Shown here: one piece after another, positions 1 to 64,000 of the stretch
How the letters are laid out: each line of letters begins with the position of its first letter
How positions within the stretch are numbered: the first letter of the stretch is position 1
Source: Enterobacter chengduensis
GTDB taxonomy: Bacteria; Pseudomonadota; Gammaproteobacteria; Enterobacterales; Enterobacteriaceae
DNA length: 64,000 nucleotides
NCBI RefSeq assembly: GCF_001984825.2
Contig: NZ_CP043318.1
Coordinates: forward strand, 558,001 to 622,000
Direction: 5' to 3'
Notes under the pieces: generated by a model
Seen by the model: only the letters and a program-made list of their open reading frames with translations
Database searches by the model: none
Told to the model about the DNA's origin: nothing
Program-made: the position numbers and the translations under genes

Positions 1-246
<246 letters not shown>

Positions 247-252
247 TTTCTG

Positions 253-799
<547 letters not shown>

Positions 800-828
800 T
801 CGGGCACGGTCCATTAATACGACTTTAA

Positions 829-1290
<462 letters not shown>

Positions 1291-1311
1291 TTTTTTACTC
1301 TGCTCACGTTG

Positions 1312-1340
1312 AAACGCCGGCCTTGTGCCGGCGTTTTGCT
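1312..1340 (+). terminator. Rho-independent terminator of the rpsF operon
   Basis: The arms ACGCCGGC (1314-1321) and GCCGGCGT (1327-1334) form a perfect 8-bp stem with a 5-base loop, followed by a T-rich run. It closes the rpsF-priB-rpsR-rplI transcript ahead of the opposing ytfB gene. Confidence 0.93.
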
Positions 1341-1358
1341 TTTTACCGATCCGGAAGC

Positions 1359-2003
1359 TTAACGCGCCCTGATGAAACTGCCGTCCGGCTGACGGGTAAA
1401 CAGCACCTGTTGTCCATTTCCGGTATCAATCGTTAACCCCGTCACCACACCGCTGGCATTCTGGCGAATCTGTACCATCTGACCATTTTGCAGGTTACTG
1501 AGCGGCTTACCCGCACCTTCCACTTTCGCCATGGCATACACGTCGGTGGGCGGCAGGTTGTGATCGCGGAACAGCTGCGCCAGGGTTTTGCCCGGCTCTA
1601 CGCGATAGGAACGCCACTGTTGCTCAATGCCGGTGGGCTGTTGCGCCTGAGGCTGAGAGGGGGCAGCGGCCTGATCCTGCGGCTGTTCATCCTGAATGGG
1701 TTCTGGCTCAACCGGCGCCACCTGACCCGGATCGTTAGACGGGGTGACGAGCTGCGTCTGCATCGGCTGGGCGTCAGGCTGCGGCCGCGTCTGCGACTGA
1801 ATGTCCAGTTGGGCATTGCGGGTGACGGGGGCGGTATCAACATCATCACCGCCGGAAGGAAGCAGGAAGCCCACAATCACCATCAGCGCGCCAATGATGA
1901 TCCCTCTGCGATGCAGAGGAGGCAGCGGGTCCATGATGCGAAAATTGTCCGGCGCCTGCCAGATTTTCGCCAGGGTAGGTTTCAGTTCAATTCGCCCGGG
2001 CAT
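1359..2003 (-). CDS. ytfB: Cell-division-associated OapA-family protein YtfB
   Basis: The 214-residue protein resembles YtfB, an inner-membrane protein linked to cell division and glycan binding. It has a short cytoplasmic N-terminus with the OapA-type segment (about residues 1-32) and one membrane helix (about 33-50, IIIGALMVIVGFLLP). A Pro/Gln/Glu-rich periplasmic linker follows (about 55-130), then a C-terminal OapA/LysM-like domain with YRVEPGKTLAQLFRDHNLPP. It converges on rplI and is divergent from fklB. Enterobacterial YtfB has about 212 residues, so the length fits. Confidence 0.92.
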   Translation of the reverse strand: MPGRIELKPTLAKIWQAPDNFRIMDPLPPLHRRGIIIGALMVIVGFLLPSGGDDVDTAPVTRNAQLDIQSQTRPQPDAQPMQTQLVTPSNDPGQVAPVEPEPIQDEQPQDQAAAPSQPQAQQPTGIEQQWRSYRVEPGKTLAQLFRDHNLPPTDVYAMAKVEGAGKPLSNLQNGQMVQIRQNASGVVTGLTIDTGNGQQVLFTRQPDGSFIRAR

Positions 2004-2236
2004 GGCACTCCTCCTGCTCCGCGTATTTTTTATCCTGTGCCCCGAAGTATAGTTTGCTAACTGCCTGAACGGCGTAGTAAACCCGACATCCGTGACATCA
2101 GTTCGGGATTAATCCTGGTTATCTCTATTGTTTCTGTTTCGTCGCGGTTTGTCACCTTAACTTCAGACAAAGTTTTACCCATAAGGGCATGGCTGATATG
2201 CTGCCCGCTACTTTAAATGTGATGGAAGGAAAACCC

Positions 2237-2857
2237 ATGACCACCCCGACTTTTGACACTATCGAAGCGCAGGCAAGTTACGGTATCGGCTTGCAGGTAG
2301 GACAGCAGCTGAGCGAATCCGGCCTGGAAGGTCTGTTACCTGAAGCGCTGGTGGCGGGTATCGCTGACGCGCTGGAAGGCAAACAGCCTGCCGTGCCGGT
2401 TGACGTCGTGCACCGCGCGCTGCGTGAAATCCACGAACGTGCTGACGCCGTGCGTCGTGCGCGCTTTGAAGAGATGGCCGCCGAAGGTGTGAAATATCTG
2501 GAAGAGAACCGCGAGCGTGAAGGCGTGAACAGCACCGAATCCGGCCTGCAGTTCCGCGTGATCAACCAGGGCGACGGCGCTATCCCGGCGCGTACCGACC
2601 ACGTTCGCGTACACTACACCGGCAAGCTGATCGACGGTACCGTGTTCGACAGCTCCGTAGCGCGCGGCGAGCCGGCAGAGTTCCCGGTCAACGGCGTTAT
2701 CGCAGGCTGGATCGAAGCGCTGACTCTGATGCCGGTGGGTTCCAAATGGGAGCTGACCATCCCGCACAACCTGGCCTACGGCGAGCGCGGCGCTGGCGCG
2801 TCCATCCCGCCATTCAGCACCCTGGTGTTTGAAGTCGAGCTGCTGGAAATCCTGTAA
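2237..2857 (+). CDS. fklB: FKBP-type peptidyl-prolyl isomerase FklB (FKBP22)
   Basis: FklB catalyses cis-trans isomerisation of prolyl bonds. It is a V-shaped dimer with an N-terminal dimerisation domain (about residues 1-90) and a C-terminal FKBP domain ([18 protein letters not shown], then [25 protein letters not shown]). The start at 2237 gives 206 residues, equal to E. coli FklB, and has AAGGA 7 bases upstream. An in-frame ATG at 2189 would add 16 residues with no family support. The gene diverges from ytfB across about 230 bases. Confidence 0.95.
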
Positions 2858-3167
2858 TCGATTTTTCTTATTTCCTCTCCCCGCATGGGGAGAGGAAAAT
2901 AGCGTTAAAACCTATAGTTACGGCGCAATCAACATTTTATCTTGCAAACGAAACTGTTGCGTGTATTTTTGTGAGCTGTTTCGCGCTGTATGAGTGATAT
3001 GACACTCACTTTCAACATATTATTAACATAATATCTAAATCATAGTATTCATCCCGCCGATTCTTACCTAATATCGATTAGCCCTTACAGGGAACGTCAT
3101 CTTTTGACGTATTTAAAGGCCAGAAGAGCCTTAACAACACAGACAGGCATAAACAGGAAAATATCAC
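2858..3167. other. fklB-cycA intergenic region
   Basis: These 310 bases hold no gene. They contain a hairpin just after fklB (2874-2895), an AT-rich stretch (about 3010-3075) and the cycA leader. The leader has a CA-rich AACAACACAG segment (about 3133-3142) shortly before the start codon, which resembles the unstructured motif that the small RNA GcvB pairs with in amino-acid transporter mRNAs. GcvB control of cycA is known in E. coli; here it is inferred only. Confidence 0.5.
2874..2895. repeat. Palindromic CCTCTCCCC hairpin, probable terminator or short repeat copy
   Basis: CCTCTCCCC (2874-2882) and GGGGAGAGG (2887-2895) form a perfect 9-bp stem with a 4-base loop. T-rich sequence lies before it and A-rich sequence after it, which lengthens the stem but leaves no clear T-tract on either strand. 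The arm sequence is the core of the larger CCCTCACCC...GGGTGAGGG repeats elsewhere in the window, so this may be a half copy. Confidence 0.7.
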
Positions 3168-4577
3168 ATGGTAGATCAGGTCAAAGTCGTCGCCGGCGAA
3201 GAGGCGTCGTCTGAACAGTCGCTACGGCGCAATCTCACAAACCGTCATATTCAGCTTATTGCGATTGGGGGTGCCATCGGTACCGGGCTGTTTATGGGGT
3301 CAGGCAAAACCATCAGTCTCGCCGGGCCGTCAATCATATTCGTTTATATGATTATCGGTTTTATGCTGTTCTTCGTGATGCGTGCGATGGGTGAACTGCT
3401 GCTCTCGAACCTCGAATACAAATCCTTCAGCGACTTCGCGTCTGACCTGCTCGGGCCGTGGGCGGGCTATTTCACCGGCTGGACCTACTGGTTCTGCTGG
3501 GTCGTTACCGGCATGGCGGACGTCGTGGCGATTACCGCCTACGCGCAGTTCTGGTTCCCGGGGCTGTCGGACTGGGTCGCCTCGCTGGCGGTCATCGTTC
3601 TGCTGCTGAGCCTTAACCTCGCCACCGTTAAAATGTTCGGCGAGATGGAGTTCTGGTTCGCGATGATCAAAATCGTGGCCATTGTCGGCCTCATCGTCGT
3701 GGGCCTGGTGATGGTGCTCACCCACTTCCAGTCGCCAACCGGCGTTCAGGCGTCGTTTACCCATCTGTGGAATGACGGCGGCTGGTTCCCGAAGGGCATC
3801 AGCGGCTTCTTTGCCGGCTTCCAGATTGCGGTGTTCGCGTTTGTGGGGATTGAGCTTGTCGGAACGACCGCTGCGGAAACCAAAGATCCGGAGAAGTCCC
3901 TCCCGCGCGCCATCAACTCTATTCCGGTGCGTATCATCATGTTCTACGTCTTCGCGCTGATCATCATCATGTCCGTGACGCCGTGGAGTTCGGTGGTGCC
4001 AAGCAAGAGCCCGTTCGTTGAGCTGTTCGTGCTGGTAGGCCTGCCTGCCGCCGCGAGCCTGATTAACTTCGTGGTGCTGACCTCTGCTGCCTCGTCTGCC
4101 AACAGCGGCGTATTCTCCACCAGCCGTATGCTGTTTGGCCTTGCGCAGGAAGGCGTGGCGCCGAGCGCGTTCGCCAAGCTCTCTAAGCGTGCGGTACCGG
4201 CAAAAGGGTTGACCTTCTCCTGCATGTGCCTGCTGGGCGGCGTGGTGATGCTTTACGTGAACCCAAGCGTGATTGGCGCCTTCACCATGATTACCACGGT
4301 CTCTGCGATCCTGTTTATGTTCGTCTGGACCATCATCCTCTGTTCATACCTGGTGTACCGCAAGCAGCGCCCACACCTGCATGAGAAGTCGATCTACAAG
4401 ATGCCGCTGGGCAAGCTGATGTGCTGGGTGTGCATGGCGTTCTTCGTCTTCGTGCTGGTGCTGCTGACGCTGGAAGATGATACCCGTCAGGCGCTGATCG
4501 TTACGCCGCTGTGGTTTATCGCGCTGGGGCTGGGCTGGGTGTTTATCGGTAAGAAACGGATGGCAGGCATGCGTTAA
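3168..4577 (+). CDS. cycA: D-serine/D-alanine/glycine:H+ symporter CycA
   Basis: CycA is an inner-membrane amino-acid permease of the APC superfamily that imports glycine, D-alanine, D-serine and D-cycloserine with protons. The 469-residue product is nearly identical to the E. coli protein. It has the AAT-family N-terminal motif (NRHIQLIAIGGAIGTGLF), about 12 hydrophobic helices, and the ETKDPEKSLPRAINSIP loop after helix 6. It is monocistronic and ends beside a BIME that also works as a terminator. Confidence 0.96.
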   Translation: MVDQVKVVAGEEASSEQSLRRNLTNRHIQLIAIGGAIGTGLFMGSGKTISLAGPSIIFVYMIIGFMLFFVMRAMGELLLSNLEYKSFSDFASDLLGPWAGYFTGWTYWFCWVVTGMADVVAITAYAQFWFPGLSDWVASLAVIVLLLSLNLATVKMFGEMEFWFAMIKIVAIVGLIVVGLVMVLTHFQSPTGVQASFTHLWNDGGWFPKGISGFFAGFQIAVFAFVGIELVGTTAAETKDPEKSLPRAINSIPVRIIMFYVFALIIIMSVTPWSSVVPSKSPFVELFVLVGLPAAASLINFVVLTSAASSANSGVFSTSRMLFGLAQEGVAPSAFAKLSKRAVPAKGLTFSCMCLLGGVVMLYVNPSVIGAFTMITTVSAILFMFVWTIILCSYLVYRKQRPHLHEKSIYKMPLGKLMCWVCMAFFVFVLVLLTLEDDTRQALIVTPLWFIALGLGWVFIGKKRMAGMR

Positions 4578-4584
4578 GCATGTT

Positions 4585-4663
4585 GCCGGGTGGCGCTTAC
4601 GCTTACCCGGCCTACGTTCGAGGACGTTGCAGGCCCGGTAAGCGTGAGCGCCACCGGGCTTTT
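4585..4663. repeat. REP pair (BIME) between cycA and ytfE, ending in a terminator
   Basis: Two inverted REP-like units face each other: GCCGGGTGGCGCTTACGC starts at 4585, and GTAAGCGTGAGCGCCACCGGGC ends at 4659. They can fold into one long stem. The second unit is followed by a run of T, so on the plus strand it can end cycA transcripts. This is the classic enterobacterial REP arrangement; related copies lie at 7225 and 53532. Confidence 0.88.
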
Positions 4664-5326
4664 TTATTCCCCCGCTAATGCCCGCGGAAACAGAACGTTA
4701 TTCTCAAGACTGATGTGTTCCATCAGGTCGTCGATCGTCTCGTTAATGCCGTTGTACATTGCTTTCCACGTCGTGCACGCCTCTGGCGGCGGCGTGACGT
4801 TGTTGGTGATGTGTTTGATCACTTCCAGCAGTTCGCCCGCGTCATCGTGCTCGCGTTCCATCACGCTAATCGGCCCCATCGCCTGGCTGCCCATTCCCTG
4901 TTTAATCATCGGGAAGAGGATCTGCTCTTCCTTCATCATGTGGCTGGAAAGCTCTTCGTGCAGCAGGGTCAGGTACTTCGCCAGACCGCGCGGAACGGAA
5001 GGTTTGTCGGCGTGAACGCGCTCGACCTTGGTCGCCTGCAGGATCAGCTCCGGCAGTTGCTCCCGGTGGCGGTCGTGGTATCGCACGATGATGCGATCGA
5101 TGATGTCCGCGAGCGGAGCGGTTCGCCAGTCTTTGTCGACGGGCTGCCCGACAAGCTGCGCCAGCTCGGCTTCAATCACCTCAACGTCCAGTTCCTTGCG
5201 TGAGGCCGCACGCGTCAGGGTTTGCTTACCGCCGCAGCAGTAATCCATATCGTACTTACGGAACAGCGCAGAAGCGCGAGGAATGGAGAGCGCCAGCTCG
5301 CCAAGGGGTTGGTCGCGAAAGGCCAT
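4664..5326 (-). CDS. ytfE: Iron-sulfur cluster repair protein YtfE (RIC)
   Basis: YtfE is a di-iron protein that repairs iron-sulfur clusters damaged by nitric oxide or oxidants. The 220 residues match the E. coli length. The N-terminal ScdA domain carries the Cys30-Cys31 pair (DYCCGGK). The C-terminal hemerythrin-like domain supplies His/Glu ligands in [25 protein letters not shown] and MEHISLEN. It is transcribed alone toward cycA. An excellent NsrR operator lies just upstream, matching its known induction by nitric oxide. Confidence 0.97.
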
Positions 5327-5352
5327 AGCAGTTACCTCGTCATCAAGAATAT

Positions 5353-5375
5353 AAGATGCATATTAAATGCATCTT
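5353..5375 (-). promoter_or_regulatory. NsrR operator of ytfE
   Basis: The arms AAGATGCATAT (5353-5363) and AAATGCATCTT (5365-5375) are separated by one T. This is the 11-1-11 arrangement of the NsrR consensus, with 8 of 11 positions in perfect dyad (AAGATGCA/TGCATCTT). It sits 27 bases upstream of the ytfE start. NsrR is the nitric-oxide-sensing repressor of ytfE in E. coli and Salmonella. Confidence 0.9.
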
Positions 5376-5505
5376 TAAGGCGGCGCTATAACCCTTTAGA
5401 GGGAAGGGAAAAAATGTGAGGCAGATCACGTAAAAAATATTCGGTTTAACGCTCTGAATGGACTCAGGAAAGTGGTTTAGAAACTTTTTAAAGGTGGAGA
5501 AACAG

Positions 5506-5532
5506 TAAACAACCCGCTGCGCCTGCCGATAT
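5506..5532 (+). promoter_or_regulatory. Sigma-28 (FliA) promoter of the first chemoreceptor gene
   Basis: TAAACAAC (5506-5513), an 11-base spacer and GCCGATAT (5525-5532) match the flagellar sigma-28 consensus TAAAGTTT-N11-GCCGATAA at 12 of 16 positions, with the spacing exact. The element lies 40 bases before the start codon, which places this receptor in the late flagellar class. Confidence 0.9.
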
Positions 5533-5571
5533 ATCCACGTCAGACAAACCTGCATATAACAAAGGCAACGC

Positions 5572-7221
5572 ATGTTTAAACGTATAAAAGTCATTACCCT
5601 TCTGATTTCGGTACTGCTTGCGCTCGGCATCATGCAAGTGATTTCCGCCGGTATCTTTATCAACGCGCTGAATAACGATAAAAACAACTTCACCGTATCG
5701 CAGCTCTCCAGCCAGAACGTGGCGGAGTTTACCGATGCGTGGATCAGCCTGAACCAGGCGCGCGTTACCCTGAACCGTGGGATGCTGCGTCTGCAGAGCA
5801 GCATGGCCTCTCAAATTAACGGCGGTCAGCTGAACGAGCTGGTGACCACGGCGAAAAACCTGCTGGCTGAAGCCCAGGTCCATTACGATAAATACTATGC
5901 CTTACCGGACACGCCGGGCATGGATGAGAACCTGACGAATCAGCTTGAAGAGCAGTACCGCATTTACTCTGCAACGCTGACGCAAATGAACGTTCTGCTG
6001 AGCCAGGGCAATCTGGAAGATATGTTCAAGCAGAATGCCGAACAAAAGCAAAACGCGATGCAGAAGGTTTATCGTGAATGGCGTGAAGCGCAGGCCGCGC
6101 TCACCGATAAAGGCATTCGGGATAACGAAAGCGATTACAAGCACATCCTGTGGATCCTCTCTGCGGTGATGCTGCTGGTGATTGCGGTGATTATCTCCAG
6201 CTGGGTCGCCATGCGCCGCGTGCTGCTGCTGCCGCTGGAGGAGGTGATTAACCATATTCGCGCCATTGCGGCAGGGGATTTAACCCAGCCGATTCAGGCA
6301 GAAGGTAAAAATGAAATGGCCCTCCTGGCGCGCAACGTGCAGGAGATGCAAACCTCGCTGGCGAACACCGTGGGCGTGGTGCGTGAAGGTGCCGATACCA
6401 TCTACACCGGAGCCGGTGAAATCTCCGCGGGCAGCAACGATCTCTCTTCCCGTACCGAGCAGCAGGCCGCCTCTCTGGAAGAGACGGCAGCCAGCATGGA
6501 GCAGCTGACGGCCACCGTGAAGCAAAACGCCGATAACGCGCGTCAGGCTTCGCGTCTGGCGCTGGACGCCTCCTCAACGGCGAAGAAGGGCGGTAACGTG
6601 GTGGAAGGCGTGGTGCGCACAATGGACGAAATTGCCACCAGCTCCAGCAAAATCGCGCAAATTACTAACGTGATCGACGGCATTGCCTTCCAGACTAACA
6701 TTCTGGCGCTGAACGCGGCGGTGGAAGCGGCGCGCGCGGGCGAGCAGGGGCGTGGCTTTGCGGTGGTGGCAGGGGAAGTGCGTACCCTTGCCCAGCGCAG
6801 CGCCCAGGCGGCGAAAGAGATCAAGGCGCTGATCGACGATTCCGGCGAACGCGTGAACGCGGGCTCGCAGCTAGTTAACGAAGCCGGGGCGACGATGGCA
6901 GAGATCGTCAATGCGGTCACGCGCGTCACCGACATCATGGGCGAAATTGCCTCGGCCTCTGACGAGCAGAGCCGCGGTATCGACCAGGTAGGCCAGGCGG
7001 TAGCCGAGATGGATCGCGTGACCCAGCAGAACGCCTCGCTGGTGGAGGAGTCTGCCGCGGCGGCAGCGGCGCTGGAAGATCAGGCTGCACGCCTGAACGA
7101 CGCGGTGGCGGTGTTCAAAATTACCCGCAACCAGGCGGTTAAAGCCGCGCCGGTGAAAACCTATGTGCCAAAAGCGCAGGCCGTAGCGGCGGCGTCTGAA
7201 GGGAACTGGGAGACGTTTTAA
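5572..7221 (+). CDS. Methyl-accepting chemotaxis protein, Tsr/Tar-like, with NWETF tail
   Basis: This 549-residue chemoreceptor has an N-terminal membrane helix (about 7-30), a periplasmic four-helix ligand domain, a second helix (about 191-213), a HAMP domain (about 214-266) and a cytoplasmic coiled-coil hairpin. The hairpin tip IDGIAFQTNILALNAA is universal. The C-terminal NWETF is the tether for CheR and CheB found on high-abundance receptors. Arg64, Asn68, Arg69, Arg73 and Phe152 of the Tsr amino-acid pocket are kept at the same numbers. Residues 151 and 156 are Met and Ala instead of Phe and Thr, so the ligand may not be serine. E. coli K-12 has no receptor at this place. Confidence 0.95.
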   Translation: MFKRIKVITLLISVLLALGIMQVISAGIFINALNNDKNNFTVSQLSSQNVAEFTDAWISLNQARVTLNRGMLRLQSSMASQINGGQLNELVTTAKNLLAEAQVHYDKYYALPDTPGMDENLTNQLEEQYRIYSATLTQMNVLLSQGNLEDMFKQNAEQKQNAMQKVYREWREAQAALTDKGIRDNESDYKHILWILSAVMLLVIAVIISSWVAMRRVLLLPLEEVINHIRAIAAGDLTQPIQAEGKNEMALLARNVQEMQTSLANTVGVVREGADTIYTGAGEISAGSNDLSSRTEQQAASLEETAASMEQLTATVKQNADNARQASRLALDASSTAKKGGNVVEGVVRTMDEIATSSSKIAQITNVIDGIAFQTNILALNAAVEAARAGEQGRGFAVVAGEVRTLAQRSAQAAKEIKALIDDSGERVNAGSQLVNEAGATMAEIVNAVTRVTDIMGEIASASDEQSRGIDQVGQAVAEMDRVTQQNASLVEESAAAAAALEDQAARLNDAVAVFKITRNQAVKAAPVKTYVPKAQAVAAASEGNWETF

Positions 7222-7224
7222 GGG

Positions 7225-7297
7225 CTTGCCCGGTGGCGGCTACGCCTTACCGGGCCTACGGTTTTGTAGGCCCTGCAAGCGCAGCGCCGCTGGGCAA
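7225..7297. repeat. REP pair (BIME) between the chemoreceptor gene and ytfF
   Basis: A REP-like unit (CCCGGTGGCGGCTACGCCTT, from 7229) is followed by CGGGCCTACGGTTTTGTAGGCC and a second, more diverged inverted unit reaching about 7297. It is the same family as the copies at 4585 and 53532 and lies between convergent genes. Confidence 0.8.
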
Positions 7298-7300
7298 CGC

Positions 7301-8266
7301 TCACACCTCCGATGCCGGAACAACCCTCGGTTTTTCCGGCTTCGCTCTTACCGCCATCACCACCCCCACCACCAGCAGCGCGATCCCGCAGGCCGTGAAG
7401 AGCGGCGGCACGCTCTGGCGCATCAGGAAGGTATAAAGCAGCCCGGCCAGGGTTTCGAAAACGATCAGCGGCCCCAGGATCACCGTCGGCAGCTTCTGGC
7501 TGGCCACGTTCCAGCACAGCGCGCCCACCCAGGAACACAGCACCGCAATCGCCACCATCAGGCCAATAAACACCCACGGTCTCGGCCCGAAGGGCTGGGC
7601 GAAGTCCGGGTGCTGATGGCCCAGCCAGAGGCATGCGCCGAGATACCCCACGACTGAAACGGGCAGCGTGACCAGCGCCTGCGCCGTTGCCCACATCATC
7701 GGGTGCTTGTCCGGGTTCTCCCGCAGCCAGCGCGCGTTGCGCAGGGCATACCATGCCCAGCACGCCACGGAAATGAACGCCAGCACAATGCCGGAGCCGT
7801 AACGCCACGGGTCAACGTCTGCCTGCCCGTGACGCAGCTCGGCAATATTGACGCATACCAGCCCCACGGCGGTGCAGATCAGCGCTGGGGCCATTTTTGC
7901 CCACGGCAGTTTGCCATCGCGGTGGCTATAGAGCAGGTTAGCAAAGACGGGGATGACGACCGGCAGCGTGCCGATGATCATGGTCGATACCGGCGCGCCG
8001 GTACGCTGAATAGCACTCGCGAGGCAAACGTAATAGATAAGATTGCCCATCATGGTCAGCGCCAGCGCGGTCACCCAGTCCTGACGGCTGAGCTGACGCA
8101 GGCGCGCGCGTCCCAGCCACGCAAGAGGCAGGGCAATCAGCCCCAGCGCCAGATAGCGCCCGGTCGACTGCAGTATTGCCGGGTACTCCGGCACAATCAG
8201 CGGGCCGACAAAAATCAGCCCCCACATCATCCCGGCCAGCAGGGCATACAACACACCACTAATCAT
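7301..8266 (-). CDS. ytfF: EamA-family inner-membrane transporter YtfF
   Basis: The 321-residue protein has about ten hydrophobic helices in two EamA/DMT halves and aligns closely with E. coli YtfF from the start (MISGVLYALLAGMMWGLIF) to the tail (VRAKPEKP). Substrate and direction are unknown; DMT proteins are usually metabolite exporters. The AraC-type gene lies 75 bases upstream on the same strand and may be co-transcribed or control it. Identity is sure, function is not. Confidence 0.9.
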   Translation of the reverse strand: MISGVLYALLAGMMWGLIFVGPLIVPEYPAILQSTGRYLALGLIALPLAWLGRARLRQLSRQDWVTALALTMMGNLIYYVCLASAIQRTGAPVSTMIIGTLPVVIPVFANLLYSHRDGKLPWAKMAPALICTAVGLVCVNIAELRHGQADVDPWRYGSGIVLAFISVACWAWYALRNARWLRENPDKHPMMWATAQALVTLPVSVVGYLGACLWLGHQHPDFAQPFGPRPWVFIGLMVAIAVLCSWVGALCWNVASQKLPTVILGPLIVFETLAGLLYTFLMRQSVPPLFTACGIALLVVGVVMAVRAKPEKPRVVPASEV

Positions 8267-8341
8267 TTTTCCACCTACAGATATTTATGCTGTATGGAGT
8301 GTAGGAGGGGGAAATGCGCGCGTATTGTATGAGGTTGCGCA

Positions 8342-9166
8342 TTAGCGCCGGATGACCTGCTTCTGGTAACGCACGGGGGTAATGCCGTAGCGGCGGGTAA
8401 ACGCACGGGTCAGGTGCGACTGGTCGGTCAGCCCGGTCGCGGCAGCCACTTCGGCAGCGGGCATGCCGTGGGTGAGGAACGCTTTGGCGCGCCACAGGCG
8501 AATGGCCATCAGCATCTGGTGCGGCGTCACGTGAAAATGGGCTTTGAACTGGCGCTGGAAATGGTACGGGCTGAGCGACACGACGCGGGCCAGCTCGTCC
8601 AGCGTCAGGGCGTGCATGTAGTTGTCGTGCAGATACTCACGGACCCGTTCGAAGCGGTGCGCGCCTTCCAGAACCACCGGCGCGTGATGGGCAAACGGCC
8701 GGAAGGTCTCGATCAAATCCAGCAGTAATCCCTTTTGCGCAAGCGGATCGTCCGTGTGCCACAGGCCGTAAATGAGCCTGCCGATCTGCTGCGAGCGCAG
8801 CGGGTCATGACGGGTTACCTCGCTGAACCACCAGTCCCGGAGGCCGGTCACCTCTTCCAGCAGATCGGGTTCGATATAGACCATCCGATAGCGCCAGCCG
8901 CCTTCGGTGGCGGATTCGCCGGTATGGATTTCGTCCGGGTTCATGGTGACGACGGATTTTTCCGCCGCGAGATGCAGGGTACCGCGGTAGCGAAAGCGTT
9001 CGGCACCGGTTTCAATCGTGCCGATCCCGAAGGCTTCATGGGTATGGGGCTCAAAGGCGTAGTCAGAGATATGCGCGTGATACAGCTCCAGGCCCGGCAG
9101 CTGCGCCAGATGGCGAAAGCGCGCGCTGTCTCTCTCATCAATAAACTGTTCCGGTACGCCTTGCAC
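8342..9166 (-). CDS. AraC-family transcriptional regulator
   Basis: The 274-residue protein has an N-terminal cupin-type effector domain (HTHEAFGIGTIETG, residues about 41-55) and a C-terminal double helix-turn-helix (about 175-274; LTLDELARVVSLSPYHFQRQFK, then ATGLTDQSHLTRAFTRRYGITPVRY). The start is GTG at 9166, supported by TAAGGAGG 6 bases upstream. It lies between qorB and ytfF on the same strand, 75 bases before ytfF; E. coli K-12 lacks it here. AraC proteins beside exporters often control that exporter, so ytfF is the likely target, which is inference. Confidence 0.88.
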   Translation of the reverse strand: MQGVPEQFIDERDSARFRHLAQLPGLELYHAHISDYAFEPHTHEAFGIGTIETGAERFRYRGTLHLAAEKSVVTMNPDEIHTGESATEGGWRYRMVYIEPDLLEEVTGLRDWWFSEVTRHDPLRSQQIGRLIYGLWHTDDPLAQKGLLLDLIETFRPFAHHAPVVLEGAHRFERVREYLHDNYMHALTLDELARVVSLSPYHFQRQFKAHFHVTPHQMLMAIRLWRAKAFLTHGMPAAEVAAATGLTDQSHLTRAFTRRYGITPVRYQKQVIRR

Positions 9167-9247
9167 GGTGAGCCTCCTTACGGGTCATCGCTTCATTATC
9201 AGAGATGACCCGCAGGGATGCCACAAAAAATAACCAATTCGTAACAA

Positions 9248-10096
9248 TTACAGGATGGCGTTGACGCTCTCCGCCAGCGGGGTGGTCGGACGGCCAATCA
9301 GCCCGCTCAGGGTACGGCTGTCGTCAAAGAGACCCCCTTTGGACGCACCGACGTCGGAGTCCGCCAGCATATCTGCCAGCCCGGCAGGCAAGCCGACGCT
9401 TTTCAGGGCGGCGGCAAAATCCGCTTCGCTGAGATTCTGGTAGGTCACCGGCTTCCCGCTCTGTTTGCTGAGTTCAGCCGCCAGCTCGCTCAGCGTCCAG
9501 CCGCGATCGCCCGCCAGTTCATACACCTTGCCCGCATGGCCCTCTTCCGCAATCACCTTAGCTGCCGCTGCGGCATAGTCTGCACGGGTTGCAGAGGCAA
9601 TTTTGCCTTCGCCTGCCGCACCAATAAACACGCCGTGCTCAATCGCCGGTGGCGCGCTCGCCAGGTAGTTTTCGGTATACCAGCCGTTGCGCAGCAGGGC
9701 ATACGGAATGCCGGATGCCGCCAGCGCTTTTTCAGTGTCAACGTGTTCAACGTGCAGACCAAGCGGTGATTTATCCGCATGCAGCAGGCTGGTGTAGGCG
9801 ATAAATTTCACGCCTGCCGCTTTGGCGGCGTTAATCACGTTCTGGTGCTGGGTTGCGCGCTGCCCGACTTCGCTGGAGGAGATCAGCAGCAGCTTATCCA
9901 CGCCGCTCAGCGCGGCGGTGAAGGCGGCTTGGTCCGTGTAGTCCGCCTGACGAACCACAAGCCCCTCCTGGCTCAGGGCCTGCGCCTTCGCCGGGTTACG
10001 GACGATGGCCACAATCTGGCTGGCCGGAACGGTTTTCAACAGCTGTTCGATAACGAGATGGCCAAGCTGGCCGGTAGCGCCGGTAATCGCGATCAT
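9248..10096 (-). CDS. qorB: NAD(P)-binding quinone oxidoreductase QorB
   Basis: QorB (YtfG) is an NADPH-dependent quinone reductase of the atypical SDR/NmrA type. The 282 residues start MIAITGATGQLGH, which carries the GxxGxxG nucleotide motif. A ribosome-binding site (GAAGGAG) supports the start at 10096 rather than an upstream in-frame codon at 10144. The sequence follows E. coli QorB, including the VKFIAYTSLLHAD and LADMLADSDVGASKGGLFDDS stretches. It diverges from qorR, the presumed regulator. Confidence 0.93.
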   Translation of the reverse strand: MIAITGATGQLGHLVIEQLLKTVPASQIVAIVRNPAKAQALSQEGLVVRQADYTDQAAFTAALSGVDKLLLISSSEVGQRATQHQNVINAAKAAGVKFIAYTSLLHADKSPLGLHVEHVDTEKALAASGIPYALLRNGWYTENYLASAPPAIEHGVFIGAAGEGKIASATRADYAAAAAKVIAEEGHAGKVYELAGDRGWTLSELAAELSKQSGKPVTYQNLSEADFAAALKSVGLPAGLADMLADSDVGASKGGLFDDSRTLSGLIGRPTTPLAESVNAIL

Positions 10097-10180
10097 GATG
10101 AATCTCCTTCGTGTTTGTCTGGTGTTGTGGCACACTAGCACCATAGCTAACTTTTAGTAAGTACGTACAAAAAGGTAAGT
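10097..10180. promoter_or_regulatory. qorB-qorR divergent promoter region with repeated AGTAAGTACGTAC-type motif
   Basis: The 84-base gap holds AGCTAACTTTTAGTAAGTACG (10145 on) and the self-complementary GTACGTAC (10161-10168), followed by GGTAAGT. HxlR-family regulators bind short inverted repeats in their own promoter regions, so this is the probable QorR operator. Only the repeat pattern is seen; no binding site is known to me. Confidence 0.45.
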
Positions 10181-10567
10181 ATGAAAACAACGATACCGAC
10201 GCTCAGCGAGCAAATGCGCGATGGCAATCTTTTCGCGGAGCAGTGCCCTTCACGCGAGGTGCTCAAGCACGTTACCAGCCGCTGGGGCGTCCTGATTCTG
10301 CTGGCCCTGCGCCAGGGAACGCATCGCTTTAGCGATCTGCGCCGTAAAATGGGCGGGGTGAGCGAAAAGATGCTGTCCCAGTCGCTTCAGGCGCTGGAGC
10401 AGGACGGGTTTGTCGATCGCGTGTCGTATCCGGTGGTGCCGCCGCACGTTGAGTATAGCCTGACGCCGATGGGCATGGAGGTCAGCGAGAAGGTCGCCGC
10501 GCTGGCGGACTGGATTGAGGTGAATACGCCGAAGGTGATGGCGAATCGGGACGAGCGCGCGGCGTAA
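10181..10567 (+). CDS. qorR: HxlR-family transcriptional regulator QorR (YtfH)
   Basis: The 128-residue winged-helix protein has the HxlR domain across nearly its whole length. A conserved N-terminal cysteine (EQCPSREVLKHVTSRWGVLIL, Cys22) and the motif RFSDLRRKMGGVSEKMLSQSLQALEQDGFVDR are visible. Several HxlR proteins sense electrophiles or disulfide stress through this cysteine. It diverges from the quinone reductase gene qorB, which suggests control of qorB by quinones or thiol oxidation. It matches E. coli YtfH except at the ends. Confidence 0.92.
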   Translation: MKTTIPTLSEQMRDGNLFAEQCPSREVLKHVTSRWGVLILLALRQGTHRFSDLRRKMGGVSEKMLSQSLQALEQDGFVDRVSYPVVPPHVEYSLTPMGMEVSEKVAALADWIEVNTPKVMANRDERAA

Positions 10568-10591
10568 AAGCCGGGTATGTGCGGCCTGATG

Positions 10592-10691
10592 CCCTCACCC
10601 TGGCCCTCTCCCACAGGGAGAGGGATCCCCACAAAATAATACTCGCACGGACGCCCCCTCTCCATTGAGGGAGAGGGCCGGGGTGAGGGGG
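10592..10691. repeat. CCCTCACCC/GGGTGAGGG palindromic repeat, copy 1
   Basis: The element runs from CCCTCACCCTGGCCCTCTCCC to GGGAGAGGGCCGGGGTGAGGG. Two outer half-units are inverted, and each contains a smaller CTCTCCC/GGGAGAG hairpin; about 50 variable bases lie in the middle. The same architecture recurs at 33151, 41506, 49843 and 63437. It lies after qorR and probably also ends transcription. Confidence 0.85.
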
Positions 10692-10763
10692 AACATACGG
10701 CTGTGGGGGCATTCCGTTCACTTTATGTTCCTTGCTACTCTGTGACGACATGACCGGTGAACG

Positions 10764-10960
10764 TGCCAGGGTGGCTCAATCGCCACCACCCTGGCGACCC
10801 GGGCTCCCGGCGGTAAATCGCCGCTTCGCGGTGCCCTCAGCTTATTCCTTCCGGCTTATCGGGGACGGGCGGAGGTAACGTCCCTGTAAAGCCCGCCCTC
10901 TCGGCGCATCCATGCGCCTTGCCCCGGCCTGCAGGAAACGCTTCGGCGATTTACAGCCGG
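10764..10960. other. GC-rich structured intergenic element of unknown function
   Basis: Between qorR and cpdB a roughly 200-base stretch has no plausible ORF but strong dyad symmetry. GCCAGGGTGG (10765-10774) pairs with CCACCCTGGC (10786-10795). CCGGCGGTAAATCGCCG (10807-10823) pairs with CGGCGATTTACAGCCGG (10944-10960) with one mismatch. GGCGCA/TGCGCC (10903-10918) forms a tight inner hairpin. It could be a degenerate mobile element, a dispersed repeat or a structured RNA. The base composition differs from the AT-rich spacer that follows at about 10980. Confidence 0.6.
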
Positions 10961-11066
10961 ACCAGGTCATTGCTGTGAGGCATTCATAATCCTGATGCTA
11001 AATATGTCGCTTCAGGTAAAAAAATTACTGGGGATTCCTCAGCCCACAGGGAGAGGGAATAAACAC

Positions 11067-11094
11067 CAAAAACGACAACGTGCGTTGCCGTTTT
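11067..11094 (-). terminator. Rho-independent terminator of cpdB
   Basis: Read on the minus strand, CGGCAAC and GTTGTCG form a 7-bp stem with one wobble and a 4-base loop, followed by TTTTT. It starts 5 bases beyond the cpdB stop codon. Confidence 0.85.
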
Positions 11095-11098
11095 GCTT

Positions 11099-13042
11099 TT
11101 ACCTGCTCAGGTCTACCTGATAAATCGCGAAGCCAATATCATCCGTCGCGACCTGCTTCATCGGATACTGCGCCTTCTCCTTGATAAACGCCGCGGCCTT
11201 ATCGGACGGTGACGTTTCGAAACGGATATCCAGCGGCGTATCGCTGTGGATCGGCGCCAGACGCCAGTTGTTGTCCACCGCCGGGCGTATTTCGCCCGCC
11301 TTTTTCGACTCCGCGCTGATCCACGCCGCCAGCACCGAGCGGTTCTCGTCCGGCGAGGCAAAGGCAATGTGGCTATCTCCCGTACCGGCAAACTTACCGC
11401 CGTAGGCGCGGTAGTTGTTGGTCGCCACCAGGAAGGTCGCATTTGGATCGATCGCCTTGCCGTTGAAGGTCAGGTTCTTGATACGCTCCGCCTGCAGGTT
11501 GATCGCCTGACACTCGCCGTCATATTTTGCCGGCTGGGTGACGTCAATCTGGTAGTTCACGCCGTCGATCACGTCGAAGTTATAGGTGCGGAAGCCGTCC
11601 CAGTTAATCAGCGGCTGCGGCTTGCTGCTGTGCGGGTCAATCTGGTTAAACTGCCCGGCAGAGCACTCCAGCCACTCTTTGACTTCTTTACCCGTCGCTT
11701 TTACCACCACCAGCGTGTTCGGGTAGAGGTAGAGATCGGCGGCGTTACGGAAGGTAAGCTGGCCCTTTTCGACTTCCACATAGCTAGCCGGATCGTTTTT
11801 ACGCCCGCCCACCTTGAATGGCGCAGCGGAGGAGAGCACCGGCAGCTTTGCCAGATCCGGATCGCCCTGCACAAAGTGTTCGGCATAGGCCTTCTGCGCC
11901 ATGTTGACCACCTGAACGGTCGGGTCGTCCTGCACCAGCGCCAGGAAGCTGTACATATTATCGGCGGATTTGCCGATCGGCTTGCTGACGAACTCGCGAG
12001 TGGCGTCGTGATCGTGCTTCAGCACGTTGACCAGCTTTTTATCTTCCGCGGCCAGTGATTTTTTCGCCGCCGCGTCGTAAATCGGGCGCGCTTCGGCTTT
12101 TGACTGGGTGACCTTCCAGCTGCCGCCGTCTTTATTGAGTACGAGATCCACCACCCCCAGGTGGTCGCCCCACATGCCCGGCATCACCGACGGCACGCCG
12201 TTGAGCGTCCCTTTCTCAATATCCGCGCCTTTTATGCTGGCGAAATCCTTGCCCGGGAAGACCGCGTGGGCGTGGCCGAACAGGATCGCGTCAACGCCGG
12301 GAACATCACTCAGGTAGTAAACCGAGTTTTCCGCCATGGCCTGGTACGGATCGGCGGAGAGGCCGGAATGGGCGACCACCACGACCAGATCGGCGCCTTT
12401 CTCACGCATTTCCGGCACGTATTTGCGCGCGGTTTCGGTGATGTCGTTCACGGTCACCTTACCGTCGAGGTTGGCCTTATCCCACGTCATGATCTGCGGC
12501 GGGACAAAACCGATATAGCCGATTTTCAGCGTCTGCTTTTTACCGTCCCTATCGACGACGTCCGTCTCTTTAATCATATAAGGGGTAAAGAGCGGCTTTT
12601 TGGTCTTAACGTCGATGATATTGGCGTTAACGTACGGAAACTTCGCACCGGCGAGGGCGTCGTGCAGGTATTTTAGGCCGTAGTTGAATTCGTGGTTGCC
12701 GAGGTTGCCGACGGTATAGTCCAGGGTGTTCATCGCTTTATACACCGGATGGATCTCGCCTTTTTTCAGCCCCCGGGTCGCCATGTAATCCCCGAGCGGG
12801 CTGCCCTGAATGAGATCGCCATTGTCGACCAGCACGCTGTTTTTCACTTCGCCACGCGCCGAGTTAATCAAACTTGCCGTACGTACCAGTCCGAATTTTT
12901 CCGTTGGGGTATCTTTGTAGTAATCGAAGTCCATCATGTTGCTGTGCAGATCGGTCGTTTCCAGAATACGCAGATCTACCGTCGCCGCCTGCACGCTCGC
13001 TGCAATCAGCGTCGCCAGAAGCGTTGCACTAAACTTAATCAT
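11099..13042 (-). CDS. cpdB: 2',3'-cyclic-nucleotide 2'-phosphodiesterase/3'-nucleotidase, periplasmic
   Basis: CpdB hydrolyses 2',3'-cyclic nucleotides and 3'-nucleotides in the periplasm during RNA scavenging. A signal peptide ([19 protein letters not shown]) is followed by a metallophosphatase domain with [28 protein letters not shown] and [10 protein letters not shown]. The C-terminal 5'-nucleotidase domain contains [17 protein letters not shown] and [13 protein letters not shown] segments. The start at 13042 gives 647 residues, the E. coli length; an upstream in-frame codon at 13156 would bury the signal peptide. It diverges from cysQ. Confidence 0.96.
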
Positions 13043-13232
13043 CAGAGGAGTCCTTTTTTCGATGCAGACCACAAAAGAGTATGTATCTATAGCGTGTTGC
13101 TTACAGAAATGTGAATCCTGACAGAAAAATGGAACCTGAAACCGGAATTGCTTCACAGATAGCGGAATTGTTCACATTACGATATAACTAAAACAAAGAG
13201 TTAACCTCACTGCGTTAACAAAGAGGTGGAAA

Positions 13233-13973
13233 ATGCTAGATAAAATTTGTCAGCTCGCACGGGATGCGGGAGATGCCATCATGCAGGTGTATGACGGTAT
13301 AAAGCCTATGGAGGTTGTCAGCAAAGCGGACGACTCTCCGGTCACGGCGGCGGATATTGCGGCGCATAAGGTGATTCTGAAAGGGCTTCAGGACTTCACG
13401 CCGGATATCCCTGTTCTGTCAGAAGAAGCGCCGCAAAGCTGGGACGAGCGCCAGCACTGGCAGCGCTACTGGCTGGTCGATCCGCTGGACGGTACCAAAG
13501 AGTTCATCAAGCGCAACGGTGAATTCACCGTTAATATCGCCCTGATTGAGAAGGGCAAAGCGGTGCTGGGCGTGGTTTACGCGCCGGTCATGAAGGTGAT
13601 GTACAGCGCCGCAGAAGGGAAGGCGTGGAAGGAAGAGTGCGGCGTGCGCAAGCAGATTCAGGTGCGCGATGCCCGTCCACCGCTGGTGGTGATTAGCCGC
13701 TCCCACAGCGACAGCGAGCTGCAGGAGTACCTGCAGCAGCTGGGCGAACACCAGACCACCTCGATTGGCTCCTCGCTGAAATTCTGCCTGGTGGCGGAAG
13801 GCCATGCGCAGCTTTACCCTCGCTTTGGGCCAACCAACGTCTGGGATACCGCGGCAGGTCATGCCGTTGCCGCGGCCGCCGGGGCGCATGTTCATGACTG
13901 GCAGGGCAAGCCGCTGGATTATACCCCGCGCGAATCCTTCCTTAACCCCGGCTTCCGCGTCTCTATTTACTGA
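13233..13973 (+). CDS. cysQ: 3'(2'),5'-bisphosphate nucleotidase CysQ
   Basis: CysQ removes the 3'-phosphate from PAP and PAPS, controlling the level of activated sulfate in cysteine synthesis. The 246-residue protein belongs to the inositol monophosphatase family. Metal ligands are visible in [14 protein letters not shown] and [16 protein letters not shown], and WDTAAGHAV forms the second family signature. It diverges from cpdB. Its last 7 bases overlap the 3' end of the opposing ytfJ gene. Confidence 0.96.
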
Positions 13974-14524
13974 GCCAGAAGCTTATGCAGCAGGTCGACA
14001 ACCTGCTGCACCTCTTCCTGGGTTAACGCGCCGTCTTTCGCCCACTGTACGCGACCGTCCTTATCCAGCACGATAATCGCGGAGCTCTCTTCTTCCAGCT
14101 GCCAGGCCTTACGGGTCACGCCGTTGCTGTCGACGATAAACTGCGACCACGGATAGAGCTTTTTATTGCTCTCAAGGCTTGAGCGCACGAACATTCCGGA
14201 GCCCGGAATGGCGTCATCGGTATTGACGATCGTGGTGGTCTGGTAGCGGTCGTGGGGGAGTTTTGCGGCCTTGATCGCTTCCACCAGGCCGGCATTTTTC
14301 TCTTTTGCAGATGTACGACCGGCAATATGTTGTACAACTCTCACTTTGCCCGCAAGCTGCGCGCTATTCCAGGGTTTGTAGCTAAACTTATCATTGTCGA
14401 GAATCAATTCTCCCCGGTCCGCAATGCCGACTGGCGGTACACGTTGTCCTTTTTCAATGTTGTGAGCGGAAGCCCACAGGGGCAGCAGCAGGCAGGCTGC
14501 TGCAAGGATATTACGTAGGGTCAT
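13967..14524 (-). CDS. ytfJ: Secreted thioredoxin-like protein YtfJ
   Basis: The 185-residue protein has a signal peptide ([20 protein letters not shown]) and a mature domain of the YtfJ family with a thioredoxin-like fold. No CxxC pair is present, so disulfide chemistry is unlikely. Conserved stretches include [19 protein letters not shown] and [21 protein letters not shown]. It corresponds to E. coli YtfJ along its full length. Its function is not established. It converges on cysQ with a 7-base overlap. Confidence 0.9.
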
Positions 14525-14848
14525 GGCGTTTCCTTATTGTTTGCAGGTGATCCGACCACTTGGTCTTGCGCTTTTAATCATAAGTGCGATCAATGTGGTT
14601 TTCCCGCAATCCCGATGCCAGTTTGCGGGTTAACGCACATATCCATGAAAAAACGACGGCTTATACTGCCCTCAGTCACGCTTTGCAAAGATTATTCTGA
14701 ATAATTGTAATCAAACGGTAAATAAACTTATGCACACTGGGTAACACCGTAGTTCTGGTCTATAGTCATTGGGCATTAAAATTTGCGCTCAGGACAGTCG
14801 GGCCGATTGTGGCACCGCAAGAGCGTATGATTCGCAGGAGATACAAGA
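14525..14848. other. ytfJ-ytfK divergent intergenic region
   Basis: The 324 bases carry no gene. A TATAGT hexamer (14761-14766) could be a -10 box for ytfK, but the matching -35 is poor. No clear Pho box was recognised, although ytfK belongs to the phosphate-starvation regulon in E. coli. Confidence 0.35.
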
Positions 14849-15055
14849 ATGAAAATTTTCCAACGCTACAACCCGCTTCAGGTGGCGAAGTACGTGAAGA
14901 TCCTGTTCCGTGGACGGTTGTACATCAAGGATGTTGGCGCTTTTGAGTTTGATAAGGGCAAAATCCTTGTCCCAAAAGTGAAGGACAAACAGCACCTGTC
15001 TGTGATGTCCGAAGTCAACCGTCAGGTTATGCGTCTGCAAACTGAGATGGCTTAA
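14849..15055 (+). CDS. ytfK: Stringent-response modulator YtfK
   Basis: YtfK is a small DUF1107 protein. In E. coli it was reported to bind SpoT and tip its balance toward alarmone synthesis during phosphate or fatty-acid starvation. The 68-residue product ([20 protein letters not shown] to MRLQTEMA) is nearly identical to E. coli YtfK. CAGGAGATACAAGA precedes the ATG as a strong ribosome-binding site. It converges with ytfL. Confidence 0.95.
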
Positions 15056-15082
15056 CCAACGTGCTATGCAGTAGTCGTAGAT

Positions 15083-15109
15083 AAAAAGACGGCTCCCGAT
15101 GGGAGCCGT
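15083..15109 (-). terminator. Terminator between ytfK and ytfL
   Basis: ACGGCTCCC (15089-15097) and GGGAGCCGT (15101-15109) form a perfect 9-bp stem with a GAT loop. Read on the minus strand the stem is followed by a T-run (15083-15087), so it best serves ytfL. The plus-strand side has only a weak T stretch for ytfK. Confidence 0.88.
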
Positions 15110-15132
15110 TGATGTTTGTGGGGGCAGGAACC

Positions 15133-16470
15133 TTACGCCGACACTTTTTCTTCCGCATCCGGCAGCTTCGGTACCAGCACGGTCGGTTTGTTATCGATGC
15201 GCGTCACCAGCAGCTGGTCGATGCGGTAGTTATCAATATCCACCACCTCAAACTTGTAGCCGGAGAACTTCACCGAGTCGGTACGTTTCGGGATTTTACG
15301 CAGCATAAACATCATAAAGCCGCCGATGGTCTCGTAGTTTCCGGACTGCGGGAACTCGTCGATATCCAGCACGCGCATCACGTCTTCAATCGGCGTGCCG
15401 CCATCAATCAGCCATGAATTATCGTCACGCTGAACAATCTGTTCTTCCAGCCCCTGGCCCACCAGGTCGCCCATCAGCGTGGTCATCACGTCGTTGAGGG
15501 TGATAATACCGACCACCAGCGCGTATTCGTTCATGATCACCGCGAAGTCTTCCCCGGCGGTTTTGAAACTTTCCAGCGCTTCGGAGAGCGTCAGCGTGTC
15601 CGGCACAATCAGGGTATTGCGGATCTGCACGCCGCTGTTCAGCGCCAGGCTCTGGTTTGCCAGCACGCGGTTCAGCAGGTCTTTGGAGTCGACGTAACCG
15701 ATGATGTGGTCGATATCTTCATTACAGACCAGGAACTTAGAGTGCGGATGCTGCGCCACTTTGTTCTTCAGGCTCTGCTCATCTTCATGTAAATCGAACC
15801 AGATAATGCTTTCACGGCCCGTCATGGAAGAGGGCACGGTACGGGATTCCAGTTCGAATACGTTCTCAATCAGCTCGTGTTCCTGCTTGCGCAGCACCCC
15901 GGCCAGCGCGCCGGCTTCTACCACCGCATAGATGTCATCAGAGGTGATATCGTCTTTACGCACCATGGGCAATTTAAAGATGCGGAAAATGACGTTTGCC
16001 AGACCGTTGAAGAACCACACCAGCGGACGGAATACGTACAGGCAGAAGCGCATCGGGTTGATGATACGCAAAGCCACAGCTTCTGGCGCAATCATACCGA
16101 TGCGTTTCGGGGTCAGGTCTGCAAAGAGAATGAACAGGCCAGTCACCAGTGAGAAGGAGAGGATAAAGCTCAGCTGTTCGGCCAGTTCAACGGACATGTA
16201 CTGCACAAACAGGCTATAAAACGCCGGAGAAAACGCCGCATCACCCACGATACCGCCAAGAATGGCGACCGCATTGAGGCCAATCTGCACCACGGTGAAG
16301 AACATGCCCGGGTTTTCCTGCATTTTCAGGATGCGGGTGGCATTGATGTTGCCCTCGTCGGCAAGCAGCTTCAGTTTGATTTTACGGGACGCGGCCAGCG
16401 AGATCTCAGATATCGAGAAAAATGCGCTGACGGCAATCAGACAAAGTATTACTAAAATACTGTTTAACAT
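15133..16470 (-). CDS. ytfL: CNNM/CorC-type membrane protein YtfL (PaeA)
   Basis: The 445-residue protein has an N-terminal DUF21 (CNNM) membrane domain with three to four helices (about 1-190; FFSISEISLAASRKIKLK, GLFILFADLTPKRIG). Two CBS domains follow (about 200-340) and a C-terminal CorC/HlyC domain (about 355-440; YETIGGFMMFMLRKIP). The Salmonella and E. coli homologue, renamed PaeA, has been linked to export of putrescine and cadaverine and survival in stationary phase. It is monocistronic and ends at a strong terminator. Confidence 0.93.
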   Translation of the reverse strand: MLNSILVILCLIAVSAFFSISEISLAASRKIKLKLLADEGNINATRILKMQENPGMFFTVVQIGLNAVAILGGIVGDAAFSPAFYSLFVQYMSVELAEQLSFILSFSLVTGLFILFADLTPKRIGMIAPEAVALRIINPMRFCLYVFRPLVWFFNGLANVIFRIFKLPMVRKDDITSDDIYAVVEAGALAGVLRKQEHELIENVFELESRTVPSSMTGRESIIWFDLHEDEQSLKNKVAQHPHSKFLVCNEDIDHIIGYVDSKDLLNRVLANQSLALNSGVQIRNTLIVPDTLTLSEALESFKTAGEDFAVIMNEYALVVGIITLNDVMTTLMGDLVGQGLEEQIVQRDDNSWLIDGGTPIEDVMRVLDIDEFPQSGNYETIGGFMMFMLRKIPKRTDSVKFSGYKFEVVDIDNYRIDQLLVTRIDNKPTVLVPKLPDAEEKVSA

Positions 16471-16624
16471 AGTTTATCCGGCTTCTCGCCAGATCCTCAG
16501 AAGGGGAGTTGATACCATTTGTGTGAAAACACGTAGAACACCAGCTCGTAGCGTTGAGCCGATTATTTCAGCGGGTAGTATAGCGTAAAGAGATGTAAAT
16601 CTGCCAGAGGTCACATTTTGGCAT

Positions 16625-16661
16625 AAAAACAGACCGGACAGCGGGGCAGGCTGCCCGGTCT
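16625..16661 (-). terminator. Terminator of the symporter/oxidoreductase operon
   Basis: On the minus strand AGACCGG...CCGGTCT forms the outer stem with a GGCAG/CTGCC-type inner pairing, followed by TGTTTTTA. It lies 7 bases after the symporter gene's stop codon and separates the operon from ytfL. Confidence 0.8.
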
Positions 16662-16667
16662 GCGCGG

Positions 16668-18215
16668 CTATTTCACGGGAGACAAACGGGCACTTCCCAC
16701 CGTCTGTCGTGTGGCATCGCCTCCCCAAACCTGGTCATACTCGTATCCGGTTAACTGCTTGATGACCGCCCGAGTCCTGTCGTCGCAGTCGCGGTAATCA
16801 CCGCCCAGTTTCCGCCGCGCAATCTCCTTAAGAAGCAGCTTATGCGTCTCGCGGGTGAGCTTAAACTTATAGGTCGTGAAGAAACTCACCGCCAGAAGCG
16901 CCGCGGTGGCGAAGATCATCAGGCCGATAATGGCCCCCAGCGCGCTTTCCGGCTGCGCGCCGCTGCCCTTCACGAAGCCGGACTCCTGCAGCACCAGACC
17001 GATAATCATGATGGCCATCGCCACGGTACTTTTGCGGGTCAGGACCATGACGCCGGCAAAAATCCCTTCGCGGCGCTGCTGCGTCACCATCTCGTCGATA
17101 TCCGGAATGAAGCTGTAGATATTCCACGGAATGTAGTAAAGGCCGGAGCGTGCGGCACCCAGCAGGATAAAGACCGCCGAGAACAGCAGCGTCGGCACCT
17201 GCGTTTCGGTGAGGTAGACCGTAAACAGGAATGCCAGCACGCAGAAGATACAGCCGTAGGAGAGGCGCAGCGCGGCGGAAGGGGTAACATTCAGCCGGTT
17301 CAGCAACAGCATAAACCCATACGTGCCCGGCACCGAGGCGAAGGCCGCAATGCTCAGCCAGCCGGATACCGCTGCCGCATCCTGGCTCAGGCAATAGACG
17401 ACATAATAGGTAAAGACCGAACCGAATACGTCCATTGCCGTAAACGAAAAGATATAAATAATGATATGCAGCCGGAACGCGCGAATGCGGAATGAAGAAA
17501 AGAGATCCAGAACCAGATATTTCAGGTGATTGAGTATCCCGCTGCTGCGCTGGTTATCCACTTTAAAGTCGGACTCCTGCGGTACATCTTTGGCTTCCCA
17601 GGTGGTGTACCAGGTAATAAACACCGCAAGGCAAAATACGCAGGAAAAGATTAGCCCGGTAAGGGTATAGGTAAACGGATTATCTTTACCCGTGAACTGC
17701 ATAATGACGCCGGGAACGGAAACCGCAAGAAAGCCCCCGAGCTGAGAGCAAATCATGCGCACGCCGGAGAGGCGGCTACGCTCTTCATAGCGGTTTGTCA
17801 TTTCCGCCGCCAGCGTCTCCCACGGGACCAGCACCATCGCCGACAGCAGTTCAATCGAGAGATAGGTGCCCAGGTAATACCAGTAGCCCATGTCCGTCAG
17901 CCACAGCAGGGCATACAGAAACATAAGCGGTGAGCTGAGTAATAAAAAGAAGCGGCGGCGGCCAAATTTACGTCCGAGCCAGGTATCACCGAAATTATCG
18001 GTGACGTATCCCATAATCGGGCTTAAGAGTGCGTCAATAACGCGGGCAATGGCGAATATTGAACCCGCTTCAATCACTGAGAGTCCGCAATAGGTGGTGT
18101 AAAAAAAGAGCAGCCAGGTGCCGATAATGGCAAAAGCGCCCCCGCCAAACAGATCGGTTACCCCGTAGCCAAGCGCTACGCCGTAACCAACTCTACGTTC
18201 AGTTGGTTTGACCAT
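16668..18215 (-). CDS. GPH-family sugar:cation symporter (MFS)
   Basis: This 515-residue inner-membrane protein has about 12 hydrophobic helices. It shows glycoside-pentoside-hexuronide symporter features: an early YGVTDLFGGGAFAIIGTWLLFFYT helix, RVIDALLSPIMGYVTDN and the loop motif GRKFGRRRFFLL. Such proteins import glycosides, pentosides or hexuronides with H+ or Na+. The C-terminus is about 50 residues longer than in typical members and ends in a charged tail. It is the last gene of the oxidoreductase operon, so it probably imports the substrate of those enzymes; the substrate is unknown. Confidence 0.85.
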   Translation of the reverse strand: MVKPTERRVGYGVALGYGVTDLFGGGAFAIIGTWLLFFYTTYCGLSVIEAGSIFAIARVIDALLSPIMGYVTDNFGDTWLGRKFGRRRFFLLLSSPLMFLYALLWLTDMGYWYYLGTYLSIELLSAMVLVPWETLAAEMTNRYEERSRLSGVRMICSQLGGFLAVSVPGVIMQFTGKDNPFTYTLTGLIFSCVFCLAVFITWYTTWEAKDVPQESDFKVDNQRSSGILNHLKYLVLDLFSSFRIRAFRLHIIIYIFSFTAMDVFGSVFTYYVVYCLSQDAAAVSGWLSIAAFASVPGTYGFMLLLNRLNVTPSAALRLSYGCIFCVLAFLFTVYLTETQVPTLLFSAVFILLGAARSGLYYIPWNIYSFIPDIDEMVTQQRREGIFAGVMVLTRKSTVAMAIMIIGLVLQESGFVKGSGAQPESALGAIIGLMIFATAALLAVSFFTTYKFKLTRETHKLLLKEIARRKLGGDYRDCDDRTRAVIKQLTGYEYDQVWGGDATRQTVGSARLSPVK

Positions 18216-18294
18216 AATAATATCCAGTGTAGGGTAGTGATTAACCTGTGTTTCAGGTCGTTTTTTTATTTACTGCTGGACGACACTTACGTTT

Positions 18295-19314
18295 CTAATT
18301 ATTGATATCTATCCATTGTCTTAATTGAGATGAGCGATAAATGGCCTCCACAAGGGTGAGTGATTTCCCGGCAGCATGGATATCGATGTAGTCCGTTTCC
18401 GGGTGATGAATGGCATGATAAAAACGGCGGATCGCCTGCTGGTGTCCCAGCCCCCAGTAGCTTTTGACCGAGCCGTCAGGGGAATCATCGGTTGCCAGCT
18501 TGCGGCGCTCGCCCGGGGTAATGCGCCAGAGCTCGTTGTCATTGAGCAGCAGCGAACCCCGTTCGCAATGGATCTCAAGCCAGAGGGGGGAATCCGCGGT
18601 ATTGCAGTTGCTGGCATAAAACAGGCCGCGCGCGCCGTTAGCAAAGTGCAGCGTCGCCATTGCGCTGTCCTCCCCTTCGGTGATGTCCGCCAGCTCGCCG
18701 CTATCCACTACGCCTTTCAGGCGCGTGACCCCGCCGGCGAACCACTGCATCAGGTCGAGGGTATGGATCGCCTGGTTGATCAGCAGACTGCCGCCTTCCG
18801 TTGCCAGCCGGCCACGCCACGGACTTTCGGCGTAATAGGCGCCCGACCGTGACCACGTCAGCACCGCCTTCATGCCGAGCATCTTCCCCAGCCCGCCCTC
18901 GCTTAACTCCTGGCGGATGCGCAGGCTGGTGGGGTTGAGCCGGTTCTGATAGCAAACGCCGAGCAGACCCGGCGCCTGCTCGACGGCCTGGACGATATCG
19001 CCGAATTCACTGCTGTTCATCCCCACCGGCTTTTCGCAGAACACATGCTTCCCGGCGGCGAGCGCCGCCAGGATCATACGTTTATGCTCGAAATGCGGCG
19101 TACAGATATGGACCACGTCGATGGCATCATCCAGCAGCATTTCCCGGTAATCCTGATAAAAACGGCACTGATAGGCCATCGCCAGCGTCAGTCCTTTAAC
19201 GCTGTCGATGTCTACCAGCGCGCGCAGTGCGACGTTGGGGATCTGGCGTAATGCATTCACATGGCAGCTGTGAATCGCACCGGCACCGATAACCGCTGTA
19301 TTCAGGATCCTCAT
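18295..19314 (-). CDS. Gfo/Idh/MocA-family oxidoreductase A
   Basis: The 339-residue protein has an N-terminal Rossmann domain (AVIGAGAIHSCHV, residues 7-19), the family cofactor motif CEKPVGM (about 92-98) and a C-terminal alpha/beta domain with NQAIHTLDLMQWF, whose His-x3-Asp pair is usual for catalysis. These enzymes oxidise or reduce a sugar or polyol hydroxyl with NAD(P). It is the fourth dehydrogenase of the operon, 12 bases after the next upstream gene and 79 bases before the symporter. The substrate cannot be read from the sequence. Confidence 0.85.
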   Translation of the reverse strand: MRILNTAVIGAGAIHSCHVNALRQIPNVALRALVDIDSVKGLTLAMAYQCRFYQDYREMLLDDAIDVVHICTPHFEHKRMILAALAAGKHVFCEKPVGMNSSEFGDIVQAVEQAPGLLGVCYQNRLNPTSLRIRQELSEGGLGKMLGMKAVLTWSRSGAYYAESPWRGRLATEGGSLLINQAIHTLDLMQWFAGGVTRLKGVVDSGELADITEGEDSAMATLHFANGARGLFYASNCNTADSPLWLEIHCERGSLLLNDNELWRITPGERRKLATDDSPDGSVKSYWGLGHQQAIRRFYHAIHHPETDYIDIHAAGKSLTLVEAIYRSSQLRQWIDINN

Positions 19315-19326
19315 CGTTGCCTCCCG

Positions 19327-20394
19327 TTATGCCGTCGCGTTGGCCAGCATCTGAGCCTTCACGCAAAGTTCCGCCGCCTTGAAGGCGTGCGCCTGCGTCA
19401 TGGCGTTTTCGGTTCTGTGCAGGCAGTCGAGGATCAGTTCACCAAAGAACGGGAACCCGACCTGTCCGGCGACGGGATACCGGAATTCGCCCTCTTTGTT
19501 CACCAGGTAAACCACATCCTGCTCGCCGCGGGTTAAATCGACATATTTGCGGATTTCGATATAGCCTTCGGTGCCGAGCAGCGTCAGGCGACCGTCGCCC
19601 CACGTTGAAAGTCCGTCCGGCGTAAACCAGTCGCAGCGGAAATAGCCGCTGGCACCGTTTTCGCCTTTCAGCATCGCGTCGCCGAAGTCTTCGAAGGCGG
19701 GATACTGCGGGTGTTTAACGTTGCGAACCCGGCTTGCCACCACCGAGGCGTCGCTGTTGCCGGTGTAAAAAAGAAACTGCTCAATCTGGTGGCTGCCGAT
19801 ATCGCAGAGAATGCCGCCGAAGTCGCGACGATCATAGAACCACGCCGGACGACCGGTTCCTTCCCGGTGCGGTCCGGTTCCCAGAGTTTGCACGACGCGG
19901 CCAATCGCGCCCTGCTGCACCAGCTGTCCGGCAAAGACCGCGCTCTCTACGTGCAGACGCTCGCTGTAATACACCGCGTATTTCTTTCCGGTTTGCTCCA
20001 CCATCGCTTTGGCATCGGCCAGCTGTTCAAGGGTGGTGAGCGGCGCTTTATCCGTGAAATAGTCCTTCCCTGCGGCCATCGCTTTCAGCCCCAGCGCACA
20101 GCGCTCGGACGGGATGGCTGCACCCGCCACCAGGCGCACCTCGTCGTCGTTGAGTATCACGTCCAGCGACGACGCCACGTTGGCCTGCGGGTATTGCTGG
20201 ATGAATTTATCCACTTTCGCCGGGTCAGGGTCGTACACCCATTTCAGCGTGGCGCCGGCTTCAATCAGGCCGTTGCTCATGCCGTAAATATGCCCGTGGT
20301 CGAGTGCGGCAGCGGCAAAAACAAATTCACCTTCCCGGACAACCGGCTGCGGTTTGCCTACCGGGGCATAGTTCATTCCGTCCTTCTTGTTCAT
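19327..20394 (-). CDS. Gfo/Idh/MocA-family oxidoreductase B (divergent cofactor motif)
   Basis: The 355-residue protein keeps the two-domain Gfo/Idh/MocA layout, with GGILCDIGSHQIEQFLFY in the C-terminal domain. The Rossmann region is unusual. The glycine-rich loop is replaced by AAAALDHGHIYGM (about residues 27-39), and the common EKP motif reads DYFTDKAPLTT. This fits a distinct subfamily that may use another cofactor mode or act on a different substrate. Its start codon overlaps the stop of oxidoreductase C (ATGA), so the two are translationally coupled. Confidence 0.82.
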   Translation of the reverse strand: MNKKDGMNYAPVGKPQPVVREGEFVFAAAALDHGHIYGMSNGLIEAGATLKWVYDPDPAKVDKFIQQYPQANVASSLDVILNDDEVRLVAGAAIPSERCALGLKAMAAGKDYFTDKAPLTTLEQLADAKAMVEQTGKKYAVYYSERLHVESAVFAGQLVQQGAIGRVVQTLGTGPHREGTGRPAWFYDRRDFGGILCDIGSHQIEQFLFYTGNSDASVVASRVRNVKHPQYPAFEDFGDAMLKGENGASGYFRCDWFTPDGLSTWGDGRLTLLGTEGYIEIRKYVDLTRGEQDVVYLVNKEGEFRYPVAGQVGFPFFGELILDCLHRTENAMTQAHAFKAAELCVKAQMLANATA

Positions 20395-21575
20395 GATGAC
20401 ATTCCTCGATCCAGATCTTTTCCCAGGGGGATGGCACCGACTTCGCTGAAGTTGGCCACGCTTGCGGACTTCTCATAAAAACGGGGGGCGAGGGCGTTCG
20501 TCCCGCCGGTACGGTAAAACGGGTCATCGCGCTGAATCGGCAGCGGGACGACGGTGCGGGTAATGGCTGATTTATAAATTGCGGTAATCAGTTCGAGGGA
20601 ACGCTTACCCTGCAGGCCATCCACTAACGGTGCCGTGCCGTGCTCGATGGCATAAAGCAGGTCGTTAATCTGCCCGTTGTGTAGCGTCCATTCGAGTTTC
20701 CGGGTGTCGTGAAAAATAGCGTTGAGTTGCGCTTCTCGCGCCAGATCGTGGCTTTCCTGTGGAAAGCCGTTATCGGCACTCACGCTGGCAAAGGCCTGCC
20801 ACGGCGCGGAGATACGCGCTTTCTCGCCCTGAATGATGATTTTCTGATCTTCCCCGTGGTGCACCACCGAGGCGGTAAGCTGCGTGAGCGCCCCGTTCGG
20901 GTATTTGAAGATCGCGGCGCTGAGGTCTTCCACCTCGGCATTGTCGTGCGCCACGTTGGTCATCATTGCCACGACCTCCGACGGGTAGCCGAGCATCCAC
21001 TGGATGGCGTCGATGTGGTGAACCGCGTGGTTAAGCGTGCAGCCACCGCCCTCTTTTTCCCAGGTGCCACGCCACCACAGGTCGTAATAGCAGCGTCCGC
21101 GCCACCAGAACGAATCCACCTGCGCATGGCATATTTTCCCCGCGAGGCCGGAATCCAGCGCCGCTTTTAAGCGCCAGAAAGCATCGGTAAAGCGGTTCTG
21201 GGCAATAATGGAGAGCGTTTTACCGCTGGCCTGCTGTGCGGCGATCATCGCGTCGCACTCCTCCAGCGAGGCGGCCATCGGTTTTTCGCACAGCACATGG
21301 CACCCCGCGCGCAGGGCATCAATGCTAATCTCCGCATGAACGTAGGGCGGCGTGCAGACGTCGACGATGTCCGCATCGGGCTCCGATGCCAGCATCTGCT
21401 GGTGGCTTGCGTACACGCGGGCATCCGTCAGGCCGTAGCGTGCTTTTTTCTCGTAGGCTTTTTCCGGGTAGATATCGACCAGCGCGACGATCCGGCAACG
21501 CTGACCAAACTGCAGATAGCCCTGGATGTGGTTATGCGAGATATTTCCTGTTCCCACGATAGCGACATTTAACAT
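20391..21575 (-). CDS. Gfo/Idh/MocA-family oxidoreductase C
   Basis: The 394-residue protein shows VAIVGTGNISHNHI (Rossmann loop), CEKPMAA (cofactor motif) and GGGCTLNHAVHHIDAIQWMLG (catalytic region). It is longer than oxidoreductase A, with a C-terminal extension of about 40 residues (RDDPFYRTGGTNALAPRFYE) that resembles active-site loops in sugar dehydrogenases. It overlaps oxidoreductase B by 4 bases and follows oxidoreductase D by 15 bases. Confidence 0.85.
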   Translation of the reverse strand: MLNVAIVGTGNISHNHIQGYLQFGQRCRIVALVDIYPEKAYEKKARYGLTDARVYASHQQMLASEPDADIVDVCTPPYVHAEISIDALRAGCHVLCEKPMAASLEECDAMIAAQQASGKTLSIIAQNRFTDAFWRLKAALDSGLAGKICHAQVDSFWWRGRCYYDLWWRGTWEKEGGGCTLNHAVHHIDAIQWMLGYPSEVVAMMTNVAHDNAEVEDLSAAIFKYPNGALTQLTASVVHHGEDQKIIIQGEKARISAPWQAFASVSADNGFPQESHDLAREAQLNAIFHDTRKLEWTLHNGQINDLLYAIEHGTAPLVDGLQGKRSLELITAIYKSAITRTVVPLPIQRDDPFYRTGGTNALAPRFYEKSASVANFSEVGAIPLGKDLDRGMSS

Positions 21576-21590
21576 CGTGTTTCTCCGCTG

Positions 21591-22742
21591 TTACCAGGTG
21601 CCAGAGGCGTCCAGCGTGATGCTGGCGGCCTCTTTAGCCACTGAGGTACTGATACGCTGCTGAAGCAGGCGCAGATACTGTTTCTCGTTGAGCGGCAGGT
21701 CGACCCAGTCGTCTGTCCAGGTGGAGAGGTGCATGGCGTTGGAAAGCGTCAACCCGCGGATCCCTTCCAGACCCGGCGCAATCAGCGGCTCGCCGCGCAG
21801 AATGGCGGCAGAGAAATTGGCGGTAATAACGTGGTGTTCGCTGCATTCCGGGGCAACGGGGATGGAGACCTCCCAGCATTCGGGTTCACCAAAACCGTTT
21901 TGCCAGCGGGCGTTGAAGGCGGTTTCGGATTCACGCAGCCGCCAGTAGCGCAGTTTCCCCTCTTCGACGACCACCTTGCCGAGGTCGCCAACGATTTCCA
22001 GGCGGTTGGTCCCCGGTGTTTCCGCGACGGTAGTGATAAACACGCCCGTCGCGCCACTGGCATACTCCGCATAGGCGGTGACCTCGTCTTCCACTTCGAT
22101 ATCGCGATGCTTGCCGAACTGGCAAAACGCGCGCAGACGAACAGGCATCCCGACCAGCCACTGCCAGAGATCGAGCTGATGCGGATCCTGGTTGAGCAGT
22201 ACGCCGCCGCCTTCCCCTTTCCAGGTGGCGCGCCAGCCGCCGGAGTTGTAGTAGCTCTGCGAGCGATACCAGTTGGTGATGATCCAGTTGGAGCGGCGGA
22301 TCTCGCCCAGTTCGCCGCTGTCGATAAGGTCTTTGACCTTCTGGTAGAGCGGGTTAGGGCGCTGGTTGTACATGATGCCAAACACCACGCCGCACTCCCG
22401 GGCGCAGGCGTTCATCTCCTGCACCTGAGCCGTGTACACCCCTGCCGGTTTTTCGCACAGGGTGTGGATGCCGCTGCGCATCGCCAGCATCGACAGGCGC
22501 GGATGCTCATAGTGCGGCGTCGCGACAATCACCGCGTCGATCAGTCCGCTCTGGAGCATCTCCTGCGCGTCGCTGAACAGGGGGAGATTGCCGACCAGCT
22601 GGCGAATGGCCGGATGCTTTTCCGGTGCATTATCGCAAACCGCCGTCAGGCAGGCATCGCTGACCGTACCCGCCAGTAAATAGCGCGCGTGGACCGTGCC
22701 GATATTACCTATTCCAATAATGCCAAAACGTACCTTCTCCAT
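21591..22742 (-). CDS. Gfo/Idh/MocA-family oxidoreductase D, first gene of the operon
   Basis: The 383-residue protein has FGIIGIGNIGTVHARY, CEKPAGV and GGGVLLNQDPHQLDLWQWLVG. In this last motif the catalytic-site segment reads NQDPHQLD, as in several inositol- and glucose-type dehydrogenases. The start at 22742 follows AAGGTG and places the Rossmann loop at residue 6. An in-frame codon at 22883 would add 47 non-homologous residues across the regulatory region. It is the promoter-proximal gene of the operon and diverges from the LacI-type regulator. Confidence 0.85.
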   Translation of the reverse strand: MEKVRFGIIGIGNIGTVHARYLLAGTVSDACLTAVCDNAPEKHPAIRQLVGNLPLFSDAQEMLQSGLIDAVIVATPHYEHPRLSMLAMRSGIHTLCEKPAGVYTAQVQEMNACARECGVVFGIMYNQRPNPLYQKVKDLIDSGELGEIRRSNWIITNWYRSQSYYNSGGWRATWKGEGGGVLLNQDPHQLDLWQWLVGMPVRLRAFCQFGKHRDIEVEDEVTAYAEYASGATGVFITTVAETPGTNRLEIVGDLGKVVVEEGKLRYWRLRESETAFNARWQNGFGEPECWEVSIPVAPECSEHHVITANFSAAILRGEPLIAPGLEGIRGLTLSNAMHLSTWTDDWVDLPLNEKQYLRLLQQRISTSVAKEAASITLDASGTW

Positions 22743-22818
22743 GTCACACCTTAATTTCTGTTGAAAAGAAGTGATGACCGGAAAATAGGAAAAGCGGACA
22801 GCAGCGACAATGTGTTTT

Positions 22819-22834
22819 TGTGAGAATACTCGCA
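22819..22834. promoter_or_regulatory. CRP-like site upstream of the oxidoreductase operon
   Basis: TGTGAGAATACTCGCA matches the CRP consensus TGTGA-N6-TCACA at 9 of 10 fixed positions. It lies in the divergent promoter region, 77 bases before the oxidoreductase D start, as expected for a carbon-source operon. Confidence 0.65.
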
Positions 22835-22867
22835 AGGTGATTAAGTAATCTCCAGGCCTTTTGAAAT

Positions 22868-22883
22868 TTGGTTTTAAAATCAA
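22868..22883. promoter_or_regulatory. Candidate LacI-type operator 1 (TTGGTTTTAAAATCAA)
   Basis: This 16-bp near-perfect palindrome has one mismatched pair and lies between the regulator and the operon, 53 bases before the regulator start. LacI-family regulators bind such dyads beside their own genes. The AT centre is atypical, since many family operators have a central CG. Confidence 0.45.
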
Positions 22884-22894
22884 AAGACTGTTTC

Positions 22895-22908
22895 TGCAAA
22901 TATTTGCA
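22895..22908. promoter_or_regulatory. Candidate LacI-type operator 2 (TGCAAATATTTGCA)
   Basis: This perfect 14-bp palindrome sits 28 bases before the regulator start codon. Together with the dyad at 22868 (centres about 26 bases apart) it suggests autoregulation and operon control by the divergent LacI-type protein. Confidence 0.5.
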
Positions 22909-22935
22909 AAAACTGAATGAGAGCGAGGTCACACT

Positions 22936-23994
22936 ATGCCGGGCAGGTTAAAAATGGAGGAGATAGCGGCCCTGACGGGCTATTCCGTCAGTACGGTGTC
23001 TCGGGTATTAAGCGGCAAATCGTATACCAGCGATAAAGCCCGGGAGGCGATCGTTCGTACTGCCAGGGAATTAGGCGTGCTGGAGTCCGTGGCCAGCGGC
23101 AGGCTGTTAATTAACGGTATCGCTGTTTTTGCACCAGAAAGAACCTTTCAGGGACGCGGGGATATTTTTTATCTGGAAGTGACTAAAGGGATCGCTGAAG
23201 CCTGCGCGCGGCACAATGTATGGGTGAGCTGCTGTGGATTAGAAGAACAGCACGCCGATGTGAAATTATTTATGGAAAAGGCCGGTCAGAAGAATATTAA
23301 CGCGATAATTATTATTGGGACTGATGATTCCACCATATTTAAACTGGCGAGTACGCTAAATAAACCCTGCGTGTTAATTAATTCCATTGACCGGGATCGC
23401 GAGCAGGATGCCGTGTCGCCCGATCACCGGGCGATTGGGTTTACCGCCATGCACTATCTTTTTGAGCAAGGGCATCGGCGTGTGCTCACGCTCACCTGCC
23501 TGCGGCGAGAAACGCTTTACGCGCGTCTGGACGGCATTAAAGAGGCGTACCGCCATTTTCACGTGGGCTTTGATCCCCAGCGTGATTTGCTCGTGACGGA
23601 GTGGTTTACCGCCGAAGAGGCCGAGCGGGCCCTGGACGCGTGGCTGAAGAGCCATGATAAATCGCAGTGGCCGGAGGTGATTTTCCCGAACAGCACCAGC
23701 ATGGTGGAAGGCGTGGTCAGGGCGTTGACCCGACACGGGCTGCGCATTCCGGAAGATATTTCACTGATAACGACCGATTTTGCATGGAACCTGGCGCACC
23801 GTCTGGAAAAACCGGTCACGGGCGTGACGGTGCCCTGTCGGGAGCTGGGGATTGAAGCCGTTCACCTGCTGCAAACGCGGCTCAACCGACCGCAGGCGCC
23901 GGTCTTTAACCTGCTATTGCAGGGAAAAGTGATGGATTACGGTTCGGTCTGTAATGCGACGCGCCACGCGGCTCGCGTGGCGCTGGAACGGTGA
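22936..23994 (+). CDS. LacI-family transcriptional regulator
   Basis: The 352-residue protein begins with a LacI helix-turn-helix (MEEIAALTGYSVSTVSRVLSG, residues 7-27). The hinge is unusual: VLESVASGRLLINGIAVFAPE lacks the normal N-x-x-A-R-x-L pattern. A periplasmic-binding-protein-like effector domain follows. It diverges from the four-dehydrogenase/symporter operon and probably represses it until a sugar ligand binds. Its stop codon directly abuts the stop of the convergent msrA gene, with no gap. Confidence 0.88.
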   Translation: MPGRLKMEEIAALTGYSVSTVSRVLSGKSYTSDKAREAIVRTARELGVLESVASGRLLINGIAVFAPERTFQGRGDIFYLEVTKGIAEACARHNVWVSCCGLEEQHADVKLFMEKAGQKNINAIIIIGTDDSTIFKLASTLNKPCVLINSIDRDREQDAVSPDHRAIGFTAMHYLFEQGHRRVLTLTCLRRETLYARLDGIKEAYRHFHVGFDPQRDLLVTEWFTAEEAERALDAWLKSHDKSQWPEVIFPNSTSMVEGVVRALTRHGLRIPEDISLITTDFAWNLAHRLEKPVTGVTVPCRELGIEAVHLLQTRLNRPQAPVFNLLLQGKVMDYGSVCNATRHAARVALER

Positions 23995-24636
23995 TCAGGC
24001 CAGCTGTGGCGGCAGGCAGACGCCGATGCCCCCGATACCGCAGTAGCCGTACGGGTTTTTGTGCAGGTACTGCTGGTGATCGTCCTCGGCGTAGTAGAAC
24101 GGTTTTGCGGTGGTGATTTCCGTGGTCACCTCGCGCGTATCGCCCGCTTCACGCATGGCCTGCTGGAAGCGCTCAAGGCTGGCGCGCGCGGCGGCATCCT
24201 GCTCGGGCGTGAGCGGATAAATGGCCGAGCGGTACTGCGTGCCGTGGTCGTTGCCCTGACGCATGCCCTGCGCCGGGTCGTGGTTTTCCCAGAAGACCTG
24301 CAGAAGCTGCTCGTAGCGGATTACGGTTGGGTCATACACCACGCGTACCGCTTCCGCATGCCCGGTTTCGCCAGAGCAGACTTCGCGGTAGGTTGGGTTC
24401 GGCGTGTAGCCGCCCGTGTATCCCGCGGCCGTGCTGTAAACGCCGGGCAGCTGCCAGAAGAGGCGCTCAACGCCCCAGAAGCAGCCCATGGCGAAGAGGG
24501 CGATTTCCATGCCATCCGGCACGTTGGTCATAGAGTGGCCATTAACGGCGTGTAAGGTCGCCACAGGCATAGGGGTGTTGCGTCCCGGTAATGCATCTGC
24601 TTGTGAAACCAGATGCTTTTTGTCGAATAAACTCAC
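23995..24636 (-). CDS. msrA: Peptide methionine (S)-S-oxide reductase MsrA
   Basis: MsrA repairs the S-form of methionine sulfoxide in proteins, using thioredoxin. The 213-residue protein has the catalytic GCFWGVE motif (Cys about 52), [13 protein letters not shown], and the C-terminal recycling cysteines in [15 protein letters not shown]. The length equals that of the E. coli enzyme within one residue. It diverges from tamA and abuts the LacI-type gene tail to tail. Confidence 0.96.
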
Positions 24637-24742
24637 GATGGGGCCTCCCGGGGTGCGATGTTTCAGTTAAGGTTGTCACGACGCGTTTAATTGAACACAA
24701 TAAATGCGCTGAATGAGTCTAGATTTAATCATAAAAAATATT

Positions 24743-24815
24743 TGGGTGTTACACCCATTTTCAACCCGCGATTCGGGTTTTTGGCCAACGGGCCGTATTT
24801 TGCCGCGGAGCGGCA
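24743..24815 (+). promoter_or_regulatory. Structured leader upstream of tamA
   Basis: Three inverted repeats follow each other in the msrA-tamA gap. TGGGTGT-T-ACACCCA lies at 24743-24757. AACCCG/CGGGTT at 24763-24779 is followed by TTT and looks like a terminator. TGCCGC/GCGGCA lies at 24801-24815. They may belong to the promoter region or to a folded 5' leader of tamA; no known riboswitch was recognised. Confidence 0.4.
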
Positions 24816-24860
24816 GTTCATTTGCTTCCAGGGTGGAAACAGGGATATTCAGGAGAAAAC

Positions 24861-26594
24861 GTGACAAAAATCCGCCAGTTATGTCTAGTCAGTGTATTGC
24901 TGACAAGCGGGATTGCCAGCGCGGCGAATGTCCGTTTGCAGGTTGAGGGGTTATCCGGGGCGCTGGAAAAAAACGTGCGTGCGCAGCTATCGACCATCCA
25001 GAGTGATGAGGTGACGCCGGACCGGCGTTTTCGCGCGCGCGTCGACGATGCGATCCGGGAAGGGCTAAAAGCGCTGGGTTATTACGAACCCACCATTGAT
25101 TTCGATCTCCGCCCGCCGCCAAAGAAGGGGCGTCAGGTGCTTATTGCCCGCGTTTCGCCGGGTGAGCCGGTACGGATTGGCGGCACGAACGTCATCCTGC
25201 GCGGCGGGGCGCGTACCGACCGGGATTACCTGGACCTGCTCAGCACGCGGCCGAAAATCGGTACCGTGCTTAACCACGGCGACTACGACCATTTCAAAAA
25301 AGAGCTGACGAGCGTTTCCCTGCGCAAGGGCTACTTTGACAGCCAGTTCGATAAAAGCCAGCTGGGCATTGCGCTGGATCGGCATCAGGCCTTCTGGGAT
25401 ATCGACTACGACAGCGGGGAGCGCTACCGCTTTGGGGATGTGACCTTTGAAGGTTCGCAAATTCGTGAAGAGTACCTGCAAAACTTCGTGCCGTTCAAAA
25501 AAGGCGATTACTACCAGTCGAGAGACCTGGCGGAACTGAACCGTCGTCTTTCCGCGACCGGCTGGTTTAACTCCGTGGTTGTCGCACCGGAATTTGAGAA
25601 GTCTCGCAAAACCAAGGTGTTGCCGCTGCATGGCGTTGTTTCGCCGCGCACCGAGAACACCATTGAGACCGGGGTTGGCTATTCGACGGACGTCGGCCCG
25701 CGCGTGAAGGCTACCTGGAAAAAGCCGTGGATGAACTCCTACGGCCACAGCCTGACCACCAGCGCCAGTATTTCCGCTCCGGAACAGCAGCTTGATTTCA
25801 GCTACAAAATGCCGCTGCTGAAAAATCCGCTTGAGCAGTATTACCTGGTCCAGGGGGGCTTTAAGCGCACCGACCTGAACGATACCGAGTCCGACTCCAC
25901 CACGCTCGCCTTGTCGCGTTTCTGGGATCTCTCCAGCGGCTGGCAGCGCGCCATTAACCTGCGCTGGAGCCTGGACCACTTTACCCAGGCCAACGTCACC
26001 AATACCACCATGCTGCTCTATCCTGGGGTGATGATCAGCCGCACCCGCTCGCGCGGCGGCCTGATGCCGACCTGGGGGGATTCCCAGCGTTACTCCATCG
26101 ATTACTCCAACACCATGTGGGGTTCTGACGTAGACTTCTCGGTCATTCAGGCGCAAAACGTCTGGATCCGCACGCTGTATGACAAACACCGCTTTGTGAT
26201 GCGCGGCAATCTCGGCTGGATTGAGACCGGCGACTTCGACAAAGTGCCGCCGGACCTGCGCTTCTTCGCCGGGGGCGACCGCAGCATTCGCGGCTACAAA
26301 TACAAATCTATCGCGCCTAAAGACGATGACGGCAAGCTGATCGGGGCCTCCAAGCTGGCGACCGGCTCGCTGGAGTACCAGTACAACGTCAGCGGAAAAT
26401 GGTGGGGCGCCATGTTCGTCGACGGCGGCGAAGCGGTGAGCGATATCCGCCGCAGCGACTTTAAAACCGGCGCGGGCGTAGGCGTACGCTGGCAGTCGCC
26501 CGTCGGGCCGATCAAGCTCGATTTCGCCGTGCCGGTCGGCGATAAAGAAGAACACGGTTTACAGTTTTACATCGGTCTGGGGCCAGAATTATGA
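24861..26594 (+). CDS. tamA: Outer-membrane translocation/assembly protein TamA
   Basis: TamA is an Omp85-family outer-membrane protein. With TamB it forms the TAM complex, which inserts certain beta-barrel proteins and takes part in phospholipid transport. The GTG start at 24861 follows AGGAG and gives 577 residues, as in E. coli, with a signal peptide ([13 protein letters not shown]). Three POTRA domains (about residues 22-265) precede the 16-strand barrel, which includes [13 protein letters not shown] and the C-terminal [22 protein letters not shown]. The stop overlaps the tamB start (ATGA). Confidence 0.96.
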
Positions 26595-29500
26595 GTTTAT
26601 GGAAGAAGATAAGCCTCGGGGTGCTGATTTTTATCGTGCTGCTGCTCGGTACGGTGGCGTTTCTGGTGGGAACGACGACCGGGCTGCATCTGCTGTTTAA
26701 CGCCGCGAACCGCTGGGTGCCGGGGCTGGAAATTGGTCAGGTGACGGGCGGCTGGCGCGACCTGCGTCTGAAGAACATCCGCTATACGCAGCCGGGCGTG
26801 GCGGTAAACGCCGGGGAGTTTCACCTGGCGGTGAAGCTGGGCTGCCTGCGGGACAGCAGGCTCTGCGTCAACGATCTGTCGCTTAAAGACGTTAACGTGG
26901 CGATCGATTCGAAGAAAATGCCGAAGTCCGCGCCGGTCGAGGAAGAGGACAGCGGCCCGCTCAATCTCTCCACGCCGTACCCGATCGCGCTTTATCGGGT
27001 GGCGCTCGATAACGTTAATATCAAAATCGACGACACCACCGTGTCCGTGATGGATTTCACCTCCGGCCTGCGCTGGCAGGAGAAAAACCTCACCCTCACG
27101 CCAACCTCGCTGCAGGGCCTGCTGATCGCGCTGCCGAAAGTGGCCGACGTGGCGCAGGAAGAGATCGTCGAGCCGAAGATCCAGAACCCGCAGCCGGAAG
27201 AAAAGCCGCTGGGCGAAACGCTGAAGGATCTCTTCTCGAAGCCTGTCCTGCCGGAAATGACCGACGTGCATCTGCCGCTGAACCTCAATATTGAGGAGTT
27301 CAAAGGCGAGCAGCTGCGCCTGACCGGCGATACCGATCTGACCGTTTACACCATGCTGCTTAAGGTCAGCAGCATTGACGGCAGCATGAAGCTCGACGCG
27401 CTGGATATCGACACCAACCAGGGCTCGGTGAACGCGTCAGGGAATGCCCTGCTGCGCGACAGCTGGCCGGTGGATATTACGCTGAACAGCGCGCTCAACA
27501 TCGACCCGCTGAAGGGCGAAAAGGTAAAGGTTAAAGTCGGCGGGGCGCTGCGCGATAAGCTGGACGTCGGGGTGAATCTCTCCGGCCCGGTGGACATGGT
27601 TCTGCGCGCGCAAACGCAGCTGGCGGAAGCCGGCCTGCCGCTTAACCTTGAGGTCGTCAGCAAGCAGCTTTCCTGGCCGTTCACCGGCGAAAAGCAGTTC
27701 CAGGCCGACGATATGAAGCTGAAGCTGAGCGGCAAGATGACCGACTACACGCTCTCGTTCCGCACCACGGTGAAGGGGCAGGGCGTGCCGCCCGCGGACA
27801 TCACGCTGGATGCGAAGGGCAACGAACGGCAGATCAACCTCGACAAGCTGACCGTCGCGGCGCTGGAAGGCAAAACCGAGCTGACCGCGCTGCTCGACTG
27901 GCAGCAGGCAATCAGCTGGCGCGGCGAGCTGAAGCTGACGGGCATTAACACCGCCAAAGAGGTGCCGGACTGGCCGTCGAAGCTGGATGGCCTGATCAAA
28001 ACGCGCGGCAGCCTGTACGGCGGAACGTGGCAGATGGACGTGCCGGAAATCAAGCTCACCGGGAACGTGAAGCAGAACAAGGTTAACGTTGAAGGCTCGG
28101 TGAAAGGCAACAGCTACCTGCAGTGGGTGATCCCGGGCCTGCACGTCGCGCTGGGGCGCAACACGGCGGATATCAAAGGCGAGCTGGGGGTGAAAGATCT
28201 GGAGCTGGATGCCGCCATCGACGCGCCGAATCTGGACAACGCCCTGCCGGGCCTGGGCGGGACGGCGAAGGGGCTCGTGAAGGTGCGCGGCACGGTAGAC
28301 GCGCCGCAGCTGCTGGCGGATATCACCGCCAATAACCTGCGCTGGCAAGAACTGAGCGTTGCTCGCGTCCGGGTGGAAGGGGATGTGAAATCCACTGACC
28401 AGATCGGCGGTAACCTGAACCTGCGCGTGGAGCGCATTTCGCAGCCTGACGTGAACATCAGCCTGGTCACCCTGGATGCAAAAGGGAACGAGAAGCAGCA
28501 CGACCTCCAGCTGCGGGTGCAGGGCGAGCCGGTCTCCGGCCAGCTTCACCTGACCGGCAGCTTCGACCGCAAAGAAGAACGCTGGAAAGGGACGCTGGAC
28601 AACACGCGCTTCAATACCCCGGTCGGGCCGCTGGCGCTGTCGCGCTCCATCGCGCTGGACTACCGCAACGCCGAGCAGAAGATCGGCATTGGGCCGCACT
28701 GCTGGACCAACCCGAATGCGGAACTGTGCGTACCGCAGACCATCGATGCGGGCGCGGAAGGGCGCGCGCAAATCAACCTTAACCGCTTCGATCTGGCGAT
28801 GCTGAAGCCGTTTATGCCGGACACCACCCAGGCCAGCGGCGTCTTCAGCGGGAAAGCCGACGTGGCCTGGGACACCACTAAAGAGGGGCTGCCGCAGGGC
28901 AGCGTTACGCTGTCCGGGCGTAACGTGAAGGTGACGCAGGAGATCAACGACGCGCCGCTGCCGGTGGCGTTCGATACCCTCAACCTGAGCGCGGACCTGC
29001 ATAACAACCGTGCGGAGCTGGGGTGGCTGATCCGTCTTACTAACAACGGTCAGCTTGACGGGCAGGTCCAGATTACCGACCCGCAGGGACGGCGTAATCT
29101 GGGCGGCAACGTCAATATCCGCAACTTCAACCTGGCGATGGTGAACCCGATTTTCGCCCGCGGGGAAAAGGCCGAGGGCATGCTGAACGCCAACCTGCGC
29201 CTGGGCGGCAACGCGCAAAGCCCGCAGCTGTTCGGTCAGATGCGCCTCAGCGGCGTGGACATCGACGGCAACTTTATGCCGTTTGACATGCAGCCCAGCC
29301 AGATTGCGATGAACTTCAACGGCATGAGCTCGACGCTGAGCGGATCGGTACTGACGCAACAAGGTCAAATCAACCTGAGCGGCGACGCAGACTGGAGCCA
29401 GCTCGACAACTGGCGGGCCCGTATTGCCGCGAAGGGCAGCAAGGTGCGTATCACCGTGCCGCCAATGGTGCGCCTGGACGTCTCGCCTGATGTGGTCTTT

Positions 29501-30367
29501 GAGGCCACGCCAAGCCTCTTCACGCTTGACGGTCGCGTCGACGTGCCGTGGGCGCGCATCGTGGTTCACGACGTGCCGGAAAGCGCGGTCGGCGTCTCAA
29601 GTGATGAAGTTATGCTCAATGAAAATCTGAAACCTGTCGAACAGAAGAGCGCTGGCATACCGATTAATAGTAACCTTATCGTGCACGTGGGGAATAACGT
29701 GCGCTTGGATGCGTTTGGGCTGAAGGCGAGGCTCACGGGCGACCTGAAGGTGGCGCAGGATAAACAAGGGCTTGGCCTCAACGGGCAGATCAATATTCCT
29801 GAAGGGCGCTTCCACGCCTATGGTCAGGATCTGATTGTCCGTAAAGGCGAGCTGCTGTTCTCTGGTCCACCGGATCAGCCCCTGTTGAACATCGAAGCGA
29901 TTCGTAACCCGGAAGCGACGGAAAACGACGTCATTGCCGGGGTACGCGTCACCGGTTCCGCCGACGAACCGAAGGCGGAGATCTTCTCTGACCCGGCGAT
30001 GTCCCAGCAAGAGGCTCTTTCTTACCTTCTGCGTGGACAAGGTCTCGACAGCGGTCAGAGCGACAGTGCGGCGATGACCTCGATGTTAGTGGGGCTGGGG
30101 GTTGCACAAAGTGGGCAGGTTGTGGGTAAAATCGGCGAGACGTTCGGCGTAAGCAATCTGGCGCTGGACACCCAGGGCGTGGGTGACTCCTCGCAGGTGG
30201 TGGTCAGCGGCTATGTGCTGCCGGGTCTGCAGGTAAAATATGGTGTGGGGATCTTTGACTCACTGGCAACACTCACGTTACGCTATCGCCTGATGCCTAA
30301 GCTATATCTGGAAGCAGTGTCCGGCGTAGACCAGGCACTTGATCTGCTCTATCAGTTTGAGTTTTAG
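26591..30367 (+). CDS. tamB: Inner-membrane-anchored TAM subunit TamB
   Basis: TamB is an AsmA-like protein that spans the periplasm as a long hydrophobic-grooved beta structure and contacts TamA. It supports barrel assembly and lipid traffic between the membranes. The 1258 residues equal the E. coli length within one. One N-terminal membrane anchor ([20 protein letters not shown], about 7-26) is followed by beta-rich repeats and the C-terminal DUF490 region (LDLLYQFEF end). It is coupled to tamA by ATGA, and ytfP follows after 2 bases. Confidence 0.96.
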
Positions 30368-30369
30368 CA

Positions 30370-30714
30370 ATGCGAATATTTGTCTACGGCAGTTTACGAA
30401 CCAAGCAAGGCAACAGTCACTGGATGACCAATGCCCTGCTGCTGGGGAATTACAATATCGAGAACTACCAGTTGTACAGCCTGGGCCACTATCCAGGCGC
30501 GGTTCCGGGTGAAGGAACAGTACAGGGTGAAGTGTATCGTATTGATAACGCAACGCTTGCCGAACTTGATGCCTTGCGCACCAGGGGCGGTGAATACGCA
30601 CGCCAGTTGATCCAGACGCCGTACGGTAGCGCGTGGATGTATGTCTACCAGCGTCCGGTCGACGGGTTAACGCGGATTGTAAGCGGTAACTGGTTAGACA
30701 GAGACCAGTACTGA
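30370..30714 (+). CDS. ytfP: Gamma-glutamylcyclotransferase-like protein YtfP
   Basis: The 114-residue protein has the AIG2/GGCT fold signature at its start (MRIFVYGSLRTKQGN) and a glutamate in the VQGEVYRID region usual for the family. Relatives act as gamma-glutamyl(amine) cyclotransferases, but the role of YtfP is not established. It starts 2 bases after tamB and ends the tamA-tamB-ytfP operon at a strong terminator. Confidence 0.9.
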   Translation: MRIFVYGSLRTKQGNSHWMTNALLLGNYNIENYQLYSLGHYPGAVPGEGTVQGEVYRIDNATLAELDALRTRGGEYARQLIQTPYGSAWMYVYQRPVDGLTRIVSGNWLDRDQY

Positions 30715-30720
30715 AAAACG

Positions 30721-30752
30721 ACAACGCCACCGGAAGGTGGCGTTGTTTTTTT
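30721..30752 (+). terminator. Rho-independent terminator of tamA-tamB-ytfP
   Basis: ACAACGCCACC (30721-30731) pairs perfectly with GGTGGCGTTGT (30736-30746) around a GGAA tetraloop and is followed by seven T. It is one of the strongest terminators in the window. Confidence 0.95.
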
Positions 30753-30835
30753 GTGCGGCGGCTCGCAGTCCGCAGTGAAATTTCCTCCTGCTTTCTTTTT
30801 TCCTTCGAGCGTTATTCCTAATACCAGGTCAGAGT

Positions 30836-30994
30836 ATGGAGACTCAGGTGACAAATAATCAGTTAGTGCTCACTCCGGTGAGTAAGCAGTACTCGCTTGA
30901 AGAGTTGTTGGCGCAGTGTGATATGTCAGCCCCGGAAGTTAACAAACAGGACGTATGGGGCACGTCAGGTCCCGTAGGTGATGAAGTATGGTGA
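30836..30994 (+). pseudogene. chpS: ChpS antitoxin remnant, DNA-binding domain lost
   Basis: The frame METQVTNNQLVLTPVSKQYS...GDEVW (52 residues) matches residues about 35-83 of E. coli ChpS, the MazE-like antitoxin of the ChpS-ChpB module. The N-terminal AbrB-type DNA-binding and dimerisation domain is missing. The region upstream (30753-30835) does not encode it in any frame I could see. The retained part is the C-terminal tail, which in MazE-type antitoxins contacts the toxin. An ATG at 30836 could allow translation, but no good ribosome-binding site is visible. It overlaps chpB by 7 bases, as in the intact module. Confidence 0.75.
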
Positions 30995-31350
30995 AGCGAC
31001 CTTGTTTTGAACGAGGTGATATCGTTCTCGTCGGCTTCGATCCTGCAAATGGTCATGAACAAAAGGGCGCAGGCAGGCCCGCGTTAGTGCTATCCGTTAG
31101 CGCATTCAACCAGCCTGGAATGACGCTGGTTGCGCCTGTTACACAGGGGGGCAATTTTGCCCGCTATGCGGGTTTCAGTGTGCCGCTGTCTTGTGAAGAA
31201 GGGAATATTCAGGGCGTCATTCTGGTAAACCAGATCCGAATGATGGATTTGGGTCTGGCAAAAGTTAAGCCAGGGCTTAGCTATATGGCAGATATAAAAA
31301 AGCCCCGACTCGCGGGGCCTTCATTATCAGCAGTAAGAATTATTTCTTAG
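30988..31350 (+). pseudogene. chpB: ChpB (MazF-like) toxin with replaced C-terminus
   Basis: ChpB is an mRNA endoribonuclease toxin of the MazF family. Residues 1 to about 86 follow E. coli ChpB, including FERGDIVLVGFDP, GAGRPALVLS and the LVAPVTQGGNFARYAGF segment with the catalytic-type Arg and Thr. After VNQIRMMDL the family helix region is gone. The frame reads through the ppa terminator hairpin into ...[17 protein letters not shown] and overlaps the ppa 3' end. The 120 residues are near the normal length only by accident. It is probably a decayed toxin, though residual activity cannot be excluded. Confidence 0.7.
31296..31319 (-). terminator. Rho-independent terminator of ppa
   Basis: On the minus strand GCCCCG/CGGGGC forms the stem with a 5-base loop, followed by six T. 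It lies 21 bases after the ppa stop codon and inside the extended chpB frame, which shows that the toxin tail is not native coding sequence. Confidence 0.9.
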
Positions 31351-31870
31351 CAGCGCGTTCGAAAGAGGCGATGATTTCTGCTTTCGCCGCTTCCGCGTTG
31401 TCCCAGCCGTCAACTTTAACCCACTTGCCTTTTTCGAGGTCTTTGTAGTGCTCGAAGAAGTGAGTGATCTGCGCTTTCAGCAGCTCTGGCAGGTCGTTCA
31501 CATCTTTGATGTGATCGTACTCTTTGCTCAGCTTGGTGTGCGGTACCGCAACCAGCTTGGCATCTTCACCGGATTCGTCGGTCATTTTCAGCACGCCAAC
31601 TGGACGGCAGCGAATGACGGAGCCTGGCTCCAGCGGGTATGGCGTTGGGACCAGCACGTCAACCGGGTCACCGTCCAGAGACAGGGTGTGGTTGATGTAG
31701 CCGTAGTTGCACGGATAGAACATCGCGGTAGACATGAAACGGTCTACGAACAGGGCGCCGCTCTCTTTGTCCACTTCGTATTTGATCGGATCTGCGTTAG
31801 CCGGGATTTCGATAACAACGTAGATGTCTTCTGGCAGTTCTTTACCCGCTGGGACGTTGAGTAAGCTCAT
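31340..31870 (-). CDS. ppa: Inorganic pyrophosphatase
   Basis: Ppa hydrolyses pyrophosphate to phosphate and drives biosynthetic reactions forward. The start at 31870 gives 176 residues ([20 protein letters not shown]...), exactly the E. coli length. The family I signature DGDPVDV with its metal-binding aspartates is present. An in-frame codon at 32020 would add 50 residues without family support. The gene diverges from ytfQ and its 3' end overlaps the degraded chpB frame. Confidence 0.97.
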
Positions 31871-32179
31871 GTCGGTGTCCTTTAAAATGGATGGTAAATT
31901 CGTGGCAGGTATTATAGCCAACTCGCGCTGAATGTCTCCGCCTGTTTTCGCTTTCTCTCCCCGCTTTCTCCACTTTTCAGACCGATTCCATGACAGGAAA
32001 ATCCATAAACGTAGCCGCATTTTTAATGGTGAAATGAAAGCGATTACAAACTTGTGATTAACGTTTTATTCACTTTTCTGAAGTGTGATGTAACGCAATT
32101 CGTTACCTATTTCATGGGCTATAGTCATTCCGCAGAACATCTTTTAACCAACAATAACTCACCCTACGAGGACGTTCAT
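31871..32179. other. ppa-ytfQ divergent promoter region
   Basis: These 309 bases carry no gene. They hold a near-dyad ATTACAA/TTGTGAT (32044-32059), an inverted repeat at 32090-32106, a CRP-like half-site TGTGA (32084-32088) and a TATAGT hexamer (32116-32121) as a possible ytfQ -10 box. Confidence 0.4.
32090..32106. promoter_or_regulatory. Candidate operator of ytfQRT-yjfF (GTAACG-CAATT-CGTTAC)
   Basis: A perfect 6-bp inverted repeat with a 5-base centre lies just before a TATAGT -10-like hexamer and about 74 bases before the ytfQ start. It overlaps a CRP-like half-site. The protein that binds it is unknown; it could be a sugar-responsive regulator encoded elsewhere. Confidence 0.45.
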
Positions 32180-33136
32180 ATGTGGAAGCGCTTACTCCTG
32201 GTCACAGCAGTTTCGGCAGCCATGTCGTCTATGGCGATGGCCGCTCCCTTAACCGTAGGTTTTTCGCAGGTCGGCTCTGAATCTGGCTGGCGAGCGGCAG
32301 AAACCAACGTGGCGAAAAGCGAAGCTCAGAAACGCGGCATCACCCTGAAAATCGCCGATGGTCAGCAAAAACAAGAGAATCAGATCAAAGCCGTGCGCTC
32401 CTTTATCGCCCAGGGCGTGGATGCCATCTTTATTGCCCCCGTCGTGGCGACCGGCTGGGAACCCGTCCTGAAGGAGGCGAAAGACGCTGAGATCCCGGTC
32501 TTCCTGCTTGACCGTTCCATCGACGTCAAAGACAAATCTCTCTATATGACTACCGTCACCGCCAACAACGTGCTTGAAGGGCAATTGATTGGCGACTGGC
32601 TGGTGAAACAGGTCGACGGCAAGCCGTGTAACGTCGTTGAGCTGCAGGGCACCGTGGGTGCGAGCGTGGCTATCGACCGTAAAAAAGGCTTCGCTGAGGC
32701 CATCGCGAAAGCGCCAAACATCAAGATTATCCGCTCTCAGTCCGGCGACTTTACCCGCAGTAAAGGCAAAGAGGTCATGGAGAGCTTCATTAAGGCGGAA
32801 AACAACGGCAAGAACATCTGCATGGTTTACGCCCACAACGATGACATGGTAATCGGTGCGATTCAGGCGATCAAAGAAGCGGGCCTGAAGCCGGGCAAAG
32901 ATATCCTCACCGGATCTATCGACGGCGTACCTGATATCTACAAAGCGATGATCGACGGCGAAGCCAACGCCAGCGTGGAGCTGACGCCAAACATGGCGGG
33001 CCCGGCCTTCGATGCGCTGGAGAAATTCAAGAAAGACGGCACGATGCCTGAGAAGGTGACCGTCACCAAGTCCACGCTCTACCTGCCGGATACGGCGAAA
33101 GAAGAGTTAGAGAAGAAGAAAAATATGGGCTACTAA
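32180..33136 (+). CDS. ytfQ: Galactofuranose-binding periplasmic protein YtfQ
   Basis: YtfQ is the substrate-binding protein of an ABC importer that in E. coli binds galactofuranose. The start at 32180 gives 318 residues, as in E. coli, with a signal peptide (LLLVTAVSAAMSSMAMA) and a ribose-binding-protein-like fold (LTVGFSQVGSESGWRAAETN). An in-frame codon at 32054 would add 42 unrelated residues. It begins the ytfQ-ytfR-ytfT-yjfF operon. A palindromic repeat separates it from ytfR. Confidence 0.95.
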   Translation: MWKRLLLVTAVSAAMSSMAMAAPLTVGFSQVGSESGWRAAETNVAKSEAQKRGITLKIADGQQKQENQIKAVRSFIAQGVDAIFIAPVVATGWEPVLKEAKDAEIPVFLLDRSIDVKDKSLYMTTVTANNVLEGQLIGDWLVKQVDGKPCNVVELQGTVGASVAIDRKKGFAEAIAKAPNIKIIRSQSGDFTRSKGKEVMESFIKAENNGKNICMVYAHNDDMVIGAIQAIKEAGLKPGKDILTGSIDGVPDIYKAMIDGEANASVELTPNMAGPAFDALEKFKKDGTMPEKVTVTKSTLYLPDTAKEELEKKKNMGY

Positions 33137-33150
33137 GCCCTGACCCTCGC

Positions 33151-33268
33151 CCCTCACCCCAGCCCTCTCCCCGGAGTGGAGAGGGGGAAAGGCAGGGCGG
33201 AGCTGGATATTAACAATTGGCACGATCAATCCCCTCTCCCCTCCGGGGAGAGGGTCAGGGTGAGGGGG
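33151..33268. repeat. CCCTCACCC/GGGTGAGGG palindromic repeat, copy 2, inside the ytf operon
   Basis: The element runs from CCCTCACCCCAGCCCTCTCCCC to GGGGAGAGGGTCAGGGTGAGGG with about 55 variable bases between. It lies inside the ytfQ-ytfR junction. Its last bases (GAGGGGG, 33262-33268) lie 4 bases before the ytfR start codon, so the repeat appears to supply the ribosome-binding site. It may also lower downstream expression relative to the binding protein. Confidence 0.85.
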
Positions 33269-33272
33269 AACC

Positions 33273-34775
33273 ATGACCACTGAACAACACCAGGAAATCC
33301 TCCGCACAGAGGGCTTGAGTAAATTCTTCCCCGGCGTAAAGGCGCTGGATAACGTCGATTTCAGCCTGCGGCGCGGCGAAATTATGGCGCTGCTGGGCGA
33401 GAACGGTGCGGGAAAATCGACGCTGATAAAATCCCTGACCGGCGTTTATCACGCCGACCGCGGCACCATCTGGCTGGAAGGCAACGCCATTTCGCCGAAA
33501 AATACCGCCCATGCCCAACAGCTGGGGATCGGGACGGTCTACCAGGAGGTGAACCTGCTGCCGAATATGTCGGTAGCGGATAACCTGTTTATTGGCCGTG
33601 AGCCACGGCGTTTTGGCCTGCTGCGCCGCAAAGAGATGGAGGCGCGGGCGACAACGCTGATGGAGTCCTACGGCTTCTCCCTCGACGTCCGCGAGCCGCT
33701 GAACCGCTTTTCCGTCGCGATGCAGCAGATCGTCGCCATTTGCCGCGCGATCGATCTCTCTGCGAAAGTCCTGATCCTCGACGAACCCACCGCCAGCCTC
33801 GATACCCAGGAAGTCGAGATGCTCTTTACCCTGATGCGCCAGCTGCGCGATCGGGGCGTCAGCCTGATCTTCGTTACCCACTTCCTCGATCAGGTCTACG
33901 AGGTGAGCGATCGCATCACGGTGCTGCGCAACGGCAGCTTTGTCGGCTGCCGCGAAACCCGCGAGCTGCCGCAGATCGAGCTGGTGAAAATGATGCTGGG
34001 CCGCGAGCTGGAGACCAACGCCCTTCAGCGCGCGGGCCGCACGCTGCTGAGCGAGAAGCCGGTCGCCGCGTTCAGCGATTACGGCAAAAAAGGGACGATC
34101 GCGCCGTTTAACCTTGAGGTGCGGCCGGGCGAAATTGTCGGGCTGGCGGGCCTGCTAGGCTCAGGCCGGACCGAAACCGCCGAGGTGATCTTCGGGATCA
34201 AGCCGGCGGACAGCGGCAGCGCGCTGATCAAGGGCAAACCGCAAACCCTGCGATCGCCGCATCAGGCCTCCTGCCTGGGCGTCGGCTTCTGCCCGGAGGA
34301 CCGAAAAACGGACGGGATTATTGCAGCCGCCTCGGTGCGGGAAAATATCATTCTGGCGCTGCAGGCCCAGCGCGGCTGGCTGCGTCCGATCCCGCGTAAA
34401 GAGCAAAACGCCATCGCCGAGCGGTTTATCCGCCAGCTCGGTATCCGCACCCCGAGCGCGGAACAGCCTATTGAGTTTCTTTCCGGCGGTAACCAGCAAA
34501 AAGTCCTGCTTTCACGCTGGCTGCTGACTAAACCCCAGTTCCTGATCCTCGACGAACCGACCCGCGGCATTGACGTCGGCGCGCACGCCGAAATTATCCG
34601 GCTTATCGAGACGCTCTGTGCGGACGGGCTGGCGCTACTGGTTATCTCGTCCGAGCTGGAAGAGCTGGTGGGCTATGCCGATCGCGTCATCATCATGCGC
34701 GATCGCAAACAGGTGGCAGAGATCCCGCTGGATAAGCTGTCCGTTCCGGCGATCATGAATGCCATCGCGGCATAA
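33273..34775 (+). CDS. ytfR: Galactofuranose ABC transporter ATPase YtfR
   Basis: This 500-residue cytoplasmic protein has two fused ATPase domains, as in ribose-type importers. The first has Walker A LLGENGAGKST, a modified signature region (RFSVAMQQIVAICRAI) and Walker B VLILDEPTASLD. The second has GLLGSGRTETAE in place of a normal Walker A, FLSGGNQQKVLLSRWL and LILDEPTRGIDVG. Such an unequal pair is usual for this subfamily. It energises the YtfT-YjfF permease. Confidence 0.95.
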   Translation: MTTEQHQEILRTEGLSKFFPGVKALDNVDFSLRRGEIMALLGENGAGKSTLIKSLTGVYHADRGTIWLEGNAISPKNTAHAQQLGIGTVYQEVNLLPNMSVADNLFIGREPRRFGLLRRKEMEARATTLMESYGFSLDVREPLNRFSVAMQQIVAICRAIDLSAKVLILDEPTASLDTQEVEMLFTLMRQLRDRGVSLIFVTHFLDQVYEVSDRITVLRNGSFVGCRETRELPQIELVKMMLGRELETNALQRAGRTLLSEKPVAAFSDYGKKGTIAPFNLEVRPGEIVGLAGLLGSGRTETAEVIFGIKPADSGSALIKGKPQTLRSPHQASCLGVGFCPEDRKTDGIIAAASVRENIILALQAQRGWLRPIPRKEQNAIAERFIRQLGIRTPSAEQPIEFLSGGNQQKVLLSRWLLTKPQFLILDEPTRGIDVGAHAEIIRLIETLCADGLALLVISSELEELVGYADRVIIMRDRKQVAEIPLDKLSVPAIMNAIAA

Positions 34776-34785
34776 GGAGTGAATC

Positions 34786-35811
34786 GTGATGCCCCGTTCG
34801 CTTTCGCAAACCGGTGAGTCAAAGCGCCGCTTCAGCTGGCCAACCGGCACGCCGCAAATCGCGGCGCTGCTGGTGGTATTGCTGGTGGATAGCCTGGTCG
34901 CGCCGCATTTTTTCCAGATTATCGTCCAGGATGGCCGCCTGTTTGGCAGCCCGATTGATATTTTAAACCGTGCCGCACCCGTGGCGCTGCTGGCCATCGG
35001 GATGACGCTGGTCATCGCCACCGGCGGGATTGACCTCTCCGTTGGCGCGGTGATGGCTATCGCCGGGGCCACGGCAGCCTCCATGACCGTGGCCGGACAC
35101 AGCCTGCCGGTTGTTTTACTGGCGGCCTTAGGCACCGGCGTGCTGGCAGGACTATGGAACGGCATTCTGGTCGCGGTGCTGAAAATCCAGCCCTTTGTCG
35201 CCACCCTCATTCTAATGGTGGCCGGGCGCGGCGTGGCGCAGCTGATCACCTCCGGACAGATTGTCACCTTTAACTCCCCGAGCCTGGCGTGGCTCGGCAG
35301 CGGCAACTTTCTGTTCTTCCCGACGCCGGTGATGATTGCCCTGGTCACGCTCGCTGTCTTTTGGCTCTTCACCCGCAAAACGGCGCTGGGGATGTTCATT
35401 GAGGCCGTTGGGATCAACATCCGCGCCGCGCGCAACGCTGGCGTCAACACGCGGCTGATGGTGATGCTGACCTACGTGCTGAGCGGCGTCTGCGCCGCCA
35501 TCGCCGGGATCATCGTTGCGGCGGATATTCGCGGGGCCGATGCCAACAACGCGGGACTCTGGCTGGAGCTGGACGCGATCCTCGCGGTGGTGATCGGCGG
35601 CGGGTCGCTGATGGGCGGGCGCTTTAACCTGCTGCTCTCGGTGATAGGCGCCCTGATCATTCAGGGCATGAACACCGGGATCCTGCTCTCCGGTTTTCAG
35701 CCGGAGCTCAACCAGGTGGTGAAAGCGGTTGTCGTGCTCTGCGTGCTTGTCGTCCAGTCGCCGCGCTTTGTCAGCATCATTAAGAGGATCCGTGGCCATG
35801 ATAAAACGTAA
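34786..35811 (+). CDS. ytfT: Galactofuranose ABC transporter permease YtfT
   Basis: The 341-residue inner-membrane permease of the ribose/xylose (BPD_transp_2) type has about 8-10 helices and the motif ATGGIDLSVGAVMAIAG. GTG at 34786 and ATG at 34789 are adjacent; AAGGAG at 34774 fits either, so the start differs by one residue at most. It pairs with YjfF, whose start overlaps its last 14 bases. Confidence 0.94.
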   Translation: MMPRSLSQTGESKRRFSWPTGTPQIAALLVVLLVDSLVAPHFFQIIVQDGRLFGSPIDILNRAAPVALLAIGMTLVIATGGIDLSVGAVMAIAGATAASMTVAGHSLPVVLLAALGTGVLAGLWNGILVAVLKIQPFVATLILMVAGRGVAQLITSGQIVTFNSPSLAWLGSGNFLFFPTPVMIALVTLAVFWLFTRKTALGMFIEAVGINIRAARNAGVNTRLMVMLTYVLSGVCAAIAGIIVAADIRGADANNAGLWLELDAILAVVIGGGSLMGGRFNLLLSVIGALIIQGMNTGILLSGFQPELNQVVKAVVVLCVLVVQSPRFVSIIKRIRGHDKT

Positions 35812-36799
35812 TTTACCGCTAACGATCATGCTGGGCGTGTTTGTGCTGGGCTATCTCTACTGTCTGACGCAGTTCCCCGGCTTTGCCTCGACGCGCGTGA
35901 TCTGCAATATCCTGACCGATAACGCCTTTTTAGGCATCATCGCCGTCGGCATGACGTTTGTGATCCTCTCCGGCGGGATCGACCTCTCCGTCGGCTCGGT
36001 GATCGCCTTTACGGGCGTGTTCCTCGCGAAGGCGATCGGCTTCTGGGGGATCTCCCCGCTGGTGGCGTTTCCGCTGGTGCTGGTGATGGGCTGCGCGTTT
36101 GGCGCCTTTATGGGGCTGCTGATCGACGCGTTAAAAATTCCGGCGTTTATCATTACCCTCGCGGGCATGTTCTTCCTGCGCGGCGTGAGCTACCTGGTGT
36201 CGGAGGAGTCGATTCCGATTAACCATCCGGTATACGACACGCTCTCCAGCCTGGCGTGGAAAATTCCCGGCGGCGGGCGTCTGAGCGCGATGGGGCTGCT
36301 GATGCTGGGCGTGGTGGTCATTGGCATTTTCCTCGCCCACCGAACCCGGTTTGGCAATCAGGTTTACGCCATTGGCGGCAACGCCACGTCGGCCAACCTG
36401 ATGGGGATCTCGACCCGCAGTACCACCATCCGCATCTATATGCTCTCGACCGGCCTGGCGACGCTGGCGGGTATCGTCTTCTCGGTATATACCCAGGCGG
36501 GCTACGCCCTGGCAGGCGTGGGCGTGGAGCTGGACGCGATTGCCTCCGTGGTGATTGGCGGCACGCTGCTCAGCGGCGGGGTGGGGACGGTGCTGGGAAC
36601 GCTGTTCGGCGTGGCGATTCAGGGGCTGATCCAGACCTATATCAACTTCGACGGCACGCTCAGCTCCTGGTGGACGAAGATCGCCATCGGCATTCTGCTG
36701 TTTATCTTTATTGCCCTTCAGCGCGGCCTGACGGTGCTCTGGGAGAACCGTCAAAGCTCGCCTGTTACCCGCGTGAACACATCGGTAACAGAGAGATAA
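35798..36799 (+). CDS. yjfF: Galactofuranose ABC transporter permease YjfF
   Basis: This is the second permease of the importer, with 333 residues, closely matching E. coli YjfF from MIKRNLPLTIMLGVFVLGYLY on. The family motif LSGGIDLSVGSVIAFTG is present. The start at 35798 lies inside the 3' end of ytfT, which implies translational coupling. A longer in-frame start at 35729 would overlap ytfT by 83 bases and is unlikely. No clear terminator follows before the next promoter. Confidence 0.94.
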   Translation: MIKRNLPLTIMLGVFVLGYLYCLTQFPGFASTRVICNILTDNAFLGIIAVGMTFVILSGGIDLSVGSVIAFTGVFLAKAIGFWGISPLVAFPLVLVMGCAFGAFMGLLIDALKIPAFIITLAGMFFLRGVSYLVSEESIPINHPVYDTLSSLAWKIPGGGRLSAMGLLMLGVVVIGIFLAHRTRFGNQVYAIGGNATSANLMGISTRSTTIRIYMLSTGLATLAGIVFSVYTQAGYALAGVGVELDAIASVVIGGTLLSGGVGTVLGTLFGVAIQGLIQTYINFDGTLSSWWTKIAIGILLFIFIALQRGLTVLWENRQSSPVTRVNTSVTER

Positions 36800-36812
36800 C
36801 ATGCTGAAAGTC

Positions 36813-36839
36813 TAAACATTTTCCGGTAGCGGCCGATAC
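36813..36839 (+). promoter_or_regulatory. Sigma-28 (FliA) promoter of the second chemoreceptor gene
   Basis: TAAACATT (36813-36820), an 11-base spacer and GCCGATAC (36832-36839) match the sigma-28 consensus with exact spacing. The element starts 14 bases after yjfF and lies 44 bases before the chemoreceptor start. Confidence 0.92.
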
Positions 36840-36875
36840 TCTATTTTTATGCCCAGAAATATCTCGCTACCGGAA
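36821..36875. repeat. 11-bp inverted repeat bracketing the sigma-28 -10 box
   Basis: TTCCGGTAGCG (36821-36831) and CGCTACCGGAA (36865-36875) are perfect complements 33 bases apart. The left arm is exactly the promoter spacer. The right arm ends 8 bases before the start codon and includes the only purine-rich ribosome-binding candidate (GGAAA). RNA from the sigma-28 promoter would lack the left arm; read-through RNA from yjfF would contain both. Confidence 0.8.
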
Positions 36876-36883
36876 ATAATATC

Positions 36884-38455
36884 ATGCTTAAAACGCTATC
36901 GATTCGTACCGGCTTGCTCTCTTTACTGGCCGTTATGACCCTTCTGCTGCTGATTGTCAGCGGCATCGGCATTTATGCCCTCACACAGAGTTCTTCTTCA
37001 CTGCAGCGCATTAATCACCTTCAGGGTGAGCAGATGGTGCAGCTGAACACCGGCTATACGCTGATCCTGCGCGCGCGCAATGAGGCGGGCCAGGCCGTCC
37101 GGATGATGGAAATCGGCATGCTCGATGATGCGGCCAAATCGGTCAAAAACATCAATCAGGAAATCGCCGTGGCTCAGAAAACGCTGAAAGGCGTGATCGA
37201 CGGCGGCGTGGCTGACGAACAGGGGCAGCAGCTCCTCGACAAAGTCGCGGCCAGCCTGGCGACGTATAACCAGCAGGGGATCGGCCCGATGCTGAAAACC
37301 CTGAATGACCAGAGCGCGGACGGGTATTACGACCTGCTGGAGAACACGCTGATTCCGGTGGCGAAGCAGTTCGATAACGACATGCAGGCGTTTCAGAAAT
37401 GGAGCGAAGCGCGAGGTCAGGCGGAAGTGAGCGCCGTGCAGGCGAGTAAAACCCGCGTGCTGATCCTGATTATCGTCGCCGCGCTGCTGACGGCGGGCAT
37501 CATCGTCCTCGCCTGGCTGGCGCTGCGCCATATGCTGCTCAAGCCGCTCTCGGCCTCGATTGTTCAGCTGGAAAATGTGGCGGCAGGCGATTTAACCCAT
37601 ACGCTAACGGCCCCCGCGAGCCAGGAGTTTAACCGCCTCAACGCGGTGATAGAGGAGATGCGACAGTCGCTGATGAACTCGGTTCTGCGGGTACGCGATG
37701 CCAGCGCGCAAATCGACACCGGCAGCCGCGAGCTGACGCTCGGAAACCGCGATCTTGCCGAGCGTACGGAATCTACCGCCACGTCGCTGGAGCAGACGGC
37801 GGCCAGCATGGAGCAGATCACCGCGACGGTGAAGCTCAACGCCGATAACGCCGAGCAGGCGCACCAGCTGGCCAAGTCGGTCTCCGACACGGCCGATCAC
37901 GGCAGCGAAATGGTCTGCTACGTGATTGAAAAAATGCGCGATATCTCCGGCAGCTCGGCGCGCATCGCCGACATCCTGAGCGTGATCGACGGCATTGCCT
38001 TCCAGACCAATATTCTGGCGCTTAACGCCTCCGTGGAAGCGGCGCGGGCGGGCGAGCAGGGGCGCGGGTTTGCCGTCGTCGCGGGTGAAGTGCGCAACCT
38101 GGCCAGCCGCAGCGCCGACGCGGCGAAAGAGATCCGCTCCCTTATCAGCGATTCGCAGACCCACGTTAACGAGGGCAGCGAATTGGCCCAGCAGGCTGGC
38201 GAAACGATGGATGAGATCGCAACAGAAGTGCTGCGGATGACCAAACTGATGCGCGAAATTGCGACCGCGTCTCATGAGCAGAGCCGCGGCATTGAGCAGG
38301 TGAATATTGCGGTGAATCAGATGGACGAAACCGCGCAGCAGAATGCGGCGCTGGTGCAGCAATCCTCCGCCGCGACCCGCTCCCTTGAGGAGCAGTCGCG
38401 CCAGCTAATGGAAGCCATGTCATCATTCAAAGTGACGGCTCAGACCGCGGCATAA
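36884..38455 (+). CDS. Methyl-accepting chemotaxis protein lacking the CheR/CheB tether
   Basis: The 523-residue chemoreceptor has a membrane helix (about 9-32), a periplasmic four-helix-bundle domain (about 33-188), a second helix (about 189-212), HAMP, and a signalling hairpin with IDGIAFQTNILALNASVEAARAG. It ends FKVTAQTAA without NWETF, like low-abundance receptors such as Trg. It follows the galactofuranose-type importer directly, so it may sense sugar-loaded YtfQ, as Trg senses RbsB and MglB; this is inference. A sigma-28 promoter ties it to the flagellar regulon. Confidence 0.93.
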   Translation: MLKTLSIRTGLLSLLAVMTLLLLIVSGIGIYALTQSSSSLQRINHLQGEQMVQLNTGYTLILRARNEAGQAVRMMEIGMLDDAAKSVKNINQEIAVAQKTLKGVIDGGVADEQGQQLLDKVAASLATYNQQGIGPMLKTLNDQSADGYYDLLENTLIPVAKQFDNDMQAFQKWSEARGQAEVSAVQASKTRVLILIIVAALLTAGIIVLAWLALRHMLLKPLSASIVQLENVAAGDLTHTLTAPASQEFNRLNAVIEEMRQSLMNSVLRVRDASAQIDTGSRELTLGNRDLAERTESTATSLEQTAASMEQITATVKLNADNAEQAHQLAKSVSDTADHGSEMVCYVIEKMRDISGSSARIADILSVIDGIAFQTNILALNASVEAARAGEQGRGFAVVAGEVRNLASRSADAAKEIRSLISDSQTHVNEGSELAQQAGETMDEIATEVLRMTKLMREIATASHEQSRGIEQVNIAVNQMDETAQQNAALVQQSSAATRSLEEQSRQLMEAMSSFKVTAQTAA

Positions 38456-38783
38456 TATTCTCCCGCCCCGGCACGTTCTGTGCCGGGATTTTACTATTCG
38501 CTGAATTAACGCCGGCTATATTATCGTGAATTTCACCCATTAATATTTCCAGCGAGCGGGTTAAATCTAACGCTTTTTCCGTCGGCTCAAGATATAAGCC
38601 TTTGCGGAAAAATAAAGGTTCATCAAAGAGTTGATTAAAACGCTTTAAGGCCAGGCTCACCGCCGGGCGGGACATCTCCAGGCGCAGAGAGGCCTTTGCC
38701 ATGCTGCCGCAGCGGACGATCTCAATAAATACAGGGATAAGATTTAAATCTATACCGGTAGTCGCACGGGAATAATTTTTCAT
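38427..38783 (-). CDS. HTH-only LysR-type protein, probably a truncated regulator
   Basis: The 118-residue frame starts at ATG 38783 with GGAG 10 bases upstream. It contains a complete LysR winged-helix domain (LNLIPVFIEIVRCGSMAKAS, SRPAVSLALKRFNQLFDEPLFFRKG, EPTEKALDLT) resembling the LeuO subgroup, plus the start of the linker helix. The effector domain of about 200 residues is absent. The last roughly 25 residues are read from the chemoreceptor's terminator and 3' end. It is probably a gene remnant, but an HTH-only DNA-binding protein is possible. Confidence 0.6.
   Translation of the reverse strand: MKNYSRATTGIDLNLIPVFIEIVRCGSMAKASLRLEMSRPAVSLALKRFNQLFDEPLFFRKGLYLEPTEKALDLTRSLEILMGEIHDNIAGVNSANSKIPAQNVPGRENIMPRSEPSL
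38467..38493 (+). terminator. Terminator of the second chemoreceptor gene
   Basis: CCCGGCAC (38467-38474) and GTGCCGGG (38480-38487) form a perfect 8-bp stem with a 5-base loop, followed by ATTTTA. It lies inside the C-terminal codons of the opposing LysR-like frame. Confidence 0.85.
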
Positions 38784-38900
38784 TGCAATTCTGCTCCACG
38801 AAATATCTCTCAAACTGTTATGGAAATAATGCAGGAGCAGTGGTGAATATTAAAGCGTGTTTTTTATAAACACTTATACGGTAAAATATATAAATGTGTT

Positions 38901-38921
38901 GGGGAGCCTGACAGGCTCCCC
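38901..38921 (-). terminator. Hairpin after fbp, probable terminator
   Basis: GGGGAGCCT (38901-38909) and AGGCTCCCC (38913-38921) form a 9-bp stem with a 3-base loop, 10 bases after the fbp stop. The T-tract on the minus strand is weak (AACACATTTAT), so termination may be partial. Confidence 0.65.
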
Positions 38922-38931
38922 GGGAGAGAGG

Positions 38932-39930
38932 TTACGCGTCTGGGAACTCACGGATAAAACGTTCAACGTCTTCAACCATGTGGTTGTTGCCGACGAAGAA
39001 TGAGCGGCGCTGGTGAAGGCTTTCCGGCACGATCTCCAGAATACGCTCTTTACCGTCGCTGGCCTTGCCGCCCGCCTGTTCGGCGAGGAACGCCATCGGG
39101 TTGCATTCGTACAGCAGGCGCAGCTTTCCGTCCGGGTGGCTGGCGGTGCTTGGGTAGAGATAGATGCCGCCTTTCAGCAGGTTACGGTGAAAATCCGCGA
39201 CCAGCGATCCAATATAGCGGGACGTGTACGGGCGCTGCGTCGCTTTATCTTCTTCCTGGCAGAATTTAATGTACTTCTTCACGCCGTTCGGGAAGCGGAT
39301 GTAGTTGCCTTCGTTGATGGAGTAGGTGTTGCCCTTCTCCGGGAAGCGCATGCGTTCCTGGCTCAGACAGAAAACGCCCAGTGACGGATCGTACGTAAAG
39401 GCGTGCACCCCGCAGCCGGTGGTGTACACCAGCATGGTGGAGGAGCCATAAACGACGTAACCGGCAGCCACCTGGTTAATGCCCGGCTGCAGGAAATCTT
39501 CTTCGGTCACCGGCGTGCCAACAGGCGTGACGCGGCGGTAGATGGAGAAAATGGTACCGACAGAAACGTTAACGTCGATGTTTGAGGAGCCGTCGAGCGG
39601 ATCCATCAGAACAACGTATTTCGCGTGTTCACACCCTTCGAAAACAACAATTTCATCTTCTTCTTCAGAGGCGATACCCGCAACGATGTCGCGCGCGCGC
39701 AGTGCAGCTTTCAGTTTTTCATTTGCGAACAGATCGAGCTTCTGTTGAACCTCGCCCTGAACGTTCTCGGCACCGCTGGCACCCAGGATATCGACCAGAC
39801 CGGCCTTGTTGATATCACGGTGGATGATCTTAGCGCCCAGCTTTATTGCCGACAGCAAAGCAGTGAGTTCACCGGTAGCATGAGAGAACTCGTGCTGCTT
39901 TTCGACAATAAATTCACCTAACGTTTTCAT
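38932..39930 (-). CDS. fbp: Class I fructose-1,6-bisphosphatase
   Basis: Fbp converts fructose-1,6-bisphosphate to fructose-6-phosphate in gluconeogenesis. The start at 39930 gives 332 residues ([20 protein letters not shown]...), equal to E. coli; the upstream in-frame codon at 39975 adds 15 unsupported residues. The metal/phosphate motif [12 protein letters not shown] and the substrate segment [23 protein letters not shown] are present. It diverges from mpl. Confidence 0.97.
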
Positions 39931-40127
39931 AACACTTTCCCTGCATCTTTGTGAGTAGAGCGATTGTATGTTCACTAAAACGACTAAAGCCCAACAATCT
40001 TAACAAATATTCAAATAGTAGCGCAGAGGTGAATCGCGCCAGCAGGATACGGATTTACCTGAAATGCGTTTCACAGCCGCTAACATGTGAGTAAAATGTG
40101 CGCCACATTGAAGAAGGATAGTGACGT

Positions 40128-41504
40128 ATGCGCATTCATATATTGGGGATTTGTGGCACTTTCATGGGCGGGCTGGCAATGCTGGCGCGCTCGCTGGGCC
40201 ATGAAGTGACAGGTTCGGACGCCAATGTGTATCCGCCGATGAGCACGCTTCTGGAGAAGCAGGGCATCTCTTTAATTCAGGGCTACGATGCCGGCCAGCT
40301 GGATCCCGAGCCGGACCTGGTGATCATTGGCAACGCCATGACCCGCGGCAATCCGTGCGTTGAGGCGGTACTGGAACGCAATATTCCGTTCATGTCCGGC
40401 CCGCAGTGGCTGCATGACTTCGTCCTGCGCGATCGCTGGGTGGTTGCCGTTGCCGGAACGCACGGCAAAACGACTACCGCGGGCATGGCGACCTGGATCC
40501 TCGAAGCCTGCGGCTACAAGCCGGGCTTTGTGATCGGCGGCGTACCGGGCAACTTCGAGGTTTCTGCGCGTCTGGGCGACAGCCCGTTCTTCGTGATCGA
40601 AGCCGACGAGTATGACTGCGCGTTCTTCGACAAGCGCTCCAAGTTCGTGCACTACTGCCCGCGCACGCTGATCCTCAACAACCTTGAGTTTGACCACGCG
40701 GATATCTTTGACGACCTGAAGGCCATTCAGAAACAGTTCCACCACCTGGTGCGCATTGTTCCGGGCCAGGGCCGCATCATCCTGCCGGAAAATGACATCA
40801 ACCTGAAGCAGACCCTGGCAATGGGCTGCTGGAGCGAGCAGGAGCTGGTGGGCGAGCAGGGCCACTGGCAGGCGAAGAAACTCAACGCCGATGCCTCGGA
40901 GTGGGAAGTGCTGCTCGACGGTGAAAAAGTGGGTGAGGTGAAGTGGGGCCTGGTCGGCGAACACAACATGCACAACGGCCTGATGGCGATTGCGGCAGCG
41001 CGTCACGTCGGCGTACTGCCTGCGGATGCGGCGAATGCGCTGGGCTCGTTTATCAACGCCCGCCGCCGTCTGGAACTGCGCGGTGAAGCCCACGGCGTGA
41101 CGGTGTATGACGATTTCGCGCACCACCCAACGGCGATTCTGGCGACGCTTGCCGCGTTACGCGGCAAAGTCGGCGGCACGGCCCGCATTCTGGCGGTGCT
41201 GGAACCGCGCTCGAACACCATGAAAATGGGCATCTGCAAAGACGATCTGGCGCCGTCGTTAGGACGCGCCGATGAGGTCTTCCTGCTGCAGCCGCAGCAT
41301 ATCCCGTGGCAGGTGGCGGAAGTGGCCGATGCCTGCATTCAGCCTGCGCACTGGAGTGCGGATGTGGATGCGCTCGCGGACATGGTGGTGAAAGCCGCTC
41401 AGCCCGGTGACCACATTCTGGTGATGAGCAACGGCGGGTTTGGTGGGATCCATCAGAAGCTGCTGGACGGCCTGGCGAAGAAAGCGGAAGCGGTAGCAGA
41501 GTAA
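40128..41504 (+). CDS. mpl: UDP-MurNAc:L-Ala-gamma-D-Glu-meso-DAP ligase Mpl
   Basis: Mpl recycles murein tripeptide by joining it to UDP-MurNAc in the cytoplasm. The 458-residue Mur-ligase family protein has an N-terminal UDP-binding loop (HILGICGTFMGGLAMLA), the ATP loop AGTHGKTTTAGM, the central EADEYDCAFFDKRSKFVHY and C-terminal DDFAHHPTAI. The length matches E. coli. It diverges from fbp and ends 1 base before a palindromic repeat. Confidence 0.96.
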   Translation: MRIHILGICGTFMGGLAMLARSLGHEVTGSDANVYPPMSTLLEKQGISLIQGYDAGQLDPEPDLVIIGNAMTRGNPCVEAVLERNIPFMSGPQWLHDFVLRDRWVVAVAGTHGKTTTAGMATWILEACGYKPGFVIGGVPGNFEVSARLGDSPFFVIEADEYDCAFFDKRSKFVHYCPRTLILNNLEFDHADIFDDLKAIQKQFHHLVRIVPGQGRIILPENDINLKQTLAMGCWSEQELVGEQGHWQAKKLNADASEWEVLLDGEKVGEVKWGLVGEHNMHNGLMAIAAARHVGVLPADAANALGSFINARRRLELRGEAHGVTVYDDFAHHPTAILATLAALRGKVGGTARILAVLEPRSNTMKMGICKDDLAPSLGRADEVFLLQPQHIPWQVAEVADACIQPAHWSADVDALADMVVKAAQPGDHILVMSNGGFGGIHQKLLDGLAKKAEAVAE

Positions 41505-41505
41505 A

Positions 41506-41587
41506 CCCCTCACCCCAGCCCTCTCCCCAAAGGAGAGAGGGTGTTCAATTCCCCTCTCCCCTTTGGGGAGAGGGTCAGGGTGAGGGG
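41506..41587. repeat. CCCTCACCC/GGGTGAGGG palindromic repeat, copy 3
   Basis: The compact copy runs from CCCCTCACCCCAGCCCTCTCC to GGGGAGAGGGTCAGGGTGAGGG, with two inner hairpins about an ATTC centre. It lies between the convergent genes mpl and yjgA, where it can act as a two-way terminator. Confidence 0.87.
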
Positions 41588-41604
41588 AACAGGCGGTTCG
41601 AATA

Positions 41605-42156
41605 TTACTCGTCGTTCTCAGACAGCTCGCGCAGATACTGGAAAATCAGGCGCGCAGACTTCGGCGGCTTATTCCCTTCTTTCTCTTTCTTCGCGTTGCG
41701 GATCAAAGAACGCAGCTGCTGGCGGTCGGCATCCGGCCACAGGTTCAGCACTTCCGGTACGGCATCATCACCCTGCTCAATCAGGCGATCGCGGATCTGC
41801 TCAAGCTTATGGAAAAAGGCAACCTGCTGGTTATGGCGGTTTTTCAGCTTGTCCAGCGCCTGGCGGATCGGATCGACGTCGCGCTGACGCAGCATTTTCC
41901 CGATAAGCTGAAGCTGGCGACGACGGCCTTCTTTTTTGATTTTCTGTGCCAGTTCAATGGCATCACGCAGATCCTGGTCGAGCGGGATCTTGTCCAGCGC
42001 GTTTTTACCCAGTTCTACCATTTCTGCGCCAAGCTGTTTTAACTCTTCGGCGTCACGTTTAATTTCACTTTTACTGACCCAGATGATCTCATCATCTTCG
42101 TCTTCGATGTTATCACCGGGAACGTCGTCGAGCCAGTCTTCGGGCTGCTTAGTCAT
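41605..42156 (-). CDS. yjgA: Ribosome assembly factor YjgA (DarP)
   Basis: YjgA/DarP associates with late 50S precursors and helps the peptidyl-transferase centre mature. The 183-residue protein has an acidic N-terminus ([22 protein letters not shown]) and a helical DUF615 domain rich in Lys, Arg and Gln ([19 protein letters not shown]). The length matches E. coli. It diverges from pmbA and converges on mpl. Confidence 0.95.
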
Positions 42157-42251
42157 GTCAGGCTCCTTAAAAAAAGAGGCTAATGTTACCAGTTAAGACG
42201 CGCACTGAAAAACGGTTCTCTGTTAGACTTCAGTTAACTCTCTCTTACAGT

Positions 42252-43604
42252 ATGGCATTTGCGATGAAAGTAACCTCACAAGTTGAAGCGCAGCGTAAGA
42301 TTCTGGAAGAAGCCGTCTCCACCGCGCTGATGCTTGCTTCAGAAAAATCAGATGGCGCCGAAGTGGCGGTCAGTAAAACCACCGGCATCAGCGTGAGCAC
42401 CCGCTATGGTGAAGTGGAGAATGTGGAATTCAACAGCGACGGCGCGCTGGGGATCACGGTCTATCACCAGAATCGCAAAGGCAGCGCGTCATCCACCGAT
42501 CTCAGCCCGGACGCCATTGCCCGTACGGTGCAGGCGGCGCTGGATATCGCCCGTTACACCTCGCCGGATCCTTACGCCGGCGTGGCGGATAAAGACCTGC
42601 TGGCCTTTGACGCGCCGGACCTCGATCTTTTCCACCCGGCGGAGGTGACCCCGGACGAAGCCATCGAGCTGGCCGCACGCGCCGAGCAGGCTTCCCTGCA
42701 GGCCGATAAGCGCATCACCAATACCGAAGGCGGCAGCTTCAACAGCCATTACGGCATCAAGGTATTCGGCAACAGCCACGGCATGCTGCAGGGCTACTGC
42801 TCCACCCGTCATTCGCTTTCCAGCTGCGTCATCGCCGAAGAAAACGGCGACATGGAGCGCGACTACGCCTACACCATTGGCCGCGCGCTGGGCGACTTGC
42901 AGTCTCCGGAGTGGGTGGGTAAAGAGTGCGCCGAACGCACGCTGTCTCGCCTGTCGCCGCGCAAGCTCTCCACCATGAAGGCCCCGGTGATTTTTGCCAA
43001 CGAAGTGGCAACCGGCCTGTTTGGCCATCTGGTGGGCGCTATCGCAGGCGGGTCCGTTTACCGTAAATCGACCTTCCTGCTCGACTCGCTGGGCAAGCAG
43101 ATCCTGCCGGAATGGCTGACCATCGAAGAGCATCCGCACCTGCTGAAAGGGCTGGCCTCCACGCCGTTCGACAGCGAAGGCGTGCGCACCGAGCGTCGCG
43201 ATATCGTCAAAGATGGCGTGCTGACCCAGTGGCTGCTGACCAACTACTCCGCGCGCAAGCTGGGGCTGAAAAGCACCGGCCACGCGGGCGGCATCCACAA
43301 CTGGCGCATTGCCGGGCAGGGCCTCAACTTTGAGCAAATGCTGAAAGAGATGGGCACCGGTCTGGTGGTGACCGAGCTGATGGGCCAGGGCGTAAGCGGC
43401 ATCACCGGCGACTACTCGCGCGGCGCGGCGGGCTTCTGGGTGGAAAACGGCGAAATTCAGTATCCGGTGAGCGAAATCACGATTGCCGGCAACCTGAAGG
43501 ACATGTGGCGCAACATCGTTACGGTCGGTAACGATATTGAAACACGTAGCAATATACAGTGTGGTTCTGTGTTACTGCCGGAAATGAAAATCGCCGGTCA
43601 GTAA
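42252..43604 (+). CDS. pmbA: Metalloprotease subunit PmbA (TldE)
   Basis: PmbA/TldE forms a heterodimeric protease with TldD that removes leader peptides from modified peptides such as microcin B17 and degrades CcdA. The start at 42252 gives 450 residues ([21 protein letters not shown]...), the E. coli length; an in-frame codon at 42183 lies in the yjgA promoter region. The family motif [15 protein letters not shown] and the C-terminal [20 protein letters not shown] are present. This subunit lacks the TldD zinc motif, as expected. Confidence 0.95.
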
Positions 43605-43645
43605 TGCCCGTAATGGCGTGTTAATAATAAAAAAGGAAGTGAGCA

Positions 43646-44032
43646 ATGCGTAAACACCTGTTAGCGATCGTCGCAGCTTCAACGCTGGTTCTTGGCTCTT
43701 CTGCGTTTGCTGCCGATCTTGAAGAAGACATGGGCATCCTCGGGCAAAACCTGAAGGTGGTGCAAAAGACGGACAATGCGGCGGAAATGAAAGACGCCCT
43801 GACCAAAATGCGTGAAGCCGCGCTGGACGCCCAAAAAGCGACGCCACCGAAGCTGGAAAGCAAAGCGGCAGACAGTGCAGAGATGAAGGACTACCGTCAC
43901 GGCTTTGACGTGCTGGTCGGCCAGATCGACGGCGCGCTGAAGCTGGCAAACGAAGGTAAAGTGAAAGAAGCTCAGGCGGCGGCCGAGCAGTTTGTGACCA
44001 CGCGCAACACGTACCACAAGAAATACCGCTAA
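43646..44032 (+). CDS. cybC: Soluble cytochrome b562, periplasmic
   Basis: CybC is a four-helix-bundle haem protein of unknown electron-transfer role. The 128-residue precursor has a signal peptide ([22 protein letters not shown]) and the mature sequence [10 protein letters not shown]... The haem ligands are the Met at mature position 7 and the His in NTYHKKYR near the C-terminus. Both are kept, so the gene looks intact; E. coli K-12 has a defective copy in some annotations. A strong terminator follows. Confidence 0.94.
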
Positions 44033-44059
44033 CCGATCGCGCATCGGACAGACAAGCAG

Positions 44060-44084
44060 CGGGGGCCAGCGGCCCCCGTTTTTT
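44060..44084 (+). terminator. Rho-independent terminator of cybC
   Basis: CGGGGGCC (44060-44067) and GGCCCCCG (44071-44078) with an AGC loop are followed by six T. It isolates cybC from the downstream operon. Confidence 0.94.
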
Positions 44085-44178
44085 ATGCGCGGTAATAAGT
44101 AAACCCTATCGCCATCACATTTTTGCCTCACCACCCCCGAACGTTTTCGTTTCCTTTCCCCGCATTTGCCCGCCGGAA

Positions 44179-44198
44179 TACGTGATATTCATCACGTA
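44179..44198. promoter_or_regulatory. CRP/FNR-type dyad TACGTGATATTCATCACGTA
   Basis: The arms TACGTGAT and ATCACGTA are perfect complements around ATTC. The GTGA-N6-TCAC core is the CRP consensus; FNR would need TTGAT, so CRP is the better reading. It lies about 170 bases before the first gene. Confidence 0.65.
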
Positions 44199-44231
44199 AA
44201 TACAGTGGTTTATCCAGATTCACCGTATTTA

Positions 44232-44247
44232 TGTGGCACAGATCACT
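44232..44247. promoter_or_regulatory. Second CRP-like site TGTGGCACAGATCACT
   Basis: It matches TGTGA-N6-TCACA at 8 of 10 positions and lies 53 bases downstream of the first dyad, centre to centre about 51, close to five helical turns. It is weaker than the first site. Confidence 0.45.
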
Positions 44248-44260
44248 GCTGCGGCTCGCC

Positions 44261-44280
44261 TTTCCACTTCGAAGTGGAAA
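44261..44280. promoter_or_regulatory. Perfect 20-bp palindrome, candidate operator of the PRD regulator
   Basis: TTTCCACTTCGAAGTGGAAA is fully self-complementary over 20 bases and lies 86 bases before the first start codon. No T-run follows, so it is not a terminator. The operon encodes its own PRD/EIIB/EIIA activator, and such activators bind inverted repeats upstream of their promoters. The assignment is inference. Confidence 0.6.
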
Positions 44281-44366
44281 ACAACTCGCTACAAACAATG
44301 CCCCCCCAACGTTAGTTTTATTCCAGAGCCATTAACGGGGTAAGACCAGTGATTAACGGAGCGGTA

Positions 44367-44687
44367 ATGAACGACGTTGGGGAACAGGCGGAGCAAACAG
44401 AACAGCTCGCAAACACCATGCTGCAGCAGGTCTATGCCCTGCTGGCCCGGAACAACATCATCCCCAACGCGGTACAGGAGCAGATGCTCACCTCCCACGT
44501 CCGCGCCATGGCGCACCGGTCCGTGACCGGCGAGCCGCTGCCGGAGGTCGAAGCGGAGCTGTTCGACGAAATTTCACCCGATTCAATGCGGCTCGCCCGT
44601 GAAGTGGTCGCGCAGTTTGGCAACCTTCCTGATGAAGAGGCCTGGCTGCTCTCCGTTCACTTCGAAGTCGCGAAAGACAACCTTTAA
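44367..44687 (+). CDS. Stand-alone PRD-domain protein
   Basis: The 106-residue protein consists of little more than one PTS regulation domain. Two histidine motifs are visible: SHVRAMAHRS (about residues 44-53) and LLSVHFEVAKDNL at the C-terminus. PRDs are normally phosphorylated by HPr or EIIB inside larger regulators. The start at ATG 44367 is preferred because GGAG lies 5 bases upstream; a GTG at 44349 would add 6 residues. It is the first gene of the operon, 10 bases before the next. Its role is unknown; it may modulate the regulator at 51111. Confidence 0.75.
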   Translation: MNDVGEQAEQTEQLANTMLQQVYALLARNNIIPNAVQEQMLTSHVRAMAHRSVTGEPLPEVEAELFDEISPDSMRLAREVVAQFGNLPDEEAWLLSVHFEVAKDNL

Positions 44688-44697
44688 GGAGCAACAC

Positions 44698-45060
44698 ATG
44701 GAACAGATTACAGTCGTGATTGGCGATCGCCTGGGTAAAGGTCAGAAAGTGGCGGCCGGTGTGGAAAAAGCCGGTGGACGCGCGGTGGTTGTGCCGGGCA
44801 TGGCGGCGGATATGAAGCTCGGCGACGTCATGAAGGCGGAAAACGCCACCTTCGGCATCTCCTTCTGCGGCAGCGGCGGCGCGGGTGCTATTACCGCGCA
44901 AACCAAATACGGCTACAAGGCCAAATACGGCATGCGTTCCGTGGACGAGGGCGTCACCGCCATCAACGAAGGCTGCAACGTGCTGGGCTTTGGCTTTATG
45001 GATAAAGAAGAGCTGGGCGAGCGTCTGGTGCAGGCGTGGCAGAAGAAATACGGCGCATAA
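44698..45060 (+). CDS. Small glycine-rich SFCGS-motif cytoplasmic protein
   Basis: The 120-residue soluble protein has a Rossmann-like beginning (ITVVIGDRLGKGQKVAAGVEKAGG) and a conserved-looking SFCGSGGAGAITAQTKYGY segment with a single cysteine at residue 57. A family named after this motif is found in similar operons. The size and the lone cysteine in a glycine-rich loop recall PTS EIIB domains, but no homology is claimed. AAGGAG precedes the start, and DUF4312 follows after 2 bases. Its function is unknown. Confidence 0.75.
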   Translation: MEQITVVIGDRLGKGQKVAAGVEKAGGRAVVVPGMAADMKLGDVMKAENATFGISFCGSGGAGAITAQTKYGYKAKYGMRSVDEGVTAINEGCNVLGFGFMDKEELGERLVQAWQKKYGA

Positions 45061-45062
45061 GC

Positions 45063-45362
45063 ATGAAAGAACAGTTCACAACCACGGTGAGGGTAAAGGG
45101 GAAGGGCGACGCCAAAGCGCGCGCCTTTGCCGACGCGCTCAACCACGTTCAGGCCGCGGTGATGAAAGCCTCACCGCATATCTTACTGCGTATTGAGCCA
45201 CAGGATGTGCAGGTCGTTCAGGCGCAAGAAGCGGTGCGTAAAGAAGCGTTTCTGTTCTTCTTTCTGCGCCGGGAAAGACGCACCTACAGCGTGGAGCTGG
45301 ATGTGACCGTCAACGTGACCGCCATCAATCTTGACCAGGTGGATTTCGTCACGCAACGCTGA
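45063..45362 (+). CDS. DUF4312-type small cytoplasmic protein
   Basis: The 99-residue protein has a beta-alpha-beta-looking pattern: EQFTTTVRVKGKGDAKARAFADALNHVQ, then an aromatic-basic patch FLFFFLRRERRTYS and the strand VELDVTVNVTAINLDQ. No catalytic residues stand out and there is no membrane helix. It sits between the SFCGS protein and two membrane proteins, so it may be a peripheral subunit of that membrane complex. The DUF number is from memory. Confidence 0.7.
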   Translation: MKEQFTTTVRVKGKGDAKARAFADALNHVQAAVMKASPHILLRIEPQDVQVVQAQEAVRKEAFLFFFLRRERRTYSVELDVTVNVTAINLDQVDFVTQR

Positions 45363-45384
45363 TTATTCATAAAAGGGCAGACTG

Positions 45385-46161
45385 ATGTTCTTAATTATAT
45401 TAATAAAATCGCTCATCATCGGCGGCCTGGTAGGCGTCGGTGTCGGGGCCGGGGCTGCACGCATGTTTCATGCGCCTACCACGCAGGGTATGGGCGCGTT
45501 TCGTACTTTGGGGGAACTGAACTCCTGCGAAGGGGATCCGGCGTCCCACTTCTCCTTTGGGTTAGGTTTCTTCTTTAACGCCTGGGCCTCTTCCGTGGCC
45601 GCAGGGGCTTTCACACAGGACGTTGACCACCGCATCATCCCAAACTGGGGCGCGGCGGCACTGATGATCAAAAACCGTAACGTCGGCGAAACGCTGCACG
45701 ACCCTAAGCGCATGGCGATTGCCTGCGGCGTTATCGGCATGATCGTCGTGACCTTCCTTAACCTGACCGCCTCCTCCGTTCCCGCTGCGCTTCAGGTCAC
45801 CGCCGTGAAGGTGCTGGTACCGGCGGCGAACCTGCTGGTGAACACCGTGATGCCGGTGATCTTCTGGCTGGCGGCCATCGACGCGGGTAAAAAATCGGGC
45901 TTCTGGGCCACCGTGTTTGGCGGCGCGGCGCAGCTGATCATGGGTAACGCCGTACCGGGCCTGGTGCTGGGGATCCTGATCGGTAAAGGCGTGGAAGAGA
46001 GCGGCTGGAACCACGTCACCAGGGTGATGATGGCGGCGATCGTTCTGCTCTTCGTGCTGAGCGGCTTCTTCCGCGGCTTCGACATGAAGATGATCGAATC
46101 CTTCCACCTGACCGTGCCGAACTGGCTCGACATGATCCACAACTCGCTCAGCGGTAAATAA
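45385..46161 (+). CDS. DUF4311-type multi-pass membrane protein
   Basis: The 258-residue protein has about six hydrophobic segments, beginning with LIILIKSLIIGGLVGVGVGAG and including IACGVIGMIVVTFLNLTASS, two segments in 135-195 and one near 220. A polar loop with ELNSCEGDPASHFSFGLGFFFNAWASSVA lies early. No ABC, MFS or PTS EIIC motif is seen. With the next gene it forms a tandem of membrane proteins, 13 bases apart, which suggests a two-component channel or permease. Confidence 0.75.
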   Translation: MFLIILIKSLIIGGLVGVGVGAGAARMFHAPTTQGMGAFRTLGELNSCEGDPASHFSFGLGFFFNAWASSVAAGAFTQDVDHRIIPNWGAAALMIKNRNVGETLHDPKRMAIACGVIGMIVVTFLNLTASSVPAALQVTAVKVLVPAANLLVNTVMPVIFWLAAIDAGKKSGFWATVFGGAAQLIMGNAVPGLVLGILIGKGVEESGWNHVTRVMMAAIVLLFVLSGFFRGFDMKMIESFHLTVPNWLDMIHNSLSGK

Positions 46162-46174
46162 CAGGAGCCTCGAC

Positions 46175-46816
46175 ATGGAACAGAATAAAGGTTTTTGGTA
46201 TGCCGACTGGTCGTTCCCGATCTTCGTTGGCCTGCTCTCCTCCGGCGTGTTCGCCGGGACGCACATGTACTACCTCTACGGCATCGGCGCGTTTAACGAA
46301 GTGGCCTTCGTGGCGATGCTGAAAGCGGGGATGGATACCGGCGTTTACGGCGCGGTGGCGGCGTTCGGCGCAAGCTTCCTGTTTGCGCGCATCATTGAAG
46401 GGTCGCTGGTGGGTATTCTCGATATCGGCGGGGCGATCCAGACCGGCGTGGGCCTCGGCGTTCCGGCGCTGCTGCTGGGCGCGGGGATCATGTTCCCGGT
46501 GACCAACTTCATTGCCGCGCTGATTACCGGCCTGGTGATTGGCCTGGCGATTGGCTACGTCATCATCCTGGCGCGTAAGTTCACCATCAACCAGAGCAAC
46601 TCCACCTACGGTGCCGACGTGATGATGGGCGCGGGTAACGCCTCAGGCCGCTTCCTCGGACCGTTGATTATCCTCAGCGCCATGACCGCCTCCATTCCGA
46701 TTGGCGTCGGCTCTCTGCTGGGGGCGCTGGTGTTCTACATCTGGCAGAAGCCGATCACCGGTGGCGCCATTCTTGGTGCAATGCTGCTGGGCTGGCTGTT
46801 CCCGGTCGCTCTTTAA
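46175..46816 (+). CDS. DUF4310-type multi-pass membrane protein
   Basis: The 213-residue protein has about six glycine-rich hydrophobic segments (FPIFVGLLSSGVFAGTHMYY, VGLGVPALLLGAGIMFPVT, AALITGLVIGLAIGYVIILA, GGAILGAMLLGWLFPVAL) and a polar loop TINQSNSTYGADVMMGAGNASG. Such loops often line substrate paths, but this family has no established function that I know of. It follows the DUF4311 gene by 13 bases and precedes the amidohydrolase gene. Confidence 0.75.
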   Translation: MEQNKGFWYADWSFPIFVGLLSSGVFAGTHMYYLYGIGAFNEVAFVAMLKAGMDTGVYGAVAAFGASFLFARIIEGSLVGILDIGGAIQTGVGLGVPALLLGAGIMFPVTNFIAALITGLVIGLAIGYVIILARKFTINQSNSTYGADVMMGAGNASGRFLGPLIILSAMTASIPIGVGSLLGALVFYIWQKPITGGAILGAMLLGWLFPVAL

Positions 46817-46858
46817 CACCTGCGGGCGCTGCGGCGCCCGCCTTACCAGGAGATCCTC

Positions 46859-47992
46859 ATGTTTGATTTACTCCTGCGCCGCGCGCGCCTCGCCGACGAT
46901 ACCCTGACCGATATCGCCATTCAGGACGGGAAGATCGCCGCGACGGGCGACATTATCGCCCCCGCGCGTAAAACGGTTGAGCTGAACGGCGACGTGTTCG
47001 TCAGCGCAGGCTGGATTGACTCCCACGTTCACTGCTACCCGAACTCGCCGATTTACCACGACGAGCCGGACAGCGTGGGCATTGCCACCGGCGTTACCAC
47101 CGTGGTGGACGCGGGCAGTACCGGCGCCGACGACGTGGACGATTTCTATGACATCACCCGCAGGGCCTCTACCGAGGTGTTTGCCCTGCTGAATATTTCC
47201 CGCGTGGGGCTGATTGCCCAAAACGAGCTGGCCAATATGGCGAATATTGACGCCGACGCGGTGAAGCAGGCGGTGACGCGCTACCCGGATTTTATCGTGG
47301 GCCTGAAGGCGCGCATGAGCAGCAGCGTGGTCGGTGAAAACGGCATTACGCCGCTGGAGCGCGCGAAAGCCATTCAGAAAGATAACGGCGACCTGCCGCT
47401 AATGGTGCACATCGGCAACAACCCGCCAAACCTCGACGAAATCGCTGAACTCTTGAGTTCGGGCGACATCATTACCCACTGCTACAACGGCAAACCCAAC
47501 CGCATTCTGACGCCCTCCGGCGAGCTGCGCGCCTCCATCACCTCCGCCCTGAAGCGCGGCGTGCGCCTGGACGTCGGCCACGGTACGGCGAGCTTCAGCT
47601 TTGAGGTGGCGAAACGCGCCATCGCGATGGGCATTCTGCCGCACACCATCAGCTCGGATATCTACTGCCGCAACCGCATCAACGGCCCGGTAGGCAGCCT
47701 GGCGAGCGTAATGTCGAAGTTTCTCGCCATCGGCATGTCCTTGCCGCAGGTGATTGACTGCGTCACCGCCAACGCCGCGGACGGCCTGCGCCTGGCGCGC
47801 AAGGGGCGCATCGCGCCGGGCCTCGACGCCGACCTGACGCTGTTCACGATTAAACGCCAGCCGACGGTGCTGACGGATGCCGAAAACGACAGCCTGCAGG
47901 CTGAACACATTCTGGTGCCGCTTGCCGCGATCCGCGCGGGCAAGGGCTACATGACCGAACAAGGGAGCACGGAACATGCCTTCGATTTATGA
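46859..47992 (+). CDS. Amidohydrolase/deacetylase family metallohydrolase
   Basis: The 377-residue TIM-barrel hydrolase has the metal site of the amidohydrolase superfamily: His56-x-His58 (DSHVHCYP), a probable carboxylated Lys150 (GLKARMS), His184 (MVHIGNNPP), His207 (ITHCYNG) and Asp267 (SSDIY). It resembles the deacetylase/dihydroorotase-like branch that cleaves N-acyl or ester bonds. In this operon it could remove an acyl group from an amino-sugar acid before the ammonia-lyase acts. Its 3' end overlaps the next gene by 17 bases. Confidence 0.85.
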   Translation: MFDLLLRRARLADDTLTDIAIQDGKIAATGDIIAPARKTVELNGDVFVSAGWIDSHVHCYPNSPIYHDEPDSVGIATGVTTVVDAGSTGADDVDDFYDITRRASTEVFALLNISRVGLIAQNELANMANIDADAVKQAVTRYPDFIVGLKARMSSSVVGENGITPLERAKAIQKDNGDLPLMVHIGNNPPNLDEIAELLSSGDIITHCYNGKPNRILTPSGELRASITSALKRGVRLDVGHGTASFSFEVAKRAIAMGILPHTISSDIYCRNRINGPVGSLASVMSKFLAIGMSLPQVIDCVTANAADGLRLARKGRIAPGLDADLTLFTIKRQPTVLTDAENDSLQAEHILVPLAAIRAGKGYMTEQGSTEHAFDL

Positions 47993-49094
47993 GAAGTACC
48001 ATTTAAAGCAGGTTATCAACACCTCGGGCCGCATGACGGCGCTGGGCGTCTCCACCCCGCGCCCGGAAGTGGTGCAGGCGGCGATGGACGGCATGAATCA
48101 CTATTTCGAGATGAAGGATCTGGTCAACAAAACCGGGGAATACATCGCGAAGCTTCTTGATGTGGAGGGGGCGACGGTGGTCTCCTGCGCGTCGGCGGGC
48201 ATTGCCCAGTCCGTGGCGGCGGTGCTGGTCAAAGACAGCGACTGGCTGCTGGAAAACCTGCACGTGACCCCGATTGAGAACAACGAGATCGTCATGCCGA
48301 AAGGCCACAACGTTAACTTTGGCGCGCCGGTGGGCACCATGGTGGCGCTGGGCGGCGGCAGGCTGGTGGAAGCGGGCTACGCCAACGAATGCTCCGCCGA
48401 TCAGCTGGCGGCGGCGATCACCCCGCGCACCGCGGCGATCATGTACATCAAATCACACCACTGCGTGCAGAAAAGCATGCTCAGCGTCGAGCAGGCGGCG
48501 GTCGTGGCGCGCAAGCACGATCTCCCGCTGATCGTTGATGCCGCAGCGGAAGAAGATCTGCACGTGTACTACCGCTCCGGCGCGGACCTGGTGATCTACA
48601 GCGGTGCGAAGGCGATCGAGGGGCCGACCAGCGGGCTGGTGATCGGCAAAACCCAGTACGTTGAGTGGGTGAAGCGCCAGACGGCGGGCATTGGCCGCGC
48701 GATGAAGGTGGGCAAAGAGGGGATCCTCGGCCTGACCTGCGCCATCGAACACTACCTGACGGCGACCAAAGAGAGCGGCGCCGAGATGGTGGCGAAGATG
48801 ACGCCGTTTATCGACGCGCTTAACACCCTGAACGGCGTCACCGCGCGCGTGGTCTGGGACAGCGCCGGGCGCGATATTGCCCGCACAGAGATTAAGTTTG
48901 ACGAAGCGACCACCGGCGTGGGCACGGGCGACCTGGTGGCGAAGCTGAAGCAGGGCGAATACGCCATCTATTTCCGCGGCTACAAGGCCAACGAAGGGAT
49001 TATCGAAGCGGACGTGCGCAGCGTAAATGCTGACCAGCTGAACATCGTGTACCGCCGCATTAGCGAAGTGTTAGGACAGGAGAAAAACGCATGA
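47976..49094 (+). CDS. DgaE-like PLP-dependent ammonia-lyase
   Basis: The 372-residue protein belongs to the SelA/aminotransferase fold and resembles Salmonella DgaE, which converts D-glucosaminate-6-phosphate to 2-keto-3-deoxy-6-phosphogluconate and ammonia. The N-terminal VINTSGRMTALGVSTPRPEV, the VDAAAEEDLH segment and the probable PLP lysine 212 in YSGAKAIEGPTSG are visible. It overlaps both neighbours, the amidohydrolase by 17 bases and the aldolase by ATGA. The phosphorylated substrate it should need has no obvious source in this operon. Confidence 0.85.
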   Translation: MPSIYEKYHLKQVINTSGRMTALGVSTPRPEVVQAAMDGMNHYFEMKDLVNKTGEYIAKLLDVEGATVVSCASAGIAQSVAAVLVKDSDWLLENLHVTPIENNEIVMPKGHNVNFGAPVGTMVALGGGRLVEAGYANECSADQLAAAITPRTAAIMYIKSHHCVQKSMLSVEQAAVVARKHDLPLIVDAAAEEDLHVYYRSGADLVIYSGAKAIEGPTSGLVIGKTQYVEWVKRQTAGIGRAMKVGKEGILGLTCAIEHYLTATKESGAEMVAKMTPFIDALNTLNGVTARVVWDSAGRDIARTEIKFDEATTGVGTGDLVAKLKQGEYAIYFRGYKANEGIIEADVRSVNADQLNIVYRRISEVLGQEKNA

Positions 49095-49831
49095 AACTGA
49101 CCCCCAACTTTTACCGTGACCGCGTCTGCCTGAACGTGCTGGCGGGCTCAAAGGCCAACGCCAGCGCCATCTACGAGGCGGCAGAAGGTCACGTGCTGGT
49201 GGGCGTGCTCTCCAAAAATTACCCGGACGTGGCAAGCGCGGTGGCGGATATGCGCGAGTACGCGGCGCTGATTGATAATGCGCTCTCGGTTGGTCTGGGC
49301 GCGGGGGATCCGAACCAGTCCGCGATGGTGAGCGAGATCTCCCGTCAGGTGCAGCCGCAGCACGTGAATCAGGTCTTTACCGGCGTGGCGACCAGCCGCG
49401 CGCTGCTGGGGCAGAATGAGTCCGTGGTGAACGGCCTGGTCTCGCCGACCGGCACCGTCGGCATGGTCAAAATCTCCACCGGCCCGCTGAGCAGCGCGGC
49501 GCCGGACGGCATCGTCCCGGTGGAAACCGCGATTGCCCTGCTGAAGGATTTTGGCGGCAGCTCGATCAAATACTTCCCGATGGGCGGCCTGAAGTGCCGC
49601 GACGAATACCAGGCGGTGGCGGAAGCCTGCGCCCGTCACGGCTTCTGGCTGGAACCGACCGGTGGGATCGATCTGGAAAACTATGAGGAGATCCTGCAGA
49701 TCGCCCTCGACGCGGGCGTGAGCAAAATCATCCCGCATATCTACAGCTCGATTATCGACAAAGCCAGCGGCGACACGCGCCCGGAAGATGTGCGCACGCT
49801 GCTGGCGATGACGAAGAAGCTGGTGAAGTAG
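49091..49831 (+). CDS. DgaF-like 2-keto-3-deoxy-6-phosphogluconate aldolase
   Basis: The 246-residue TIM-barrel aldolase resembles DgaF, which splits KDPG into pyruvate and glyceraldehyde-3-phosphate. The segment GGSSIKYFPMGGLK holds the probable Schiff-base lysine, and LEPTGGIDLENYEEI the phosphate-binding loop. Its start overlaps the ammonia-lyase stop (ATGA), so the two act in sequence and are made together. A palindromic repeat follows before the lactonase gene. Confidence 0.87.
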   Translation: MKLTPNFYRDRVCLNVLAGSKANASAIYEAAEGHVLVGVLSKNYPDVASAVADMREYAALIDNALSVGLGAGDPNQSAMVSEISRQVQPQHVNQVFTGVATSRALLGQNESVVNGLVSPTGTVGMVKISTGPLSSAAPDGIVPVETAIALLKDFGGSSIKYFPMGGLKCRDEYQAVAEACARHGFWLEPTGGIDLENYEEILQIALDAGVSKIIPHIYSSIIDKASGDTRPEDVRTLLAMTKKLVK

Positions 49832-49842
49832 CAAAAACAACA

Positions 49843-49924
49843 CCCCTCACCCTAACCCTCTCCCCAAAGGGGAGAGGGGACGATTACTCCCTCGCCCCTT
49901 TGGGGAGAGGGCCGGGGTGAGGGG
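49843..49924. repeat. CCCTCACCC/GGGTGAGGG palindromic repeat, copy 4, inside the operon
   Basis: The copy runs from CCCCTCACCCTAACCCTCTCCCC to GGGGAGAGGGCCGGGGTGAGGGG with ACGATTACTCC at the centre. It lies between the aldolase and lactonase genes and could reduce expression of the last two genes of the operon. Confidence 0.88.
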
Positions 49925-49954
49925 CAAACACCGCACAAACCCAAAGGAGCCACC

Positions 49955-51091
49955 ATGCACACCCGTAACCTGCTTGTCGCTTCACTCTCTTTGCTTGCTA
50001 CCGCCGCCGTCGCGCAAACCCAGTACGCCTGGGTCGGCACCTACAACCCCAACGGCGAAGGGCTGTACCGCTTTTCCGTCGACCCGCAAACCGGCGCGCT
50101 CGGCAACAAAACGCTGGTGAGCACGCTGCCGAACGCCGCGCAGCTTACCCTCGCGAAAGATGGCAAAACGCTCTATCTGGCAAGCGAAGTAGAGCAGGGC
50201 GTGGTGCAGGCGCTGCGCGTCGGCGATAACGGAGAGCTGAACGAGCTGAATCAGGTGGCGTCCGGGGGCGCGGGGCCGGTCTATCTTTCGCTGACGCCGA
50301 ACGGCCAGCACCTGCTGGTGGCGAACTACGTCAGCGGATCGATTGCCGTTTTGCCGATCAACGCAGACGGCAGCCTGGGGGAGGCCACGGACACCCAACA
50401 GGATCGGGGCGAACCGGGCGCGGCGAAGCCGGAAGCGGCAGCGGAGGGCAGCTTTGCCATCAGCGATCACAACGGCCCCCACGCGCACATGATCGCCGCC
50501 GATCCGAGCGGGAAGTACGTGTTTTCGACCGATCTTGGGCTGGATCGCCTCTATCAGTACCGTTTTGACGATCGAACGGGGAAGCTGACCCCCAACGATC
50601 CGCCGTTTGTCAGCGCCTCCTCAAAAGGGGCCGGGCCGCGCCACTTTGTCTTTACGCCGAAGGGCGATGCCCTGTGGCTGATTAACGAAGAGGCGTCTAC
50701 GCTCACCTACTATGCGATGGAGGCAAACGGCACGCTGAAAGAGGGCAAAACGCTCTCCGCCCTGCCGGAAGGATACAAAGGCACCAGCTTTGCTGCCGGG
50801 CTCGCAATAAGCGCCGACGGCAAGCAGCTGTATGTGGCTAACCGTTTGCATAACAGCATCGGGCACTTTACCGTAACGGCAGAGGGCACGCTGACGCATC
50901 AGGACGACGTGTGGACGCGCGGCGACTACCCGCGCACCCTGACGCTCGATAAACAGGGACGCTGGCTGTACGTCATGAACCAGCGCAGCGACAACATTAC
51001 CCGTTTCCGCGTGGCGCAGGACGGGAAGTTGCGCTTCGAGCCAGACTATACCCCGGTCGGCAGCCCATCCCAGATGGTCATTTCACCCTAA
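49955..51091 (+). CDS. Exported lactonase-family beta-propeller protein
   Basis: The 378-residue protein has a signal peptide (LLVASLSLLATAAVA, residues about 6-20) and a seven-bladed propeller of the 6-phosphogluconolactonase/muconate cycloisomerase type (YAWVGTYNPNGEGLYRF, HNGPHAHMIAADPSGKYVF, GAGPRHFVFTPKG, DYPRTLTLD). Cytoplasmic homologues open sugar lactones. The export signal places this one in the periplasm, where it could open an aldonolactone before uptake. CCCAAAGGAGCCACC precedes the ATG. Confidence 0.86.
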   Translation: MHTRNLLVASLSLLATAAVAQTQYAWVGTYNPNGEGLYRFSVDPQTGALGNKTLVSTLPNAAQLTLAKDGKTLYLASEVEQGVVQALRVGDNGELNELNQVASGGAGPVYLSLTPNGQHLLVANYVSGSIAVLPINADGSLGEATDTQQDRGEPGAAKPEAAAEGSFAISDHNGPHAHMIAADPSGKYVFSTDLGLDRLYQYRFDDRTGKLTPNDPPFVSASSKGAGPRHFVFTPKGDALWLINEEASTLTYYAMEANGTLKEGKTLSALPEGYKGTSFAAGLAISADGKQLYVANRLHNSIGHFTVTAEGTLTHQDDVWTRGDYPRTLTLDKQGRWLYVMNQRSDNITRFRVAQDGKLRFEPDYTPVGSPSQMVISP

Positions 51092-51110
51092 GCCGTAAGA
51101 GGACAACGAC

Positions 51111-53021
51111 GTGCGATTTCCGAACCAACGTTTAGCGCAACTTTTCGACCTGCTGCAAAACGAGACGCTGCCGCAGGACGAGCTGGCGCAGCGGCTGTCG
51201 GTCTCCACGCGAACCGTCCGTGCCGATATCACCGCCCTGAACGCGCTGCTGGCAAGCCACGGGGCGCAGTTTGTTCTGAGCCGTGGCAATGGCTATCAGC
51301 TCAAAATTGACGACGCCGAGCGCTATCAGCAGCTGCAGGCCTCCCACCCGCGCGCGCTGCGGATTCCCCGTACGGGCGCGGAGCGCGTGCATTATCTGGT
51401 GGTGCGTTTTCTGACCTCGGCGTTTTCGCTTAAGCTCGAGGACCTGGCGGACGAGTGGTTCGTCAGCCGCGCCACGCTGCAAAGCGACATGGCGGAGGTG
51501 CGCGAGTGGTTTCATCGCTACAACCTGACGCTGGAAACCCGTCCACGGCACGGCATGAAGCTGTTTGGCAGCGAGATGTCGACCCGCGCCTGCCTGACCG
51601 ACCTGCTCTGGGAGCTGGCGCAGCAGGACAGCCTGAACCCGCTGGTGACGGACGTGGCGCTCAACGCGGGCGTGGCGGAGCAGATGGTGCCCGTGCTGCA
51701 CGACGCCCTGACGCGTCACCATATTCGCCTGACCGACGAAGGCGAGCTGTTCCTGCGCCTCTACTGCGCGGTGTCGGTGCGCCGCATCAGCGAAGGTTAC
51801 CCGCTGCCGGAATTCCACGCCGAAGACGTGGAAGAGAACGTGCGCGAGGCGGCGAAGGATATCGCGGTGACCATCCAGCGACTGGCGGGCAAGGCGCTTT
51901 CTCCGTCGGAGGAGAGCTGGCTGTGCGTGCACATTGCGGCGCGGCAGATTCAGGAGATTGCCCCGAGCGCGATTAACGCGGATGACGACGAAGCGCTGGT
52001 TAACTACATCCTGCGCTATATCAACACCCACTATAACTACAACCTGCTCAGCGACGCGCAGCTGCACGCGGACCTGCTCACGCACATCAAAACCATGATC
52101 ACCCGCGTGCGGTATCAAATCATGATCCCCAATCCGCTGCTGGATAACATCAAGCAGCACTACCCGATGGCGTGGGACATGACCCTCGCGGCGGTGTCGA
52201 GCTGGGGCAAATACACGCCGTATGCGATCAGCGAAAACGAGATTGGCTTTCTGGTGCTGCATATTGGCGTCGGGCTGGAGCGTCACTACAACATTGGCTA
52301 CCAGCGCCAGCCGCGCGTGCTGCTGGTCTGCGACGCCGGTAATGCCATGGTCCGCATGATTGAGGCGGTACTCCAGCGTAAATACCCGCAGATTGAGGTC
52401 ACGCGCACGCTCACCCTGCGCGAGTACGAGCAGGTGGAATCGCTGAGCGAGGACTTTGTCATCGCCACCGCCCGCGTCAGCGAAAAGTCGAAACCGGTGG
52501 TGACGATCGCCCCGTTCCCGACCGACTATCAGCTGGAGCAGATCGGCAAGCTGGTGCTGGTGGACCGCACCCGCCCGTGGATGCTGGATAAATACTTCGA
52601 CGCGGCCCATTTCCGCATCATCAACACGCCCGTTGACCAGCAGACGCTGTTCCGGGAACTGTGCGCGCAACTTGAAGGCGAGGGGTTTGTCGGCGCGGAG
52701 TTTCTGGACTCGGTCATTGAGCGTGAAGCGATCGTCAGCACCATGCTCGGCGACGGCATCGCGCTGCCGCACTCCCTCGGCCTGCTGGCGCAGAAAACGG
52801 TGGTCTACACCGTGCTGGCCCCGCACGGCGTGCAGTGGGGCGACGAAACCGCGCACGTCATCTTCCTGCTCGCCATCAGCAAGAGCGAATACGAAGAGGC
52901 GATGGCGATTTACGATATCTTCGTCACCTTCCTGCGCGAGCGTGCCATGGCGCGGCTCTGTAGCTGCGAGGATTTTGCCGGGTTTAAGGCGGTGGCGATG
53001 GAGAGTTTGAGTCGGTTTTGA
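51111..53021 (+). CDS. PRD-containing PTS-responsive transcriptional regulator (BglG/MtlR type)
   Basis: The 636-residue regulator starts at GTG 51111 (AGAGGA upstream). Domains in order are an HTH_11 DNA-binding domain (about 1-60; LPQDELAQRLSVSTRTVRADI), a second HTH region (about 85-150), two PRDs (about 180-400), an EIIB-like domain with Cys407 (LLVCDAGNAM) and an EIIA-like domain with His554 (GDGIALPHSLG). This is the layout of MtlR/LicR-type activators, not RNA-binding antiterminators. Phosphorylation by PTS proteins should set its activity. It is the last gene of the operon. Confidence 0.88.
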   Translation: MRFPNQRLAQLFDLLQNETLPQDELAQRLSVSTRTVRADITALNALLASHGAQFVLSRGNGYQLKIDDAERYQQLQASHPRALRIPRTGAERVHYLVVRFLTSAFSLKLEDLADEWFVSRATLQSDMAEVREWFHRYNLTLETRPRHGMKLFGSEMSTRACLTDLLWELAQQDSLNPLVTDVALNAGVAEQMVPVLHDALTRHHIRLTDEGELFLRLYCAVSVRRISEGYPLPEFHAEDVEENVREAAKDIAVTIQRLAGKALSPSEESWLCVHIAARQIQEIAPSAINADDDEALVNYILRYINTHYNYNLLSDAQLHADLLTHIKTMITRVRYQIMIPNPLLDNIKQHYPMAWDMTLAAVSSWGKYTPYAISENEIGFLVLHIGVGLERHYNIGYQRQPRVLLVCDAGNAMVRMIEAVLQRKYPQIEVTRTLTLREYEQVESLSEDFVIATARVSEKSKPVVTIAPFPTDYQLEQIGKLVLVDRTRPWMLDKYFDAAHFRIINTPVDQQTLFRELCAQLEGEGFVGAEFLDSVIEREAIVSTMLGDGIALPHSLGLLAQKTVVYTVLAPHGVQWGDETAHVIFLLAISKSEYEEAMAIYDIFVTFLRERAMARLCSCEDFAGFKAVAMESLSRF

Positions 53022-53051
53022 GAAAAAGGCGGATAAATAATATCCGCTTTT
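53022..53051. terminator. Bidirectional terminator between the regulator gene and nrdG
   Basis: GCGGATA (53029-53035) and TATCCGC (53041-53047) form a stem with an AATAA loop, flanked by an A-run before and TTTTC after. It can stop transcription from both sides of this convergent junction. Confidence 0.85.
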
Positions 53052-53053
53052 CA

Positions 53054-53518
53054 TTAACGCAAATGATGCACAACCTGGTTACTGCTGCCGCGCCAGATGA
53101 GCGCCGGGTCTTTTAAATCCTGCACGAACTTGCCGTCGACCAGCACGTTAATCAACTCCACCACTTCCATCTGAGCAGCATTCAGTTCATCCAGCCTGTA
53201 TCCCGTCCAGACCCAGATATCCTTTCCCGAGCACTCGCGGCGAATGCGTTTTACCAGATTCAGGATCTCCGGCACGTTTTGCGGGTGCAGCGGATCGCCG
53301 CCGGAGAGCGAAATCCCCTGGCGTTTGATGCGCGTATCGTTGAGATCGTTAATGATCCGGTCTGCCATGTCAGCGGTAAACGGCATGCCGGAATTCAGGC
53401 GCCAGGTGCTTTTGTTGTAGCAGCCGGGGCATTCGTGGACGCAGCCTGAGACAAACAGGGTACAGCGGGTGCCGGGGCCGTTGACGATGTCGACGGGGTA
53501 GTACTGGTGATAGTTCAT
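53054..53518 (-). CDS. nrdG: Anaerobic ribonucleotide reductase activating enzyme NrdG
   Basis: NrdG is a radical-SAM enzyme that makes the glycyl radical on NrdD. The 154-residue protein equals E. coli NrdG in length and has the cluster motif CVHECPGCYNKST (CxxxCxxC) and the SAM-binding SLSGGDPLHPQN. It lies downstream of nrdD in the same direction, separated by a REP pair. Confidence 0.96.
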   Translation of the reverse strand: MNYHQYYPVDIVNGPGTRCTLFVSGCVHECPGCYNKSTWRLNSGMPFTADMADRIINDLNDTRIKRQGISLSGGDPLHPQNVPEILNLVKRIRRECSGKDIWVWTGYRLDELNAAQMEVVELINVLVDGKFVQDLKDPALIWRGSSNQVVHHLR

Positions 53519-53531
53519 TGCGAATAACCAC

Positions 53532-53606
53532 GCCGGGTGGCGCTGCGCTTACCCGGCCTACAAAAGTGAGCGGTTCGTAGGCCCGGTAAGCGCAGCGCCA
53601 CCGGGC
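53532..53606. repeat. REP pair (BIME) between nrdD and nrdG
   Basis: GCCGGGTGGCGCTGCGCTTA (from 53532) and TAAGCGCAGCGCCACCGGGC (ending 53606) are almost exact inverted units around a CCTACAAAAGTGAGC loop. It lies inside the nrdD-nrdG transcript, where such elements can stabilise upstream mRNA. Confidence 0.9.
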
Positions 53607-53623
53607 ATGAACGTGGCAGCGGA

Positions 53624-55762
<2,139 letters not shown>

Positions 55763-55787
55763 GATCACTCCATTTTTTGAAAACAGG

Positions 55788-55796
55788 TTATCCACA
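55788..55796 (+). promoter_or_regulatory. DnaA box (TTATCCACA) in the nrdD leader
   Basis: This is a perfect match to the strong DnaA 9-mer, 26 bases upstream of the nrdD start. A second perfect copy lies 77 bases away in the same orientation. DnaA-ATP controls nrdAB in E. coli; a similar link for nrdDG would be inference. Confidence 0.6.
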
Positions 55797-55864
55797 GAGG
55801 TGGAGAAGTATTCACCGGGCGTATTCCCCGCCGGGCCAAAGACTTCCCGCGTTCCCAGCGCGTG

Positions 55865-55873
55865 TTATCCACA
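55865..55873 (+). promoter_or_regulatory. Second DnaA box (TTATCCACA) upstream of nrdD
   Basis: This perfect 9-mer lies between the NrdR boxes and the nrdD start, same orientation as the copy at 55788. Two exact 9-mers within 86 bases are unlikely by chance. Confidence 0.6.
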
Positions 55874-55922
55874 ATTCCGGCCAGCGTAAGCGCCGTCTTG
55901 TTGTTGGAATAGTAGACGATAA

Positions 55923-55938
55923 ATACAACATGTTGGGT
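55923..55938 (-). promoter_or_regulatory. NrdR box 1 of nrdDG
   Basis: The core CAACATGTTG (55926-55935) fits the NrdR pattern CWATATATWG with two changes. Its centre is 31 bases from that of box 2, the three-turn spacing typical of paired NrdR boxes. Confidence 0.75.
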
Positions 55939-55953
55939 CGGCGTGCATTTTAA

Positions 55954-55969
55954 GTGCTACATATAGTGA
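55954..55969 (-). promoter_or_regulatory. NrdR box 2 of nrdDG
   Basis: The core CTACATATAG (55957-55966) fits CWATATATWG with one change. Together with box 1 it predicts repression by the nucleotide-sensing repressor NrdR. Confidence 0.78.
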
Positions 55970-55979
55970 TTTGCATCAA
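55966..55979 (-). promoter_or_regulatory. FNR-like site upstream of nrdDG
   Basis: GTGAT-TTGC-ATCAA matches the FNR consensus TTGAT-N4-ATCAA at 9 of 10 positions. It overlaps the edge of NrdR box 2 and fits the known anaerobic induction of nrdDG. Confidence 0.7.
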
Positions 55980-56098
55980 ACATGTTTGCGATTTATTTGA
56001 TGCAGAACAAAGTAAAAAGGCGAGAGTACAAACGGCGGGCGCTACAGCGATTGTAAAGGAGGACGAGAAAAATCTGATTAATTATTCAACAAAAACAG

Positions 56099-56130
56099 TA
56101 AAATAAGCCGGGTGCTGGGCTGCACCCGGC
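56099..56130 (-). terminator. Rho-independent terminator of treB-treC
   Basis: GCCGGGTGC (56107-56115) and GCACCCGGC (56122-56130) form a perfect 9-bp stem with a 6-base loop. On the minus strand TTATTTTAC follows. It lies 7 bases beyond the treC stop. Confidence 0.88.
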
Positions 56131-56137
56131 GGGACGG

Positions 56138-57781
56138 TTACTGCTGCAACCACCAGACGGCTTCAAACGGACGGAGCGACGTCGTTTGCGGTGCCGGGTA
56201 GTTACTCATCAGCACTTGGGGCTTATCGCTGAGAGCGTCTGTCCGCCATTCCTGAATCGTATTACTGAGGTTCGCCGCAACGATCAGCGTCTGCCCCTGC
56301 CACTGACGGCGATAGCACCACAGGGAAGAATGTTCCGGCAGGAGATCCTCATAATCCCCCCACGTCAGCACCGGCAGCGTTTTGCGCAGGCCAATCAGCG
56401 ACCGGTAGGTGTAAAACACCGAATCCGGATCGTCCAGCGCGGCACGGGCGTTCACCGTCTCGTAGTTGTCGCAGACCCCAATCCACGGTTCGCCCCCGGT
56501 AAAGCCCGCGTTGTGCGACGCGTCCCATTGCATTGGCGTGCGGCCATTATCGCGGGATTTGCTCGCCAGAATCGCCAGCAGCTCCTCCGGATCGCGACCG
56601 TCTGCCCGCAGTTCGGCGAACATGTTCAGGCTTTCCACGTCGCGGTAATCGGTAATCCGGCTGAAGTGCGGGTTGGTCATCCCCAGCTCTTCGCCCTGAT
56701 AGATATACGGCGTGCCCTGCATCCCGTGCAGCACCATGCCGAGCATTTTTGCAGCGTGAACGCGGTGTTCACCTTCGTCGCCAAAGCGGGACACGATGCG
56801 CGGCTGATCGTGGTTACACCAGAACAGCGCGTTCCAGGCTTTGTTGTGCATCCCCTGCTGCCAGTGGCGGAAGAGGGTTTTCAGCGCGATAAAGTCCGGC
56901 TTCGCCTTCGTCCACTTCTCGCCGCCGGGATAGTCCACCTTCAGGTGGTGGAAGTTAAAGGTCATCGACAGCTCGCTGCCGTCGAGCGACGCGTACTGCT
57001 GGCAGTTTTCCAGCGAGGTCGAGGACATCTCGCCCACCGTCATCAGATTGCGCGGGGTAAAGACGTCGCGGCTCATCTCCTGCAGATATTCGTGGACGCG
57101 CGGCCCGTCGGTGTAGAAGCGGCGACCGTCGCCCGTCTCGTCGTTCGGGAAAGCCTGATCTTTAGAAATCAGGTTAATTACGTCGAGACGCAAGCCGTCC
57201 ACGCCGCGATCGGCCCAAAATTCGCACACCTTTTTCAGCTCGGCGCGCACCGCCGGGTTTTCCCAGTTGAGATCCGCCTGCTCCGGCGCGAAGAGGTGCA
57301 GGTAATACTGCTCGCTCTCGGCGTGCCAGCGCCAGGCGTTGCCGCCAAACTTGGATCGCCAGTTGTTAGGCAGCTGCTCCGGCGTGCCGTCGCGCCAGAT
57401 GTAGAACTGGCGGTACGGGCTCTCTTTTTTCAGCGACTCGCGGAACCAGGCGTGCTGCGTGGAGGTGTGGTTGAACACCATGTCCAGCACGATGCGGATG
57501 CCGCGCGCGTGGGCTTCGGCAACCAGTTCGTCAAAGTCATCCAGCGTGCCGTACGCCGGGTCGATGGCGGTGTAATTCGCCACGTCATAGCCGTTATCCA
57601 CCTGCGGGGAGATATAAAACGGCGTCAGCCAGATGGCGTCAATGCCGAGGGTTTTCAGGTAGTCCAGGCGCTGCGTCACGCCGCGCAGATCGCCGGTGCC
57701 GCTGCCGGTGGTGTCCTGGAAACTCTTTGGGTAAATCTGATAGATGACGCCGTTTTGCCACCAGTGAGGAAGGGTATTCAT
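56138..57781 (-). CDS. treC: Trehalose-6-phosphate hydrolase TreC
   Basis: TreC splits trehalose-6-phosphate into glucose and glucose-6-phosphate in the cytoplasm. The start at 57781 (MNTLPHWWQNGVIYQIYPKSF) gives 547 residues, four fewer than E. coli. This GH13 enzyme has the nucleophile Asp in GVDGLRLDV, the acid Glu in TVGEMSS and the stabilising Asp in CNHDQPRI. It is the second gene of treB-treC, 51 bases after treB. Confidence 0.96.
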   Translation of the reverse strand: MNTLPHWWQNGVIYQIYPKSFQDTTGSGTGDLRGVTQRLDYLKTLGIDAIWLTPFYISPQVDNGYDVANYTAIDPAYGTLDDFDELVAEAHARGIRIVLDMVFNHTSTQHAWFRESLKKESPYRQFYIWRDGTPEQLPNNWRSKFGGNAWRWHAESEQYYLHLFAPEQADLNWENPAVRAELKKVCEFWADRGVDGLRLDVINLISKDQAFPNDETGDGRRFYTDGPRVHEYLQEMSRDVFTPRNLMTVGEMSSTSLENCQQYASLDGSELSMTFNFHHLKVDYPGGEKWTKAKPDFIALKTLFRHWQQGMHNKAWNALFWCNHDQPRIVSRFGDEGEHRVHAAKMLGMVLHGMQGTPYIYQGEELGMTNPHFSRITDYRDVESLNMFAELRADGRDPEELLAILASKSRDNGRTPMQWDASHNAGFTGGEPWIGVCDNYETVNARAALDDPDSVFYTYRSLIGLRKTLPVLTWGDYEDLLPEHSSLWCYRRQWQGQTLIVAANLSNTIQEWRTDALSDKPQVLMSNYPAPQTTSLRPFEAVWWLQQ

Positions 57782-57832
57782 AATGCGTTCCTGCAAATGC
57801 GAAGGGGCGCAACTGCGCCCCGAAAGAGAAAG

Positions 57833-59254
57833 TTAAACAATCTGCAGCGAGCCCTGACGGAACTTGCGCTGGTAAACCACGGTAGTCAACGCCATTGGGA
57901 CGATAATCGCGATGGCCATCGCCAGGGCGAACACCTGCCAGAAAGCGGGCTGGATGGAGAGAATGCCCGGCAGGCCGCCGACGCCAATCCCGTTTGCCAT
58001 TACGCCGTTCAGTCCGCACACCAGGCCTGCCAGGCCGGAACCGATCATCGCGCAGAGCATCGGGAAGCGGTATTTCAGGTTAATACCGTACATCGCCGGT
58101 TCGGTGACGCCGAGGTAGGCGGAGATAGCCGCCGGAACGGAGATCTCACGCTCGTTGTGCTTGCGGCTGACGATGATGATGCCGGTCACCGCGGACGCCT
58201 GGGCAATGTTAGACAGGGCGATAATCGGCCAGACCGGCGTGCCGCCGAGGCTCTGGATCATCTGCATATCAATGGCCAGCGTGGTCTGATGCACGCCGGT
58301 GATCACCAGCGGGGCGTACAGGAAGCCAAACAGCGCGGCACCGATTGGGGCGAAGCTGCCGGTCATCAGGTGGCGCACCGCGAAGGCCACGCCGTCGCCG
58401 ATCATGCGACCAAACGGACCGATAAAGGCGTGCGCCAGGAACACCGCCAGAATCAGCGAGCAGACCGGCACCACCACCAGGTAGAGGTAATCCGGCACGA
58501 TGCGCTTCAGGCGCGTTTCGATAAAGCCCAGCGTCAGGCCCGCCAGCAGGGCCGGGATAACCTGCGCCTGATAGCCCACTTTGGCGATGGTAAACAGGCC
58601 GAAGTTCCACACCTCAGGCACCTGCTGACCAAGTAAGTAAGCGTTCATTAACTGCGGAGAGACCAGCGTAACGCCCAGCACGATACCGAGAATCGGCGTA
58701 CCGCCCATTTTGCGCACCGCGGACCAGCAGATCCCAACCGGCAGATAGAAGAAGATCGCCTCGCCAATCAGCCACAGGAAGTCGTAAACGGTTTTCAGCG
58801 CCGGATACATCTGCGCCAGGGTTTTGCCGTCGCTCATCGGCACGTCGCCGATGACGTTACGGAAGCCTAAAATTAAGCCCCCGCTGATCAGCGCGGGCAG
58901 GAGCGGGAAGAAAATTTCCGCGAAGTGGGAAATCAGCTGCTCGTGCCACTTCATATTCTGGCGCGCGGCCTTCTTGGCCTGCTCTTTATCGGCGGAGGAG
59001 TGCCCGGTTGTCGCCAGCAGAGCCTGATAGTAATCGCCCACTTCGGTACCAATCACCACCTGGAACTGCCCGGCGTTGGTGAAGCAGCCTTTTACCATGG
59101 AAAGTTCTTCAATGGCCTTCGGGTCCGCTTTGGACGGATCGTTCAGCACGAAGCGCAGGCGGGTAATGCAATGGCTGACGGTGGCGATGTTTTCGCGGCC
59201 GCCGACCAGGACGATCAGCCGATCGATATCTGCTTGTTTGACTTTACTCATCAT
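57833..59254 (-). CDS. treB: Trehalose-specific PTS enzyme IIBC TreB
   Basis: TreB imports trehalose and phosphorylates it to trehalose-6-phosphate. The 473 residues equal E. coli TreB. The N-terminal EIIB domain has the phosphorylated Cys in IATVSHCITRLRF, and the C-terminal EIIC domain has about ten helices with the NGIGVGGLPGILS loop. The EIIA function comes from glucose EIIA. Two adjacent ATG codons (59254, 59251) can serve as start. A TreR operator lies upstream. Confidence 0.96.
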   Translation of the reverse strand: MMSKVKQADIDRLIVLVGGRENIATVSHCITRLRFVLNDPSKADPKAIEELSMVKGCFTNAGQFQVVIGTEVGDYYQALLATTGHSSADKEQAKKAARQNMKWHEQLISHFAEIFFPLLPALISGGLILGFRNVIGDVPMSDGKTLAQMYPALKTVYDFLWLIGEAIFFYLPVGICWSAVRKMGGTPILGIVLGVTLVSPQLMNAYLLGQQVPEVWNFGLFTIAKVGYQAQVIPALLAGLTLGFIETRLKRIVPDYLYLVVVPVCSLILAVFLAHAFIGPFGRMIGDGVAFAVRHLMTGSFAPIGAALFGFLYAPLVITGVHQTTLAIDMQMIQSLGGTPVWPIIALSNIAQASAVTGIIIVSRKHNEREISVPAAISAYLGVTEPAMYGINLKYRFPMLCAMIGSGLAGLVCGLNGVMANGIGVGGLPGILSIQPAFWQVFALAMAIAIIVPMALTTVVYQRKFRQGSLQIV

Positions 59255-59329
59255 GAAACCTCATGACAGATGGTGAGAGGGTGTAATGACCTGAGCGCAA
59301 GCCTACTCCTTCAGCGTGACGGCGAAAAT

Positions 59330-59341
59330 GGGAACGTTCCC
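59330..59341 (-). promoter_or_regulatory. TreR operator of treB-treC
   Basis: GGGAACGTTCCC is a perfect 12-bp palindrome with the central CG of LacI-type operators and matches the known TreR box GGAACGTTCC. It lies 76 bases before treB, in the treR-treB gap. Confidence 0.9.
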
Positions 59342-59380
59342 GAAATCGGGCGAAGATCACAATAATCCGTTGAGCGGGGA

Positions 59381-60328
59381 TTAAGAAAGGTGGGCAGGAA
59401 TGACGATTCGGCGCGGTTCGCTCCGCCCGTTGATCTGCTCGATCAGCTGCGCGGCGGCCTGCCTGCCGGACTCGGCGTAGCCGGGATCGACGGTAATAAT
59501 TTCCGGGTGCAAAAACTTCATCAGCGGCGTGCTGCCGACGCTCGCCACCTGCAGGCCGTCGATGCGCTGCTCCTGCAGATATTTACTCGCGCCCAGCGCC
59601 AGGGTGTCCGTGGCGCACACCAGCGCGGTGGTCTGCGGGGTCAGGACGCTGGCGACCTGCTCGTACCCCTGCTTCATGCCCAGCCCCGGCAGGGAGGCGA
59701 CGGCCGGGAGGTTGTGCTTTTTGCAAAAGGCCAGATAGGCCTCATGGCGACGCTTGCCGGTGGTGACGTCCGCGTGCGGCACCCCGAGGAAGCTGATGTG
59801 GCGATGGCCTTCGTCAAACAGGCGCTGCATCAGGGTGATAATCGCCCCCTCGTCGTCGTAGCAGACGGAGGCAAAGCCCTGGGCGTCGCGCGCCATCATC
59901 ACCAGCGAAGGCTGCCAGGGTTTCAGCATCTCGTCCTTAATGCCGGTAAACCCGAACAGCACCACGCCGTCAATGTTGCGCCGCTGGAGCATGCCCAGAT
60001 GCTCTTCAACCAGCTGCGGCGAGAACTGGCTCTCCATCATGATCGGGTCATAGCCCTGCTCATAGAAGGCGGGCAGCATGGTCTGCACGGCAAGGTTTTC
60101 AGACAGAGAGTCCAGACGCGAGACAATGATGGCGACGACTTTGTCACTCTGCCCGCGCATGGCGCGCGCGGAGCGGGAAGGGGAAAAGCCGTGCTGATTC
60201 ATCACCGCCTCAACGCGCTCGCGGGTGCGTTCGCTGACGCCGCTTTCGTTATTCAGCACGCGTGAGACGGTCGATTTCCCCACGCCGCTTAAACGCGCGA
60301 TGTCTTTAATGGTAAGGCGGTTCTGCAT
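59381..60328 (-). CDS. treR: Trehalose operon repressor TreR
   Basis: TreR is a LacI-family repressor induced by trehalose-6-phosphate. The 315 residues match the E. coli length. The HTH reads LTIKDIARLSGVGKSTVSRVLN, the hinge SPSRSARAMRG, and a periplasmic-binding-protein-like domain follows. It lies upstream of treB in the same direction and diverges from mgtA. Confidence 0.96.
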   Translation of the reverse strand: MQNRLTIKDIARLSGVGKSTVSRVLNNESGVSERTRERVEAVMNQHGFSPSRSARAMRGQSDKVVAIIVSRLDSLSENLAVQTMLPAFYEQGYDPIMMESQFSPQLVEEHLGMLQRRNIDGVVLFGFTGIKDEMLKPWQPSLVMMARDAQGFASVCYDDEGAIITLMQRLFDEGHRHISFLGVPHADVTTGKRRHEAYLAFCKKHNLPAVASLPGLGMKQGYEQVASVLTPQTTALVCATDTLALGASKYLQEQRIDGLQVASVGSTPLMKFLHPEIITVDPGYAESGRQAAAQLIEQINGRSEPRRIVIPAHLS

Positions 60329-60405
60329 GCTGTATTCCCTGTAACAACGACAAAGTGGTCAATTGAGCCTAATGCTATAGCGCGATTTCGCTATGGGCAA
60401 AGTCT

Positions 60406-60440
60406 GGTTTACGTTCGGTTTATTTGCAGGGGGGTATAAT
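60406..60440 (+). promoter_or_regulatory. PhoP-dependent promoter of mgtA
   Basis: GGTTTA (60406-60411) is repeated after 5 bases (60417-60422), the exact PhoP box. TATAAT (60435-60440) lies 12 bases downstream as the -10 box. This is the standard low-magnesium PhoQ/PhoP promoter, with the box replacing the -35 element. Confidence 0.93.
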
Positions 60441-60521
60441 ACCGCCCGAATCGTCACAAAGGGTACGCCTAAATCCTTATACTGCGCGGCGACACCTTAC
60501 TTTTTACTTACCGGAGGCTTC

Positions 60522-60575
60522 ATGGATCCCGATCCCACACCTCTCCTGAGCGAGAGCACGCGTTCTTTCCGGTAA
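60522..60575 (+). CDS. mgtL: MgtL leader peptide
   Basis: The 17-residue peptide MDPDPTPLLSESTRSFR corresponds to E. coli MgtL (MEPDPTP...), with prolines at positions 3, 5 and 7. CCGGAGGC precedes the ATG. Translation through the proline codons senses magnesium, proline and ribosome state, and decides whether Rho stops transcription before mgtA. Only the first seven residues are well conserved; the basic C-terminus of the E. coli peptide is changed. Confidence 0.88.
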   Translation: MDPDPTPLLSESTRSFR

Positions 60576-60719
60576 GCCAGCCCGTTGCTGACTCACCGGT
60601 GATGTGAGGCAGCAACGTCCCAAACGTTCCTGCTTGAAAAATTGAGTGCCTCTCAGGTACGGCTTTGCCACGCCTGAAGGGAATGCTGCGTCCGCCGTTG
60701 CGGATGCGGAGGAATGACT
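60576..60719 (+). promoter_or_regulatory. mgtA magnesium-responsive leader RNA
   Basis: The segment between mgtL and mgtA contains the stem CGTTGCTG/CAGCAACG (60583-60617) with an inner TCACCGGTGA dyad, and CA- and U-containing stretches that may load Rho. The mgtA leader of Salmonella and E. coli switches between alternative stems with magnesium; the exact folds were not computed here. Confidence 0.7.
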
Positions 60720-63428
<2,709 letters not shown>

Positions 63429-63436
63429 TTTTTTTA

Positions 63437-63505
63437 CCCTCTCCCTGAAAGGGAGAGGGGATAATTACACCCTCGCCCCTTTGGGGAGAGGGCCGGGGTG
63501 AGGGG
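63437..63505. repeat. CCCTCACCC/GGGTGAGGG palindromic repeat, copy 5 (5' end shortened)
   Basis: It starts within the first half-unit (CCCTCTCCCTGAAAGGGAGAGGGG) and keeps the full second half (CCCTTTGGGGAGAGGGCCGGGGTGAGGGG). The outer CCCTCACCC arm is missing. It lies directly after mgtA, behind a T-run, and may act as its terminator. Confidence 0.85.
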
Positions 63506-63627
63506 ACTGGCTTTCCTCTCAAATTCAACAACCTGTGATCGCCGTCGGCGCATTCGCTTGACGACAATTTGTACGCATGTTAACAGAATGTTTTGCCTTA
63601 ATTTGGCCCGTCAGATAAGGAACATTC

Positions 63628-64000
63628 ATGTTACGGTACAGTCTCTTAACCGCCGGGCTGATGCTCGGCGCCTCTGCCCTTGCCGCCCCGGCAGGGGATC
63701 TCCCTTTAATGCCCTGGCCTGCGAAGGTCGAACGCCCGACCACGCAGGGCGCGCTGGTGCTCGGCAACGACGTATCCATTAGCGTCAGCGGGGACGATCT
63801 CGGCGACGCCATCAGCCGCCTGCGCCAGCGCATGGCCCTGCAAACCGGCTGGACGCTGCAGCCGCAGGCGGAAAAGCCAGACAAACCGACGATCCGCATC
63901 GCCATCGCGAAAAAGGTAAAACCGCAGCCGCTGCCGGACGGCGATGAAAGCTATAAGCTCACGGTGGATGCCACCGGTGTGAACATCTCAGCCAACACCC
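63628..64000 (+). CDS. Beta-N-acetylhexosaminidase (GH20), N-terminal part
   Basis: The frame runs off the window after 124 codons. It begins with a signal peptide (LLTAGLMLGASALAA) followed by DLPLMPWPAKVERPTTQG and a GH20 non-catalytic N-terminal domain (SYKLTVDATGVNISANT, the SYxLxV...GVxIxA pattern). The catalytic domain lies outside. Such periplasmic enzymes remove GlcNAc from chitobiose or glycans. It starts 199 bases after mgtA in the same direction; K-12 has no such gene here. Confidence 0.8.
   Translation, partial: MLRYSLLTAGLMLGASALAAPAGDLPLMPWPAKVERPTTQGALVLGNDVSISVSGDDLGDAISRLRQRMALQTGWTLQPQAEKPDKPTIRIAIAKKVKPQPLPDGDESYKLTVDATGVNISANT

Follow-up and report, generated by a model that had tools for sequence, protein, structure and literature searches.

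A conserved SFCGS-DUF4312-DUF4311-DUF4310 membrane cassette linked to DgaE/DgaF-type enzymes: a candidate uptake system for amino-sugar acids

One of the closest described systems is the D-glucosaminate pathway of Salmonella, which is encoded by dgaABCDEF (excerpts of PMC4987338 and PMC9529869). The operon studied here lies in a window of 64,000 nucleotides, i.e., the whole stretch of DNA that was analyzed. According to the same excerpts (PMC4987338, PMC9529869), it shares with the Salmonella operon a DgaE-family lyase, a DgaF aldolase, and a PTS-linked PRD regulator. In contrast to Salmonella, the mannose-family PTS proteins EIIA/B/C/D are missing, the EIIA of gene 10 is of another type (PTS_EIIA_2), and a cassette of SFCGS, DUF4312, DUF4311, and DUF4310 proteins as well as an amidohydrolase are added. 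Salmonella DgaR is LevR-like, whereas the regulator in the window is of another type. The Enterococcus region EF_0829-EF_0839 contains the same cassette and enzyme families and is the source of the NCBIfam names. Several enterococcal loci (e.g., L013) add a PTS EIIC, MupG, and a PfkB kinase, while the window operon adds a lactonase. The cassette is thus curated in NCBIfam (EF_0829 to EF_0839) yet functionally unnamed, and full-text searches of open-licence papers listed none that assigns it a function.

An earlier note, made from the sequence alone, had proposed a ten-gene operon of named families, and this was confirmed. All ten ORFs are on the + strand (44367-53021), and the first eight were assigned with NCBIfam above the curated cut-offs, while Pfam was also used for all ten proteins. 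The first gene encodes a single-PRD protein (44367-44687, alternative GTG start at 44349; TIGR03582, 139.8 bits vs. a cut-off of 69.35). Next is the cassette, i.e., the SFCGS protein (44698-45060; PF14272 and TIGR03577, 226.6 vs. 141.1 bits), the DUF4312 protein (45063-45362; TIGR03578, 142.8 vs. 89.65 bits), and the integral membrane proteins DUF4311 (45385-46161; TIGR03580, 514.5 vs. 301.1 bits) and DUF4310 (46175-46816; TIGR03579, 394.6 vs. 215.45 bits). Three enzyme genes follow, which encode an amidohydrolase/deacetylase of the EF_0837 family (46859-47992; TIGR03583, 574.8 vs. 432.15 bits), a DgaE-family PLP ammonia lyase (47976-49094; TIGR01437, 607.5 vs. 385.3 bits), and a DgaF-type KDPG aldolase (49091-49831; TIGR03581, 408.8 vs. 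222.4 bits; NF047796, 391.6 vs. 300 bits). The last two genes encode a 7-bladed beta-propeller lactonase with, by eye, a signal-like N-terminus (49955-51091; PF10282, 324.7 bits) and a transcriptional regulator, gene 10, with the Pfam domains HTH_11, Mga, PRD, and PTS_EIIA_2 (51111-53021). Gene 10 matches also some multi-domain EII models of NCBIfam, solely via its EIIA part. As the note had stated, no EIIC, EIID, or sugar-kinase family matched any of the ten proteins in NCBIfam and Pfam.

The gene upstream of the operon is cybC (cytochrome b562), named by eye and synteny. A terminator-like hairpin lies between the two (44058-44080); such hairpins are not rarer in shuffled sequences (12 found vs. 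9.8 expected). Rfam had no match within 40000-57000. In E. coli K-12 cybC, there a pseudogene, adjoins nrdG with zero genes between them, so that the operon is absent from the corresponding place, and the segment 44698-47992 had no blastn match among 5,426 E. coli genomes. Therefore, a clean gain-of-function growth test would be possible in this species. A perfect 20-bp palindrome, TTTCCACTTCGAAGTGGAAA, is located at 44261-44280 and is a candidate operator. It is the sole match in the 64 kb at up to 3 mismatches, and 100 shuffles yielded 0 matches. With up to 3 mismatches in the 18 core positions, it was present 5' of the PRD gene at 31 of 34 proteobacterial loci and at 0 of 49 Firmicutes loci. 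Close relatives of gene 10 (at least 213 bits) were found at proteobacterial loci, and Firmicutes loci had distant ones only (17-161 bits).

The conservation of the cassette was analyzed in 84,980 species genomes, in which 501 stretches encode a DUF4311 relative. The best 80 of the 501 served as the locus set, and its lean towards Firmicutes (53/80) results from this choice and from the Enterococcus query used as the start. The note had asked whether the four cassette proteins always occur together. All four were present at 77 of the 80 loci, and at 74 of them all four were full-size. The gene order PRD-SFCGS-DUF4312-DUF4311-DUF4310 was found with full-size ORFs at 70 loci, and at 73 if any ORF size is counted. 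A stand-alone full-size PRD protein was encoded at 74 of the 80 loci; at locus L016 the PRD match is part of a regulator ORF of 736 residues, i.e., a fusion. The enzymes were nearly as constant, with the amidohydrolase at 76, DgaE at 75, and DgaF at 71 loci (full-size ORFs: 76, 73, and 68), and the complete set of four cassette proteins and three enzymes was present at 71 of the best 80 loci. The cassette was rarely found without these enzymes. Just three loci with full flanks lacked amidohydrolase, DgaE, and DgaF, and the same genomes encode all three in another operon, GntR-EIIC-MupG-amidohydrolase-DgaE-DgaF-PfkB (the GntR label was confirmed with Pfam in L238 and given by eye in L239 and L240). 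Of the nine loci selected, the genomes of eight (all but L056) were searched for the DgaE family, and each of the eight had a match above cut-off. Two loci, L068 and L076, contain the cassette and DgaE without DgaF despite at least 4.8 kb of downstream sequence. The lactonase was found at just 2 of the 80 related loci, and it was rejected as a core component and is regarded as a local accessory.

In two Firmicutes genomes, DgaE and DgaF genes were found that follow genes for mannose-family EIIA, EIIB, EIIC, and EIID (L241 and L243; Pfam, all over cut-off), and the 18-kb stretches contain neither the cassette nor the amidohydrolase. The two enzymes of L241 share 82.4% and 90.2% identity with their counterparts in that genome's cassette operon, and the L241 DgaE nests inside an enterococcal cassette clade (97/92). 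These results fit a swap between two uptake modules, in which the amidohydrolase went along with the cassette, although the argument is drawn from two genomes. In the one of these two that has the near-identical enzymes, the DUF4310 ORF of the cassette (L009) has only 116 residues, and thus this cassette may be damaged. Taken together, the linkage with DgaE and DgaF and the enzyme copies next to a mannose-type PTS make an uptake role of the cassette likely, though on indirect grounds. The proposal that the four proteins form a new, possibly phosphorylating transporter was partly supported, with transport itself inferred and phosphorylation by the transporter unproven.

The enzymes resemble proteins of known structure. 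The amidohydrolase matches PDB 8wzy, filed as a dihydroorotase, with 718.7 bits and 2ics with 371.4 bits; allantoinase and dihydroorotase models are also matched, far under their cut-offs. The DgaE-like enzyme (301.9 bits to PDB 7lc0) retains the His162-His163 pair and has a Lys in the column of Arg226, a residue placed near the substrate carboxylate in the excerpt of PMC9529869. It passes the broader TIGR01437, but with 381.6 bits it is below the cut-off of the DgaE equivalog, for which also the mannose-PTS-linked DgaE of L241 reaches only 359.1 bits. DgaF matches PDB 3m0z with 470.8 bits and is above the cut-off of its equivalog, NF047796.

Structure prediction of SFCGS, DUF4312, and the membrane pair had been suggested, and it was informative for SFCGS. 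The AF2 model (pLDDT 91.7, pTM 0.87) had RpiB/LacAB proteins as top matches in Foldseek as well as in VIA, and the fold is confidently predicted to be that of ribose-5-phosphate isomerase B and is probably not that of a PTS EIIB. Sequence similarity was low: the match to PF02502 (16.1 bits, E 0.011) is under the Pfam cut-off of 24.7 bits, and the hhalign score against RpiB (22.5) was equaled by 4 of 20 block shuffles. Cys57 of SFCGS is invariant in 84 of 84 rows and aligns in the profile alignment with the catalytic Cys of RpiB, while at the position of RpiB His99 no His is found. SFCGS is also shorter, 120 residues vs. about 150 in RpiB/LacAB isomerases, and thus ordinary RpiB catalysis is doubtful. 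The PRD protein has two invariant residues, His44 and His98 (80/80 rows), whereas neither His nor Cys is among the DUF4312 positions conserved in at least 85% of 83 rows.

The membrane proteins are highly conserved, with mean column identities of 74% for DUF4311 (41 rows) and 68% for DUF4310 (40 rows). P0050, the database protein with most of both, is probably an assembly or gene-call artefact; the AF2 model of this joined protein, based on 56 mostly unpaired rows, was poor (pLDDT 67.6, pTM 0.42), and Foldseek gave a best E of 0.26 and a TM of at most 0.2 among the matches listed. Comparison with solved structures and EIIC/EIID profiles yielded no match. The mannose-family PTS has two membrane subunits, as has the cassette, but no sequence similarity was found in profile comparison with EIIC-man and EIID-man, in which 5 to 18 of 20 block-shuffled controls scored equally high. 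The same was true for YhfT of the E. coli yhf operon, against which DUF4311, DUF4310, and their concatenated profile scored under the median of such controls. Kinship to YhfT or the mannose PTS, which had appeared alike by eye, was therefore set aside as unproven.

The reading that we tentatively prefer, at somewhat less than an even chance, is PTS-linked catabolism of an N-acylated amino-sugar acid. The substrate would be a 2-acylamino aldonic acid, with N-acetyl-glucosaminate or a stereoisomer as the simplest candidate. DUF4311 and DUF4310 would constitute the permease in the membrane, and DUF4312 would be a small accessory to it. SFCGS could be a cytoplasmic partner that binds the sugar acid, phosphorylated or not, and may use the invariant cysteine loop to isomerise or epimerise it. 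The PRD protein would tie the system to HPr/EII phosphorylation by its two His. All 31 cassette genomes examined for HPr encode it, which carries little weight since 7 of 14 controls do so as well. The amidohydrolase would take the acyl group off, the DgaE-like lyase would eliminate ammonia, and DgaF would convert 2-keto-3-deoxy-6-phosphogluconate to pyruvate and glyceraldehyde-3-phosphate, as is the chemistry of the DgaE and DgaF families. The PRD/EIIA regulator may work at the upstream palindrome. If the cassette is a transporter, it would be a further answer to bacterial amino-sugar acid import.

A more specific version of the idea in the note, with a route for the phosphate added, is one that we regard as unlikely. 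It is a new PTS-like group translocator, in which phosphate passes from HPr~P via the PRD protein (His44/His98) to Cys57 of SFCGS, and DUF4311/DUF4310 import the sugar acid during its phosphorylation. It is favored by the invariant His/His/Cys set, by a similar set in the YhfY/YhfU family (PRD His48 in 13/13 rows, YhfU Cys52 in 32/32; the YhfY rows exclude matches of the YhfY profile at five loci with the cassette), and by the phosphorylating mannose PTS next to close DgaE/DgaF copies. A kinase is absent in cis, and a close KdgK orthologue was missing in 4 of 19 hand-picked proteobacterial cassette genomes. Similarly improbable is a reading in which import does not depend on the membrane pair. 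A lactose-type or other permease would then bring in the substrate, while the cassette would act at the membrane as a sensor or an exporter and signal sugar-acid phosphate to the PRD network. The operon runs, split at 300-base gaps so that accessory counts are lower bounds, contain a lactose-type PTS EIIC in at least 14 of 80 cases and MupG in at least 13 of 80, and three further genomes encode such an EIIC in trans; these are not obviously in need of a further permease. In line with this reading, the cassette can lie apart from the enzymes with only a PRD regulator and a PRD domain protein, as at L026 and L029 and, with the two fused, at L016. On the other hand, 66 of 80 runs, in which unlabelled genes were partly identified, have no lactose-type EIIC, and two polytopic proteins would be a large apparatus for sensing.

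The remaining alternative concerns the substrate. A different compound class might be degraded, with lactams, cyclic imides, and 2,3-diamino sugar acids as examples. The likeness to DgaE/DgaF would then reflect only shared beta-elimination and aldolase chemistry. The missed DgaE equivalog cut-off and the Lys for Arg226 are in line with this, and the amidohydrolase superfamily acts also on cyclic amides. We judge it quite improbable, and the DgaF equivalog match, the retained His pair, and the nesting of the mannose-PTS-adjacent DgaE among Firmicutes cassette DgaEs argue against it.

A further related system is the E. coli yhf operon. It encodes a small PRD protein (YhfY), a polytopic membrane protein (YhfT), and, next to the latter, YhfU, whose C-x-x-G loop matches SFCGS. 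In contrast to the cassette, it has one membrane protein of 434 residues instead of two, and different enzymes. Judged by title, none of the papers listed for yhfS/T/U is a functional study of this operon, and the RpiB-fold link of SFCGS offers a handle on it. The whole-protein profiles of SFCGS and YhfU (DUF2620) aligned with an hhalign E of 1.8e-6 over 118 columns, and the score of 42.7 exceeded the maximum of block-shuffled controls (33.5; 0/20 equally high). It is a speculative and rather remote idea that SFCGS/DUF4310-4312 and YhfTUY both descend from a so far undescribed type of sugar-acid transporter coupled to the PTS. Its membrane permease would be connected with the phosphotransfer chain by a PRD protein and a Cys protein of the RpiB fold in place of EIIA and EIIB, and the substrate would be modified on entry. 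YhfT was found in 0 of 185 genomes of a class-wide sample around the genome G001, in 0 of 14 cassette genomes (out of 15 selected), in 17 of 149 genomes of the family of G001, and in 12 of 398 genomes of the phylum around G480 (11 over cut-off). A weak match under cut-off at L100, uracil-permease-like by eye, was left out of these counts. YhfU and YhfT were encoded on the same strand at 31 of 31 loci, and at 30 of them at most 124 bases apart.

The operon described in the earlier note was confirmed: the + strand carries ten genes in head-to-tail arrangement from 44367 to 53021, and eight of the ten pass curated NCBIfam cut-offs, either of families named for Enterococcus EF_0829-EF_0839 or of the DgaE/DgaF families. 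The cassette, i.e., the genes for the small cysteine protein SFCGS, DUF4312 and the membrane pair DUF4311 and DUF4310, was thus already known to curators, as hypothetical equivalogs. The full text of the open-licence literature was searched with the DUF, TIGR and Pfam names and the EF locus tags, and no paper on the membrane cassette was found. Passages of two papers concern the enzymes: EF0839 and EF2975 are treated as divergent relatives of eda that possibly belong to amino-sugar metabolism (PMC7701990), and the ef_0839/ef_2975 promoter is named among the promoters active in urine (PMC2912369). The operon is bordered on one side by cybC, the gene for cytochrome b562 (an identification by eye and from synteny), and on the other by the opposing nrdG. 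In E. coli K-12 the cybC pseudogene adjoins nrdG with zero genes between them, and blastn with 11-base words found no match to the segment 44698-47992 in 5,426 E. coli genomes, and, thus, the operon fills a slot that is empty in E. coli. Farther along the window, at 56138-63428, nrdD is followed by treC, treB and treR, and a gene for a magnesium-translocating P-type ATPase lies at 60714-63428.

A scan of species genomes yielded 501 stretches with a DUF4311 relative, of which the best 80 were retained. All four cassette proteins are present together in 77 of these 80 loci, in 74 at full size, and the order PRD-SFCGS-DUF4312-DUF4311-DUF4310 with full-size ORFs is found in 70. Of the enzymes, counted as ORFs of any size, the amidohydrolase is present in 76/80, DgaE in 75/80 and DgaF in 71/80. 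The sequence stops 0.7 kb past DUF4311 in locus L050 and 2 to 2.8 kb past it in L021, L024 and L048. DgaF is absent from L068 and L076, though the sequence there leaves ample room, and all three enzymes are absent from L016, L026 and L029 despite full-length flanks. Each of the latter three genomes has a separate operon of a GntR-type gene, a lactose-type EIIC, MupG, amidohydrolase, DgaE, DgaF and PfkB, showing that cassette and enzymes are two separable modules, which in all three cases remain within one genome. The same Firmicutes module, with a small membrane protein between EIIC and MupG, is seen apart from the SFCGS cassette in L238, L239 and L240, which suggests that the substrate there is a glycoside of the amino-sugar acid. 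The lactonase is present in 2 of the best 80 loci and is a local addition to the window operon. At L016 7030-9237, the small PRD protein is matched by part of a 736-residue regulator ORF, so that the two are apparently fused. In the Bacillus/Listeria version (L056, L062, L064, L087) the amidohydrolase lies 5' of the PRD gene, and DgaE and DgaF are divergent, with 37-59% identity to the window enzymes; this version perhaps acts on another substrate.

Two cassette genomes, G473 (with locus L009) and G474 (with L016), additionally have a DgaE-DgaF pair 3' of mannose-family EIIA, EIIB, EIIC and EIID genes, all of which score above the Pfam cut-offs (L241 and L243). Neither cassette nor amidohydrolase was found in the 18 kb around these PTS-linked pairs. 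Sequence identity between the PTS-linked enzymes of G473 and the copies in its cassette operon is 82.4% for DgaE and 90.2% for DgaF, and this PTS-linked DgaE sits within an enterococcal cassette clade (support 97/92); for the G474 enzyme, which is on a long branch, the position in the tree is uncertain (94/49). Most simply read, the cassette performs the same task as the PTS, i.e., substrate import, for a substrate form that must be deacylated. This reading draws on two genomes, and the Enterococcus cassette of G473 may be damaged, because its DUF4310 ORF (L009 10810-11157) encodes 116 residues where about 215 are expected. The earlier proposal of an uptake system linked to the catabolism of amino-sugar acids has become more likely.

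According to passages of PMC9529869, the substrate of the characterised DgaE is D-glucosaminate-6-phosphate, and one of His162-His163 is placed near the phosphate ester oxygen. The window enzyme retains this histidine pair but has a lysine at the Arg226 column. NCBIfam and Pfam profile searches revealed no kinase among the ten operon genes. A PfkB kinase lies inside the operon run in 10 of the best 80 loci, all of them Firmicutes. Among 19 proteobacterial cassette genomes of our selection, a KdgK orthologue is encoded in 15, at 45-88% identity, with 88% for G001, the nearest genome in the collection; the other four, an Iodobacter MAG (L043), Chromobacterium (L046), L065 and Xenorhabdus (L076), gave weak PfkB matches or none. 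Therefore, ketodeoxygluconate kinase may supply the phosphate in many hosts, while in a small number of hosts a different source is indicated. An EIIB-like subunit within the cassette, which the earlier note had considered, has become less likely.

The cassette resembles the E. coli yhf genes in part. SFCGS matched YhfU by profile over 118 columns (E 1.8e-6; score 42.7 versus a shuffled maximum of 33.5), and the small PRD protein matched the YhfY-type PRD protein (E 1.4e-9), although PRD domains are common. The invariant residues are parallel: PRD His44 and His98 (80/80 rows) and SFCGS Cys57 (84/84) in the cassette, YhfY His48 (13/13) and YhfU Cys52 (32/32) in the yhf proteins. YhfU itself matches LacAB_rpiB weakly (E 0.065). 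Profile comparison detected no relation between the cassette membrane proteins and the yhf membrane protein, and, thus, what the two systems demonstrably share is a PRD protein together with a cysteine protein, next to a polytopic membrane protein. E. coli yhfSTU-php-yhfWXYZ (L001 3936-11345) likewise combines PRD, RpiB-like cysteine and membrane proteins. YhfU and YhfT are on the same strand in 31/31 loci, with a gap of at most 124 bases in 30 of them, and a YhfY-like PRD protein was seen in all 11 loci L089-L099, from the phylum around G480. One enterobacterial DUF4311-DUF4310 sequence, P0011, is entered in the database under the fungus Astraeus odoratus, which is probably contamination.

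About 90 bases 5' of the PRD gene the window has a perfect 20-bp palindrome, TTTCCACTTCGAAGTGGAAA (44261-44280). When up to three mismatches in the 18-base core are allowed, 31 of the 34 proteobacterial loci have it ahead of the PRD gene; none of the 49 Firmicutes loci, the regulators of which are distant, does. We infer that the palindrome is a candidate operator bound by the operon's own regulator. The three proteobacterial loci without it are all Chromobacterium or carry the label Xenophilus; two have a looser TTTCCGC...CGGAAA form, and the third, L046, has none. In several loci from Providencia, another copy, less strict, lies some 355 bases farther 5'. Also 5' of the palindrome, at 44181-44196, the window reads CGTGA-TATTCA-TCACG, which we take, by eye, to be a CRP-like site.
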